A stretch of 38,065 nucleotides of DNA from a virus. Under the pieces are notes generated by a model. The model was not told the origin of the DNA and did no database searches. It saw only the letters and a list, made by a program, of their open reading frames with translations. Shown here piece by piece: positions 1 to 38,065 of the stretch. The stretch is taken from IMG/VR virus record IMGVR_UViG_3300028569_000081, positions 1 through 38,065 of that record, one strand, 5' to 3'. Both the position numbers and the translations under genes were made by a program. How positions within the stretch are numbered: the first letter of the stretch is position 1; every line of letters begins with the position of its first letter.

Positions 1-835
1 CACCCCATCCTTCGACGGTTTCGGGTGGAACTTGCGCGAAGGTGCGGAGGAAGAAATCTACGAGAGGTTGGCGCCTCTCGTCCTCCGTCTCGCCGCCGAG
101 GACTACGTCGACATGCCGCAAGTGGTTGACGTGATCCGCGAGTTCGAGCTGCCTCCGAAGGTCCGCGAGCTCTACGACCGGCTCGAAGAGGATCTGATTG
201 CGCGGATCGACGACAAGGTCGTCGTGGCGTCGACAGCCGCCGTGGCCTCCACCAAATGCCGTCAGGTGGCCAACGGTGGGATCTACCTGGACCAGGAAGT
301 CATCGAACTGCTGGACCAACGCGAGATCAAGAAGAGCAAGCGGGAGTGGCTGAACCTGCACACCGAGAAGGTGGATCTTCTGGCTGACCTGGTCGAGGAG
401 CTGCAGGGTGCGCCACTCCTGGTGGCCTACGACTTCGAGCACGATCTGGATCGGCTGAAGACCAAGTTCGGCAGCGACATCCCGTACATCGGCGGCGGCG
501 TGTCGGCGAAGAGGTTCAAGGAGCTGGAGGCGGCGTGGAACCACGGCGAGTTGCCGATCCTGTTCGGCCATCCCCAGTCCGTGGCCCATGGTTTGAACCT
601 GCAGCAGGCCGGCAACCATGTCTGCTGGCACTCACTGACGTGGGACTTCGAGCTGTACGACCAGTTCATCCGCCGCATCCGGCGCCAGGGGTCGAAGGCG
701 AAGCGGGTGTTCAACCACCACCTGATCGCCAAGGGGACGATCGACGAGACCATGCTCTGGGCCCTGAGGTCGAAGGACAAGGGTCAGAAGGCTCTCTACG
801 AAGCGCTCAAAAAAATGAGGTCCAGGCGAAAATAA
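1..835 (+). CDS. SNF2/DEAD-type helicase, C-terminal part (5' end outside window)
   Basis: The reading frame is open from base 2 and continues off the left edge, so only the last 278 or so residues are seen. The visible part is the second RecA-like lobe of an SF2/SNF2-family helicase. Near the N-terminal side is a segment FGWNLREGAEEEIYERLAP, which in phage SNF2-like helicases links the two lobes. Later comes helicase motif V (SVAHGLNLQQAGNHVCWHS) and motif VI (YDQFIRRIRRQGSKAKRV) followed by the usual GTIDE stretch. Walker A and the DEAD box would be upstream and are not in the window. The likely role is ATP-driven remodelling of DNA during phage replication or recombination. A TTG at 32 is not a credible start because conserved family sequence precedes it. 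It is followed by a 63-base gap with a leader that may start a new transcript. Confidence 0.85.
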   Translation, partial: TPSFDGFGWNLREGAEEEIYERLAPLVLRLAAEDYVDMPQVVDVIREFELPPKVRELYDRLEEDLIARIDDKVVVASTAAVASTKCRQVANGGIYLDQEVIELLDQREIKKSKREWLNLHTEKVDLLADLVEELQGAPLLVAYDFEHDLDRLKTKFGSDIPYIGGGVSAKRFKELEAAWNHGELPILFGHPQSVAHGLNLQQAGNHVCWHSLTWDFELYDQFIRRIRRQGSKAKRVFNHHLIAKGTIDETMLWALRSKDKGQKALYEALKKMRSRRK

Positions 836-898
836 CTATGTTAGCCGCTTGAGTTCAGCTGTAAGGTTCTCCTACCAACCCACGCTGAGGAGATCATC
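836..898 (+). promoter_or_regulatory. Leader before the small-gene cluster, with shared CTGAGGAGA element
   Basis: This 63-base gap after the helicase ends in ACGCTGAGGAGATCATC followed by ATG. GAGGAG is a strong ribosome binding site. The ACCC-ACGCTGAGGAGA block matches the leaders at 2105-2133 and 6121-6151, with CCTACC where those have a TAC-type hexamer. A promoter is inferred from this repetition only; no clear -35 box is seen. Confidence 0.4.
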
Positions 899-1162
899 AT
901 GGCTGACGCAACCACCCCGGTTACCCGGACCCTCAACAAGGAGTTCAAGGGCCGCTGCCCCAGGATCCAGGCCAGCTTCGCTGGCAGCTTCATGGCGGTG
1001 CGGATCGACGACCCCTCAGGTGTGGTTACGGTCAAGATGGCCCAGGAAGTGATGCGGCGGGCTGGGGAGCTGATGAAGGACGCCGACCTGGTGACCACCA
1101 CGACGCCCGACAGCTTCTCCTACCACATGGACGGTGTCGTCTCCAACTGGCGCCGTCCGTGA
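899..1162 (+). CDS. Hypothetical protein, 87 aa
   Basis: I do not recognise this protein. The ATG at 899 has a GAGGAG ribosome site about 8 bases upstream, which fixes the start. The product is a small soluble protein that begins with a Thr-rich stretch and has a basic patch (KEFKGRCPR) near residue 20. It has no signal peptide, membrane segment or recognisable catalytic motif. It is first in a run of short early genes (899-3062). A stem-loop follows its stop codon before the next gene. Small early phage proteins in this position often modify host functions, but nothing in the sequence shows this here. Confidence 0.7.
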   Translation: MADATTPVTRTLNKEFKGRCPRIQASFAGSFMAVRIDDPSGVVTVKMAQEVMRRAGELMKDADLVTTTTPDSFSYHMDGVVSNWRRP

Positions 1163-1170
1163 CCAACCTC

Positions 1171-1190
1171 GGGAGGGCGCAAGCCCGCCC
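1171..1190 (+). other. Intercistronic stem-loop with GCAA tetraloop
   Basis: Arms GGGAGGGC (1171-1178) and GCCCGCCC (1183-1190) pair over 8 positions with one mismatch and are closed by the GNRA-type loop GCAA. No T-run follows, so it is more likely an mRNA-stabilising or attenuating structure between two early genes than a full terminator. Confidence 0.5.
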
Positions 1191-1206
1191 ATCCAGGGAG
1201 TTGACT

Positions 1207-1404
1207 ATGCAAGCACACAAGACCACCGCCAACAACGCCGTGTCCGGCACCCTCATCGCGGTCAGCGGTGAATGGGCCAAGATCGTCGGCGTGACCCACC
1301 TGAACCGATCCCCAGTCCAGCTCTACCAGCTGGAATGCGTCCTCGGTCCTGATCGCTTCACCCTGGTTCTCGACCAAAACACCCAGATCCTGGTGGCGCC
1401 GTGA
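1207..1404 (+). CDS. Hypothetical protein, 65 aa
   Basis: No family recognised. The ATG at 1207 follows CAGGGAGTTGACT, giving GGGAG about 7 bases upstream; the earlier in-frame ATG at 1159 lies inside the previous gene and has no ribosome site. The product is a small, mostly beta-predicted protein (alternating hydrophobic residues in SGTLIAVSGEWAKIVGV and FTLVLDQNTQILV). Its stop overlaps the GTG start of the next gene in a GTGA arrangement, so the two are translationally coupled. Confidence 0.65.
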   Translation: MQAHKTTANNAVSGTLIAVSGEWAKIVGVTHLNRSPVQLYQLECVLGPDRFTLVLDQNTQILVAP

Positions 1405-1595
1405 ACAAGATTGTCAGCATCGCACCAAGTTTCCTCGACGCCGTCCGCGGCTGGGTCTGGTGCACGCCGCACCGGCTGGAGCAGAGGATCAAGGAGGCCG
1501 AACCTCTGGCCGTGACCGACGACCAGAAGGCGGTGATCGCCACAATGAAGAAGTGCCTGGCCCGGGAAAGGGCCGAGGAGGCGGCACGTGGTTGA
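1401..1595 (+). CDS. Hypothetical protein, 64 aa
   Basis: No family recognised. It starts at GTG 1401, overlapping the preceding stop by four bases. The protein has one short Trp/Cys segment (GWVWCTPH) and a charged helical C-terminal half. The C-terminus overlaps the start of the next gene by 8 bases. It is kept as a gene because coding is continuous and coupled on both sides, but its size makes the call less certain. Confidence 0.5.
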   Translation: MNKIVSIAPSFLDAVRGWVWCTPHRLEQRIKEAEPLAVTDDQKAVIATMKKCLARERAEEAARG

Positions 1596-2073
1596 GATCG
1601 TCCTCCAACGTGCCGGTCCCGGGCGGTACGCCTCCAAGCTGCTGTACGACCGGTTCCAGATCATGGAGCTGGGAGTCACGGCCGGCGAGTTCAAGATCGT
1701 CGATCTGACCAAGCTCGACGACAGCTACATGGCCGACTGGAAGGCGGTTCTCCGCCACCCAGCCAAGGGCGAGGGTTTCGGCGATCCGATCGTTTTTACA
1801 ACGGTGGCCGAGGCGGAGACCTTTGTGAAGCAGCTGGCCACCGGTGAGAAACCGATGCCGACGTCGAAGAAGGGCAAGGAGCCTCCGGTCCCGAAGGTGA
1901 AGGCTGAGAAGAAGCCGTCGATGGCTGGCATGGCTCGAGACCTGATCCTGGCCGGCAAGCTGACCGATGACCAGATCTTCCAGCAGGTGCTGGAGGCGTT
2001 TCCGAACTTCCGGAGAACCAGCGTTGACTGGTACCGGAACGAGCTGATCAAGAAGGGTCAGCTAAAAACTTGA
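1588..2073 (+). CDS. Early protein with C-terminal helical 'AGKLTDDQIF' domain, 161 aa
   Basis: It starts at GTG 1588 with GGAGG about 7 bases upstream, inside the end of the previous gene. The first 85 residues form an unrecognised alpha/beta region. A Lys/Pro-rich linker (roughly residues 88-110) follows. The last 50 residues form a compact helical domain: LILAGKLTDDQIF, then F.NF, then SVDWYRNELIKKGQ. The same domain occurs at the end of the 2286-3062 product (LIMAGKLSDDDIF, GYVGWNRNHLKKQGQ). The pattern, a short helix pair ending in a W-Y/N-R basic helix, looks like a small winged-helix or DNA-binding module, but this is inference. The function is unknown. Confidence 0.7.
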   Translation: MVEIVLQRAGPGRYASKLLYDRFQIMELGVTAGEFKIVDLTKLDDSYMADWKAVLRHPAKGEGFGDPIVFTTVAEAETFVKQLATGEKPMPTSKKGKEPPVPKVKAEKKPSMAGMARDLILAGKLTDDQIFQQVLEAFPNFRRTSVDWYRNELIKKGQLKT

Positions 2074-2082
2074 AGTTCACTG

Positions 2083-2133
2083 TTTACGTGCCCACGGCAC
2101 GGAGTACAATGCCACCCTGCTGAGGAGAAGTCT
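2083..2133 (+). promoter_or_regulatory. Candidate promoter and leader before 2134
   Basis: TTTACG (2083-2088) and TACAAT (2105-2110) are separated by 16 bases, close to a sigma70-type promoter. Ten bases on is TGAGGAGA, the ribosome site for the ATG at 2134. From TACAAT onward the leader closely matches that at 6121-6151 (TACTGTGCAACCCTGCTGAGGAGA versus this copy, allowing about three differences; each run is given here only in part). The repetition in front of separate cassettes supports a phage early promoter with a conserved transcribed leader. Confidence 0.55.
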
Positions 2134-2289
2134 ATGATCGCCGTCGAAGTCGTGTTCGCGTCCGGGATGACGCACACATTCATCGTTCCGAAGACCATCA
2201 CATTGGTGGACTTCGCCGCCCTGGCCAAGCCGGTCGACGAGACCAAGATCCGTCGGTTCAAGGTCATCGCCCAGGGGAAGGCCGCATGA
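2134..2289 (+). CDS. Small hypothetical protein, 51 aa
   Basis: A 51-codon frame begins at ATG 2134, five bases after GAGGAGA of the conserved leader, and ends in TGA overlapping the ATG of the next gene (ATGA at 2286-2289). The protein is a short alternating beta/alpha sequence (MIAVEVVFASGMTHTFIVPK, then a basic C-terminus) with no recognised family. Its perfect placement between a strong ribosome site and a coupled downstream start is the main evidence that it is real. It was probably kept as the leader cistron that delivers ribosomes to the next gene, but a separate function cannot be excluded. Confidence 0.6.
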   Translation: MIAVEVVFASGMTHTFIVPKTITLVDFAALAKPVDETKIRRFKVIAQGKAA

Positions 2290-3062
2290 AGATCCTCGGT
2301 CACACGTATGCACCGAAGAAGGGGACGGTGGTCGACGGTCTGCCGGCCGTCATCGTGCTCGAGAGCGGCACGACCACCAAGTTCATCACGGACTCTCAGA
2401 TCGGCGATGCCGACTATCCGTGGTTGACCATCGTCTCGATGCCCACCAAGGAGTTCGAGACCAAGTTCGCGCGTACGCAGGATGATCTGCAGGCCATTGC
2501 CAAGATCTACCGCGAGCACGCCCAACAGCTCGGCGCAACGCCCGAGGCCCTGGATGCTCTGGGGTACATTTTCACCATCGACGAAGGAACTGTGAACATG
2601 GCCACCGCCACCGCCACCGCCACCGCCACCGAGGAGAAGAAGGCCAAGCCGGTCGCGACCTCCAAGGCCCCCACCAAGACCACCGCCCCGAAGCCGGCGG
2701 CCAAGGCCACCACCCCTCCGCCCGCCAAGGAGGCCAAGCCGAAGGCCGCGGCGCCGAAGGAGCCCGAGGAAAAGCGCCCCTCCGTGTCCAGCCGGATCTG
2801 CGAGCTGATCATGGCGGGGAAGCTGTCGGACGACGACATCTTCGCCACGGTGAAGAAGGAGTTCAACCTCGACGACTCCAAGCGCGGCTACGTCGGCTGG
2901 AACCGGAACCACCTGAAGAAGCAGGGCCAGAACCCGCCCGGCCCGATCGGTGGCGCCGAGAAGAAGGCGGACAAGCCGGCGGCTGCGCCGAAGGCCGCGG
3001 CCTCCAAGGCGCCGCCGGCCAAGGCCCCGGTCTCCCGCAAGACCGGCTCCGGCAAGGGCTGA
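2286..3062 (+). CDS. Early protein with Ala/Lys/Pro-rich linkers and the repeated helical domain, 258 aa
   Basis: The ATG at 2286 overlaps the previous stop. Residues 1-104 form an unrecognised folded region. Residues 105-160 are low-complexity: five Ala-Thr units, then Lys/Ala/Pro repeats like a histone H1 tail. Residues about 166-218 carry the helical domain shared with the 1588-2073 product (CELIMAGKLSDDDIF, GYVGWNRNHLKKQGQ). The tail is again Lys/Ala/Pro-rich. The basic tails suggest nucleic-acid binding (inference). An in-frame ATG at 2598 has AAGGA nine bases upstream, so a shorter 154-residue product starting just before the Ala-Thr repeat is possible. It directly precedes the modification cassette. 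Confidence 0.7.
   Translation: MKILGHTYAPKKGTVVDGLPAVIVLESGTTTKFITDSQIGDADYPWLTIVSMPTKEFETKFARTQDDLQAIAKIYREHAQQLGATPEALDALGYIFTIDEGTVNMATATATATATEEKKAKPVATSKAPTKTTAPKPAAKATTPPPAKEAKPKAAAPKEPEEKRPSVSSRICELIMAGKLSDDDIFATVKKEFNLDDSKRGYVGWNRNHLKKQGQNPPGPIGGAEKKADKPAAAPKAAASKAPPAKAPVSRKTGSGKG
2601..2630 (+). repeat. Five tandem GCCACC hexanucleotides inside a CDS
   Basis: Five perfect copies of GCCACC encode alternating Ala-Thr. They sit right after a possible internal start (ATG 2598) of the 2286-3062 gene. Copy number could vary by slippage in steps of two residues without shifting the frame. Confidence 0.9.
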
Positions 3063-3068
3063 TCCATC

Positions 3069-4070
3069 ATGGGGCTGTACCTCTACAGCCCCCTGACCTC
3101 TGTGACTGACCGCATCGAGGTCAGTCACAGAGCTGGGTGGGCTCTGTACTGGGCGGAAGAGCTCGGTGCCAAGCTGGTCACAACCAGCCAGATGGATGGC
3201 TTCGCCAACGGGGTCAACCCCGGCGACACCGTCTACCTCTACCACGGGATGGAGTTCAAGGACTCTTTGAACTTCCCCGGCGGCCCGCAGCCGGAGATTT
3301 ACGACCGGGCCAACGACCTCCGTCTCATCGGCGAGAAGACGGGCTCCAGACTGTTCAGCGCCGATCGTGACATGCCCGACTACGCCGGCCTGCTCGGCAG
3401 CCGCCTGGATCCCAAGCGCTTCGACCGGAAGAAGCTCCACGGAGCGCTTGCCCGAGGCGTGGGGCAGAGATGGCCGACGGCGAAGCCGAAGCACCTCGTG
3501 GTCGGCGACAGCCACTCCCTGTCTCTCTACCGGAAGGGCAGCAGGATCCATCGGAACGACGGACTGACCTTGTACGGTGCCCTCGAGAGGGGTCTGGCCG
3601 GTCTGGTCAAGAAAGCGGCGTGCCCAGGGCTAAGCAGCATCACGCTGTACCTGGGCAACATCGACATCCGGCACCACCTGCTCCGCCATCCGCAGGTCAG
3701 CCGGGTGGAGCTTCTCGCCGAATACCGTCGCCAACTCAAGGATCTGGTCAAGCAGTATCCGAAGCAGCAGATCGTGGTGGCGGAGCCTCTGCCCATTGAG
3801 AACGAGTCGCGGAAGCTGCCCAAGACCGGCTGGTACAAGGGCACCCCGTTCTTCGGCTCGTGGGCTGACCGAGCCAACCTTCGGGACTGGTGGGCTGACG
3901 AGATGAACAAGTGGCCGACGGACGGCATCACGATCTACCGCCATCCCCGCCACTTCTGGAACGGCGAAGGCGAGCTGGACTTCGACGTCATGGAGAAGCC
4001 GCAGTCCGTCCACATCAGGCCGGCTGAGTACCGGCATGTCAGGGAGAGCGGTCCATGGTCCAGCATCTGA
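3069..4070 (+). CDS. SGNH/GDSL-like protein in the DNA-modification cassette, 333 aa
   Basis: The sequence contains VVGDSHS at residues 144-150, a GDS block in which Ser148 would be the nucleophile; LYLGNIDIRHH near 193-203, matching the SGNH Gly/Asn block; and SVHIRP near 313-318, where His315 could be the catalytic base. This spacing fits an SGNH-hydrolase-like fold such as those seen in polysaccharide-modifying proteins, although the family of this protein is not known to me. The first 130 residues form an unrecognised alpha/beta region. The start at ATG 3069 lies six bases after the previous stop with only a weak AAGGGC ribosome site, and two strong hairpins fall within codons 1-22. The 3' end overlaps the transferase gene by 16 bases, so a role linked to base modification (for example acyl transfer or removal) is possible but inferred from context. 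Confidence 0.6.
   Translation: MGLYLYSPLTSVTDRIEVSHRAGWALYWAEELGAKLVTTSQMDGFANGVNPGDTVYLYHGMEFKDSLNFPGGPQPEIYDRANDLRLIGEKTGSRLFSADRDMPDYAGLLGSRLDPKRFDRKKLHGALARGVGQRWPTAKPKHLVVGDSHSLSLYRKGSRIHRNDGLTLYGALERGLAGLVKKAACPGLSSITLYLGNIDIRHHLLRHPQVSRVELLAEYRRQLKDLVKQYPKQQIVVAEPLPIENESRKLPKTGWYKGTPFFGSWADRANLRDWWADEMNKWPTDGITIYRHPRHFWNGEGELDFDVMEKPQSVHIRPAEYRHVRESGPWSSI
3071..3132 (+). promoter_or_regulatory. Two consecutive perfect hairpins at the start of the SGNH-like gene
   Basis: Hairpin 1: GGGGCTGTA (3071-3079), loop CCTC, TACAGCCCC (3084-3092), 9 of 9 pairs. Hairpin 2: CTCTGTGACTGACC (3098-3111), 7-base loop, GGTCAGTCACAGAG (3119-3132), 14 of 14 pairs. Both lie in the first 22 codons, starting two bases after the ATG. 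No T-run follows. They may control translation initiation, protect or process the mRNA between the small-gene cluster and the modification cassette, or form a protein-binding DNA palindrome. Confidence 0.7.
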
Positions 4071-5197
4071 AGAGCATCGAAGATGAAGCCAGGTCGAAAG
4101 ACCTGGTTATCATTTCCAAGACCGACGTGTGGCGCAAGCGTCTCCGGGAGGCGTCTCGCGCCATCGAGCGGGCCTCGGAGTTCAGCCTGACGCCCACCCC
4201 GTACTTCGTGGAGGCCTACCACTACTGGCACCGGGCGAAGGGTCTCCAGGACAAGAACCTAGGCGCCAAGCCGGCGAAGTTCAAGTCGGGGTGCGATCTT
4301 CAGGACAGCATCCCCATCTACGACACGGTGAAGCGTCGCTATGCTGGGTTCTCCAACGTTCTGGAACAGCTGCGGTACGGGGACGAGGCGCCGAAGATCG
4401 CCAGCAACCGGCTCCGCCAGTTCGACTACCCCAAGTTCGAGGGCGACAACCGAGCATGGCTCTACGTCTGCCTGGTCCATCGCATCACCGGCTCAGGCGC
4501 CAGCTTCGAGCACGACCACGGCTGGCGAAACACGATTGTGCCAGAGATGGTGACTAAGCCGTCGATCCCTCTGATGGCTTCGTGGGTCAGCTACAACCGA
4601 AACCGGACGATGTTCACCAGCATCGGCAACCAGATCCCGCCGTTCAACAAGCTGAAGGACCCGTCCTTCCGACTGGCGGGGATCGAGTATCTTGTCACGA
4701 TCGCCCCGAAGCTGGTCGACGAGGTGTGGTCTTGGTTCGAGCACCGCCGTCGCCACAAAATGGGACCAGCCGGGATCAAGCTGGCCGCCGACCAGGTCCT
4801 GGCCTTCCAACGCGAGCTGGGCTGCAAGCAGTTCAAGTTCGTCCTGACGGCGTGGGTGATGGACATGGCCGAGTATCTGCCGGAGATGGTGGATCCCAAC
4901 TCGGACTGCTACCACGGGAAGAACGCGCAGGAGGCCTTGTCGGTCTGCCTTCGCCCCGCCGATGGCGTGCGCATGAACGCCCAGGAGTTCTTCGACCGGG
5001 GAACTCGGCTGTTCAGCGATCTGACCGGCACCCACCCGATGGACGTGGAAGACGCCAGCCCGGGCTGCGATCTGGTTCGGTGGTTGGAGAACTACGTCCC
5101 TCGCAATGGCTTCAGCCACGTGCTGGAGAACGGCCTGTTCAACAACTCGACCCTTCGCTACTTCAAGGGCCGCCAACCCGAAGGGAACTATCCGTGA
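4055..5197 (+). CDS. Probable amino acid:DNA transferase (alpha-glutamyl/putrescinyl thymine pyrophosphorylase type)
   Basis: A 380-residue, largely helical protein. Features include PTPYFVEAYHYWHRAK (47-62), RYAGFSNVLEQLRYGD (95-110), the central HRITGSGASFEHDHGWRNT (142-160) and MDVEDASPGCDLVRWLENY (329-347). These resemble the ADDT group, whose members replace a pyrophosphate on 5-(pyrophosphoryloxymethyl)-dU in DNA with an amino acid or polyamine to make hypermodified thymine. The assignment is from memory of the family and from context: the next genes encode a PLP enzyme, a thymidylate-kinase-like P-loop protein and a thymidylate-synthase-like enzyme, the expected partners. The ATG at 4055 overlaps the previous gene by 16 bases and has GGGAGAG about 8 bases upstream. 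The amino donor cannot be told from the sequence. An alternative is an unrelated helical DNA-glycosylase-like enzyme. Confidence 0.55.
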   Translation: MVQHLKSIEDEARSKDLVIISKTDVWRKRLREASRAIERASEFSLTPTPYFVEAYHYWHRAKGLQDKNLGAKPAKFKSGCDLQDSIPIYDTVKRRYAGFSNVLEQLRYGDEAPKIASNRLRQFDYPKFEGDNRAWLYVCLVHRITGSGASFEHDHGWRNTIVPEMVTKPSIPLMASWVSYNRNRTMFTSIGNQIPPFNKLKDPSFRLAGIEYLVTIAPKLVDEVWSWFEHRRRHKMGPAGIKLAADQVLAFQRELGCKQFKFVLTAWVMDMAEYLPEMVDPNSDCYHGKNAQEALSVCLRPADGVRMNAQEFFDRGTRLFSDLTGTHPMDVEDASPGCDLVRWLENYVPRNGFSHVLENGLFNNSTLRYFKGRQPEGNYP

Positions 5198-6120
5198 CTC
5201 ACACCAACCACACCTCTTCTCCATCCCACAAGGAGCTGGACCAGCTGGGTGAGTCCCGGCTCTGGGATCTGGTTCGGGACTGGCAGGATCCTCTGCCTCT
5301 CCCGCCGGTCGACAAGATCAAGCTGGACTCCAAGCGGACCATCTACGTGGTTCGCGATGACATTATGGGGTTCGGTACCAAGGCCAGGGCCGGCTCGGCT
5401 GCGCTGTTCCAGCCGGAGTACAAGAAGACCAAGACCATCGTCTACGTCGCTCCGCGGGTGGGGTGGGCGCCGATGTCGTTGGCCAAGCTGTGCCGTGATA
5501 CCAAGCGGAGGCTGATCCTGTTCGCCCCAGCAGCCGCGACGCCTTCCCAGCACCAGCTGACGGCCCACGCTCTCGGCGCCGACCTGAGGTTCGTCCGCGT
5601 GGCGGCCATGCCCAACCTCCAGCGGATGGCGCGGAAGTTCGCCGAGGACCATGGCTACACCTTCTTCCCGCTCGGTCTCGACGTACCGGCGGCCGTGGCA
5701 GGGATCGCCAAGACGGCTCGGCTGGTGGCGGACCGTGAGATCGACGACTTCCGGAAGGTCAAGGAGTTCTGGACGGTGATCAGCACCGGCGTGCTGAGCC
5801 GTGGTCTCCAGCTGGCCTGGCCCAGGGCCAAGGTCTTCGCCGTCGCTGTGGCGAGGAACATCCACGATGGCGAGAAGGGCAGGGCCGAGATCTTCAGCCA
5901 TCATCTGCCGTTCACGCAGAACGTCAAGGCGGACCTGGCTCCGCCGTTCCCTTCGGTCCTGTCCTACGATGCCAAGGCCTGGACCTTCATCAACGACCAC
6001 GCGTCCAACGGCGCCTGGTTCTGGAACGTGGCGGCTGAGCCGCCGGTCTCTCCCTCGAAAGGGGAGGTGCTGCGGTCGAATGTTGGCTGGAACGATATGT
6101 CAGCGTTCGATCACGCGTAG
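5194..6120 (+). CDS. PLP-dependent, tryptophan-synthase-beta-like (fold type II) enzyme
   Basis: The GTG at 5194 overlaps the transferase stop (GTGA), with AAGGGA upstream; the product is 308 residues. The core reads like a small fold-type-II PLP enzyme of the ACC-deaminase/threonine-synthase superfamily: RDDIMGFGTKAR at 54-65 with Lys63 as the likely Schiff-base lysine, a first Rossmann-like unit TIVYVAP..GWAPMSLAKLC, the ALGADLRFVRV segment at 126-136 typical of these folds, and a Thr-Gly turn, VISTGVLSRGLQLAWP (195-210), in the position of the Gly-rich phosphate loop. In known thymidine hypermodification pathways a PLP enzyme processes the amino acid after it is attached to the base, so tailoring (such as decarboxylation or side-chain cleavage) of the attached group is inferred. 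The C-terminal 50 residues are unassigned. Confidence 0.6.
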   Translation: MTHTNHTSSPSHKELDQLGESRLWDLVRDWQDPLPLPPVDKIKLDSKRTIYVVRDDIMGFGTKARAGSAALFQPEYKKTKTIVYVAPRVGWAPMSLAKLCRDTKRRLILFAPAAATPSQHQLTAHALGADLRFVRVAAMPNLQRMARKFAEDHGYTFFPLGLDVPAAVAGIAKTARLVADREIDDFRKVKEFWTVISTGVLSRGLQLAWPRAKVFAVAVARNIHDGEKGRAEIFSHHLPFTQNVKADLAPPFPSVLSYDAKAWTFINDHASNGAWFWNVAAEPPVSPSKGEVLRSNVGWNDMSAFDHA

Positions 6121-6151
6121 TACTGTGCAACCCTGCTGAGGAGATATAGAC
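6121..6151 (+). promoter_or_regulatory. Candidate promoter and leader before the nucleotide-metabolism cassette
   Basis: TACTGT (6121-6126) occupies the same position as TACAAT in the 2083-2133 leader, and the following GCAACCCTGCTGAGGAGA matches that leader almost base for base. GAGGAGA gives a ribosome site for ATG 6152. No clear -35 sequence is seen; the upstream DNA is the end of the PLP-enzyme gene. Confidence 0.45.
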
Positions 6152-6670
6152 ATGGACGAGACAACAGCCAACTTTGCATTCCCGACGGAGGATGTGGACG
6201 ACGAGATCTATGATGTCCACCATTTTCACCAGAGGTTTGGCCAGCTGGCGCCGGATGAGATCACACATCTGACGCAGCGCAAGCTGGCAGAACGTGCCAA
6301 CTTCCATCTGGAGGAGGCGGTGGTTGAATTTCGCAAGGCGGCGGCAAGCCAGGATATGGCGCTGATGGCCGATGCGCTGGTCGACGCAGTCTATGTGCTG
6401 AAAGGCACCGCCGTGATGTTGGGGTTGACCGGTATTTGGCGACACCTGTGGAATGACGTCCACGAAGCCAACATGCGCAAGGTGCCGGGCACCACGCACC
6501 GCGGCAACAAGGTCGACGTGATGAAGCCGCCTGGCTGGGTCGGTCCGCAGACCGGAGCCGTGCTCTGCATGGCCGGCTATGACAAGGCCCAGTTCTGCAA
6601 CCTGCTCGGCGAAGTGGACGAGACCAAATGCCTCGACGACTTAGTCCACCTGGAGAAGGACAATCCGTGA
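6152..6670 (+). CDS. MazG/PRA-PH-like nucleotide pyrophosphohydrolase
   Basis: A 172-residue all-alpha protein. The pattern HHFHQRFGQ near residue 24, then ANFHLEEAVVEFRKA (49-63) and MALMADALVDAVYVLKGTA (70-88), followed by W..VHEANMRK, is that of the MazG/HisE-type NTP pyrophosphohydrolases: Glu-x-x-Glu and Asp-x-x-Asp pairs bind Mg2+ and cleave (d)NTP to (d)NMP and PPi. In phages such enzymes remove unwanted dNTPs such as dUTP or dTTP, supplying monophosphates for base modification. The ATG at 6152 follows the conserved GAGGAGA leader. The stop overlaps the next start as TGATG. The substrate is inferred from the neighbours, which use dNMPs. Confidence 0.75.
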   Translation: MDETTANFAFPTEDVDDEIYDVHHFHQRFGQLAPDEITHLTQRKLAERANFHLEEAVVEFRKAAASQDMALMADALVDAVYVLKGTAVMLGLTGIWRHLWNDVHEANMRKVPGTTHRGNKVDVMKPPGWVGPQTGAVLCMAGYDKAQFCNLLGEVDETKCLDDLVHLEKDNP

Positions 6671-7629
6671 TGACCATTTCCTCGAGGCTGACCATCTTCG
6701 AGGGCCCGGATGGCGGTGGCAAGTCCACCGCCGCTCGGCGTTTTGCCGAGAAGACCGGTGCCCGGTATGTCCACTGCGGGTCGTTCAAGAACGTCCAGCG
6801 GATCGGCCGGTTCTACGTGGAGGCCATGCTGCCGGCGCTGCTCGGCTATCAGGACGTGGTGATGGACCGGTGCTGGCTGAGCGAGAAGCCGTATGGTGAT
6901 GCCTTCCGCCAGGGTCATGATCGTCTCGGCGTGACCAGCGTCCGTGCGCTGGAGAGGCTGGCCTTCCGGTGCTCCACCCTTGTCGTGTGGTGCCTGCCGC
7001 CGTACGACCGGATCCGGTCCAGCTTCATGGAGCGGAAGCAGATCGAGATGTTGGAGGACGAGTCGCAGCTGAAGCAGGTGGACACGTCCTACCGCGGTGC
7101 CACGACGAGCCTGCCGTCGATCGTATACGACTACACGCGCACGCCGTTGCCGGCGCCTCGTGCCATGGACAGGCAGCGGTCAGTGGCGCACGGGCTGGAC
7201 TTCCAGACCGCCGGCAACCATTCGGCGCCCATCGCGCTGGTGGGCGAAGGCTTCTCCGAGCCGAAGGACGGGGACTGCCTGTACCAGTGGCCGTTCGGCT
7301 CTATGAACCACAGCCGCTGCAGCCACTGGCTGACGCAGAACCTGGAGGACGCTGGCATCAGTGAGTCCAGCCTCTTCTGGGTCAACTCCGACCAGGGGGA
7401 CCACGACGACATGCGCGAGATGCTCGGTGAGCGACGCCATGTCGTGGCTCTTGGGGCCAAAGCCCTGACCCGTCTGACCGAACTCGACATCGATTGCAGC
7501 GCCGTCGAGCACCCGCAGAGCTGGAAGAGGTTCAAGTCCTCGCAGCCCTACCCCCTCGGCAAGTTGTTGGCGGACGACATTCAGCTCGCCAACTCCATCT
7601 TCAAGACCATGCAAGGAGCAGCAGAATGA
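6670..7629 (+). CDS. Thymidylate-kinase-like P-loop kinase fused to a UDG-like domain (candidate 5-hmdU DNA kinase)
   Basis: The ATG at 6670 overlaps the previous stop (TGATG) with GGAGAAGGA about 8 bases upstream; the product is 319 residues. Residues 1-170 form a P-loop kinase of the thymidylate kinase group: Walker A EGPDGGGKST (11-20), DR at 66-67 in VVMDRCWLSEKPYG, and a lid-like region around 115-140. Residues 186-300 resemble a uracil-DNA glycosylase fold: IALVGEGFSEP (188-198), WPFGSMNHS (207-215), LFWVNSD (235-241), VVALGAKAL (258-266) and HPQSWKRF (281-288). The usual acidic catalytic residue of the first UDG motif is not evident, so the domain may only bind a flipped base. 5-hmdU DNA kinases belong to the thymidylate kinase family, and the fusion with a base-recognising domain fits a kinase acting on DNA. 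A free dNMP kinase remains possible. Confidence 0.65.
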   Translation: MTISSRLTIFEGPDGGGKSTAARRFAEKTGARYVHCGSFKNVQRIGRFYVEAMLPALLGYQDVVMDRCWLSEKPYGDAFRQGHDRLGVTSVRALERLAFRCSTLVVWCLPPYDRIRSSFMERKQIEMLEDESQLKQVDTSYRGATTSLPSIVYDYTRTPLPAPRAMDRQRSVAHGLDFQTAGNHSAPIALVGEGFSEPKDGDCLYQWPFGSMNHSRCSHWLTQNLEDAGISESSLFWVNSDQGDHDDMREMLGERRHVVALGAKALTRLTELDIDCSAVEHPQSWKRFKSSQPYPLGKLLADDIQLANSIFKTMQGAAE

Positions 7630-8447
7630 CCGAGAGTTTCGACCAGTCTTGGCTGAAGACCCTGGCCACGATCCTGGAGCAGGGCAAAGAGGTCTCGCCG
7701 CGCGGGATGAAGACTATGGAGGTGCCGCAATACACCGTCGAGGTGGACATGCGGTATCCCGTCCTGACATGCCCGCAACGCAAACTCAACTATCGGTTCA
7801 TGGCGGCCGAGGCGTTCTGGATCCTGTCGGGCGACAACACCGTCGCCGGCATCGCCCCGTGGAATGTCAACATCGCCAAGTTCAGCGACGACGGCGAGAC
7901 CTTCCATGGCGCCTACGGTCCTCGGATCGTGGACCAGCTGCCCTACGTGGTCGGCAAGCTCATCTCGGATCGGGACACTCGGCAGGCGGTCATCACGACC
8001 TGGATCCAGAAGCCCGGTGCTTCGAAGGACATTCCCTGCACGGTGGCCTTCGACTTCAAGATCCGCGACGGCAAGCTGAACCTCCACGTGTTCATGCGGT
8101 CGTCCGATGTCTGGCTCGGTCTGCCGTATGACACCTTCAACTTCTCGATGCTCGCCGCCCTGGTCTGCACGATCATCAACACCTTCGGCGGCGCCATGTG
8201 GGAGACCGTCGGCCTCGGGCGTCTCTTCCTGACGGCGGCCAGCAGCCATCTCTATGAGCAGCATTTCGAGGCTGCCCGCGAGTGCCTGAAGGTGCACGAT
8301 TTCCGGTTCTGCGCCGAAGTGCCGGAAGGTCTCTACGTGGCGATGGACAACGGCGACTCGCTGATGGAGTATCTTCGGACCCTCCGAGACGCCAAGAGGG
8401 GCGACAACCTTCGGTGGTGGGAGTTGGATCGTGCGTCCGACGCGTGA
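7626..8447 (+). CDS. Thymidylate-synthase-family enzyme, probable (d)CMP/dUMP hydroxymethylase
   Basis: 273 residues, start ATG 7626 overlapping the kinase stop (ATGA). The thymidylate synthase fold is clear: Glu62 in AAEAFWILSGD, HGAYGPR (94-100), catalytic Cys138 in DIPCTVAF, RSSDVWLGLPYD (158-169) and SSHLYEQH (206-213). Two departures stand out. The Asn that selects dUMP (E. coli Asn177, in LGLPFN) is Asp169 here, the change that in T4 gp42 goes with dCMP specificity. The His after the catalytic Cys is Thr. The C-terminal folate-closing tail of true thymidylate synthases is missing. The enzyme is therefore more likely a hydroxymethylase than a dTMP maker. Given the dCMP deaminase next door, it might make 5-hydroxymethyl-dCMP or -dUMP; the sequence favours dCMP. 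Confidence 0.85.
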   Translation: MTESFDQSWLKTLATILEQGKEVSPRGMKTMEVPQYTVEVDMRYPVLTCPQRKLNYRFMAAEAFWILSGDNTVAGIAPWNVNIAKFSDDGETFHGAYGPRIVDQLPYVVGKLISDRDTRQAVITTWIQKPGASKDIPCTVAFDFKIRDGKLNLHVFMRSSDVWLGLPYDTFNFSMLAALVCTIINTFGGAMWETVGLGRLFLTAASSHLYEQHFEAARECLKVHDFRFCAEVPEGLYVAMDNGDSLMEYLRTLRDAKRGDNLRWWELDRASDA

Positions 8448-8934
8448 ACGCTGGGCCATGGACATGGCCCTCCTGACGGCGAAGCGGTCCACGTGCTGCC
8501 GTCGCCAGGTCGGCTGTGTCCTGCTGAACGAGCGCGGCCACGTCCTCGCCACTGGATACAACGGCGTGGCTGCCGGTCTTCCGCACTGCAATGATAGGGT
8601 CTTGGAAGATCCTGTCGACGTCGGGCTCTCCCACGCAGGACTTGTCGGTAGGCAGGTCACGTACCCGTTTGCCTGCGAGGGTGCGGCGTCCCCGTCCGGC
8701 ACCAACCTCGATGCCTGCCAGGCGATCCACGCAGAGCAGAACGCTCTGCTGCAGTGTAGAGACGTCTACGCCATCGACACGACTTTCGTGACGGCGAGCC
8801 CATGCGTGACCTGCACGAAGCTGCTGCTCAACACGGGCTGCAGGAGGGTGGTGTACCTGGAGGAGTATCCGCACTCGGCGGCCAGGGAGCTGTGGCTCTC
8901 CGCTGGCCGCCAGTGGGAGAAGATAGAGGCCTAG
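8431..8934 (+). CDS. dCMP deaminase
   Basis: 167 residues of the cytidine/deoxycytidylate deaminase family. Zinc ligands and catalytic residues are visible: His100 and Glu102 in IHAEQNALL, and Cys125 and Cys128 in SPCVTCTK. The N-terminal AKRSTCCRRQVGCVLL and GYNG motifs are typical of dCMP deaminases. The start is GTG 8431, overlapping the upstream gene by 17 bases with GGGAG upstream; the later ATG 8458 would cut conserved sequence. It converts dCMP to dUMP, and phage enzymes may also accept 5-substituted dCMP. It is the last gene of the plus-strand block, and its stop lies inside a terminator hairpin. Confidence 0.9.
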   Translation: MRPTRERWAMDMALLTAKRSTCCRRQVGCVLLNERGHVLATGYNGVAAGLPHCNDRVLEDPVDVGLSHAGLVGRQVTYPFACEGAASPSGTNLDACQAIHAEQNALLQCRDVYAIDTTFVTASPCVTCTKLLLNTGCRRVVYLEEYPHSAARELWLSAGRQWEKIEA

Positions 8935-8952
8935 CGGCCTTTCCTCTTCTTC
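8925..8952 (+). terminator. Compact bidirectional terminator between convergent blocks
   Basis: AGGCC (8927-8931) and GGCCT (8936-8940) form a stem with loop TAGC that can extend by a G-U and an A-U pair, followed by TTCCTCTTCTTC. Read from the minus strand, the same stem is followed by the T-rich CTATCTTCTC. The stop codons of both convergent genes lie in the hairpin. Confidence 0.6.
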
Positions 8953-9089
8953 ATCTTGGGTGCGGTGGCCGCCATCAACTTGTTCGGCGCCGCACCCTGG
9001 GACCCAAGGTTCTGGGACCCCTTTGCCGGGGACTTGGTGTTGTAGCTGCCCTTCCCCGACGGCTTCTTCCCTCGCATGATATGGGTCAT
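8931..9089 (-). CDS. Basic 52-aa protein
   Basis: The ATG at 9089 is preceded by GGAGGTGAC, a strong ribosome site, so the start is well supported. The protein is rich in Lys, Gly and Ser (RGKKPSGKGSYNT, ending PKMKKRKGR), has a net positive charge and no hydrophobic segment. It is the last gene of the late block, one base after the spanin-like lipoprotein gene. Small basic proteins of this sort in phages may bind nucleic acid or membranes, but no function is recognised here. Its stop overlaps the end of the convergent dCMP deaminase gene. Confidence 0.65.
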   Translation of the reverse strand: MTHIMRGKKPSGKGSYNTKSPAKGSQNLGSQGAAPNKLMAATAPKMKKRKGR

Positions 9090-9090
9090 G

Positions 9091-9282
9091 TCACCTCCAG
9101 TGGCACAAGCGTTCGCCTGTTTCATTGTGGGCCAGGATCTGGCGGGCGGTCTGGTCCGCCAGCTGGTCCTGCCGGCTCACAAGGATCGGGCGCCAGGGAC
9201 CGCAGACATCAATCCCTGGACCAGCGGTCGTACAGGCGCCCAACAGCGTCAGGCTCACGAGCAACAGTGCGGTCCACCTCAT
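9091..9282 (-). CDS. Rz1-like outer-membrane spanin lipoprotein
   Basis: The product begins MRWTALLLVSLTLLGAC, a signal peptide with lipobox LGAC, so it would be an outer-membrane lipoprotein. The mature part has two Cys residues (DVCGPWRPILVS and GERLCHW) and the TARQILAHN segment common in lysis lipoproteins of alphaproteobacterial phages. With ATG 9282 it is 63 residues; an ATG nine bases earlier is too close to the AAGGAGG ribosome site. Its 5' part lies out of frame within the 9209-9475 gene, the nested arrangement of Rz1 within Rz. It would connect with the inner-membrane partner to fuse the membranes at lysis. Confidence 0.75.
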   Translation of the reverse strand: MRWTALLLVSLTLLGACTTAGPGIDVCGPWRPILVSRQDQLADQTARQILAHNETGERLCHWR

Positions 9283-9475
9283 TTCGAACATCCCTCCTTT
9301 CGAGGTCCCGGATCGCGGCCTCGTGGTTAGCCCTGGCGCGGCCCAGAGCGGTGCCCCGGGCGAACGCCATATAGACAGCCATGGCAATCGCTGCAATGGC
9401 ACCGGCCGCAACCAGGCCGTAGCCGGCAATGCGGCTGGACCGCACTGCCGACAGTAGCCAGAGGATCCAGGTCAT
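9209..9475 (-). CDS. Small membrane protein, probable inner-membrane spanin (Rz-like)
   Basis: 88 residues with a hydrophobic segment at about 15-38 (GYGLVAAGAIAAIAMAVYMA) followed by a charged, helical tail (RANHEAAIRDLERRDVRNEV). One membrane segment plus a periplasmic coiled-coil-like tail is the layout of an Rz-type spanin, though it is shorter than lambda Rz. The ATG at 9475 overlaps the lysozyme stop (ATGA). The lipoprotein gene overlaps its 3' end in another frame, supporting the spanin pair. Confidence 0.65.
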   Translation of the reverse strand: MTWILWLLSAVRSSRIAGYGLVAAGAIAAIAMAVYMAFARGTALGRARANHEAAIRDLERRDVRNEVDRTVAREPDAVGRLYDRWSRD

Positions 9476-10119
9476 GGCCCAGCTGCCTTGTGCTCCTGGA
9501 TGCGGCCCCAGACGAACCAGCCCGCGACCAGGACCACGACCAGCGCTGCGACCCCAGGGGCCATGTCCCTCAGGATCGACAGCGCTGGGACCGCGTTGGC
9601 GACCGCATCCGCCAGCGGCTGGATCCCCTGGACGGCGATGCCGGCGGCTCCGACCTTGGCGGCGGCCTGGACGGTCCCGGTCTGGTGGACGGGCACGGGA
9701 GGCAGATCGAAGCCGGCCAGCCGAAGGCCCTGGTCCAGCTCATCTTCCGGCCATTCCCAGTTGCCGCCTTCGTGAGCGGCGATCGCCACGCACAGCTCCC
9801 GCATCACACGGTAGTTCTGCACCTGGATCGGACCTCGGCCGAGCTTTCGTTCCAGGGCGGCGATGTAGGCCTCGGTGTCATTCTCATTCGGAGGGGCGAA
9901 CTTGCCGATGATTTTCCGGACGGTATCGAGCTGATACCGCTCCTTGTAGGTGCGGATCAGCGACGCCAAGGCCCGCCACCCGAACTGACGGGTGGTGAAC
10001 TTGACGAAACCGCCGTCGCCAGGACCTGCCTGACCCTGCCAGTTGTTGGCGGTGTTGAAGCGGATGTTGCCCGGGTTGTTGTTCCGCCAACTCAGCGGTG
10101 GGCGCCTGGTGGTTGCCAT
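9472..10119 (-). CDS. Membrane-anchored phage lysozyme (P5-like)
   Basis: 215 residues; ATG 10119 has AGGAGGG upstream. The N-terminal 100 residues match a phage peptidoglycan hydrolase type seen as structural protein P5: WRNNNPGNIRFNTANNW near residues 10-28, GFVKFTTRQFGWRAL, and KFAPPNENDTEAYI. The C-terminus has a hydrophobic segment (VAALVVVLVAGWFVWG) and a short basic tail, so the enzyme would be membrane-anchored. It sits between holin and spanins and is the likely lysis endolysin; the catalytic residue cannot be named with confidence. A tail anchor could hold it inactive until the holin collapses the membrane potential (inference). Confidence 0.75.
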   Translation of the reverse strand: MATTRRPPLSWRNNNPGNIRFNTANNWQGQAGPGDGGFVKFTTRQFGWRALASLIRTYKERYQLDTVRKIIGKFAPPNENDTEAYIAALERKLGRGPIQVQNYRVMRELCVAIAAHEGGNWEWPEDELDQGLRLAGFDLPPVPVHQTGTVQAAAKVGAAGIAVQGIQPLADAVANAVPALSILRDMAPGVAALVVVLVAGWFVWGRIQEHKAAGP

Positions 10120-10120
10120 A

Positions 10121-10426
10121 TCAAGTCCCTCCTGGGGTTGGCGGCTTCGGAGGAAGCCACCGGTTGAAGATTTCATCCACGACCCTTGGCCCAACATACC
10201 CGACCGAGATGGTCATGGCATGGTGGGCAAAGCTCTTCAGTTCCAAGTAATCGGCTAATCCAGAGCCGATGATGCCCATGCCGACAGCGGTGGGGATTTC
10301 CCACAGCAGCGACCAGCCAAAGGGGCGGCGATCCATCCTGGACATCGCAATCAGACGGCCAAGGAAGCCGAGGGCCCCAGCCCCGGCCGCCTTGACCACC
10401 TCGTCATTGAGAAAACCATCAGCCAT
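10121..10426 (-). CDS. Holin
   Basis: 101 residues. ATG 10426 follows GGGGCGAG. Three short hydrophobic stretches are seen: AAGAGALGFLGRLIAMS, SLLWEIPTAVGMGIIGSGLA and AMTISVGYVGP, followed by a Pro-rich basic tail. This matches small phage holins of the kind placed directly before lysozyme genes. It lies one base before the lysozyme start, and the gene pair is coupled to the spanins. Confidence 0.75.
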   Translation of the reverse strand: MADGFLNDEVVKAAGAGALGFLGRLIAMSRMDRRPFGWSLLWEIPTAVGMGIIGSGLADYLELKSFAHHAMTISVGYVGPRVVDEIFNRWLPPKPPTPGGT

Positions 10427-10470
10427 GTCTCGCCCCTTTGAAGCGTTGAGTCCTGGACGCCACACGGCGG

Positions 10471-11448
10471 TCACCACGAAGCCGAGGAGGCCGGGATCCA
10501 GAACGAGGTGCCGTTGATCTTGATTTGGATCCGGCTGGTCGCCGAGAACGCCGGGGCAGAGACCGCGGCGGTGGCGGCCGTGCCGACGATGTCGAGCTGA
10601 CCCGTCCCCTTGGGCTGGAGACGCAGATCGACGTTGGTGTCGGATCCGACCGCCTGGATGACGGGGTGCGACGCCGCCGCGGCACCGAGAACGCTCATGT
10701 AGTTGGCGAAGTTGCGACCGATGTCCACGGGCCCGGTGCCCTTGCCCTCGATCCGGAGATTGATGTTGGCGTCCGTACCCTGCGCAGAGACGATCGGTGC
10801 GTTGGCGGTGATGTTGCCGGCGGCCTGGACGTAGTTGACGACAGTACCAGCGGTGTCCGCCACCTGGAACTGGATCCGGGCGACATTGTTCTGCGTGGCG
10901 AACTGCAAAGCGCCGGTACCACGTGAAATCATCGCGATCGGAATGTTCGTGCCGCCCTGCACGGCGATCTGCACGGCATTGGAGGCCGTGGATCCGGTCA
11001 GACCGATCGAGTTCGTCGACGATGTGGTGTTGATGATCAGAACCTGCTGGTTGCCGCCGGTCCTGAGCGAGATGTTGGACGTGCCCTTCGACGTGATGTT
11101 GAGAGACACGTTGGTGTCCGAACCAGCCGCCGCCAGCTGGACGGCCGTGGCAGTGGCCGCGCCAGTGAGTTCGATCCGGTTGACAGAGGTCGAGCCCCCA
11201 GTGAACCTGACCTGCTCTGCGCCGGACAGGGAAACACCGATGGCCCCCACCGCGGGGGTGTAGAAGCCGGAGTTCGCCGTTCCCACAGCGATGCTCGGAG
11301 CGGTCGGATTGGAACTCGCCTGGGACGGGTCGGCGCCGGCAATCACATCGGCCAAGGCAGTGAGGAATGCCTGATCCCCGATTTGGTACCCGCTGCGGTA
11401 CGCGGAGTCCAGTCGGCGGAAGATCAGGTCGGAAATGGAGAAAGCCAT
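10471..11448 (-). CDS. Repeat-containing fibre-like structural protein, 325 aa
   Basis: Start ATG 11448 after AAGGAACC. The first 70 residues begin MAFSISDLIFRRLDSAYRSG and hold a short helical region. The rest is beta-rich and built of repeats of about 50 residues with the core [ST]D[TA]N[VI].L.....GT: SDTNVSLNITSKGTSNI, GGTNIPIAMISRGTGAL, TDANINLRIEGKGTGPVDI, SDTNVDLRLQPKGTGQLDI. Such repeats suggest a trimeric beta-structured fibre or decoration protein. It lies between the tailspike and holin, so a role in host binding or tail decoration is inferred. Confidence 0.65.
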   Translation of the reverse strand: MAFSISDLIFRRLDSAYRSGYQIGDQAFLTALADVIAGADPSQASSNPTAPSIAVGTANSGFYTPAVGAIGVSLSGAEQVRFTGGSTSVNRIELTGAATATAVQLAAAGSDTNVSLNITSKGTSNISLRTGGNQQVLIINTTSSTNSIGLTGSTASNAVQIAVQGGTNIPIAMISRGTGALQFATQNNVARIQFQVADTAGTVVNYVQAAGNITANAPIVSAQGTDANINLRIEGKGTGPVDIGRNFANYMSVLGAAAASHPVIQAVGSDTNVDLRLQPKGTGQLDIVGTAATAAVSAPAFSATSRIQIKINGTSFWIPASSASW

Positions 11449-11480
11449 GGTCGTGGTTCCTTCGGATGGGTTGGCGGAGA

Positions 11481-13877
11481 CTACAGGCGGATTTTCCGCC
11501 CTTGGACATAGAGAGTTCCCACACCGAGATCGATGGTGTCGGACGGGTGGATATTTTCCAGACACACGTTGACCGAGTTAGCCAACCTGACCTGCGCCGT
11601 AATCCTGATGGACCCGATGTCGGAACCTCCGGCCGTATCGGGAGCGAAGGTGGCTTCCATCGCGTCGCCCGTCCTGGCGTTGGGGAACGACACGATTTGA
11701 AAGGTCCTGGACCCCGGTGTCAAGCTCGGAGGATCATAGCCCGACAGGTAGACGCCGCGCTCCTGAGCGCCCCACCCACGGTTCGCCCCGTACAAAAGAG
11801 GGGGCGACTGGAGAGAGTCGCAGTAGAGACGCAACGACCTGATGATGGCTCCAGCTTCGCCACCTCGGACTCCGATGACGGCGTACCTCGCCGACGGATG
11901 GACCCGGACCCTCTGCATCCTGTTGAAGTCAGGAACAGTCTCCACCAACACCGAGTTGATGTAAATCTCCAGAGGTTGGTCGAGGTTGACGCTCCCCTCC
12001 CACCACATCGGGGCATATGGAGGGGGAATGCTCGGCCCCGTGGGGTCGGTGAAGTTCGGAACCACGTTCATGTTGGAAATCGTGATCGGATAGTTCTCGT
12101 CCAGGATGTTCTCGGACGAGTCATACTGTTGGACGATCAGACGAAGGGCTTCGCCCTCTGCTGCAACGAAAATCTCCTTGCACCGTGCCACATCGACAAC
12201 GAATGCCAACCCCCGCGACGTGTTCAGGCCGACGCAGTCGTTATAGAGGGTCGTCGCACCGCCGCCGTCCAACAGGGTCAAGCCGTTGAATACGCCGTTG
12301 CTGAGGTTGACGATGGCCGAGTTCGGGGCGCCGGACAAGACTGCCAGTTTCTCAAACCCGATGGCGCCTGTCAGAGCCGTGCCCGACGCGGAGTCGCTGT
12401 TGTCTCGGTAGGCCATCGCTCGGACGTTGGATGCGTCGGCGAACAACCGAGGAGTGGCGAGAGCCGCCCCTGCCTGGTGGTTCGGATACACGCTCACGCC
12501 AGACCGGGTGACCGAGCTGTCATACAGAACCTGGTCGCCCTTGAAACCGTACGTCCCGGTATAGGTCACCCAGAACGAGCAGTCGTTGATGGTGCTGACG
12601 GCGTGCACGACATAGGGGCTGCACGCTTCCATGCGGATGCGATCGCCCATGATCCCGCGCTCGTCGCCGGCCGTGAACAAGAACGGAATGGCGAGAACGG
12701 TGCCGGGAGTTCCCAGCCTCTGAAGTTCAAAGGCTGGACCGTAGAAGGAATGAGCGTTATGTCGGTCGTAGGCTCCAGGCTCTGCCGAGAAGCGCACACC
12801 GTACCGGGACGTGGTGGTGTTGGTGCTCGACGAGCATGCGAAGTGGCCGCCGAAGTACCGGATGGAGTTGTTCCACCCGGAGGCCTGGCCGGTCCTCGCA
12901 TCCAAGCCATAGCGGTTGTCGACGATACGACCGAGGAAGATGTTGGTGTCCTCGAACCCTCGGCCATCGCCGTAGGTCTGAAGCCCAACGGTGAAACCCT
13001 CGACCTGTTGAACATCAACGACGCACGCATCACAGTTATAGATGCGGATGCCGACGTCGGCTTCCGATGACCAGTCAGAGATGGTCTGCCGCTGGACGCG
13101 GAGAGGGCCGTACTTCTTGTTCCAGTTCCTCGCGGTTCCCGAGTCTCCAAGGGTCAGAGCAATGAACCCACCTGGCGACCGGATCTGACCGTCCATGAAG
13201 ATCCCTGGCGCTCCTCCCGACAGAACCAGCGCCGCGGACGAATAGAACGTCCCTGCTGGGAAGTACGGTGTCATGGCATTGTTCGCGGCGTAGGTGAAGC
13301 ACCGCTGGATGGGAAGGTAGTTGTCAGCGACGCCGTCGCCTACCGCTCCCCACCAGAGAACACTGACGCGGCCCTCATTTTTCTGGACGTCGCGGTAGTA
13401 GCGTCGCCCTCCGGCATCAACGATGATGGACCCGCCGTCGTCAGAAGACGTGGTATCGGATTGAACCAGATAGAACGTGCCTTCTCCACCGTCACCGGTG
13501 GCGGTGTATCCCCTCACGTAAATGGAGGGGAAGGGGATGATGTTCAGACGAAGGGCCGCGATATTCGCCACGTTGACGGTGGCGGTCGACAGATCCACGC
13601 CGACTCCAGTCAGCTTGTCCCAGATCGTGTTGCCGAACCGATCCTTGACAACTTGCCTGAGTTGGTCCTCGTCCGTATAGATCGTGGCCATGCCCGCCGC
13701 GTCGAGCACGATTGGGTTGGTGTTGGTCACCGCCAGATCTGGGTCGGAATAGGTCGTCACCGGAGTGGAAGTGTTTGGCAGATAGAAAAACACGCGGCCA
13801 CCAACCAGCGGCCGGCCATTGCCGTCAATGAACTGCTGGCGGCCGTTAAGGACCTGCCCACCGTGGTTACCGGCCAT
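11481..13877 (-). CDS. Tailspike with head-binding and pectate-lyase-like domains
   Basis: 798 residues. ATG 13877 is preceded by GAGGAGGTAATC, formed by the last codons of the upstream gene. Residues 1-90 resemble the virion-attachment domain of podovirus tailspikes (QQFIDGNGRPLVGGRVFFYL, DEDQLRQVVKDRFGN). At about 170-235 comes the start of a right-handed beta-helix of the pectate lyase superfamily, with LWWGAVGDGVADNYLPIQR and YFPAGTFYSS. The long middle is beta-rich, and the last 200 residues look like a C-terminal carbohydrate-binding or trimerisation part. It likely binds and may cleave host surface polysaccharide. Catalytic residues are not identifiable by eye. Confidence 0.8.
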   Translation of the reverse strand: MAGNHGGQVLNGRQQFIDGNGRPLVGGRVFFYLPNTSTPVTTYSDPDLAVTNTNPIVLDAAGMATIYTDEDQLRQVVKDRFGNTIWDKLTGVGVDLSTATVNVANIAALRLNIIPFPSIYVRGYTATGDGGEGTFYLVQSDTTSSDDGGSIIVDAGGRRYYRDVQKNEGRVSVLWWGAVGDGVADNYLPIQRCFTYAANNAMTPYFPAGTFYSSAALVLSGGAPGIFMDGQIRSPGGFIALTLGDSGTARNWNKKYGPLRVQRQTISDWSSEADVGIRIYNCDACVVDVQQVEGFTVGLQTYGDGRGFEDTNIFLGRIVDNRYGLDARTGQASGWNNSIRYFGGHFACSSSTNTTTSRYGVRFSAEPGAYDRHNAHSFYGPAFELQRLGTPGTVLAIPFLFTAGDERGIMGDRIRMEACSPYVVHAVSTINDCSFWVTYTGTYGFKGDQVLYDSSVTRSGVSVYPNHQAGAALATPRLFADASNVRAMAYRDNSDSASGTALTGAIGFEKLAVLSGAPNSAIVNLSNGVFNGLTLLDGGGATTLYNDCVGLNTSRGLAFVVDVARCKEIFVAAEGEALRLIVQQYDSSENILDENYPITISNMNVVPNFTDPTGPSIPPPYAPMWWEGSVNLDQPLEIYINSVLVETVPDFNRMQRVRVHPSARYAVIGVRGGEAGAIIRSLRLYCDSLQSPPLLYGANRGWGAQERGVYLSGYDPPSLTPGSRTFQIVSFPNARTGDAMEATFAPDTAGGSDIGSIRITAQVRLANSVNVCLENIHPSDTIDLGVGTLYVQGRKIRL

Positions 13878-13879
13878 GA

Positions 13880-16606
13880 TTACCTCCTCATCGGCGTCAG
13901 CGGGGTGGCGCCCTGAGGCGTCACGGTCATCTCATAGTCGGGTTCTCGGTACCAGTCCTGACGTGCACCAGATACCACACCGGGCACAGCAGTGACATCG
14001 ATGAGTCGATTGGCGGCAGCCCCGGTAGCGTCAACTCCCCGACCGATAGCCCCAGGAATGCCACGGCCCAGCAGCATGTTGCGGTACATGTCGCTGGCCA
14101 AGACTCCACCGGCTCCGCGGGCCGTCAAAGCAGTGCCCGCCGTCACACCCAACCCTGTGGCTAGCATGCCGGGATCCATGAGGTAGGCGCCGGTGTTGGC
14201 CAGACCGGCGCCGATGGCCAGACGCTGGGCCGTGCCAGAGTTGGGCATCCGAGGCATGAACTGAGCGCCGATCATGGCCAGGTCTCCGAGCTCGGTCCCA
14301 CCAGTACCGCGCCTCAAGAAGTCCGGGTACGCGGCACGGATCCTGGTCAGGAGGGCGGCAGGATCCACCTGGCCGGTCGGCGACCTCTCCACCATCGGTT
14401 CGATGACGTTGACCATCGCTCTCCACTGGCTGCGAGCCTGGCGAAGACCAGCCACCAGATCTGGTGGGGCCGACCTCTCGAGCATCCCGTCCAGAGCCTC
14501 ACGAACCTGGCTGGAGAAGTGGCGGATGTTAGGATCCGGTGACCTCTGCGCACGAGACAGGGGAGTGCCGAACCGGGTGAAGGCTTGGTAGGCTTCGCCC
14601 GACATTGTTCCCGGGGCCGCGGCATTGAGAACGTCATCCAGCTGGCGGGACAGGGCGCGGACTTCGCCTTCAGGCAGAGGGATCCTGGTCAGATCCGCCT
14701 CGATCCTGGCAAGGTCGTTGACGAACTGATTGTCCACGGCCAGCGTCGTCCGACGGGCGACGTCGTCCATGACCCCACCAATCCTGCGCTCAGCTGCCTG
14801 AAGGACGTCGGGCGTGATTGTGTCCGTGTTCTCGCCGATGGCCCTGGAGACGGCGCGGGTGAACTGCGAGCGCTGCTCGACGTTCCTGCCGACCTGACCA
14901 CTCCCGGGGACGTTCTGCAGAGTCTCATCCAACCAGCGGATGAACGGGCTGTCGCTGATCTGGCTGCCTCGCACCGGGACACCGAGCTGTTCGGCGCGCT
15001 GAGCCAGAGCCACCGTCTGAGGGTTGGTGCCGGGGGCGAAGAACTGGCGTAGGCCGTTCACCCCCGAACTGAGCGCCGGGGCGATGACCGCATTGCCGAC
15101 CGCGCCAGCCCCGGCGCCGAGAGCCAGCTGCGGCGCCGTCTCCTGGGTGGGATCCAGAGCGAGAGCGGCGCCAGCCGTTCCCTGCACCACGCCGTTCGCC
15201 GCCCTTGCCCCGAACCTCAGAAGGGGGTTGGCAGGCGTGGCCGCGCCGTACAGAGCCCTCGCCGCCGGTGCGATAGGGGCGGTCAGCGTTGGGGCGGCGG
15301 CCCCGGTAATGGCTCCGGCACCACCGAGCAGAGCCCCTCCTGCTCGCAGCACCGGGACCGTGGCCGCAACCTGACCTCCGACGCGGCCCGCCAAAGCAAG
15401 ACCGCTGTCGCCATAATCTCGCTCGAACGTCTGCCGCTCCGTGGCGTTGCCTTCCCTGGCCTGCTGACCGGTGGTGATCGGAACACCGCTGCTTTCCAGG
15501 AACCGGCCCAGCGCACTGTTCCTCAAAGCGCCAGTCAGTCCTGAGCTCTCGGCCCGTTCTGCAAGCCACGCCGCGGGGGCGTCGACGACATCGCGGACGC
15601 CCCGGCCCAGACCAGCGCCAAACCTTTCAAGACCGGTGGTTTCGCGACGAGGAGGCGGCACCTGACCGGTGGTAGGATCCGGCCGCTGGACCTGCGGACG
15701 TTGAACACCCATGAGGAACTGGTCGACCGGGTCTTCGACCACAGCACCTTGCGGCGCCGCGGCTCGAGCAGGCTCTGCGGCGTTGGCTACCGGAACGATC
15801 AGACCTCCCGGTCCAGTCAGTTGGGCCTGAGGCAGCTGCGCGCCTCCGCCAACCTGCGGGATCTGAGCCGCGGTCGTCGGCGTGCCACCCCCAACCAGAG
15901 GAGTCCTCGGAGTGCCTGACCGGCCGAAAAGGAAATCCTCCACAGGATCTGCCTGACCCTGTCCGCCAGCCACGAAGGTCCTGGGATCCACGACTGGCGC
16001 AGTCGCCGGCCTCTGCTGGCCCGGCAACATCATGGCAATCGGCACGTCGGGGCGTCCGCCGGTCACGCGGTCGACAGCGGCCCTCTGCTCAGGCGTCAGC
16101 GTGCCATCAGGATTGATTTCGACTTCGGTATAAGTCGGACCAGGCGCACTGAGGGGCCGACCCGCCGCGGCGTCGAGTTGACCTTGGAGAACTTCTTGCG
16201 TAGCCGGCGGAGTCGCACCCGCCTGACCTTGAGGTGCGATGATCCGACCGTAGCGGTCGGCGACGTTCATGAGATAGGTCTGCGTCCTCGGACCCCAGTT
16301 CGCCGGGTTTGTTCCGCCGTGGTATTCCAGGATCGCGCGCGCCGGATCGCCATGCCGATCCAAGCTGGCGGCCAGGTGACGAGCGCCAGCATCGATGGCT
16401 TGAGCCGGATCGTGGGGATCCCTCACACCGAGACGCCGCGCCGTGTCGGGGATGATCTGCATCAACCCACGAGCGTCGCTTTCCCGATTGTGGGCACGCG
16501 GATCGCCTCGGCTCTCCACGTGCATTACCGACCTAATGAGGTTGGGATCGACGTTGTAGCGCCGAGCCGCAGCCTCGATCAGATCGTTGTAATCATCGAC
16601 GGCCAT
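13880..16606 (-). CDS. Ejection (internal virion) protein with lytic transglycosylase domain
   Basis: 908 residues. ATG 16606 overlaps the previous stop (TAATG) with GGAGGTCG upstream. Residues 1-125 form an SLT/goose-lysozyme-like domain: NLIRSVMHVESRGDPRA with catalytic Glu31, ARGLMQIIPDTARRLG, and AILEYHGGTNPANWG. The next 200 residues are Pro/Gly-rich and contain two short similar motifs (VEDFLFGR, VDQFLMGV). A hydrophobic Ala/Gly-rich region (about 430-560) could insert into membranes, followed by helical regions. It fits podovirus ejection proteins that cut peptidoglycan and help build a DNA channel. Its place after two other ejection genes supports this. Confidence 0.8.
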   Translation of the reverse strand: MAVDDYNDLIEAAARRYNVDPNLIRSVMHVESRGDPRAHNRESDARGLMQIIPDTARRLGVRDPHDPAQAIDAGARHLAASLDRHGDPARAILEYHGGTNPANWGPRTQTYLMNVADRYGRIIAPQGQAGATPPATQEVLQGQLDAAAGRPLSAPGPTYTEVEINPDGTLTPEQRAAVDRVTGGRPDVPIAMMLPGQQRPATAPVVDPRTFVAGGQGQADPVEDFLFGRSGTPRTPLVGGGTPTTAAQIPQVGGGAQLPQAQLTGPGGLIVPVANAAEPARAAAPQGAVVEDPVDQFLMGVQRPQVQRPDPTTGQVPPPRRETTGLERFGAGLGRGVRDVVDAPAAWLAERAESSGLTGALRNSALGRFLESSGVPITTGQQAREGNATERQTFERDYGDSGLALAGRVGGQVAATVPVLRAGGALLGGAGAITGAAAPTLTAPIAPAARALYGAATPANPLLRFGARAANGVVQGTAGAALALDPTQETAPQLALGAGAGAVGNAVIAPALSSGVNGLRQFFAPGTNPQTVALAQRAEQLGVPVRGSQISDSPFIRWLDETLQNVPGSGQVGRNVEQRSQFTRAVSRAIGENTDTITPDVLQAAERRIGGVMDDVARRTTLAVDNQFVNDLARIEADLTRIPLPEGEVRALSRQLDDVLNAAAPGTMSGEAYQAFTRFGTPLSRAQRSPDPNIRHFSSQVREALDGMLERSAPPDLVAGLRQARSQWRAMVNVIEPMVERSPTGQVDPAALLTRIRAAYPDFLRRGTGGTELGDLAMIGAQFMPRMPNSGTAQRLAIGAGLANTGAYLMDPGMLATGLGVTAGTALTARGAGGVLASDMYRNMLLGRGIPGAIGRGVDATGAAANRLIDVTAVPGVVSGARQDWYREPDYEMTVTPQGATPLTPMRR

Positions 16607-18315
16607 TATCGACCTCCGCTCGGAGCTTCGGGGAGACGGACCCAACCACGCTCCATGGCAGCGCGGAAGTTCCGGTTGAACTCACGACGTTCGGTTTCCG
16701 ACATCGCGTTCATCATCTGGCGCCGGCTTTCGGGCGACATGTAGACCGCCTGGAAGAACCGAGGATCGAAGCTGCGATTGAAGTCGGTCGAGAACTGGCC
16801 GTAGGTCTCCGGCCCTCGGCCCGAGGCCAACCACCTCTGCCACTCTTCGTTCTTCACGCGGATCGCGTCGGCGTTGCCCTGCAGCAGAGCGATGATGCTC
16901 TGGTTACCCATGCGAGACAACGTCTCGTTCGGGCTGGTCCGCATGGCACTCGCGAGCTGTTCATTGGCGCCCGTCCCGCCAAGAGCCTGGAACTGCTGCT
17001 GAGCCAGCTGAGTGGACAGCTTGACGAACTCTTCCTGCGCCGCGGTGCCTTCAACGCGGATCTGCATCGTCGGAGGGGCGACGCGGTTCCACGAGTTGAC
17101 CATTTCCCTGGTCCAGGCAGCGCCAGGACCGGTGTTGAACTGGGAGAGCATGGTCCTCATGTTGCCCAACGTAGCCATCATGGTCGGGACCTGGTCTGCC
17201 TGACGACCCAACTCCACACCCTGCTCGGCCGATCGCTGCGCCGTGATTTCAGCGGCGCCCTGAGCACCAAGCGGAGGAGAGGCGGGGACGGCCGACGTCG
17301 GACCAGGCGCCTGAGAGCCTGGAACGGGAGGAGCCCCCGTGGCGCCGGGCACCTGACCAGGCCTCGGACCGCCAGCAGGAGGTTGGGGTCGTTGACCACC
17401 GGTTGCCGGAGGTTGGGCTCCGCCCGGATACCGCCCGTCGCCGAACGGGAGTTGGCGAGGAGCCTGACCGCCTCCCGTTCCAGGAGGGGTGCCAGCGCCG
17501 GGCACCGTACCTGGAGCCGCAGCGCCGGTACCACCAACCATCGGCGCCACCTCCTGGCGAGGAACCAGCTCCATCTGCCTGGTCTGAGGGTTGTACCGCT
17601 GAACCAGTGCGTTGCGATCGCCGGGGCCAGGCTGGTTGGGCAGAGCCTGACCAGCAGCGCCGGGGTTCGTGAGAGGATTGGTGTCGACGAACCTTGTCTC
17701 CGCGCCAGTCTGAATAGGCGTCGGCCGAGGCAGAAACTGCTGGATCTGCTGGAGACCCTGGTCGGTGGAAGCCATATGCCCAAGAAGCCACCGACGAACG
17801 CCGGCCGGATCCGTGGGCAGGGATGCAAGCTGCGCCGCCGCTACAGTCGCCGAGAAGGGCCGCTCGGACTCCGGCAGAGCAAGGAGCTGGCCCACAGCCG
17901 ATACAACATCCTGGCGGGACGTGTTGGGGTTCGTCAACAGGCCCTGGAGAGATTGGCGCAGATTGTTGAGACGCTGTTGGCCAAGGGCGGCCTGCGTCTG
18001 CTGGACCTGCAGCGTCCCCTGTTCAAGCGCTCGCGCCTGAGCCAGAGCCTGAGGAGCGAGGAACCCGGCCAAGGGGTTACCAGCGATGGCGGACCGGAAA
18101 GCTTCGGGATTGACCTGGCCGGTCTGCGGGTCCATCGAGCTCTGAAGAGCGCGGCCAATGGCCTGCTGCGCCCCGAAGGTCTCGTTCTCCCTGCGGTTCT
18201 GAGCCAACCCATTGGCGACGCCAACGATCTGACCCAGCTGCGTGAGAGGATTGGTCTGTGCTCCGGTCGGGGGCGCGAAGCCTCGAGCGATGGAGCCGTC
18301 GACAGTGCCGGACAT
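16606..18315 (-). CDS. Probable ejection/internal virion protein, 569 aa
   Basis: Start ATG 18315 follows AAGGAGACC. The N-terminal 220 residues are helical and Gln-rich (LAQARALEQGTLQVQQTQ). A long Gly/Pro/Ala linker spans about 240-360. The C-terminal 200 residues are helical again (MLSQFNTGPGAAWTREMVNS; FDPRFFQAVYMSPESRRQM). No catalytic motif is seen. The TAATG overlap with the transglycosylase gene and its position between two ejection genes suggest a P22 gp16/gp20-like role in DNA injection. This is inferred from order, size and composition. Confidence 0.65.
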   Translation of the reverse strand: MSGTVDGSIARGFAPPTGAQTNPLTQLGQIVGVANGLAQNRRENETFGAQQAIGRALQSSMDPQTGQVNPEAFRSAIAGNPLAGFLAPQALAQARALEQGTLQVQQTQAALGQQRLNNLRQSLQGLLTNPNTSRQDVVSAVGQLLALPESERPFSATVAAAQLASLPTDPAGVRRWLLGHMASTDQGLQQIQQFLPRPTPIQTGAETRFVDTNPLTNPGAAGQALPNQPGPGDRNALVQRYNPQTRQMELVPRQEVAPMVGGTGAAAPGTVPGAGTPPGTGGGQAPRQLPFGDGRYPGGAQPPATGGQRPQPPAGGPRPGQVPGATGAPPVPGSQAPGPTSAVPASPPLGAQGAAEITAQRSAEQGVELGRQADQVPTMMATLGNMRTMLSQFNTGPGAAWTREMVNSWNRVAPPTMQIRVEGTAAQEEFVKLSTQLAQQQFQALGGTGANEQLASAMRTSPNETLSRMGNQSIIALLQGNADAIRVKNEEWQRWLASGRGPETYGQFSTDFNRSFDPRFFQAVYMSPESRRQMMNAMSETERREFNRNFRAAMERGWVRLPEAPSGGR

Positions 18316-18327
18316 GCGTTGGTCTCC

Positions 18328-19137
18328 TTAGCTCGCGGCCGCAGCGGTAGACGCGTTCGTCCCGCTGTATCGGCTCAGCAACTGGTTGGTCAGGTAGGCG
18401 TTCGCCCCGCCAGTCAAAGCGGATGAGAGTCCGCTGGAGATGGCGTTCGCCGATCCGATCGTCCCCGCCGCTGAGGCATTGCCGGCGCCGATGATGTTGC
18501 TGCCGATCTGGCCTGCAACCTGAGTTCCTGTTGTCGCCTGCTGGGCCGCCGATCCTTGGCCGACCTGGGTGATCCCCATGAGACGGTTGTACAGATTGGT
18601 CAGCTCGGTCTGGTTGGCGTTGAACCCCGTCGTGTAGTCGGTGACGTGGCCCTGAAGGCCGGTCGTGTACTCCGCCAGGCGGTTCTGGACCTGCTGGTTA
18701 TAGGTCGACTGCGCCAGGCCGGTCACATATTCCGCAATGCCTTTGGCTTGCGCTCCGGACCCAGTCAGACCCGACGCCGAGTTGCTGTTCGTGACGGACC
18801 GCATTCCCTGGTCGCGCGTGAACTGGTACCCAGGGGTCTGGTCCAGGTTCGCAGCGGTGACCGGTTGGTACTCCCCGTAGGGGGTGTAGTTCGGGTAGTC
18901 GGCAGTGAGGGTGCCGTTATTCACCAGCTCCGTCAGCTTGTTGACACCCACCTGGCCAAGGCCGGTGTATGGCGCCAAGTCGTCCCGGATCTGATTGAAC
19001 ATCGCGAGCTGTTGATTGGTCGCGTTGTTCGCGGCAGCTGCCTGCGTCTTGGCCGCGCTCTTCGAAGCCGAGCTGCCAATGATGGCCGACCCGATCCCGC
19101 CGACGGCGGATGCTACACCTACTGCGGCGAGTCCCAT
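18328..19137 (-). CDS. DNA transfer/ejection protein (P22 gp7-like)
   Basis: 269 residues. ATG 19137 follows TAGGAGAACGACC. The N-terminus has a Gly/Ala-rich hydrophobic segment (GLAAVGVASAVGGIGSAIIG), then a helical NQIRDDLAPYTGLGQVGVNKL motif, then DQTPGYQFTRDQG. These are shared with podovirus DNA-transfer proteins in my knowledge of the family. The C-terminal half is Ala/Gly/Ser/Thr-rich (GNASAAGTIGSANAISSGLS). It is the first gene of the three-gene ejection group. It is likely carried in the capsid and released into the host envelope with the DNA. Confidence 0.7.
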   Translation of the reverse strand: MGLAAVGVASAVGGIGSAIIGSSASKSAAKTQAAAANNATNQQLAMFNQIRDDLAPYTGLGQVGVNKLTELVNNGTLTADYPNYTPYGEYQPVTAANLDQTPGYQFTRDQGMRSVTNSNSASGLTGSGAQAKGIAEYVTGLAQSTYNQQVQNRLAEYTTGLQGHVTDYTTGFNANQTELTNLYNRLMGITQVGQGSAAQQATTGTQVAGQIGSNIIGAGNASAAGTIGSANAISSGLSSALTGGANAYLTNQLLSRYSGTNASTAAAAS

Positions 19138-19147
19138 GGTCGTTCTC

Positions 19148-19600
19148 CTAGAGGTGCTTGACGAAGAGGTATTCGTGGGCCCTGTATCCAAGGCGTTCGA
19201 ACACCGGACGCTTATTGATGTCCATCCTCGTCTTGCTATGGTACGTGATCGAGTTGACGCCAAGTTCCCGCAGAGCTTCTTCCGCCGCCTTGAACATTTT
19301 CCACGCGGCCGTCCCCCTGCGGAACTCCTTCTTGAGGAAGTGGGCGTCATCAGAAGCCATGATCGAGTACTTGTAATGGAGAGGGCGATAGATCAGGTGG
19401 ATGATGTACCCGACCAAGAGACCTTCTTCCCGAGCGGTCAGCACGAAGAGCATGTTCTGCTCCTCAAGCTTGAGATACTGGTCCCAAGCCACGTCGAGCG
19501 GTCGCTCCTCGGGATGGGACGTCACCTCAAGCCAATGCTCGTGGATCAGATCTTTAAGCTCCTCCACGACGTTGCTGAATTTCTCGACGGCGAAGATCAT
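19148..19600 (-). CDS. GNAT-type acetyltransferase
   Basis: 150 residues. The ATG at 19600 has GGAGG five bases upstream and overlaps the dioxygenase stop (TGATG). The sequence follows the GNAT layout: MLFVLTAREEGLLVGYIIHL (strands 2-4), a phosphate-loop-like RRGTAAWKMFKAAEEALRE, then SITYHSKTRMD and PVFERLGYRAHEYLFVKHL, typical of the C-terminal strand pair. Such GNAT genes are common in structural regions of tailed phages. The substrate is unknown. With the neighbouring dioxygenase it may modify a virion protein or a host target. Confidence 0.75.
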   Translation of the reverse strand: MIFAVEKFSNVVEELKDLIHEHWLEVTSHPEERPLDVAWDQYLKLEEQNMLFVLTAREEGLLVGYIIHLIYRPLHYKYSIMASDDAHFLKKEFRRGTAAWKMFKAAEEALRELGVNSITYHSKTRMDINKRPVFERLGYRAHEYLFVKHL

Positions 19601-20148
19601 CACGACCTCCATCCATCGAAGATCAGGTGGACACGATCGGCAGTGCCTCCGTTGACAGCACTGTGGACTTGATACTTATCGAACCACCACAGCGTGCCGA
19701 CAGGCATGTGGACTTCCTCGTCGGCGATTTTCGAGATGACCTTGGGGTTGGTTTCGATCGGGTAGTGGAAGCGTTCAGTGGCCGCCGCGTAGGCGCCTTC
19801 ATCGCGGTGCGGCTTGACCACTCCACCCGGAGGCAGGTTGACGATCACTGCGCGCGCAATCGGCAGGCCGACGACATTCTCGAGCGCGACGAGAAGGCCG
19901 TGGAACCGCTGGTCCAGTTGAAGCAGCGGCCAGTTGACCACGCGCAGATCTTGGTGCGCCTCCTTGGCCGACATCAACGGCCACGGCGGTGCGCGCAGGT
20001 AGATGGCCTGGGTGGCGGCGTGCGCCGACCCCTCATGCATCTCCCGGACATTCACCCGGCCGAGCTCGCTGATATGATCCTTGACCAGGGTCTGCGCCAG
20101 CGCCAGGATCTGGCCGGTCAGGTCGGCCATTTTGATGTGGTGCTGCAT
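19600..20148 (-). CDS. 2-oxoglutarate/Fe(II) dioxygenase, aspartyl/asparaginyl beta-hydroxylase type
   Basis: 182 residues from ATG 20148 (an adjacent GTG at 20151 is an alternative); it is coupled to the previous stop as TGATG. The Fe-binding facial triad is visible: His114-x-Asp116 in VKPHRDEG and His162 in KYQVHSAVN. The Arg of RVHLIFDGW (about residue 172) would bind 2-oxoglutarate. VGTLWWFDKY fits the strand before the distal His. These motifs match AspH-like hydroxylases. The substrate could be a phage structural protein or a small molecule; a modified base is less likely, because the gene sits in the structural block. Confidence 0.8.
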   Translation of the reverse strand: MQHHIKMADLTGQILALAQTLVKDHISELGRVNVREMHEGSAHAATQAIYLRAPPWPLMSAKEAHQDLRVVNWPLLQLDQRFHGLLVALENVVGLPIARAVIVNLPPGGVVKPHRDEGAYAAATERFHYPIETNPKVISKIADEEVHMPVGTLWWFDKYQVHSAVNGGTADRVHLIFDGWRS

Positions 20149-20483
20149 CACAGGGTGAACCCGCTCATGGTGACATTCACCTGGCTGGCGGTGTCTGCCA
20201 GGGCCTGGATCATGTCGCCACCGTTGAGAACCATGTTCGCCAGCTCTGCCGCCACGTAGGACTGGCCCGGCGTCAGACGGAAAGCGCTGATGACTCGGTT
20301 GGCCGTCGAGGCAGATCCAGCGCTGGGCACCCGATGGACTGTGATCGTGTGCGGCACCGTGTCGGTGTTGGTGAACACGGCTCGCTTGATCACAGCCTGA
20401 CCCTGGGCCGGCGTGGTGTAGATGGCGGCTGCAGCGTTGCCGAGCTGGACGGAGGCGGTCAGAACCGCCGGCTGGATGGTCAT
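20148..20483 (-). CDS. Small beta-rich structural protein, 111 aa
   Basis: Start ATG 20483 has GGAGG six bases upstream. The sequence alternates hydrophobic and polar residues throughout (AVLTASVQLGNAAAAIYTTP, RAVFTNTDTVPHTITVHRV), as in a small beta-sandwich. FTNTD...HTITVHRVPSAGSA is a pattern I associate with small phage head or tail decoration proteins. It precedes the dioxygenase and follows a larger tail-associated protein. The function is inferred from this only. Confidence 0.55.
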   Translation of the reverse strand: MTIQPAVLTASVQLGNAAAAIYTTPAQGQAVIKRAVFTNTDTVPHTITVHRVPSAGSASTANRVISAFRLTPGQSYVAAELANMVLNGGDMIQALADTASQVNVTMSGFTL

Positions 20484-20494
20484 GTCATTCCTCC

Positions 20495-21508
20495 TTAGGC
20501 GACACTGTAGCCGAGGACGGGAATGCCCGCGGCCGCGCCGACAACGTCGGTGAGAGTTGCACTGGTCAGGTCGGGCATGTTGTTCGCATAGGCGTCTGCA
20601 AACGATTGGCCAGAGGTCTGGTTGGTGGCGCCGTTGGAGAGCGCGTTGGCGTTGGACGATCCCCCAGTCCTGGACGACATGAGCAATGACGTACCGACGA
20701 TATTGGTGCAGACCGGAAGAGTCCCCGTGAACTTGATGCCGATCCAGTACCAGCCCTTCCTCAGCACCGTCGGGGTGATCGAGAAGGTCGGGTATCCTGT
20801 GGCGGCGGTGGTTACGCCCGTGTTGTCGACCACCACCGGCGTCCCGGTCGGGCGGCCGTTCTTGTTCATCCAGATCCCGGCCTTGGCTGAGCTTCCCGCA
20901 CCCGCGGTCACCACCCTTATGAAAAGGGAGGTGATCTGGACGTCCTCGGCCACGAAGAACGGATAGAGGTAGATGGTATCGACTGCGCCGATCGCCCCTG
21001 TCGCACCAATGTTCCCATCCCACGCCGGGTAGAACCTGCCTGAGACGTAGCCTGGGTGGGAGGAAAGGACCCCGGAGTCGTCAGACTCCAAAGCCAACAT
21101 CATGGCCCGCAGCGTGGCCTGGTCCCCTTCGGCTGGCTCAGTCTCATTGGTCAATGCCGTGGTCTGGAGCAGAGCTTCCATGAACGACTGCTGAGGGTCG
21201 TCGCTACTGAGAAGCAAAGACTGGACTGCCGACTCGGGGAACAGGTCAGGCTGGTGCGGATCTTCAATGACCAGTGCACCAAGCGTGGACTCTTCAGACA
21301 GATCCTGCCCCACGTCGTCGGTCAGATCCGACAACGTCGAAATGTTCTGGAGCGCCGTGACGTTGGACCCTTGGGCCCCGCCCGTCCGGTTCCAGAGTGC
21401 GATGAAGAGCTGCAGCCAAGGCTGCGTCAGCATCCCGGTCCTGGGATCCACGATCGGCGCGTTGCTGACCGGGAAGCCTTGCTCGTTGTTGGAGGTGTTG
21501 CCGCTCAT
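20495..21508 (-). CDS. Tail/virion structural protein, 337 aa
   Basis: ATG 21508 overlaps the gp10-like gene stop (ATGA). The N-terminal 45 residues (PIVDPRTGMLTQPWLQLFIA) are a motif often seen at the start of phage tail-attached proteins. Residues about 60-150 are acidic and helical. Residues 170-300 form a beta-rich region (TIYLYPFFVAEDVQITSLFI, GWYWIGIKFTG) resembling a jelly-roll receptor-binding or adhesin domain. By position it could be the tail needle or a fibre of the P22-type tail, but no needle coiled coil is seen. An alternative is an adaptor for the tailspike. Confidence 0.6.
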   Translation of the reverse strand: MSGNTSNNEQGFPVSNAPIVDPRTGMLTQPWLQLFIALWNRTGGAQGSNVTALQNISTLSDLTDDVGQDLSEESTLGALVIEDPHQPDLFPESAVQSLLLSSDDPQQSFMEALLQTTALTNETEPAEGDQATLRAMMLALESDDSGVLSSHPGYVSGRFYPAWDGNIGATGAIGAVDTIYLYPFFVAEDVQITSLFIRVVTAGAGSSAKAGIWMNKNGRPTGTPVVVDNTGVTTAATGYPTFSITPTVLRKGWYWIGIKFTGTLPVCTNIVGTSLLMSSRTGGSSNANALSNGATNQTSGQSFADAYANNMPDLTSATLTDVVGAAAGIPVLGYSVA

Positions 21509-22929
21509 GTTGCGCACACCGTAAAATCGACGTACGCGCCGTTGAGAGCAGTGCGATACGGCTGCGACCACGACAGTTCAAACACCCGGTCCCTGGCCAG
21601 GCCAAGGCGACGCCACTGGACTGTCGTGAGAAACTCGCCGATGGCGCCAACGGTCTGTTCGACTGGCGCGCCGAAGCTCTGACCACGAGTGTCGCTCCAC
21701 CGCAGCGCCACCACTGGGGGCTGGGCGGAGATGTCAGACGTGCCGACCTCCATGTCTGCGATGAACTGATTGTAGATCACCCGCTTCGCATCCGACCCGA
21801 GGTGCGGGAAAGACCGGAGGCGCAGAATGGCGTCTCCATCGTCGGTGTAGATCTGGTCGCCCATCTCATAGATGCGACCATTCTCAAAGTCGCCGACGAC
21901 GTGCTTGCCATAGGCGAACGCATGGCAGTTGGAGCGGTGGCGATGCAGTTCGCCATCCGAGTCCATCCACGCGCGTTCGTGCCAAAGGTTCTCCACGCCG
22001 TCGAAGACCCAGGTCTTGTCGGCGGTGGGGAAGGTCAGAACGTAGAAGACGTGGCCGCCACTCTGATACGTGTAGGCCAGAGCGTCATCGACTCGTGTGT
22101 ATGTCGACCACTCAGCCTCGAGGGCGAAGGTCGACACCTTCTGCGGCTCATAGCCGATGGTCCGCATCACGACGGCCTGACCGCGATCGTTCCTGGTCAG
22201 CCACATCAGCGTGGCCCCATCCTTCGCCACGGAATACGGGGCGCAGGTGCCGTGTTCAACGAAGGTGCCGGGCAGGGAGGCGAACGGGAAAGCGTTGTTG
22301 CCAGCGTTGTACCACACCTCGGACGTCTTCTCGCCGATCAACCAAATCTCACGATGCTTGACCATGATGGTAGACAGAAGATCGGGCGCCGCCGTCTTCT
22401 GAGCGTAGTAGAGCGGATCGAAGGTGGTGTTGTTTGACAACGTGGTGTAGAACTGCTTCGTGCCAGGCCGGTTGAACAGCAGGAACGAGTCCAGATACGC
22501 CACGTTAGTGGCGCCATAGAAGGCATCGCTCGTGATCTGGGTGAACGCGTTGGTGGTCAGATCCACGAAATACCCGTTCGGGGAGCTGTCGACGATGGCC
22601 AGAGTAGTCGAGTTGTCCTGCATTCCCACGGGCACGGTGCCAGTGGTCGCAAGCGTCCCGATCAGAGTCATGGCCCAAGAGCTGTTGATGTAGTAGACCT
22701 TGTCACCCACCACTGCGTAGAGCTTGCCATTGGAGGCGAAGTGGAGGCCGCGGACGACGGCGACGTTCGGAGAGACGGCCAGAGTCGCCAAACCCGGAGT
22801 GGTGTAGTGCGTGAACTCCGAAGCCGCGTCCTCTGGGTTCTTCTCCGGGAACAGGTTCACACAACGCTGAGCGTCTGCGATGACGCTCCTCGCCATGTAC
22901 GCCCCGCCCTTGAGAGGAACCTTCGTCAT
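21505..22929 (-). CDS. Packaged-DNA stabilisation protein, P22 gp10-like
   Basis: 474 residues, mostly beta. The N-terminus has the diagnostic pattern KGGAYMARSVIADAQRCVNL followed by FPEK, matching the podovirus gp10 family. Repeated blade-like units follow (LHFASNGKLYAVVGDKVYYI; FENGRIYEMGDQIY), consistent with a beta-propeller-like fold. It plugs the portal-gp4 neck and connects to the spike. It lies three genes after the coat gene in the same order as P22. ATG 22929 lies three bases after the upstream stop, with AAGGG/AAGAG upstream. Confidence 0.8.
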   Translation of the reverse strand: MTKVPLKGGAYMARSVIADAQRCVNLFPEKNPEDAASEFTHYTTPGLATLAVSPNVAVVRGLHFASNGKLYAVVGDKVYYINSSWAMTLIGTLATTGTVPVGMQDNSTTLAIVDSSPNGYFVDLTTNAFTQITSDAFYGATNVAYLDSFLLFNRPGTKQFYTTLSNNTTFDPLYYAQKTAAPDLLSTIMVKHREIWLIGEKTSEVWYNAGNNAFPFASLPGTFVEHGTCAPYSVAKDGATLMWLTRNDRGQAVVMRTIGYEPQKVSTFALEAEWSTYTRVDDALAYTYQSGGHVFYVLTFPTADKTWVFDGVENLWHERAWMDSDGELHRHRSNCHAFAYGKHVVGDFENGRIYEMGDQIYTDDGDAILRLRSFPHLGSDAKRVIYNQFIADMEVGTSDISAQPPVVALRWSDTRGQSFGAPVEQTVGAIGEFLTTVQWRRLGLARDRVFELSWSQPYRTALNGAYVDFTVCAT

Positions 22930-22932
22930 CTC

Positions 22933-23082
22933 TTAGCCCTTCTCGATCAGCTCGTCGATACCCTGGACCTTCGGCGCCGGAGGCGGAAGGTTCCACAGCT
23001 CGGCGCAGGCCAGCTCGAACTGGCGCCACGCCACCTCCTCGTCCAGAGTTCCTTGCTCCAGTTCTTCCGCCACTGCAAGCAT
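22933..23082 (-). CDS. Small hypothetical protein, 49 aa
   Basis: ATG 23082 follows GAGGAGGAAGCACCC, a strong ribosome site. The protein is acidic and helical (VAEELEQGTLDEEVAWRQF) with a Pro-rich hinge (NLPPPAPK) before a short final helix. No family is recognised. It lies between the two neck/head-completion genes, so a structural or chaperone role is possible. Confidence 0.6.
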   Translation of the reverse strand: MLAVAEELEQGTLDEEVAWRQFELACAELWNLPPPAPKVQGIDELIEKG

Positions 23083-23095
23083 GGGTGCTTCCTCC

Positions 23096-24085
23096 TCAAC
23101 GGACTTGGTCGGAGTACGGGTTGTAGATCCCGGCTCGGAGCAGCTCGGTCGGCATCGTGAGCCTCCCGATTTGGGCGTTGGCACCGCGGATGGTGTTGAG
23201 GGAGTCGTTGGCGAACCCCGAGACCATATCGTTGGGAGGCACGGGCAGTTGGTAGGCAGAGCGCAGACGCAGCGCCAGGTTGTAGTGGAGGGCGGCCATG
23301 TACTCCGGAGGCAGGACGATGTTCTGCGCCAGGGACGTGAACTCCGGCAACTGCTCCTTGAACGTGAGATGCAGCTCGTAGATCCCGGCCTGAGGGTAGG
23401 GATACGGCCAGACTCGTCCGATGGGATAGTCGCTGTCGAAGAAGATGCAGTTGGTGAAGGACTGCAGCCCCTTCAGATTGATGCGGTTGTAGTCTTCACG
23501 GCTCTGAAGGATTTCGAGCGGCGTGTCCACCGCATTTCCTGGGATGGTTCCCGGCACGGTGCTCGAAGCAGCCGGAGTGAAGGACATGGCGGGAGCCACG
23601 GAGTAGACCACCTGCACGGCGTCTCCGGCCGTGAGCGAGATCGGCGACGTGGCCACCTGCCACGAGGAGTCACCTGAAATCCGGGAGACGAACAGCCCGG
23701 TGACCGTGCCGCCGCTGACCAGCAGCGTTCCGTTGGACGGTGCCAGGTAGACGAAGGGCGAACCGTCGGGGGTCACGGTCACCGGCGGATTGCTCGGCGT
23801 GGAGGTGCCAGGGTTCTGGCGCAGGAATGCCGCCTGCAGCCGGCTCGGTCGGCTCGGCAGGTTGAAGTCGCCGCCGGGGCCCACCGTGTAGGACTGGGCT
23901 CCGGTGCTGACCTTCGCCACGTCCACGAGGTGCCAGATCAGCCAACGCTTACGAGCCCACGTCGACACCATCCAGTTCAAGCGCTGGAAGGCGTCGTCGA
24001 GATCCTCGGACAGTGGGGTCTGCCCGATGCCCAGGGCTCCCGCGTCCTTCAGCGCCAACTTGATGATGTCGAGTGGGGTCGTCAT
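23096..24085 (-). CDS. Head-closure/tail accessory protein, P22 gp4-like, with inserted domain
   Basis: 329 residues. The N-terminus TPLDIIKLALKDAGALGIGQ, the helical DLDDAFQRLNWMVSTWARKR and STGAQSYTVGPGGDF match the gp4 family that binds the portal after packaging. The C-terminal helical region (PPEYMAALHYNLALRLRSAY) also fits. Between them, residues about 92-186 form a beta-rich Gly/Ser/Thr stretch (FVYLAPSNGTLLVSGGTVTG) that I would not expect in P22 gp4 (166 residues). It may be an Ig-like or decoration insertion. ATG 24085 follows the previous stop by two bases without a clear ribosome site. Confidence 0.8.
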   Translation of the reverse strand: MTTPLDIIKLALKDAGALGIGQTPLSEDLDDAFQRLNWMVSTWARKRWLIWHLVDVAKVSTGAQSYTVGPGGDFNLPSRPSRLQAAFLRQNPGTSTPSNPPVTVTPDGSPFVYLAPSNGTLLVSGGTVTGLFVSRISGDSSWQVATSPISLTAGDAVQVVYSVAPAMSFTPAASSTVPGTIPGNAVDTPLEILQSREDYNRINLKGLQSFTNCIFFDSDYPIGRVWPYPYPQAGIYELHLTFKEQLPEFTSLAQNIVLPPEYMAALHYNLALRLRSAYQLPVPPNDMVSGFANDSLNTIRGANAQIGRLTMPTELLRAGIYNPYSDQVR

Positions 24086-24088
24086 GGA

Positions 24089-24412
24089 TCAGGCCGCCCG
24101 ACGGCGGCGGCCGCGCGTCTTGACTTCCTCGACGGGAGGCTGCTCGGTCTCCTCGGTCTCCTCGCTCTCGCTGGTCTCCTCGGTGCCTTCGCCCTCGCTG
24201 ATCTCCTCGGCGCCTTCGCCCTCGCTGGTCTCCTCGGTGGACGTCTGCACCAACATGTTCACGGGCGCTGCGGTCTTGACCGTCAGGAGGTTCAGCTCGT
24301 CGGCCTTGGTCTCGACCAGCACGTCCTTGCCGTCCGCGTCCTTCACCCACTTGGGGTATTCACGGAACTCGTAGTCGGGGAACTTCAGATGGGAGAATGC
24401 CACGCCGGTCAT
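24089..24412 (-). CDS. Small acidic-tailed protein, 107 aa
   Basis: ATG 24412 follows GAGGAGTGCAAT. Residues 1-55 contain HLKFPDYEFREYPKWVKDAD, a pattern seen in short proteins encoded just downstream of phage coat genes. Residues about 57-95 are built from repeats of Glu/Gly/Ser/Thr (EETSEGEGAEEISEGEG), and the end is basic (RGRRRRAA). The function is unknown. The charged repeats resemble disordered linkers, and a capsid-associated role is possible. Confidence 0.6.
   Translation of the reverse strand: MTGVAFSHLKFPDYEFREYPKWVKDADGKDVLVETKADELNLLTVKTAAPVNMLVQTSTEETSEGEGAEEISEGEGTEETSESEETEETEQPPVEEVKTRGRRRRAA
24132..24240 (-). repeat. Degenerate tandem repeat coding an acidic Glu/Ser/Gly/Thr tract
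   Basis: Repeats of a roughly 33-base unit (CTCCTCGGTGCCTTCGCCCT-like on the plus strand) lie in the 24089-24412 gene and encode the low-complexity acidic region. The near-identical copies suggest recent expansion by slippage. Confidence 0.7.
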
Positions 24413-24447
24413 ATTGCACTCCTCAGACTTGGATGGTTGCAGGAAGA

Positions 24448-24467
24448 GGCGGGGATCGCTCCCCGCC
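24448..24467 (-). terminator. Strong hairpin after the coat gene
   Basis: On the minus strand GGCGGGGA and TCCCCGCC form an 8-bp stem closed by GCGA, a GNRA tetraloop, 20-39 bases after the coat-protein stop (24487). TCTTCCT follows, too weak for a full rho-independent terminator; partial termination or mRNA protection is likely, which would favour coat over downstream genes. Confidence 0.55.
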
Positions 24468-24486
24468 CCTGGTCAGCCAAGCGCCA

Positions 24487-25704
24487 TTACAGCGCGTCGG
24501 CCACCACGCACGCCCACTCCGGACGGACCCAGAGGTAGCCGTACAGGATGTCGAGGCGGGTGATGAACTGGTCGGTGCCCACGTTGTAGGCGGTGACCAT
24601 GCGCATCGACACGCCGTCGAAGCTCTCGCGCGCCGCCTCGTGGACCCCCTTCGGCAGCTCCAGATCGGCGGTCGCCATGGTGACGGCCTCCCGGCAGAAG
24701 ACGAAGGACTTGCGATAGGTCGTGGAGGCATTGGCGACCGGGGTCACGGCGGCGCCGTTGGCGGGCGACACGGTGACGGTCTGGTACTGGACCGGCTGAC
24801 CGCCGATGGCGGGAACCAGCGCGGGGTAGATCGGGATCGACGTGGAACCCGCCGGGACGTTGGCGGTCACGACGAACTGGCGCAGCGCACCGGTGGACTG
24901 CTTGGTGATGCGGTTCACGGCGAAGACGCCGGCGATGGTGATCATGTCACCGGCCGTCAGCGTGCCCGCCAGCGCATTCACCACCAGGGCGGAACCGGTC
25001 TGGCCGGCGCCGTTCACGGTGGCCGAGCCGGAGGCCAGCGAACCGGTGGCATGCTTGATGACGGTCTGGTCCTTCATCCAGTCGAAGCCCAGCGCCTGCT
25101 GCATCATGCCCGTGGTGTATTGGCGGCTGATGGCCGGCGCCGGGTTGAAGAGGCCGGCCAGCGAGGCGAGCATGCGGGCCTCGGTGAACGGGTCGTTGAC
25201 CACCTTGCGGTTGCCGGACGGGGCCGAGTTCATGTCCAGCAGGGCGCCGGCCTGCAGGAACGTGGCGGCGACAGGGTTCAGGATGTTGTTGGAACTGTCC
25301 ACGTTGGCGACGTAGTTGGAGATGCCGCCCTCGACGCCCGACATGACGTCCGCGGCCACGGCGCCGCCGATGTTGTTCACGGCCGGGGCCAGGATGCGCT
25401 TGGAGTAGTCGTCCAGCGACATGGTCCGGTCCACCGAGGAGAACGCCACGTCGACGCCCTTCTGGTTGGCGACCACGAGCGTGGTGCTCGGCTCGGTCGT
25501 ATCCTGCACCTGCGCGGCGGGACCCGAGCGGACGACGTAGTCGTTCGGCAGCCGGATGCGGAGGCTGGTGCCGATCTTCGCCCCGGTGTTGGCGAAGGAC
25601 CCATCGTACTGGGTGTCGATGTTCTGGAGGAAGGCGTTCGTGTTCTTCCAGAGCCGCACGGCTTCGCGCGTGATCTGGTTGATCGTCAGCATCGAGTTGG
25701 CCAT
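24487..25704 (-). CDS. Major capsid (coat) protein, P22 gp5-like
   Basis: 405 residues. ATG 25704 has AGGAGCAGGTCAG upstream. The start MANSMLTINQITREAVRLWK and the following KIGTSLRIRLPNDYVV, VDVAFSSVDRTMSLDDYSKR and PAVNNIGGAVAADVM match the P22-type coat family (HK97 fold). A beta-rich insertion (ALVVNALAGTLTAGDMITIA) occupies the place of the telokin-like domain. It lies directly downstream of the scaffold gene. A hairpin follows its stop. Confidence 0.85.
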   Translation of the reverse strand: MANSMLTINQITREAVRLWKNTNAFLQNIDTQYDGSFANTGAKIGTSLRIRLPNDYVVRSGPAAQVQDTTEPSTTLVVANQKGVDVAFSSVDRTMSLDDYSKRILAPAVNNIGGAVAADVMSGVEGGISNYVANVDSSNNILNPVAATFLQAGALLDMNSAPSGNRKVVNDPFTEARMLASLAGLFNPAPAISRQYTTGMMQQALGFDWMKDQTVIKHATGSLASGSATVNGAGQTGSALVVNALAGTLTAGDMITIAGVFAVNRITKQSTGALRQFVVTANVPAGSTSIPIYPALVPAIGGQPVQYQTVTVSPANGAAVTPVANASTTYRKSFVFCREAVTMATADLELPKGVHEAARESFDGVSMRMVTAYNVGTDQFITRLDILYGYLWVRPEWACVVADAL

Positions 25705-25869
25705 CTGACCTGCTCCTATGGTTGGTGACCCCGAGGGGCCGGGCGTGTGAGCGAAGCCAGCTGGAAGATCTGGGGCATCCGGCTGGGGTCGCTTGGCGCC
25801 TGTGACCAAGCCATTTGGAGCAGGCCGATGCTGCAGACTTTACCCGGTCTGCGAGCGGGCAGGCTTACT
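25705..25869 (-). other. 165-base intergenic region with two stem-loops
   Basis: No gene is seen between scaffold and coat. Two inverted repeats occur: GCAGAC/GTCTGC (25833-25838, 25847-25852) and GCTTGG/CCAAGC (25791-25796, 25806-25811). Neither is followed by a T-run. The region ends with the ribosome site AGGAGCAGG for the coat gene. It is long for this compact genome, so it may hold a promoter or mRNA processing site; no clear promoter is seen. Confidence 0.4.
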
Positions 25870-26661
25870 TCAGGCGAGGCGCTTCTTCCGCTCCTCTTCG
25901 AGCTTCTTCTCACGCCACTCCATCCACTCCGCCGTGCTCATCTTCTCCGGGTCGGGTTCGGCGTTGGCCGCACCCTTGACCGGCTTGATCGGCGCCGGCG
26001 CCTTGGAGACCGGGGCGGGCTTCGGCGGCTGGGAGACCTTCGCGGCCACCTTCGACACCTCAACCCCCATCTTCACCGGGCTCATCTTCATGATCTTGTA
26101 GGCGAGATCACGGTCCTTGCCCAGTTCGTAGAGCACCTTGTGACCTTCCCCGGTCTCCAGAGCAGCCTCGATCAGCCCGGGAGTGAGGCCACCGATGTCC
26201 CGATAGTTCTTCAGAACATCTTCGAAATCATTGTAAGCTGCTTTCCCAGCTTCGTACACATCGTTGCACGCCTTGTTGAAGGCTTCGACGCGGACCTTCT
26301 CCTCGGCCTTCTGCTCGGCCAGGCGCTCGATGTCCTTGTCCGTGAGGTTCTTGACCTCCGGGTCGCCGTCCTTCTTCCCGGCCTTCAAGATTTCGAGCTG
26401 GGCTTCCAGCTCTCGGGCCCGTGCCTCGGCCGCCTCCTTCTCGCGGCGCGCATCCCACTTGTCCTTCGTGAGGTCGTCGATCCGCTTCTGGAACCACGGC
26501 TTCTCCTTCTTGCCCTGGCCGTCCGTGTCCTGGCCTTCGGTTTTCGACTCGGTCTCCTGGCCCTCGGTGGACTGGCCGCCCTCCTCGGTGGTTTCGACCT
26601 GACCTTCCACCACCTTCTCCTCGGTGGCCTCGGTCGTGGTCTCTTCCTGGGTCCCGCTCAT
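25870..26661 (-). CDS. Scaffolding protein
   Basis: 263 residues from ATG 26661, with GGAG six bases upstream; an earlier in-frame ATG at 26673 lacks a ribosome site but is possible. The N-terminal 50 residues are Glu/Thr/Gly-rich and probably disordered. The middle is strongly helical and charged (KREKEAAEARARELEAQLE-like coiled coil). The C-terminus is basic and helical (WMEWREKKLEEERKKRLA), the part that in P22 scaffolding binds coat. The gene lies just before the coat gene, as expected. Confidence 0.75.
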   Translation of the reverse strand: MSGTQEETTTEATEEKVVEGQVETTEEGGQSTEGQETESKTEGQDTDGQGKKEKPWFQKRIDDLTKDKWDARREKEAAEARARELEAQLEILKAGKKDGDPEVKNLTDKDIERLAEQKAEEKVRVEAFNKACNDVYEAGKAAYNDFEDVLKNYRDIGGLTPGLIEAALETGEGHKVLYELGKDRDLAYKIMKMSPVKMGVEVSKVAAKVSQPPKPAPVSKAPAPIKPVKGAANAEPDPEKMSTAEWMEWREKKLEEERKKRLA

Positions 26662-26710
26662 GTTCAGCTCCATGGATCATCTTGCCCGGTGTGATGGACC
26701 GCCGGTAGTC

Positions 26711-26732
26711 CTTCTGCCCACAATGGGCGAAG
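26711..26732 (-). other. Intercistronic stem-loop after the 98-aa gene
   Basis: CTTC(T)GCCCA and TGGGCGAAG form a 9-bp stem with one bulged base and a CAA loop, directly after the stop of the 26733-27029 gene. No T-run follows on the minus strand, so mRNA stability or stoichiometry control is more likely than termination. Confidence 0.5.
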
Positions 26733-27029
26733 CTAGTTGAGGGTCACCACCCGGTTCCTGGTGTCGCGGCCGCCCTTGAGCGACCGGTCCAGCACGAGCG
26801 CCTCGAAGATCAGTTCCTTCTGCTCGGGAGTCACGGTCTTGGACTCCAGCATGTTGGCCAGGACCTGGCGGGCCTGATCAATGAGCGAGCCATAGGTGGT
26901 TTCGACGAAGATGGTCTGGCTGGGGTTCAACGCATACCACTCGTTCTTCTTGGCCAGTTCCTCATACACGGCAGCCGCCATGCCCCGAGCCGTCTCAGCC
27001 ACCATCTTGTGGCAATGGACCTGTCGCAT
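26733..27029 (-). CDS. Hypothetical protein between portal and scaffold, 98 aa
   Basis: ATG 27029 has AAGGAG six bases upstream; an in-frame ATG two codons earlier is too close to it. The product is mainly helical (MVAETARGMAAAVYEELAKK, IDQARQVLANMLESK). No catalytic motif or membrane segment is seen. Its place between portal and scaffold suggests a head-assembly role, but I do not recognise the family. Confidence 0.65.
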   Translation of the reverse strand: MRQVHCHKMVAETARGMAAAVYEELAKKNEWYALNPSQTIFVETTYGSLIDQARQVLANMLESKTVTPEQKELIFEALVLDRSLKGGRDTRNRVVTLN

Positions 27030-27039
27030 CGTCATCTCC

Positions 27040-29454
27040 TTACGTGGTGGCCTGGACCTTCATGAACCCGCCGGGGTTCTCGGGATCTGGGATGGTGTGG
27101 GCTCCACCTCGGCCCGAGGCACGAAGATCTGCCACCGGCGTAGAGTCGGGCAGCTTCGTGACGTCCCTCGGCGTGGAGTTGCCAGGATCGCCGAACGGCT
27201 GAGACATGTCTTGGCCGCCGCCCATCGCATTGGCCTGGATCATCTCGTCAGTGAGCTGCGCGCCCTGGCCTGAGAGCTGGGGCTGCTGGATCACGCCGGC
27301 TCCTCCGGCCAAAACCTCGGCGATGGTCTGCTGTACGACCTGGGCAATAGAGTTGGGATCGATCTTGTCGAGGAAGGCCTTGAGACGATCGGTCTCAGCC
27401 TTGAAGACGTCGATCGCCACCTTCTCCAGGTCGATCTTCTGCTCCCCGCTCTTGTCGGCCAGAGCTTGGAGGGCGGCAGCGAGGCTCTGCTTCAGACCCT
27501 CCACCTGCTCCATCATCGCCTGGGTCTCGGGATCCGGTCCTTCGCCCAGTGCCTGCTTCGGCACCATCCTCTTCAGACGCTCTGCCGCTTCATCGGCCAT
27601 CGGGAAGTCACCGGCCTTCATGAGAATGTCGCCGATCAGCTGGGTCAGCTCGGGGCGCTGGGAGATGATCTGCGTGAAGGCGGCGAACGCTTCTTGGCGC
27701 CGAGTGGCGTAGTTCGGACCGACGTCGGCCTGGACTTCGTACCGGCCCACCGACGGATTGAGGACCTTCTGGATGGCGGCCTGCTTGGCAGCCTGCTGTT
27801 GATTGGGCTTCTCGCCCTCCATCAACGCCTGCTTCTGGGCCGGGTCGATCTGAACCTGGCTCTCCGTACCGTCCTCCGACAAGATCCTCAGCACTCGCGG
27901 TGTGTCGTAGATCTTGGGGATCAGGTCGAGGAGGATCTTGCCGGTGAACCGGATGCCAGTGGCGAGGTTGTCGATGTAGTGGTACGTCGCCCGATTGCCC
28001 GTGCGCTGACGCTCTTGGATGGCGATGCCGGTCTTCTCATCGCCCTTGTCACCGAGCGTGGACTCGTACTGGCCAGAGACGGCCATCATCTCCTGGCTAG
28101 CGATCTGCAGGCCTTGCATGTAGGCCTGAGGCATCTGCACCGGGTCCTGCCGACGTGGCGCGTCGAGCTTCCGGCCCTGGTCATCGTAGCCATTGAACGG
28201 CAAGAAGGCGTGATTGACCCGGTTCGCCGACTCGTAGTAGATCTCGTACCCCTCCATCGCTTCGGCGGCGCCGACATACGGCGTCTTGGACTGGAGCGCC
28301 ACATTTTCGACTGCCGAGGAGCTCCAGTAGTTGTACATCCGCTGCGGGTCCTTCAACGCACGGACGTGGCCCTTACGGTCCATCTGCCGTTCGATGACGG
28401 TCTCCTCGCCAATCACACGGACGATGGGGATGTAGATCCCCGGCCAGATCTTGGTCTCCATGACCGTGGAGCCGGCAATCAAGTACCACTCGACGTCGTA
28501 CGTGGTGGCCATGCGCGTGCGAGTCTGCGGGTCGTTCTTGACCTGCTCCACGATGGCGTCGTTCAGCGAAGAGGTTTTGACCACCGTCCGCTGCCCGGTC
28601 TGCGGGTCGACCACAGACAGGAGTTCCTCCTCCCGCTCGACACGGCGGAAGTACTCAGCAATCCTCACATGCTTGTCATCGACCCAGTCGTCCGTCGGCT
28701 CCAGCACCGAGCTGCCTGAGATCTTGTCCTTCCACTTCGGGTGGGCACGCTCGAACTCATCCTTCGGCATGTCCTCGAAGATGAAGGCGTATCGAGCATC
28801 CGAGCCATCGGCCTCAAGGATGTCCGGATCGATGTAGACCGAGAACGGGTCGCGGACACGGCGAATGAAGATTTCCTGGTCGAATGAGTCATCGGACACA
28901 TAGTCCGTGATCACACGCCAGTAGCCGATACCGATCTTCACCTGGAACTCGGTGGCCGTGTCGTAGGCTGTCGAAGCATTGGACTGGTACTCGATGTGGC
29001 GAACCAGACCCTCCAACACCTGGGCGGCCTGGAACGTGGCGCCACCGCCGGTGGCCCGGATCTTCACGGTGGGTTTGTTCTGCTTGCAGTCGTTGATGAT
29101 CATCAGGCAATGCTGCCTGGTCTTGTTGATCGTCAGCGACGGACGCTGGTCCACGTCCCGGGACTTGCGGACATCGTTCGGCCACTGATAGCCGTTGTCC
29201 GAGTCGGCCTCCACGAACTTCAAATCATCCAGGTTCAGCTGGCGGCTGTTGGACTCCCAGTCCTTGCAGACCTTGAACCGATCCTTGGCCTCCTTGAGGA
29301 TCTTGTCGCCCTTCCGCTTGCCGACGGACGTCGTGGCTTCGCGGTCATCCTCCTGCGAGAGATCCTCGTAGGTCGGCGGGGTCTGCACCTCGATCGGCTT
29401 GAACTCGTCGGGGTCCAGGCCGTCGCCCTGCGAGACCGTGGTGTAGCCGCTCAT
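27040..29454 (-). CDS. Portal protein, P22-like
   Basis: 804 residues. ATG 29454 has GGAG nine bases upstream. Matches to the P22 portal family include SRQLNLDDLKFVEADSDN near residue 70, RPSLTINKTRQHCLMIINDC, VRDPFSVYIDPDILEADGSD, and the stem/clip region KTPYVGAAEAMEGYE with ERQRTGNRATYHYIDNL. The C-terminal 200 residues form a helical, coiled-coil-prone barrel and a Gly/Gln-rich tail. It forms the dodecameric ring through which DNA is packaged, binding terminase and gp4. Confidence 0.9.
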   Translation of the reverse strand: MSGYTTVSQGDGLDPDEFKPIEVQTPPTYEDLSQEDDREATTSVGKRKGDKILKEAKDRFKVCKDWESNSRQLNLDDLKFVEADSDNGYQWPNDVRKSRDVDQRPSLTINKTRQHCLMIINDCKQNKPTVKIRATGGGATFQAAQVLEGLVRHIEYQSNASTAYDTATEFQVKIGIGYWRVITDYVSDDSFDQEIFIRRVRDPFSVYIDPDILEADGSDARYAFIFEDMPKDEFERAHPKWKDKISGSSVLEPTDDWVDDKHVRIAEYFRRVEREEELLSVVDPQTGQRTVVKTSSLNDAIVEQVKNDPQTRTRMATTYDVEWYLIAGSTVMETKIWPGIYIPIVRVIGEETVIERQMDRKGHVRALKDPQRMYNYWSSSAVENVALQSKTPYVGAAEAMEGYEIYYESANRVNHAFLPFNGYDDQGRKLDAPRRQDPVQMPQAYMQGLQIASQEMMAVSGQYESTLGDKGDEKTGIAIQERQRTGNRATYHYIDNLATGIRFTGKILLDLIPKIYDTPRVLRILSEDGTESQVQIDPAQKQALMEGEKPNQQQAAKQAAIQKVLNPSVGRYEVQADVGPNYATRRQEAFAAFTQIISQRPELTQLIGDILMKAGDFPMADEAAERLKRMVPKQALGEGPDPETQAMMEQVEGLKQSLAAALQALADKSGEQKIDLEKVAIDVFKAETDRLKAFLDKIDPNSIAQVVQQTIAEVLAGGAGVIQQPQLSGQGAQLTDEMIQANAMGGGQDMSQPFGDPGNSTPRDVTKLPDSTPVADLRASGRGGAHTIPDPENPGGFMKVQATT

Positions 29455-29480
29455 GGGTCAACGCTCCTTGATGATGTTGG

Positions 29481-30758
29481 TCACGACATCCACGCCCCGC
29501 CCTGGGCGGGCAGCTGGATGGTGACCTTCTTCGGCTTGCCCTGCAGCGGCTTCGGACGGGTCTCTCGCAGTGCGACTGCCAAGTACCGGAAGGCGTCGGC
29601 GCCGTGCGAAGCCCAGTTGTGCAGAGGCGTCTTCTTGAACGTGCCCGCGTCGTCGTCCATCTCGTACTGGTAGTGAGACAGGCACTGCCAACCGTCCTGG
29701 GTGTTCGCCTCATCGAAGACGCAGGACTCGAACACGGTGCGGGCGGCATTGATGCCATCCTCGACACTGATGTTCGGGCAGATCTGCACCTTAAACCCGG
29801 CTTCACGCATCTGCCCTTCGATGGAGAGGGGATGCACGATCGTCTTGGCCTTGGCGTCGTGGGGCAGCCAGTGAGTGTCGTAGACGTATGGCTTGGACTG
29901 CAGGACCTTCATGTAGTGGCCGATGGCCTGCTGATTGTTGGAGTAGTAGTCGATGATCCGACGCTCGTAGCCGATGAGCTGGGCGAACCAGATGGCGGTG
30001 TTGTCCGAACGGCCAAGATCCCAGAACGTGAAGACCGGCTTGCTCGAGTCGTACGGCACCCGGGTCCGGCGCTTCTCCTCAAGAACCTTGCGGATTTCCT
30101 TGGCGTAGATGGCGCCCTGCAGGGTCTGGGTGCACTGACCTTCCCACACATGGAGCCACGTGTCCGGGTCCCGAGCCTTGAGCGTCTCCATCTCACGGCG
30201 GAGCACCTCGGGGAACCACGGATTGTCACGCCATGACACCTCGACAACCATGGACTCGGGCTGCGGGTGCTTAATGAACCTTGCGTAGGTCTCATCAGTC
30301 TCCAGCTCGGGGTTGAAGCTGATCCAGATTTCCGAACCCTCCTTGCGGATGGTGGGGATCAAGATGTCCCAGCTCCTCTTGGACACGTTCACGGCCTCTT
30401 CGACCCAGACGATGTCCACGCCCTCGAAGGACTTCAGCGAGTTGATGTTGTTCCTCAGGCCGGCGAAGACGAACTCGGAGCCGTTCTTGCCGATGATCTT
30501 GGTCTGCTGCACGTCATAGAAGCTCGAGAGGCCGAGGGCCTCAATCTGCTGCTTCAGGAGCTGGTGTACCGACTCAGCAATGGAGTTCTGGAACTCACGA
30601 GCGCAGAGCACTCGGAGCTGGCGGGACGCCGCCATGACCAGCAGAGCCCGAGCAATGCCCCACGACTTAGAGCCTCCTCGTCCGCCGTACAGTACCTTGT
30701 ACCGCTTGGGGACGAAGAGGCATTGAAGCTTCTCGGGGAACTCGGCGGAGACCTTCAT
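29481..30758 (-). CDS. terL: Terminase large subunit
   Basis: 425 residues, a complete ATPase-nuclease. Walker A GGRGGSKS (25-32), Walker B VDIVWVEEA (114-122), the coupling motif SFNP (147-150) and the RNase-H-like nuclease Asp residues, Asp247 in TFWDLG, Asp301 in LPHDAKAK and Asp388 in HGADAF, are all seen. It belongs to the P22/Sf6/PBSX-like group. The ATG at 30758 lies two bases after the stop of a gene from a compositionally different module and lacks a clear ribosome site. No small terminase gene is found in the window. Confidence 0.92.
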   Translation of the reverse strand: MKVSAEFPEKLQCLFVPKRYKVLYGGRGGSKSWGIARALLVMAASRQLRVLCAREFQNSIAESVHQLLKQQIEALGLSSFYDVQQTKIIGKNGSEFVFAGLRNNINSLKSFEGVDIVWVEEAVNVSKRSWDILIPTIRKEGSEIWISFNPELETDETYARFIKHPQPESMVVEVSWRDNPWFPEVLRREMETLKARDPDTWLHVWEGQCTQTLQGAIYAKEIRKVLEEKRRTRVPYDSSKPVFTFWDLGRSDNTAIWFAQLIGYERRIIDYYSNNQQAIGHYMKVLQSKPYVYDTHWLPHDAKAKTIVHPLSIEGQMREAGFKVQICPNISVEDGINAARTVFESCVFDEANTQDGWQCLSHYQYEMDDDAGTFKKTPLHNWASHGADAFRYLAVALRETRPKPLQGKPKKVTIQLPAQGGAWMS

Positions 30759-30760
30759 GA

Positions 30761-31021
30761 TTAAGCGCCCACCAAACGCCCAACGAAAGACGTCTCGGCT
30801 TCCTCGCAGCCGTCGGGCACTGACACCCGCGCGTCAGGGCGCACTTGGATGGCCCAAATCGCGCGGGTGCGCGCCTTGTTCCACAGAATGGGAGGCTCGC
30901 CGGGTATCGGCACTTTCACACCCGCAATCTCGCCAGGCAGAGCATCCGTGACGGCTTTGCCGGCGGCAGCTTCTACCAACGGCCCTTCAAATCCTTGCCA
31001 AACCCAAGGTTCGTCGCTCAT
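30761..31021 (-). CDS. Hypothetical protein at the junction, 86 aa
   Basis: ATG 31021 overlaps the previous stop (ATGA). The protein is not recognised: it is short, with Trp-containing N-terminus (EPWVWQGFEGPL), a Pro-rich middle (PIPGEPPILWNK) and an acidic C-terminus. It lies between the tail module and terminase. If the two modules were joined artificially, the join would fall near its end or just after it. Confidence 0.55.
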   Translation of the reverse strand: MSDEPWVWQGFEGPLVEAAAGKAVTDALPGEIAGVKVPIPGEPPILWNKARTRAIWAIQVRPDARVSVPDGCEEAETSFVGRLVGA

Positions 31022-32304
31022 GTCGGCATCTCCGTGACTAGTTTCTGCAATTCAGCATCGCTGACCGCGTAGGGCAGCACCCGCACATGTCCGACCTCGC
31101 CGAACATCGACACCGTGCCGCTCGCGGTGTTGCCAAGCCGCAGTCTCGTCAGGCCGCTGACAGGGCCACCCGTGACTTCCACAGGCGCGTTGCCATTGAA
31201 GGACGCCGCAATGCGGCCGGAACCATCTATCGTCGCGCCGATACGAAACGGCGTGCCAGCGACGAACGTCCCGGCGGACCCCGTCACGCCAGAGCCCACA
31301 CTGGCGAACCATACCCCTCTCAGATTGTCGGTGCCGAAATCATTGCGGATCAAGAAGCGGTTAACGTCGGTCCCGTCGTCAATTTGCAGCAGCACCGCAT
31401 TTACGGGACTGACCGCCGCCTGCGGCAGCATCGCGGACATGAGCACGGTGGATGTGCCATTCGCGCCAATGCCCAGGCTGGCCAGCGTCGCGCTCACCAG
31501 ATCAGCGCCGCGCGTGCTGGCGGCAGGCGTGCCGACCGCTGGCAAAATGGGCGATGATGTGAAGGGCGCCATTTCCACCTGCGGCCAGCCGATGCGCAGC
31601 GTGCAATCGACCGTCGCGCCACTGGTGATGGTCAACTGCGTAAACGGGCGCATGAAAGCCGTATTCACGTTGCTGAAGGTCGAAGATGTGGACGTGACGG
31701 TGAACCGCTGCCCGGTAAGAGGCGCGTTTGTCGGCACTGGTGTGATGAGCGCGTATTGATCGAGCGCGGCGCTGGCCGAATTGAAGTTCGTGGCGCCGGT
31801 CGGCAGTGAAATGCCCGTCAACGACCCGCCCACTAACCGCAAAAAACAAGAGACCGTCACGATGGCGCCGGGAGCAATGGGGAACTGTGTTAGCGTGTCA
31901 AAGTGGCAGGTTGTAAATGTGGTGGCTTCCGCTGTGCCGTAAACTCGGACATCGACGTAGTTGATGCCGCCCCCGACGCCGGCGCCAACAATCTCCCTCG
32001 TGATGCCGTTGGAGCCGGCTGAAATGCTCCAATTCGTCGGCCCTGTGCCAGGCGTGCCGGCGACCACGCCTTCGCATCGTGGATTGCGCACGAGGTTGGT
32101 CCGCTGCCCCCCGACCAGCAACCGCCGCGCGGTGCCGCCAAAGCGCGGCACATCGGCGACAGCCTCCACCCAGTCCACACCCGTGGGGCCGAGGCTCGTG
32201 GATCGGGACGCAACCTGCGCCCGGGCCAAAGCGAGGGGGCTGCGCAGCATGCCGGCGCCGACCAGCGGCGCGGCGCGATCAGCAGAAAGCCACGGACGCG
32301 ACAT
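31018..32304 (-). CDS. Tail-associated protein with LamG/jelly-roll-like domains, 428 aa
   Basis: Start ATG 32304 overlaps the previous stop (TGATG). After a 65-residue N-terminal region (DWVEAVADVPRFGGTARRLL), the protein is beta-rich. NLVRNPRCEGVVAG-type openings and TFTTCHFDTLTQFPIAPGA suggest a jelly-roll carbohydrate-binding module, and the final 170 residues (NRFLIRNDFGTDNLRGVWFA, RIGATIDGSGRIAASFNGN) resemble a LamG/concanavalin-like domain. It probably binds surface glycans. The exact role is inferred from domain style. Confidence 0.6.
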   Translation of the reverse strand: MSRPWLSADRAAPLVGAGMLRSPLALARAQVASRSTSLGPTGVDWVEAVADVPRFGGTARRLLVGGQRTNLVRNPRCEGVVAGTPGTGPTNWSISAGSNGITREIVGAGVGGGINYVDVRVYGTAEATTFTTCHFDTLTQFPIAPGAIVTVSCFLRLVGGSLTGISLPTGATNFNSASAALDQYALITPVPTNAPLTGQRFTVTSTSSTFSNVNTAFMRPFTQLTITSGATVDCTLRIGWPQVEMAPFTSSPILPAVGTPAASTRGADLVSATLASLGIGANGTSTVLMSAMLPQAAVSPVNAVLLQIDDGTDVNRFLIRNDFGTDNLRGVWFASVGSGVTGSAGTFVAGTPFRIGATIDGSGRIAASFNGNAPVEVTGGPVSGLTRLRLGNTASGTVSMFGEVGHVRVLPYAVSDAELQKLVTEMPT

Positions 32305-32693
32305 CAGAAAATGTGCCGCATGCAGACGGTCAGCGTGCGCGCCGCCGTCTGGTTGGCGGCCGTGGCGCCATCGCCGGCGGCGGCGGTGCGCAGCCACAGA
32401 TATTCGTGGGACGCGATGCGGTTGCCGCCGGCGCCGATTGTCAGGCGGGCAGCAAAGTTGGGGTAGCTCGTCAGTGGCCGCAGACCGTATTCGGCCAGCA
32501 GCGGCACCGCTTGGCCCAAATCGGGCGTGGCGCCGACCAGCGCGGTCAGCAGCGCGCCGTCCATGCTGGCGGGGATCTGCACCCACAGCACCGTCATGGC
32601 CGAGGCCTCGATCGGCGTGCTGGTCACCGATTGCCCGGCCGGGATCGTCACCGTGACGCGGCGCAGGTATCGGTCGAGAAATTCGTCGCTCAT
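32304..32693 (-). CDS. Small structural protein, 129 aa
   Basis: ATG 32693 follows GAGGAGCCCCAG. The sequence begins MSDEFLDRYLRRVTVTIPAG and is beta-rich, with TSTPIEASAMTVLWVQIPAS and RIASHEYLWLRTAAAG. No family is recognised. It is flanked by LamG-like tail proteins and coupled to the next gene, so a tail-fibre accessory or decoration role is possible. Confidence 0.55.
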   Translation of the reverse strand: MSDEFLDRYLRRVTVTIPAGQSVTSTPIEASAMTVLWVQIPASMDGALLTALVGATPDLGQAVPLLAEYGLRPLTSYPNFAARLTIGAGGNRIASHEYLWLRTAAAGDGATAANQTAARTLTVCMRHIF

Positions 32694-32703
32694 CTGGGGC
32701 TCC

Positions 32704-33543
32704 TCAGCTGAAGGCGGCGGCGCGGCGCGCCCAATCGGCGTCCAGCGCCGCAGTGATGCTGGGCAGCCGCCCAGGGATGGCGATGCCGACGCGGTAGATG
32801 CGCATCTGGCGGGCCATCAGCTGGTCGGCCGTGTAGCCGCCGGCCGTCCATTCGGGCGTGCCCGCCGTGATGGCGGTGGCTGACGTGACCTCGGCATTGT
32901 TGGTGCCGCGCGATGCGGTGCCGCTGGTGAACGCGAAGGTGCCGGCGGCGGTGCGGATGCGGAAGCCGGTGCCCCCGGCCTCCCGCCAGAACGCGATCTG
33001 CGCCACCCCGCCCACCGACGATGCCGGCGCAGGGCTGAAAATCAGGTCGTTGAACGCGCCGGCCGCGTCCAGCCGGCGGAACCGCACCTGGTTGGTGCTG
33101 TTCGGATACAGGGTGCGCAGCTGGAACAGCGGGCAGCCGATCAGCACCAGATTGTTGCCCAGCTGCGGCGTGGGCAGCTTCAGGTAGGCCATGACCAGGT
33201 AATTCTGGTCCTGCGCCAGGATTTCCGTCATCACCGCGGCCGGGATCAACAACCCGTTCGCGCCGCGGGTGGTGGCCGCGAAATCCAGGCCGCCGCCGGC
33301 GATGGTGGGCGCCACGCCACCGGACTGCACGGTCAGCGCGGCGTCGGCGCGGCCGGTGATGTCGCGCACCAGCCCGCCGGACACCACCGGCGACCCGCCG
33401 GGATAGGACCAGCCGAACGCAAAATCGGCCAGGAAGCGCCAGGCGCCGGTCTCGTCCGTCTCCAGCAGCCGGTCCCGCACCAAGCGCGGGGCCGATGTCG
33501 GGGCGGTGCCGGTGCCGGCGCGCAGCAGGGTGATGTCCGGCAT
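32704..33543 (-). CDS. Tail fibre-like protein with LamG-type fold, 279 aa
   Basis: ATG 33543 has GGAGCTGACC upstream. Residues 30-110 include AWRFLADFAFGWSYPGGSPV and TRGANGLLIPAAVM. The central part (YLVMAYLKLPTPQLGNNLVL; TNQVRFRRLDAAGAFNDLIF; GGTGFRIRTAAGTFAFTSG) follows the strand order of a LamG/concanavalin-like lectin fold. It would be a receptor-binding or tail decoration protein. It shares style but not clear sequence identity with the 31018-32304 product. Confidence 0.55.
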   Translation of the reverse strand: MPDITLLRAGTGTAPTSAPRLVRDRLLETDETGAWRFLADFAFGWSYPGGSPVVSGGLVRDITGRADAALTVQSGGVAPTIAGGGLDFAATTRGANGLLIPAAVMTEILAQDQNYLVMAYLKLPTPQLGNNLVLIGCPLFQLRTLYPNSTNQVRFRRLDAAGAFNDLIFSPAPASSVGGVAQIAFWREAGGTGFRIRTAAGTFAFTSGTASRGTNNAEVTSATAITAGTPEWTAGGYTADQLMARQMRIYRVGIAIPGRLPSITAALDADWARRAAAFS

Positions 33544-33545
33544 GG

Positions 33546-36185
33546 TCAGCTCCAGCGCGTGCGGTTGAGGGTGGCGGCCATGATCGCGGCGCGGCCGGGC
33601 TCGGAGAGGTGGTTGCCTTCCTCATCATCGCCATTGCCGCCTTCTGGCCCGGCATTGGTGCGGCCCCACAGCGCCGCGGCGGTCATGGATGGCTCGACCA
33701 GGGTGAAATCGGACACCGCGACGAAATCGGCGGTCAGGGCGATGGTCCCGCCGGTGAACCCGATGACGGGCGCATGCTGCCCGCCCCCGCGATGCACCGG
33801 CCCGTCCCAGATCAGCGCGTTGCGGAAAGCCACCATCAGGTGCGGCCCCTGCGCGCAGATCTCCAGGATGGGCGTGGCGGCGCCGGTGGCCGCGGCCACG
33901 CTGCTCACGAAGCGCGGCACCGAGACCACATCGGTGCCGGCCCACACCGTCATCGCGATGTTGCCGCCGGCATCGCGTTCCAGCACCAGCCGGTTGCCCG
34001 GCACGCTGGACAGGGTGCATTCCAGCGTGCCGCCGGTGGCCCAGAATGTGTTGGTGGCGCCGGGGGCCGACCAGCTGCCCGCGAAATCCACGGTCTCGGC
34101 CGGCCAGGTGTAGGGCCAGCTGATGGCGGCGGCCTTCAGCACCTCGCGGAAATAGGTCAGCCGCTCATCCGTGCCCCAGTGCAGCGCGCCCAGCTGGCGG
34201 CCCCAATCGATCAGGCCCAGGTCGCGCATCGCCGCCTCGGACCGCATTAGCCCCGCCATCGAGAGGCGCGCTTCCAGCCCGGCCTTGCTGCCGCGCGATG
34301 CGTGCATGGTGCTGGGCGCGGTGCCGGCGATCAGCGCGATGTCGGGGCGCGGCGACAGGGTGGTGAACGCCTCGATCACCGTGCGCATATTGATCAGCGT
34401 GTCGGTGCTGGCCGGCGCGCCGTGGTTCATGCCGAAGCCCAGGATCACCAGGTGGGGCCGCACGCTGGCGCCGAGCCCGATGTCGGTCAGGTTCAGGCTG
34501 GTGACGTAGGGCAGCCAGGGCAGCGCCGGGTCGCGCGCCCAGGTAACCGTCGTCGGCCCCGGCACGCCCGCCGCATCATCCCAGGTCGTAGCGCCGATCG
34601 CGCGGTTCACCACCACCAGACGGTTCCGCAGGTCGCCGAATTGGGTGCGCAGCGCGCGGCGCAGCAGATGCTCGAACTGGCTGGCCAGCCCCACGCGCTG
34701 GTTCGGGTGGCCCCAGCTGTCCATCATGTAGGCCACCACCGCCGGCGCCTGCGGCGTGGCGGCCTCGATCGCGGCCAGGAAGCGCCGTAGGTGCCGCGCC
34801 GGCACCATATCCTCCAGCGGCTCCAGCCCCGCGAGGTTGTGCGGCAGCACGCGCTTGCGATAGGCGCCGGTCAGCCGGCCGCGGCCGGAACGCGTGCGGA
34901 AATGCACATTCCCGGCATACAGCAGGTCAGGCGCGTTGTAGGGCGCCTCGAAATACAGCGTGTCCAGCCCGGCCGCGTCCGCCGCCGCGTGCGCCTCGGC
35001 GATCATCGCCGACACATCGGTCACGCCATCCTGCGCGATGCCGGGCGCCCAGGCGCGGATATCGTCCGCCGGCACGGCGGCCTGCGCGCCAGCGGCGGTG
35101 GTGGGCACATAGCCCAGCACGCGCGCCACCCCGCCCGCATCGGTATCCACGATCAGCGCGGCATCTCCGGGATTATCCAGCGCGTCGTATCGCGCCACGA
35201 TCGGGAATGGGCTGGCGCTGACATCCAGCGCATCGGCATGCAGGTCGCGCACCTCCACCCGCCCGTCGCGGCGCACGCTGGCCACCACGCGGTCCACGCC
35301 GCTGGCGTCCGGCACGATGATGGCGATCGCCGGGGCGTCCGGCTCGATCGTGTCGAACTGCGCCACCGATCGGTTGACCTGCCGGCGGGTGTCGCCCACG
35401 CGCACCAGCGGGCCGGATGCGGGCTTGCGATATTCGCCCTCATTCAGCGCGCCATAGACCACGCCCAGCGCGCCGGCGGCGCTGTCCGCCATCGCGGTTT
35501 CCAGCTCGGCCAGGGTCTCCCGCAGGATGGCGGCGTTCACCACCGCGTCGGCGGTATTGTCGGCGGCGGCCTGCGCCAGCGCCACCTGCGGCGCGACGGC
35601 GGCGGTGGCGGCGGCGACCGCGGCCGGGGCGGCGGCGGCTTCGGCCACGTTGGTGGCGGTAGCCTCAATCACCGCGAAGGCGATCGACCGCGCCTCATCA
35701 TCCTGAACGCCCACCAGGACCATCCCGTTCGCCGATGTGGCGGCGGCCAGCCGATCGATGCGCCGGGCGGTCAGCGCCTGGCTGTCCGGCGTGGCCAGCA
35801 GCGCGCCATCCTCGGTGACCAGCAGCGGCCCGTCGATTTCGTCGGGCACCACCGTGCTGGGGGCAACATCAAATGACGCCTCAACCGCCGCCTCGCGCGG
35901 GCCGGCACAGGCGGCACGCACCCGCCAGCGGCCGGGCACGTCACCGGGCAGGTCCAGATACCAGCGGCCGGTGCCATCCGCGGTCAGGTCCGCCTGCTCA
36001 TGCAGCACATAGGTGGCAGACCCGGGCCGGCGGATGCCGATTTCCACGCCCGTCGCAGCCACGGCGGCCTGGGTCGCGATGTCGCGCGCCAGCAGCGACA
36101 CGCGCACACCCTGCCCCGACCAGACGCGCGGGCGCGGGAATGCGTTCGGGGCGATCGCCAGGACGATCTCGACGGCAACGGTCAT
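33546..36185 (-). CDS. Large tail protein with SGNH esterase domain, 879 aa
   Basis: Residues 1-115 look like an Ig-like tail-attachment domain (RVSLLARDIATQAAVAATGV, WRVRAACAG). Residues about 180-245 are Ala-rich and helical. The C-terminal half has an SGNH hydrolase pattern: VVAYMMDSWGHPN (Ser near 487), VVNRAIGATTWDD, LVILGFGMNHGAP (about 578-592) and GNHLSEPGRAAIM (His near 856). Between the last two comes a beta-rich lectin-like insertion, CAQGPHLMVAFRNALIWDG. It may deacetylate host surface polysaccharide during adsorption. ATG 36185 has no clear ribosome site. Confidence 0.7.
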   Translation of the reverse strand: MTVAVEIVLAIAPNAFPRPRVWSGQGVRVSLLARDIATQAAVAATGVEIGIRRPGSATYVLHEQADLTADGTGRWYLDLPGDVPGRWRVRAACAGPREAAVEASFDVAPSTVVPDEIDGPLLVTEDGALLATPDSQALTARRIDRLAAATSANGMVLVGVQDDEARSIAFAVIEATATNVAEAAAAPAAVAAATAAVAPQVALAQAAADNTADAVVNAAILRETLAELETAMADSAAGALGVVYGALNEGEYRKPASGPLVRVGDTRRQVNRSVAQFDTIEPDAPAIAIIVPDASGVDRVVASVRRDGRVEVRDLHADALDVSASPFPIVARYDALDNPGDAALIVDTDAGGVARVLGYVPTTAAGAQAAVPADDIRAWAPGIAQDGVTDVSAMIAEAHAAADAAGLDTLYFEAPYNAPDLLYAGNVHFRTRSGRGRLTGAYRKRVLPHNLAGLEPLEDMVPARHLRRFLAAIEAATPQAPAVVAYMMDSWGHPNQRVGLASQFEHLLRRALRTQFGDLRNRLVVVNRAIGATTWDDAAGVPGPTTVTWARDPALPWLPYVTSLNLTDIGLGASVRPHLVILGFGMNHGAPASTDTLINMRTVIEAFTTLSPRPDIALIAGTAPSTMHASRGSKAGLEARLSMAGLMRSEAAMRDLGLIDWGRQLGALHWGTDERLTYFREVLKAAAISWPYTWPAETVDFAGSWSAPGATNTFWATGGTLECTLSSVPGNRLVLERDAGGNIAMTVWAGTDVVSVPRFVSSVAAATGAATPILEICAQGPHLMVAFRNALIWDGPVHRGGGQHAPVIGFTGGTIALTADFVAVSDFTLVEPSMTAAALWGRTNAGPEGGNGDDEEGNHLSEPGRAAIMAATLNRTRWS

Positions 36186-36195
36186 GGCGGCATCG

Positions 36196-36238
36196 TCGCG
36201 CGCGCGCGAGGCGCCCGGCAGGCTGAAGCCCGTCAGCC
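36196..36238 (-). repeat. Alternating CG palindrome and stem-loop in a 54-base gap
   Basis: TCGCGCGCGCGCGA (36196-36209) is self-complementary and purely alternating, a Z-DNA-prone tract. GGCTGA/TCAGCC (36221-36226, 36233-36238) form a 6-bp stem directly after the stop of the 36240-36491 gene. No T-run follows. Confidence 0.5.
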
Positions 36239-36239
36239 G

Positions 36240-36491
36240 CTACCGGCGGGTTTCCATCACATAGATGGATTGCTGCTTGCCCGGGCTGAAATCGACGTTG
36301 GGCACCGCGGTGTTCGATCCGACGACGACCCACAGCGCATAGACCCAGGTGCCGGCCCCTGGCTCATCGATGAAGAAATCGCTGTCGTTGGTCCGCACCC
36401 ACGCCACGAAAAACCACTCGGCCGTGGATGCGTTCTGCCGCATCAGGGCGATGCCGGCATTGCTTGCGAATGTGCTGGTCGGGATTGCCAC
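36240..36491 (-). CDS. Hypothetical tail-module protein, 83 aa
   Basis: The start is GTG 36491, three bases after the previous stop. The protein is beta-rich with aromatic residues: STAEWFFVAWVRTNDSDFFI and TWVYALWVVVGSNTA. The pattern suggests a small beta-sandwich. No family is recognised. It is placed directly after the tail-tip gene, so it probably belongs to the tail fibre assembly. Confidence 0.5.
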   Translation of the reverse strand: MAIPTSTFASNAGIALMRQNASTAEWFFVAWVRTNDSDFFIDEPGAGTWVYALWVVVGSNTAVPNVDFSPGKQQSIYVMETRR

Positions 36492-36494
36492 CGG

Positions 36495-38065
36495 TCAGTC
36501 CCCCCGATCCCCGCCGCCATCGCCGCTATAGTCGGCCGGGCCATTGAACGTCACACCCGTGGTGCGCACCAGGATCAGCGCCCGACCGTCGCCGGCCAGT
36601 GTGATCGTGCGGTGCACCACCTGCCGATGGTCATAACCGGCCCCCGGTCGATCCATGCGGTTCAGGGCGAGCGATGCAGCCGATGACAGCACGCGGGTGA
36701 TCGAATTCGGCGCGATGTCATCCACGGCTGAAAGGCGTGCCGTCGCGCTGATCGGGCCCGCCCAGCCGGAGTAATTGCCGCTGCGGTCACGGCTGCGCAT
36801 CAGCGCCCAGCGCGTCTCGCCCGGCGTCCAGCCCGTGGAAACCCAGAAGTCGCTGCGGCTTTCGCCCACCTTTGCGTAGCTGCCGTTCTGGGTCGCCGCT
36901 TCCCACACCTCCACCAAGTCCAGGTCGCTGGCCGTGTCGTTCGTCCAGCGCCAGCTGGCGCCGCGCTGCACGCCGGTGCCAGTGGGCGATGTGGGCGCGC
37001 CGGGGGCGGTGGTGTCCGCCGCGCCGGCCTGCTGCACCGTGGATGTCCAGGCCGAGGGCGCCAGCCCCGCCAGCGCGCGCACGCGCACATCCAGCTGCTC
37101 GCCCACGCGGACCGGCGCGATCACGAAGCGGGTTGTCCCGGCGGGCACTTGCGCGGCAGACCAAGCGCCGGGGCCGGCGCTGACCCGCCACTGGACCTCG
37201 CTGGCCGTCACGAAGGCGTGGGCGGCGGCGGTCCATGTCACCACCAGGGCCGGCGCCACGGCGCCATCCGCCTGCAGCGCCGTGGTGGCCGCCACCGCCA
37301 GCGATGTGGGGGTCGGGATGGCAACGGGGCTGATCAGCGTGGTGTCGGGTGCGGCGCCGAGTGCGCTGGCATCGTCATGCACCCAGGCATAGGCGGCGGC
37401 ACTTTCCTCGCGCAGCCGCAGCGCGATGGCGCCCGTGTTCGGCTCGAACCGCCAGCCGAGGATGCGCATGGGCTTGTTGGTCCAGCCAAAGGCCGGGACC
37501 GTCACGGACAGCATCTGCCACACGGCAAAGCGGATGCCGGCATAGCGGATCGGCGCCTCGATCATCATCGGCTCCCGCCCGCGCAGCAGCTCGATGCGTG
37601 CCAGGCGCTGTGCGCGCGTCGCGTCGATCGTGGCGGGCAGTTCCAGCTCTCGCCAGATGCGCTCGCCATCCTCGGTCTCGAAGGTGCCGCTGGTGACACC
37701 GGGGAATTCGGCGGGCTGCCAGGACTTGACCGGGTCGATAAAGGTGCCTTTGACCGCGTTGAACAGGTCCTTTCGGCGGCCTTTCGTGGTCAGCCTGACA
37801 TCCCCCGCCAGGTCGGACACGCCCAGGCTGGCGGTGGGCTGGGTATAGGCGCCGCCATACAGGCAATATCGCCCCTGCACATAGGTCAGCGCGCCGGCGC
37901 CGGCGGTCAGCATCTGGCCGAGGATCTGCCGCCGGCTTTGATCGCGCGTGATGGCCATGTCGCAGGTGTAGCGCGCCTGGGTGGTGGTGCCGCCGGCGTC
38001 CAGGTCGACCAGCTCATCCGAGAGGTTGGCGGCGGCGATGAAGGTGGCGGTGTCGATCTCATCCG
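36495..38065 (-). CDS. Tail-tip (J/host-specificity-type) protein, C-terminal part (5' end outside window)
   Basis: The frame is open to the right edge; about 523 codons are visible, and the ATG at 37958 is internal. The visible N-terminal part (EIDTATFIAAANLSDELVDL; ARYTCD) and then QILGQMLTAGAGALTYVQGR and WQMLSVTVPAFGWTNKPMRI fit the siphovirus/GTA-type tail-tip protein family. From about residue 240 of the visible part come two fibronectin-III-like repeats (LVVTWTAAAHAFVTASEVQW; SWRWTNDTASDLDLVEVWE). It recognises the host and closes the tail tube in long-tailed phages. It is out of place next to P22-like neck genes. Confidence 0.75.
   Translation of the reverse strand, partial: DEIDTATFIAAANLSDELVDLDAGGTTTQARYTCDMAITRDQSRRQILGQMLTAGAGALTYVQGRYCLYGGAYTQPTASLGVSDLAGDVRLTTKGRRKDLFNAVKGTFIDPVKSWQPAEFPGVTSGTFETEDGERIWRELELPATIDATRAQRLARIELLRGREPMMIEAPIRYAGIRFAVWQMLSVTVPAFGWTNKPMRILGWRFEPNTGAIALRLREESAAAYAWVHDDASALGAAPDTTLISPVAIPTPTSLAVAATTALQADGAVAPALVVTWTAAAHAFVTASEVQWRVSAGPGAWSAAQVPAGTTRFVIAPVRVGEQLDVRVRALAGLAPSAWTSTVQQAGAADTTAPGAPTSPTGTGVQRGASWRWTNDTASDLDLVEVWEAATQNGSYAKVGESRSDFWVSTGWTPGETRWALMRSRDRSGNYSGWAGPISATARLSAVDDIAPNSITRVLSSAASLALNRMDRPGAGYDHRQVVHRTITLAGDGRALILVRTTGVTFNGPADYSGDGGGDRGD

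Follow-up and report, generated by a model that had tools for sequence, protein, structure and literature searches.

The hydroxymethylcytosine (hmC) pathway of bacteriophage T4 consists of gp42, gp56, gp1, cd and glucosyltransferases. The thymine hypermodification pathway of phage M6, which leads to 5-NedU, uses the amino acid:DNA transferase (ADDT) gp51, the PLP enzyme gp52, the radical SAM protein gp53, HMUDK gp54, HMUDK_hel gp55 and the thymidylate synthase (TS) family protein gp58. To our knowledge, the groups carried by hypermodified cytosine are for the most part sugars, but also include carbamoyl and amides derived from a carboxymethyl group, and few others. In phages with a 5-hydroxymethylcytosine carbamoyltransferase, the decorating enzyme occurs with a TS(Asp177), a PRA-PH protein and a dCMP deaminase (MetaGPA, PMC8670742). 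The carboxymethylcytosine/CmoX-CmoY route uses a cytosine in phage DNA as handle for an amino acid (glycine), and runs on Cx-SAM and an ATP-dependent amide ligase (PMC12783734); among the genes annotated in the cluster described below, none was recognized as an enzyme of this route. A 2010 review described T4 relatives, including 44RR, 31 and 25, that contain a dCMP hydroxymethylase and lack glucosyltransferases, and left other modifications of hm-dCMP open (PMC2993671).

The locus described here lies in IMG/VR virus record IMGVR_UViG_3300028569_000081. The window, by which we mean the whole stretch of DNA analyzed, covers positions 1 to 38,065 of this record (38,065 nt). The locus follows the T4 logic of dCMP hydroxymethylase, dCTP removal, nucleotide kinase and dCMP deaminase (PMC2993671 in part), but its decorating enzymes are an SGNH enzyme, an ADDT-fold protein and a PLP enzyme, and no glucosyltransferase was recognized in the cluster. 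With M6 it shares a clustered TS-family hydroxymethylase, an ADDT-fold protein and a homologous fold-type II PLP enzyme. Unlike M6, the window contains a cytosine-type TS and the SGNH enzyme, and searches for HMUDK, HMUDK_hel and Pfam ADDT gave no match there; a radical SAM gene was not recognized in the cluster, and the 380-aa protein resembles ADDT by fold only. Compared with the carbamoyltransferase phages, this SGNH-ADDT-PLP trio occupies the place of the carbamoyltransferase. We found no description of a cytosine pathway with this set of enzymes in the open-access literature searched, in line with an initial annotation of the window that did not know the SGNH-like protein from described pathways.

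Gene content and layout

All seven open reading frames of the block (3069–8934) are present where the initial annotation had placed them (Table 1), and the enzyme classes named there are borne out by Pfam, PHROG and PDB profile matches, motifs or predicted folds (the last in the case of the 380-aa protein); support for the UDG-like tail is weak. Cassette 1 (3069–6120) encodes the trio, and cassette 2 (6152–8934) is assigned from sequence as a hydroxymethyl-dCTP supply module; a gap of 31 bases separates the two. The overlaps between reading frames (16, 4, 1–4, 4 and 17 bases) agree with the 4–17 bases reported earlier. For the kinase gene, a start at 6667 or 6670 is more likely than one at 6628. 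The TS-family hydroxymethylase, the ADDT-like fold, the PLP enzyme and the SGNH enzyme support the view of this block as a two-cassette pyrimidine hypermodification system. A megablast search of the region against GenBank phages returned no matches. The gene block is syntenic in many further viral contigs, so its grouping is not due to chance.

Table 1. Genes of the two cassettes with the evidence for each product
Product	Position	Strand	Evidence
SGNH-fold hydrolase/acyltransferase-like enzyme, 333 aa	3069..4070	+	PHROG 13881 1.4e-49; motifs; predicted fold
380-aa helical protein, putative amino acid:hmC-DNA transferase	4055..5197	+	predicted ADDT-like fold
Fold-type II PLP enzyme, 308 aa	5194..6120	+	Pfam PALP 1.4e-6; M6 gp52 profile match
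PRA-PH/MazG-like NTP pyrophosphohydrolase, probable dCTP removal	6152..6670	+	Pfam PRA-PH 8.8e-9
P-loop nucleotide kinase (probably hm-dCMP), C-terminal UDG-like domain	6670..7629	+	PHROG thymidylate kinase 1.9e-13
TS-family dCMP hydroxymethylase	7626..8447	+	Pfam thymidylate synthase 2.2e-25; D/T signature
dCMP deaminase	8431..8934	+	Pfam dCMP_cyt_deam_1 1.1e-20; PHROG dCMP deaminase 1.5e-42

The target base

An Asp-type TS might, as in XP12, yield 5-methyl-dCMP instead of 5-hydroxymethyl-dCMP. Alignment of the window TS with T4 gp42, 44RR gp42, M6, SPO1 and E. coli ThyA places Cys138, Thr139 and Asp169 at E. coli positions 146, 147 and 177. The window protein thus contains the catalytic Cys and the Asp at position 177 that mark dCMP hydroxymethylases. 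The D177/T147 pair is common to this protein, T4 gp42 and 44RR gp42, and differs from the N/N that M6 and SPO1 have at the same two positions in their dUMP hydroxymethylases, the type expected in a 5-hmdU system. In MetaGPA, positions 177 and 147 were the ones that best set apart phage contigs with modified cytosine (PMC8670742). The best PDB match of the window TS is the CMP 5-hydroxymethylase 5b6d (3.7e-28).

The same signature recurs among 160 related viral loci, the best 80 from each of two profile scans (SGNH and 380-aa protein) and as such biased toward close relatives: 64 TS proteins could be read at both positions, and every one of them has D/T and none N. These D/T-type enzymes near the trio are spread over several TS lineages; the TS of locus L011 is 50% identical to T4 gp42, and the window TS falls outside that lineage. 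Judging from these residues, the modified base is very probably cytosine rather than thymine, and we consider it highly likely that the DNA modification is based on hmC.

The decorating trio

The SGNH enzyme contains the block I Ser (GDSH, Ser148), the block III Asn (GNID, 196–199) and the block V His (SVH, His315) of its superfamily. Structure prediction of the 3069–4070 product confirmed the SGNH-like identity that had been proposed for it: the AlphaFold model (pLDDT 88.5) matches SGNH esterases in the PDB by Foldseek with probability 1.00 (e.g., 2hsj, E 9e-6). The motifs are retained among relatives, except that Ser replaces the block III Asn in L011–L020. A Pfam SGNH match (0.073) and ATG16/GSCFA-type matches were dismissed as noise.

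The 380-aa protein had no matches in Pfam, PHROG or PDB sequence searches, and none by tblastn in GenBank phages. Its structural model (pLDDT 88.2) is matched by Foldseek to the ADDT-named viral proteins A0A6J5L8T5 (E 2.5e-16, TM 0.74, prob 1.00) and A0A6J5LCY1 (2.3e-4), and less well to aGPT-Pplase1 and the SP10 5-hmdU DNA kinase; no solved structure with this fold was found. The ADDT profile PF18724 matched none of 29 family members and nothing on 17 contigs. Comparison of the family (17, then 29 members) with M6-type ADDT and HMUDK_hel by hhalign gave probabilities below 3%, and comparison with the C-terminal domain of the 44RR SGNH protein was non-significant; the controls (TS to T4 gp42, PLP enzyme to M6 gp52) were positive. 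The earlier assignment of this protein as an amino acid:DNA transferase consequently stands on the structural match and fails on the profile match. Based on the predicted fold, we describe the protein as putatively amino acid:DNA transferase-like.

The assignment of the third enzyme as a PLP tailoring enzyme is supported. Its Pfam PALP match (28.3 bits) lies under the curated cut-off of 35, and profile matches to PHROG threonine dehydratase (1.3e-33) and to cysteine synthases (4e-5) point to the same class. The sequence contains the Schiff-base Lys (RDDxxxxGxK63xR, GTK63AR) and the phosphate-binding loop (STGVLSRGLQ) of fold-type II enzymes. The protein is homologous to M6 gp52 (hhalign prob 97.3%, E 2.7e-11; hmmsearch 4e-12).

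The supply cassette

The same supply module is present in Stenotrophomonas phage AXL3, where the pyrophosphohydrolase, kinase and dCMP deaminase have counterparts with 50% (AXL3_30), 46% (AXL3_29) and 62% (AXL3_27) identity. The 380-aa and PLP genes are absent from AXL3. The DNA of this phage is cut only by restriction enzymes with A/T-only sites, and all tested enzymes with G or C in their site fail (PMC7504290). The initial annotation had proposed to compare the kinase with the 5-hmdU DNA kinase family, but PF18748 was not found anywhere on the window. A role as DNA kinase was rejected: in AXL3 the gene accompanies the supply cassette, and several trio loci lack it. Because the kinase with its UDG-like tail also occurs in AXL3 without the 380-aa and PLP genes, it provides no evidence of a DNA kinase. 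A UDG-like identity of the tail itself is weakly supported: its only two PDB sequence matches are both records of the family-4 UDG TM0511, with E about 0.2. The kinase of L005 and L006 is a 220-aa form without this tail.

Distribution of the trio in viruses

The genes for the SGNH enzyme, the 380-aa protein and the PLP enzyme recur as an adjacent trio in uncultured viruses. Scans of IMG/VR identified at least 595 relatives of the SGNH enzyme and 239 of the 380-aa protein. Both genes occur together in 76 of the 80 best loci from the 380-aa profile scan and in 71 of the 80 best from the SGNH scan. In L027 and L030 the two domains are fused in one polypeptide. A 225-kb contig carries a fused gene together with a PLP gene at 154.5 kb and a cytosine-type TS at 15 kb, although these lie far from one another.

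Among long Aeromonas phage records, the 38 with a listed dCMP hydroxymethylase (gp42) are the same 38 that contain an SGNH protein, which makes this enzyme a direct candidate for modifying hm-dCMP in cultured phages. The SGNH domain of phages 44RR2.8t and AS4, which are hmC-supply phages, is homologous to that of the window (E 1.5e-124). In both phages the protein bears an extra C-terminal domain with weak similarity to HMUDK_hel (8e-4 to 4e-3, below cut-off). Unlike the window, neither encodes a PLP homolog, and 44RR has no member of the 380-aa family. In phage 25/Aes012, the SGNH gene lies next to one for a UDP-galactopyranose mutase and another for a 358-aa protein, in place of the 380-aa and PLP genes; the 358-aa protein of Aes012 has no Pfam match and is unrelated to the 380-aa family, and going by its N-terminus it might conceivably be a glycosyltransferase. 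The SGNH enzyme is therefore not necessarily an activator for amino acid transfer.

Proposed pathway and alternatives

The cytosine-type TS signature, the enzyme classes, the adjacency of the genes, the domain fusion and the genome-wide co-occurrence form the sequence and fold basis for the following pathway. The enzyme encoded at 7626–8447 would convert dCMP to 5-hydroxymethyl-dCMP, the kinase together with host kinases would produce hm-dCTP, and the pyrophosphohydrolase would clear dCTP. With hm-dCTP made and dCTP removed, the polymerase would put hmC into DNA. On this DNA, the SGNH enzyme and the 380-aa protein would act on the 5-hydroxymethyl group of hmC. In our leading model the SGNH enzyme would O-acylate hmC and so create a leaving group, equivalent to the phosphate that a 5-hmdU DNA kinase adds in thymine phages. 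An amino acid, attached by the 380-aa protein, would displace the acyl group, and the PLP enzyme would decarboxylate or otherwise trim it. We infer that the DNA contains hmC, and likewise in which order the steps follow, that acyl chemistry is involved and which amino acid is used.

That the trio acts on hmC in DNA appears likely, and the pathway as a whole, with the trio decorating hmC, is reasonably probable. Attachment of an amino acid to hmC is slightly favored, and the activating role of the SGNH enzyme is a tentative proposal. Equally tentative is the broader idea that phage DNA of an undescribed but widespread class bears an amino-acid-derived group on hmC, placed there by an SGNH enzyme (replacing the DNA kinase of thymine pathways) together with a transferase of the ADDT fold and a PLP enzyme, and that SGNH variants decorate hmC in 44RR- and 25-type Aeromonas phages. 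If true, an amino acid grafted on hmC by an esterase-fold enzyme would represent a new branch of DNA chemistry that is common in viruses. New DNA-modifying enzymes can serve as reagents and help to explain how restriction is evaded.

Thymine, the base favored by the initial annotation, would be hypermodified as in M6, ViI and SP10, with hmdU made by a dUMP hydroxymethylase, activation by a DNA kinase and substitution by ADDT. The homology of the PLP enzyme to M6 gp52, the ADDT-like fold and the dCMP deaminase, which M6 also contains, are consistent with this chemistry. It is nevertheless very improbable in view of the cytosine signature in the window TS and all its readable relatives, and because PF18748 (5-hmdU DNA kinase), PF18723 (HMUDK_hel) and PF18724 (ADDT) were not found on the window or 16 related contigs, whereas the M6 control was positive. 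Scarcely more probable is a division of labor in which hmC or 5mC comes from the supply cassette and a different task, such as cell-surface or small-molecule chemistry, falls to the trio. AXL3 does manage with the supply cassette and without the 380-aa and PLP genes, and the SGNH and PLP folds are generic; but the readable TS proteins near the trio are of cytosine type in several lineages, the 380-aa fold matches DNA-base-modifying proteins, and SGNH tracks gp42 among Aeromonas phages. This last observation is also compatible with a reading that keeps the hmC core of our preferred pathway and differs in the role of the SGNH enzyme. As a shared hmC accessory, this enzyme would add a terminal O-acyl or similar ester, or trim or acylate a group that a partner has added, while the 380-aa and PLP proteins would make or add a separate group. 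The constancy of SGNH among the long gp42-listed Aeromonas records and the variety of its partners (the C-terminal domain in 44RR/AS4, the mutase and 358-aa protein in 25/Aes012) argue for this role, which we still regard as rather unlikely: the fusion of SGNH and 380-aa domains in L027 and L030 suggests that the two act on the same base, one after the other or jointly.

Genome and Operon Layout

Judged by its gene content, this IMG/VR virus record of 38,065 bases stems from a tailed phage, because the minus strand encodes portal, head closure, DNA-ejection and endolysin or tail-fibre proteins; this virion gene set resembles that of a P22-type podovirus. The hypermodification operon lies on the plus strand, 3' of a helicase gene. 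All seven open reading frames of the initial annotation were recovered (7/7), as were gene overlaps of 16 (4055-4070), 4, 1-4, 4 and 17 bases; the two cassettes are 31 bases apart. Family searches upheld the PALP, PRA-PH, thymidylate-kinase-like, thymidylate synthase (TS) and dCMP deaminase assignments; the tail of the kinase is at most tentatively UDG-like. The two products encoded 5' of the operon match PHROGs 17205 and 34102 (unknown function), and the second also carries a long Ala/Lys/Pro-rich tail.

Features of the window and of related phage loci
Feature	Location	Strand
Product matching PHROGs 17205, 34102	1588-2073	
Product matching PHROGs 17205, 34102	2286-3062	
Cassette 1	3069-6120	plus
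SGNH enzyme	3069-4070	plus
380-aa protein	4055-5197	plus
PLP enzyme	5194-6120	plus
Gap	6121-6151	
Cassette 2	6152-8934	plus
Pyrophosphohydrolase	6152-6670	plus
Kinase	6670-7629	plus
TS	7626-8447	plus
dCMP deaminase	8431-8934	plus
Virion genes (portal, head closure Hc3, DNA-ejection, endolysin-like, tail-fibre/depolymerase-like)	9472-36185	minus
Stenotrophomonas phage AXL3, cassette 2	L105:6641-10675	
Erythrobacter phage ZS04, PLP relative	L003:2326-4764	
Microcystis phage Mae-JY30, PLP relative	L002:6387-8705	
Aeromonas phage Aes012, SGNH locus	L131:1752-5026	

Probable Target Base and Supply Cassette

In the TS family, Asn at position 177 (E. coli numbering) denotes dUMP and Asp denotes dCMP as the substrate. 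We aligned the window TS with E. coli ThyA, the dCMP enzymes T4 gp42 and 44RR gp42, and the dUMP hydroxymethylases M6 gp58 and SPO1 gp29. The window protein shares Asp177 and Thr147 with both gp42 proteins, whereas M6 gp58 and SPO1 gp29 contain Asn at both positions; ThyA contains Asn177 and His147. Its best match among solved structures is CMP 5-hydroxymethylase (3.7e-28). The predicted substrate is thus most likely dCMP, which speaks against the hydroxymethyl-dU (thymine) logic first proposed for this operon. In an independent study, positions 177 and 147 were the top two separating cytosine-modified from unmodified phage contigs (PMC8670742). A TS relative from Pseudoxanthomonas phage PW916 (H47), 49% identical to the window protein and annotated as deoxyuridylate hydroxymethyltransferase, may be a cytosine-type enzyme despite this annotation.

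Cassette 2 is the supply module. It is complete in AXL3 (dCMP deaminase, 62% identity; TS, 51%; kinase with UDG-like tail, 46%; pyrophosphohydrolase, 50%). The 380-aa and PLP families are absent from this phage, and no SGNH gene was found either in the 18.8 kb examined or by tblastn of the whole record. Of 37 restriction enzymes tried on AXL3 DNA, only 2 cut it, each at a site made up of A and T alone; the AXL3 authors interpreted the cassette as thymidylate synthesis (PMC7504290). This resistance is compatible with modified C or G. The published thymidylate synthase resembles a dCMP hydroxymethylase, and the published thymidylate kinase would belong to a 5-hydroxymethylcytosine (hmC) supply cassette, a function that would account for the restriction-resistant DNA.

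Proposed Decorating Cassette

We assign decoration to cassette 1. Its first product, initially guessed to be SGNH-like, contains the motifs GDSH, GNID and SVH, and its predicted structure (pLDDT 88.5) hits SGNH esterases of the PDB at a probability of 1.00; both results confirm the assignment. Searches of Pfam, PHROG and PDB gave no match for the 380-aa protein, and comparison of its family profile with M6-type amino acid:DNA transferase (ADDT) and HMUDK_hel was negative. Its model (pLDDT 88.2) matches a viral protein whose name assigns it an ADDT domain (E 2.5e-16, TM 0.74, 26% identity) and a second so named (2.3e-4), with weaker matches to an aGPT-Pplase1 protein and the SP10 5-hmdU DNA kinase. 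The protein thus resembles an ADDT by predicted fold and not by sequence profile. Neither the 5-hmdU DNA kinase, its helical domain nor Pfam ADDT was found in the window or in 16 related contigs, while the M6 positive control was detected. The PLP enzyme and M6 gp52 are homologues.

Spread of the Trio

A first IMG/VR scan gave 26 loci. Later scans found 239 homologues for the 380-aa protein and at least 595 for SGNH, and the best 80 of each were analysed; these two sets share some contigs and include loci cut by contig ends. All three genes occur together in 73/80 (380-aa profile) and 55/80 loci (SGNH profile), and the SGNH and 380-aa genes in 76/80 and 71/80, respectively. Their order varies (SGNH-380-PLP or SGNH-PLP-380), and two loci (L027 and L030) encode SGNH and 380-aa domains as a single polypeptide. 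L030 comes from a 225-kb contig on which about 150 kb separates the fused gene from the PLP gene and a cytosine-type TS maps to 15 kb; the parts thus co-occur although they do not adjoin. Across the 160 loci, every TS readable at both positions has Asp/Thr (64/64; Asn in 0). These proteins form several lineages: that of locus L011 is 50% identical to T4 gp42, and the window TS falls outside that lineage. Because one trio accompanies differing cytosine-type lineages, it is tied to cytosine. Among bacteria, a single-genome collection yielded only two relatives; one lies on a contig of a Gallionella MAG and the other on a contig of a Rhodobacteraceae bin, each with the trio and an Asp-type TS.

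SGNH in Cultured Phages and Proposed Pathway

Among GenBank phages, 43 records contain the SGNH protein (38 Aeromonas, 2 Stenotrophomonas IME13, 3 Tenacibaculum). A strict gp42 search gave 48 Aeromonas records, 47 of them among the matches listed; 9 of these are fragments of 5-7 kb, and the other 38 agree, accession by accession, with the SGNH-containing 38. The two IME13 records (2/2) likewise contain gp42 and SGNH. The SGNH proteins of 44RR and AS4 carry a fused C-terminal domain, whose match to HMUDK_hel is weak and below the Pfam cut-off. In phage 25 (L128) and Aes012 SGNH is a free-standing protein, and its gene adjoins a further pair of genes; the Aes012 pair encodes a UDP-galactopyranose mutase (GLF 5e-54) and a 358-aa protein that matched nothing in Pfam. 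These neighbours suggest sugar-based hmC decoration in the two phages. Phages 44RR, 31 and 25 contain gene 42 and lack glucosyltransferases, and other modification of hm-dCMP was unsettled as of 2010 (PMC2993671).

The enzyme classes, cytosine signature, adjacency, fusion and co-occurrence are established by sequence or fold. In the pathway that we propose, hmC would enter phage DNA, the SGNH enzyme would acylate or otherwise activate the hydroxymethyl group, and the 380-aa protein would attach an amino acid. The PLP enzyme would then trim this residue by decarboxylation, by analogy with the M6 pathway. The SGNH enzyme may instead perform a final or parallel step, as its varying partners among Aeromonas phages would allow. 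Hypermodification of pyrimidines and the supply of hmC both have precedents; in the literature searched, we found no description of a cytosine-type hydroxymethylase combined with SGNH, a PLP enzyme and an ADDT-fold protein of divergent sequence.

Near relatives of the PLP enzyme also occur in ZS04, within a protein annotated as DNA methyltransferase, and in Mae-JY30, adjoining ParB/sulfiredoxin genes. Neither record contains a member of the 380-aa family, and the PLP family possibly serves another base modification there.

Follow-up and report, generated by a model that had tools for sequence, protein, structure and literature searches.

Gene Content of the Locus

The window, by which we mean the whole stretch of DNA that was analyzed, is the virus record IMGVR_UViG_3300028569_000081 of 38,065 bases. 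It is probably a fragment of a larger genome, because DNA polymerase I was not found within these 38,065 bases and two close relatives of the window are 56 kb contigs. The genes considered here (Table 1) follow one another in the order SGNH-like protein, 4055-5197 protein, PLP enzyme, MazG-like protein, kinase-like protein, hydroxymethylase and dCMP deaminase.

Table 1. Coordinates of the genes discussed, and the evidence for each assignment.
Position	Strand	Assignment	Evidence
2286..3062	+	Lys/Ala-rich small protein, kept beside the cassette	Conservation in the loci of relatives
3069..4070	+	SGNH-hydrolase/acyltransferase-like protein with invariant GDSH; module gene 1	Alignment, Pfam and PHROG searches
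4055..5197	+	Amino-acid:DNA-transferase-like protein; module gene 2; no Pfam/PHROG family	AlphaFold2 model, BFVD and PDB folds
5194..6120	+	Fold-type II PLP enzyme, cysteine-synthase-related; module gene 3	Pfam PALP 1.3e-6 (below cut-off)
6152..6670	+	MazG-like nucleoside triphosphate pyrophosphohydrolase	Pfam PRA-PH 8.8e-9; PHROG 6.6e-22
6628..7629	+	P-loop nucleoside-monophosphate-kinase-like protein with extra C-terminal domain	PHROG thymidylate kinase 1.9e-13; PDB profile 2axp yorR 3.3e-10
7626..8447	+	TS-family pyrimidine hydroxymethylase, predicted dCMP type	Asp169, Cys138, Asp135, Thr139, Met157, RWWE tail
8431..8934	+	dCMP deaminase, zinc site intact (HAE, PCxxC)	Pfam PF00383 1.1e-20; PHROG dCMP deaminase 1.5e-42

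The reading frame of the hydroxymethylase starts with ATG downstream of an AAGGAG-like site, overlaps the stop of the kinase gene by four bases and is translated without stops into 273 residues. The protein matched the Pfam family Thymidylat_synt (2.2e-25, 89.8 bits, cut-off 24.3), stayed below the NCBIfam equivalog cut-offs for thymidylate synthase (TS), and had MilA as its top sequence match in the PDB (5.2e-17). Database labels for such enzymes vary, and include thymidylate synthase, deoxyuridylate hydroxymethyltransferase and pyrimidine HMase.

The cassette of MazG, kinase, hydroxymethylase and deaminase genes was also found in many IMG/VR contigs, in PW916 (whose kinase carries no annotation and was found by tblastn) and in the Stenotrophomonas phage AXL3, where gp27-gp31 include orthologs of all four in the same annotated order, the hydroxymethylase having 51% identity to that of the window. 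AXL3 and PW916 differ from the window in having a SAM methyltransferase upstream of the cassette, where the window has its first three genes. No kinase-like gene was seen in the L066 operon. The extra C-terminal domain of the kinase-like protein (residues about 195-325) is conserved, and is missing in L025 and L026; a match of this domain to a uracil-DNA glycosylase (1vk2, E 0.074) was too weak to be accepted as its identity. ThyX, considered as a general source of dTMP, was present in only two of nine records and provides no general rule. Between the helicase and the cassette, the window has two related Lys/Ala-rich small proteins (1588-2073 and 2286-3062), which are kept in many relatives.

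Residues of the Thymidylate Synthase Homolog

The initial annotation had pointed to LGLPYD in place of LGLPFN, with Asp at the selector position, as in dCMP hydroxymethylases. Both parts of this observation were borne out. The motif occupies residues 164-169, and Asp169 (codon at 8130-8132) corresponds to E. coli position 177, the selector, which is N177 in ThyA. In a 46-row alignment with E. coli ThyA numbering, the window protein has D143, T147, M165 and D177 (its own Asp135, Thr139, Met157 and Asp169), the same four residues as T4 gp42, and keeps Cys146, Arg166, Ser167, Asp169, His207 and Tyr209 (E. coli numbering). E. coli ThyA has Leu143, His147 and Asn177, and the window protein differs at each. 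The counter-example that the annotation had named, an Asp-bearing dUMP hydroxymethylase, did not come to light, as the enzymes of SPO1 (gp29), M6, ViI and phiW-14 (four of four) have Asn177 together with Asn147. T147 and M165 were present in all 39 rows with D177 and in none of the seven rows with N177, counts in which many of the 46 rows are near relatives, so that the cells are not independent; T4 gp42, 44RR gp42 and the L089/L090 enzymes fall outside the clade of the window in the tree. Across the 46 rows compared, residues 147, 165 and 177 provide a rule that tells dCMP from dUMP hydroxymethylases.

In the MetaGPA report, positions 177 and 147 are those that best separate TS homologs of modified from those of unmodified phage contigs, and Asp177 is found in the homologs of modified contigs (PMC8670742). 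The MilA paper gives Asp for cytosine enzymes, and Asn for TS and dUMP hydroxymethylase (PMC5175136). In T4 dCMP hydroxymethylase, whose selector is numbered Asp179, Asp145, which lies three positions ahead of the Cys, is described as activating water, and the signature of these enzymes is given as including a Ser two residues before the Tyr (T4 Ser94 and Tyr96) (PMC6400193).

The catalytic nucleophile of the window enzyme is Cys138, and Asp135 lies three residues ahead of it, at the position where enzymes of the T4 gp42 kind are expected to have Asp or Glu. Two residues before the catalytic Tyr97, the window enzyme has Gly95, and the Ser/Thr of the published signature is not there; this position is Gly in M6, ViI and phiW-14, and Ala in SPO1. 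The usual Arg-Arg phosphate-binding pair is replaced by Arg119-Gln120, as in SPO1 and ViI. Gly95 for the signature Ser/Thr, and Gln120 for the second phosphate-binding Arg, may both be held against dCMP as the substrate. Because of Gly95, we do not strictly file the enzyme in the T4 family by the published signature, and its residues suggest that it would work like the T4 enzyme. A deoxynucleotide substrate is suggested by Ser159 and Arg119, as both are found in deoxynucleotide enzymes, whereas the CMP hydroxymethylase MilA (BcmA), with which the window enzyme has the Asp selector in common, has Ala and Lys at these positions (PMC5175136). We consider dCMP very likely to be the substrate of the window enzyme.

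A further claim of the annotation, that the folate-closing C-terminus is absent, held in substance. The end of ThyA that closes over folate is gone, but the tail has been replaced rather than simply shortened, as 66 residues follow the conserved His in the window enzyme compared with 58 in ThyA. This replacement tail, with R-W-W-E (8412-8423) at its end, is conserved among the enzymes of the group to which the window belongs. The enzyme differs from T4 gp42 in this extra tail, in having Gly rather than Ser before the Tyr and R-Q rather than R-R, and in belonging to a separate lineage.

A scan of IMG/VR identified 33 loci with a TS homolog, 32 of which have Asp at the selector. The lone Asn case, L061, looks like an ordinary synthase and is also the one locus of the 33 with no deaminase near the TS homolog. 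In a tree of 49 rows, which has weak deep forks and several long branches, the four dUMP hydroxymethylases formed one well-supported group and the T4-like gp42 enzymes another, with the window elsewhere; the N/D label needs two changes on this tree.

A Three-Gene Module Upstream of the Cassette

Relatives of the 4055-5197 protein were found in 27 other records, 26 of them viral and one a Gallionella metagenome-assembled genome (MAG). The contig from this MAG (L063), which has the whole cassette beside phage-like genes, probably represents a prophage or else a phage that was co-assembled; the MAG has an ordinary host ThyA. A tblastn search of the phage collection with the 4055-5197 protein gave no match at 0.01. 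Twenty-two members of its family had no convincing match in Pfam or PHROG (best E 0.017-0.42, from single or few members), the protein did not match the curated amino-acid:DNA transferase models PF18723 and PF18746, and the aGPT-Pplase3 model matched none of 11 records.

Beside the 4055-type gene, an SGNH gene was present in 26 of 27 records and a PLP gene in 25 of 27, and in L081 and L084 the SGNH protein is fused to the transferase-like protein. The GDSH column of the nucleophile block and the SVH column of the later His block were invariant in all 12 SGNH-like members; Pfam SGNH was matched by three of the 12 (best 8.8e-4) and Lipase_GDSL by two (best 2.7e-4), in searches for which no curated cut-offs were shown. 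In the PLP protein (P0004) the Lys at residue 61 is invariant, and cysteine synthase was nearest in a profile comparison with the PDB (1.1e-5). No PLP homolog was found in 44RR, AXL3, phage G or ctUtU524. Relatives of the PLP protein occur within genes annotated as DNA modification methylase in Erythrobacter phage R6L (L092:6001-6726) and Microcystis phage Mae-JY30 (L093:5995-6705).

A TS homolog accompanied the module in 23 of 27 records, within the locus in 20 and elsewhere in the whole record in three, and the remaining four records, which lack it, are contigs between 6.7 and 25.4 kb long. All 23 homologs have D143, C146, T147, M165 and D177. Several of these 23 records are near-copies of one another (e.g., L068 to L072), so that independent support is the number of hydroxymethylase lineages, namely the window type, a T4-gp42-like type (L065 to L073) and the L089/L090 type.

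Among 68 loci, 29 (27 distinct records) have a 4055-type gene and 21 a SAM methyltransferase, and none has both. The module (window 3069-6120) and the AXL3-type methyltransferase (L003:5641-6465) are found at one and the same position of the cassette.

Predicted Fold of the 4055-5197 Protein

A first AlphaFold2 model of the 4055-5197 protein, from six sequences, was poor (pLDDT 58) and was discarded. The model from 22 sequences had a pLDDT of 89 and a pTM of 0.88. After a near relative (68% identity), its next match in BFVD was an "Amino acid:DNA transferase domain-containing protein" (E 1.2e-15, TM 0.74), followed more weakly by an alpha-glutamyl/putrescinyl thymine pyrophosphorylase (E 0.045) and an HMUDK helical-domain protein (E 0.14). 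A Foldseek search of the PDB returned nothing at E <= 0.001. With VIA-align the top match was 8z2m, the 5-PmdU glycinyltransferase of PaMx11 (Z 9.3, rmsd 4.3, 212 aligned), and the runners-up for this mostly helical protein, a queuosine-salvage DUF2419 protein (8.1) and the AGOG glycosylase (7.9), scored only about 1 lower. On these models, we assign the protein with moderate confidence as a putative transferase-like member of the helix-hairpin-helix glycosylase superfamily.

Proposed Pathway

From what was observed, namely the residues, the order of the genes, the module's constant pairing with dCMP-type enzymes and the predicted fold, we infer each of the following catalytic steps. The MazG-like protein probably hydrolyzes dCTP and would thereby supply dCMP. 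By analogy with T4, from which the mechanism is transferred, Cys138 would attack C6 of dCMP with methylene-tetrahydrofolate as the cofactor, Asp169 would protonate and orient the cytosine ring, and Asp135 would activate a water that quenches the exocyclic methylene, to give 5-hydroxymethyl-dCMP and tetrahydrofolate. The adjacent kinase-like protein probably phosphorylates hmdCMP, raising it towards hmdCTP, and the base would be incorporated into DNA instead of cytosine. The role of the deaminase would be to supply dTMP and to balance the pools, not to form hmdUMP. In the DNA, the SGNH, transferase-like and PLP proteins would most likely add an amino acid, or a derivative of one, to the hydroxymethyl group carried by cytosine, a decoration that probably serves the escape of phage DNA from bacterial restriction enzymes.

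We have fair confidence in this account as a whole, and that the product is kept as a modified cytosine appears likely. Amino-acid decoration by the module is put forward tentatively, as the fold match is moderate and the predicted function would differ from that of the known transferases, which act on the uracil base. To our knowledge, uracil has been the substrate of all amino-acid:DNA transferases so far. The known amino-acid decorations of phage bases, as far as we found, are made at thymine positions by routes that begin with dUMP hydroxymethylases, and the exclusive pairing of the module with dCMP-type hydroxymethylases predicts amino-acid-bearing cytosines. In the titles and opening lines of abstracts surveyed, which mostly excluded subscription papers, there was no mention of cytosine amino-acid transferases or of a phage route from hmdCMP to hmdUMP. 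The hydroxymethylase is a known kind of enzyme, and the adjoining module is the new part. More speculatively still, the locus may encode a new cytosine-hypermodification pathway, in which hydroxymethylcytosine made by a dCMP-type enzyme would be the substrate of a new family of amino-acid:DNA transferases, the PLP enzyme would shape the amino acid and, in at least some phages, the SGNH acyltransferase-like protein would activate the hydroxyl instead of a DNA kinase.

Alternatives and the Identity of the Modified Base

The enzyme might be a dCMP hydroxymethylase that leads to plain 5-hmC in DNA, with the three upstream genes unrelated to it, and the occurrence of the same cassette with an unrelated SAM methyltransferase in the place of the module is consistent with this. 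We regard it as unlikely, as the dCMP-type enzymes to which the module is linked belong to at least three lineages, and as a DNA-modification fold is predicted for its central protein.

The initial annotation had raised a different route, in which dCMP is hydroxymethylated first and hmdCMP is then deaminated to hmdUMP by the neighboring enzyme, so that the transferase-like module would hypermodify thymine positions. That the deaminase nearly always adjoins the Asp-type gene (32 of 33 IMG/VR relatives, and present in 19 of 27 module records) is a point against a modified cytosine. In addition, the transferase-like protein resembles the 5-PmdU glycinyltransferase, and human DCTD is said to deaminate hmdCMP (PMC12386326). 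We nevertheless disfavor the deamination route and consider it quite improbable. T4, in which a PF00383 deaminase was found, pairs the same two enzymes and has hydroxymethylcytosine as its end product. The complete genome record of HTVC200P (42,221 bases) encodes the Asp enzyme, and a search of it for PF00383 deaminases found none; nor was a deaminase found in four module records that were searched whole, which may be fragments.

Restriction data from AXL3 also argue against this route. The sites of SmaI and NotI have no T among their letters. AXL3 DNA resists 35 of 37 restriction enzymes, is uncut by MspI, HpaII, HhaI, HaeIII, SmaI, ApaI and NotI, all with sites that lack T, and is cut only by TasI and Tru1I, at sites of A and T only (AATT/TTAA) (PMC7504290). 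In a second study, T4 DNA resisted 214 of 227 enzymes and was cut at AATT and TTAA, while the 5hmdU-containing DNA of SP8 resisted 17 of 204 (PMC7653180). Because the AXL3 digests resemble those of T4, and are unlike those of SP8, the shared cassette appears to modify cytosine; the same digests would also be compatible with a modified guanine in AXL3. As AXL3 has the methyltransferase in place of the module, its digests support the shared nucleotide route and not the module.

The HMUDK_hel domain, a marker of thymine hypermodification and the 5-hmdU kinase, was present in all three Asn-type phages M6, ViI and phiW-14, and matched weakly in 44RR2.8t. It was not detected in T4, AXL3, ctUtU524, phage G, HTVC200P, AB434P2, the L066 record or the window, and thymine hypermodification via HMUDK was rejected for the window on this basis.

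A dCMP methylase of the Xp12 kind, producing 5-methyl-dCMP, is conceivable because N-to-D mutants of an ordinary synthase methylate dCMP (cited in PMC8670742). Compared with ThyA, the window enzyme has the water-activating D135 in place of Leu and lacks the ThyA C-terminus, and we consider a methylase very unlikely. A thymidylate synthase that uses dUMP, whether ordinary or drifted, would fit the Pfam family membership but is extremely improbable, since the enzyme departs from ThyA at each of the four discriminating positions, which are conserved throughout the clade.

Comparison with Known Systems

In the four residues D143, T147, M165 and D177, the window enzyme is like T4 gp42, whose pathway partners are gp56, gp1 and cd. 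As in the window, the T4 enzyme is accompanied by a dCTPase-like protein, a kinase and a dCMP deaminase (PMC6400193). Unlike T4, no glucosyltransferase was recognized among the ten window proteins scanned against Pfam and PHROG. Thymine hypermodification in M6, PaMx11 and ViI, which proceeds through a dUMP hydroxymethylase, 5-HMUDK and an amino-acid:DNA transferase, resembles the window in combining a TS-family enzyme with a transferase-fold protein (the fold being predicted for the window), and differs in that M6 and ViI have an Asn-type hydroxymethylase with HMUDK_hel. The phages with a 5-hmC carbamoyltransferase described in MetaGPA are like the window in having a dCMP-type TS homolog together with an hmC-decorating enzyme, although the decorating enzymes differ (PMC8670742).

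Aeromonas phage 44RR2.8t is T4-like and has a gp42 of the D177 type. Its ORF233c (L094:8001-10388, 795 residues) consists of an SGNH half and a C-terminal half, mirroring the fusions in L081 and L084. The C-terminal half was tried as a module transferase and did not match (profile score -2.3 bits); it is this half that gave the weak match to HMUDK_hel (6e-4, 19.7 bits, cut-off 25). Cultured T4-like Aeromonas phages with the related fused gene, such as 44RR2.8t, provide a clear test case for cytosine decoration. Homologs of the SGNH half of ORF233c were found in 43 phage records, 38 of which are from Aeromonas phages.

Follow-up and report, generated by a model that had tools for sequence, protein, structure and literature searches.

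The right end of one viral record raises the question of how genes of a siphovirus-type tail come to stand directly upstream of a P22-type large terminase gene (TerL). The window analysed here is the whole linear IMG/VR record, 38065 bp long and without a terminal repeat. Read on the minus strand from its right end, it carries a fragment of a J-type tail-tip gene, genes encoding proteins of 83, 879, 279, 129, 428 and 86 aa, and TerL; past TerL follow the portal, scaffold, coat, head closure, ejection and tailspike genes. An earlier note had set out two explanations for the change of gene content in front of TerL, a mosaic virus or an assembly join. Our analysis favors the mosaic and makes a join exactly at 30760 unlikely, although a join or a recent recombination at about 32.0-32.6 kb keeps part of its weight.

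The first 9 kb of the window are occupied by plus-strand genes. Between 2 and 8934 these encode a helicase (phrog_62), a PLP enzyme of the threonine-dehydratase type (phrog_7093), an NTP pyrophosphohydrolase, a protein of the thymidylate-kinase type, a thymidylate synthase (PF00303) and a dCMP deaminase, all clustered; together they resemble a set for nucleotide or thymidine hypermodification, here within a P22-type virus. A circular closure that would place the N-terminus of J at the left end was ruled out, as there is no repeat and the left end is the helicase gene on the opposite strand.

The P22-type side

Profile searches bore out the P22-type set that the earlier note had described left of the junction. 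On the minus strand, we found a TerL of 425 aa intact from residue 1 (29481..30758; PF04466, E = 7e-44), the portal (27040..29454; PF16510, E = 3e-163), the head scaffolding protein (25870..26673; phrog_8865, E = 7e-27), the coat protein (24487..25809; PF11651, E = 1e-36, and phrog_283) and the head closure protein of the Hc3, P22 gp10 type (21505..22929; phrog_578, E = 1e-113). The same strand encodes a DNA ejection protein (18328..19350; phrog_598, E = 4e-33), an ejection protein with a lytic transglycosylase domain (13880..16645; phrog_26400, E = 5e-45, and phrog_13449) and a tailspike of the depolymerase type (11481..13877; phrog_4250, E = 1e-14). The set had been called complete, but it lacks the small terminase subunit (TerS), for which neither a match nor a motif was found anywhere in the window. 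A TerS can be recognized from its sequence in 42 of 77 related loci. It directly adjoins TerL in L003, with an ORF that runs into the TerL start, and in the prophages L273-L279.

The TerL protein is 83% and 81% identical to those of the related viruses L002 and L003, and the identity runs evenly at 80-84% along the protein from residue 1. A foreign N-terminus, hinted at by a lower GC3 in codons 1-64, was rejected given this uniform identity. In one of the prophages (L279, 12094-13350), the first 64 TerL residues are 78% identical to those of the window and the remainder 36%, so that this TerL is possibly a recombinant terminase.

The seam in front of TerL

The upstream stop and the TerL start do lie two bases apart, as had been observed, in the order TAA-TC-ATG at 30763-30756 on the minus strand. 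Because the end of the 86-aa protein matches its homologues and the similarity of TerL to its relatives begins at its ATG, this seam between the 86-aa gene and TerL (30756..30763) leaves both genes whole and is precise to about 2 nt. The lack of a ribosome site at the terminase start, also pointed out before, carries little weight: the best Shine-Dalgarno match is 4/6 (TGGTGG, at -16), and several neighboring genes do no better.

Assemblers join sequences via shared k-mers. If a P22-type virus had been joined by the assembler to an unrelated siphovirus tail module exactly at 30.76 kb, a shared stretch would have to fit between the 86-aa gene and TerL, but there is no room for one because both genes are intact and unrelated. 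A rough estimate from gene density gives only about 3e-5 for the probability that a random join falls within a few nt of both a gene end and a gene start. There is also no composition break at this position, and relatives carry fibre or LamG-like genes before TerL. On the other hand, TerS is missing at exactly this place, and this is where the neighbors of TerL change relative to L002 and L003. Taken together, we consider an artificial join at this point very improbable. The junction 30-mer occurs in no other IMG/VR record, in a search that may mask near-identical records. In phage mosaics, seams usually coincide with gene borders and even with start codons (PMC3233612); the mosaic hot spots described for alphaproteobacterial podoviruses include the terminase genes (PMC10386132).

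Gene order before the terminase in relatives

Three relatives have fibre or LamG-like genes in this region. In L003, a fibre gene (phrog_4492, E = 6e-26) lies two genes before TerS, in front of TerS-TerL. In L045, the TerL start codon comes 72 nt after the end of a fibre gene (9880 to 9953), with no TerS-like ORF detected between them. In L069, the end of a gene that is LamG-like by eye, and belongs to a PHROG of unknown function, is followed by three small genes and then, 8 nt on, by TerL.

Other genes in this region were noticed in passing. L002 carries a 99-aa gene (947-1246) between TerS and TerL, whose product has a distant relative (34%) in L008, about 8 kb downstream of the TerL start. 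In L045, a 371-aa membrane protein (7199-8314) is encoded immediately ahead of the fibre gene and TerL; it is O-antigen ligase-like by eye and has no PHROG match. A 191-aa protein of unknown function (L069, 1412-1987) is 53-62% conserved upstream of the terminase in L067, L078, L080, L021 and L050, and is possibly a virion appendage of P22-type relatives.

The LamG-like gene and its 86-aa partner

Next to TerL stand an 86-aa gene (30761..31021, minus strand) and a 428-aa LamG-like gene of the tail-fibre type (31018..32304, minus strand; phrog_1419, E = 3e-5). We place the start of the latter at the ATG at 32304, since the listed 522-aa ORF begins too far upstream. The LamG-like identity proposed in the earlier note finds some support in a homologue, L259, which matches Laminin_G_3 with an E-value of 3e-5, just below the cut-off; the window protein itself has no such match. 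It shares 40% identity with L259 (residues 1-417) and 37% with L260 (residues 14-414), and its residues 60-277 are 43% identical to gp49 of Azospirillum phage Cd.

Homologues of the 86-aa protein were found in two genomes of the Rhodovarius order (57-58% identity to G118:C58, 43-44% to G011:C45), both of which are also within a draw of 397 genomes from its family; there were none in 385 genomes of the class and no match in phage or plasmid collections. In both genomes, the LamG-like homologue precedes the 86-aa homologue. The C-termini before the stop read VGRLVGA in the window and in L260, and VGRLVGG in L259. The hosts of this cassette are two prophages in Acetobacteraceae-type genomes, one of them T7-like and short-tailed. 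That prophage, L260, encodes a portal/head-tail adaptor (phrog_332), tail tubular proteins (phrog_394 and phrog_376) and an internal virion protein, and its cassette is placed between the coat region and the endolysin; in L259 the cassette sits after a spike gene. Because the T7-like prophage has the pair, a short-tailed phage can carry it. The LamG-like protein would be a receptor-binding virion appendage, and J an accessory or a passenger. The 86-aa gene was also considered as a candidate TerS and rejected, as its L260 homologue is far from TerL and follows the LamG-like gene.

The tail-tip block

The J-type tail-tip protein claimed for the right end was confirmed. The minus-strand gene at 36495..38063 encodes the C-terminal 522 aa of a J-type tail-tip/baseplate hub protein (PHROG 5616, E = 7e-49; PHROG 31, E = 7e-48); its N-terminus is open at the contig end, and the rest of the J module lies beyond it. 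The fragment is 58-45% identical to proteins in L173, L169, L170, L090 and L089 and matches the T5 hub pb3 weakly (E = 2e-4). It is followed by an 83-aa gene (36240..36491, minus strand) that is also found after J in L170 (47% over 62 aa), and by an 879-aa tail protein gene (33546..36185, minus strand; phrog_17220, E = 4e-6). Residues 4-363 of the 879-aa protein are 40% identical to the product of the gene after J in L173 (phmmer E = 1e-53). This protein had been taken for an SGNH protein, but we obtained no SGNH/GDSL profile match and no Pfam or PDB sequence match for it. Still on the minus strand, a 279-aa gene (32704..33543) has a weak local match in the Azospirillum prophage L083, about 5.4 kb past the J match there, and a 129-aa gene (32304..32693) has no detected homologue. 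Neither the 129-aa nor the 279-aa gene had a homologue in the 249 family genomes searched for each.

In other viruses or prophages, J precedes the 83-aa gene in L170, an 879-aa-like gene in L173 and a LamG homologue in L090. J with these following genes is the native order in J-bearing loci. Single-protein searches of IMG/VR with the J, 879-aa and LamG-like proteins returned no close relatives, and the J relatives were found only through the J alignment. At the DNA level, the right block gave just one match of about 114 bases, to Mycobacterium phages, in the phage collection, which we judged to be due to chance.

The composition break

The GC content right of 30761 had been described as visibly higher, which our data contradict: it stays at 61-62% to about 32.0 kb and reaches 68-73% past that point. 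The GC3 change point is at 32085 (support interval 32079-32540; matched by 0 of 500 permutations). This step between about 0.89-0.92 and 0.76 in GC3 (32079..32540) fits the boundary of the 129-aa and LamG-like genes at 32304, where the stop of the former and the start of the latter overlap as TGATG. In a leave-one-out analysis, the codon usage of the LamG-like and 86-aa genes tends toward that of the P22 side, and that of the 129-aa, 279-aa, 879-aa and J genes toward the other side. The change point and the codon usage thus show that the composition break is not at 30761. Part of the GC step inside the LamG-like gene is natural, because its homologues are also GC-richer at the 5' end (by 0.04-0.05). 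The window therefore has two seams: gene content changes at 30760, with no break in composition, and composition changes at about 32.3 kb.

The second seam is where the main rival to a mosaic applies, namely a chimera, or else a recent recombination, within or close to the LamG-like gene. In its assembly form, a P22-type virus with the order LamG-86 aa-TerL would have been fused at about 32.0-32.6 kb to the tail operon of another virus via shared fibre sequence. The composition step lies here, LamG-type genes recur in unrelated phages and could supply the shared sequence, and J was joined to P22-type genes in no record examined. Precedent was sought in both directions, with PHROG 31 found in 0 of 50 TerL-bearing records and the P22 portal (PF16510) in 0 of 50 J-bearing records; these records are mostly fragments, so the absence is weak evidence. 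Against such a chimera, the TGATG overlap resembles the overlap of the LamG gene with its upstream gene in L259, the LamG-like protein aligns with its homologue from about residue 1, and a LamG-type gene after J is a natural order, as seen in L090. We regard an assembly chimera at this place as rather unlikely, although clearly less so than a join at the terminase start.

A natural mosaic as the preferred reading

The intact flanking genes, the lack of a composition break, the recurrent cassette and the fibre or LamG-like genes before TerL in relatives together favor a real mosaic over a join at 30760. We conclude that the window is probably a fragment of a natural mosaic P22-type podovirus with host-recognition genes directly upstream of TerL. 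The adjacency of the LamG-like gene, the 86-aa gene and TerL is very likely real, and the J block, on balance, seems to belong to the same genome. Several observations speak against a mosaic. TerS is missing, no record examined combines J with P22-type genes, J is truncated at the contig end, and the junction was found in no independent record. The right 5.8 kb are clearly GC-higher, and their nearest relatives differ from the viruses related to the left half; the only visible link between this high-GC block and the P22 side runs via the LamG gene.

In a natural mosaic, host-recognition genes would have been taken up directly upstream of TerL, the usual position of TerS. The inner part would be a mobile cassette (the 428-aa LamG-like and 86-aa genes), and beyond it would lie a block of the siphovirus tail-tip type (J, 83 aa, 879 aa, 279 aa and 129 aa). 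Since a single bacterial order has genomes with relatives of both halves, we infer that phages of related alphaproteobacterial hosts probably recombined, either illegitimately or through short homology. Selection may then have retained only joins at gene boundaries, which would explain why the cassette stops 2 nt before the TerL start, and TerL would be translated by coupling. TerS may be located beyond the contig end.

The same host order invites another explanation, in which recombination of two prophages, or of a prophage remnant, within a bacterial chromosome gave a composite, possibly defective, element rather than a working virus. Relatives of the cassette, J and the P22-type TerL all occur in bacterial genomes of this order; a P22-type TerL with 49-54% identity over most of the protein is present in members of the order in which the cassette and the J homologue L089 are also found. 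The missing TerS would fit as well. However, no integrase match was found among the window ORFs scanned against PHROGs, and the left end carries helicase and nucleotide-metabolism genes, which are typical of lytic phages. A composite prophage is thus a poor candidate, on a par with a join at 30.76 kb.

If the contig represents a real virus, host-recognition modules cross the line between podoviruses and siphoviruses and settle in a P22-type packaging operon. It would also be a case of clean gene-boundary mosaicism with a two-base-exact seam, and would raise the question whether a tail-tip hub can function on a short tail. That this short-tailed P22-type virus employs the siphovirus J block as additional host-recognition machinery, with the block inserted between TerS and TerL, is a tentative idea that we hold to be rather doubtful. 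If the contig is not real, it serves as a warning that metagenome assemblies can fuse unrelated viruses through recurrent fibre cassettes.

Comparison with known systems

The closest known systems on the left side are the P22-type, Lederbergvirus-like records IMGVR_UViG_3300044939_000008 and 3300034118_001268, which have the TerL proteins 83% and 81% identical to that of the window and share DNA-level similarity with it across TerL-portal and part of the head genes. Unlike these two records, the window has no TerS before TerL and carries the LamG-86 aa cassette and the J block there instead. The prophages G011:C45 (T7-like) and G118:C58 have the same two cassette genes, in the same order and with the same C-terminal end, but their neighbors differ, with coat and tail tubular genes in one and a spike gene in the other. 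The tail protein gp49 of Azospirillum phage Cd is similar to the window LamG-like protein over residues 60-277 of the latter, but it is 915 aa long and stands in another gene order. Hubs of the lambda J/T5 pb3 type (PHROG 31 and PHROG 5616; Roseobacter CRP-811, Escherichia WildeMaa) share the J hub domain with the window. In siphovirus tail operons of that type, as in the window, J is followed by appendage genes in the same orientation; in contrast to those operons, the module of the window leads into a P22-type TerL, with the N-terminus of J and any tape-measure genes beyond the contig end.
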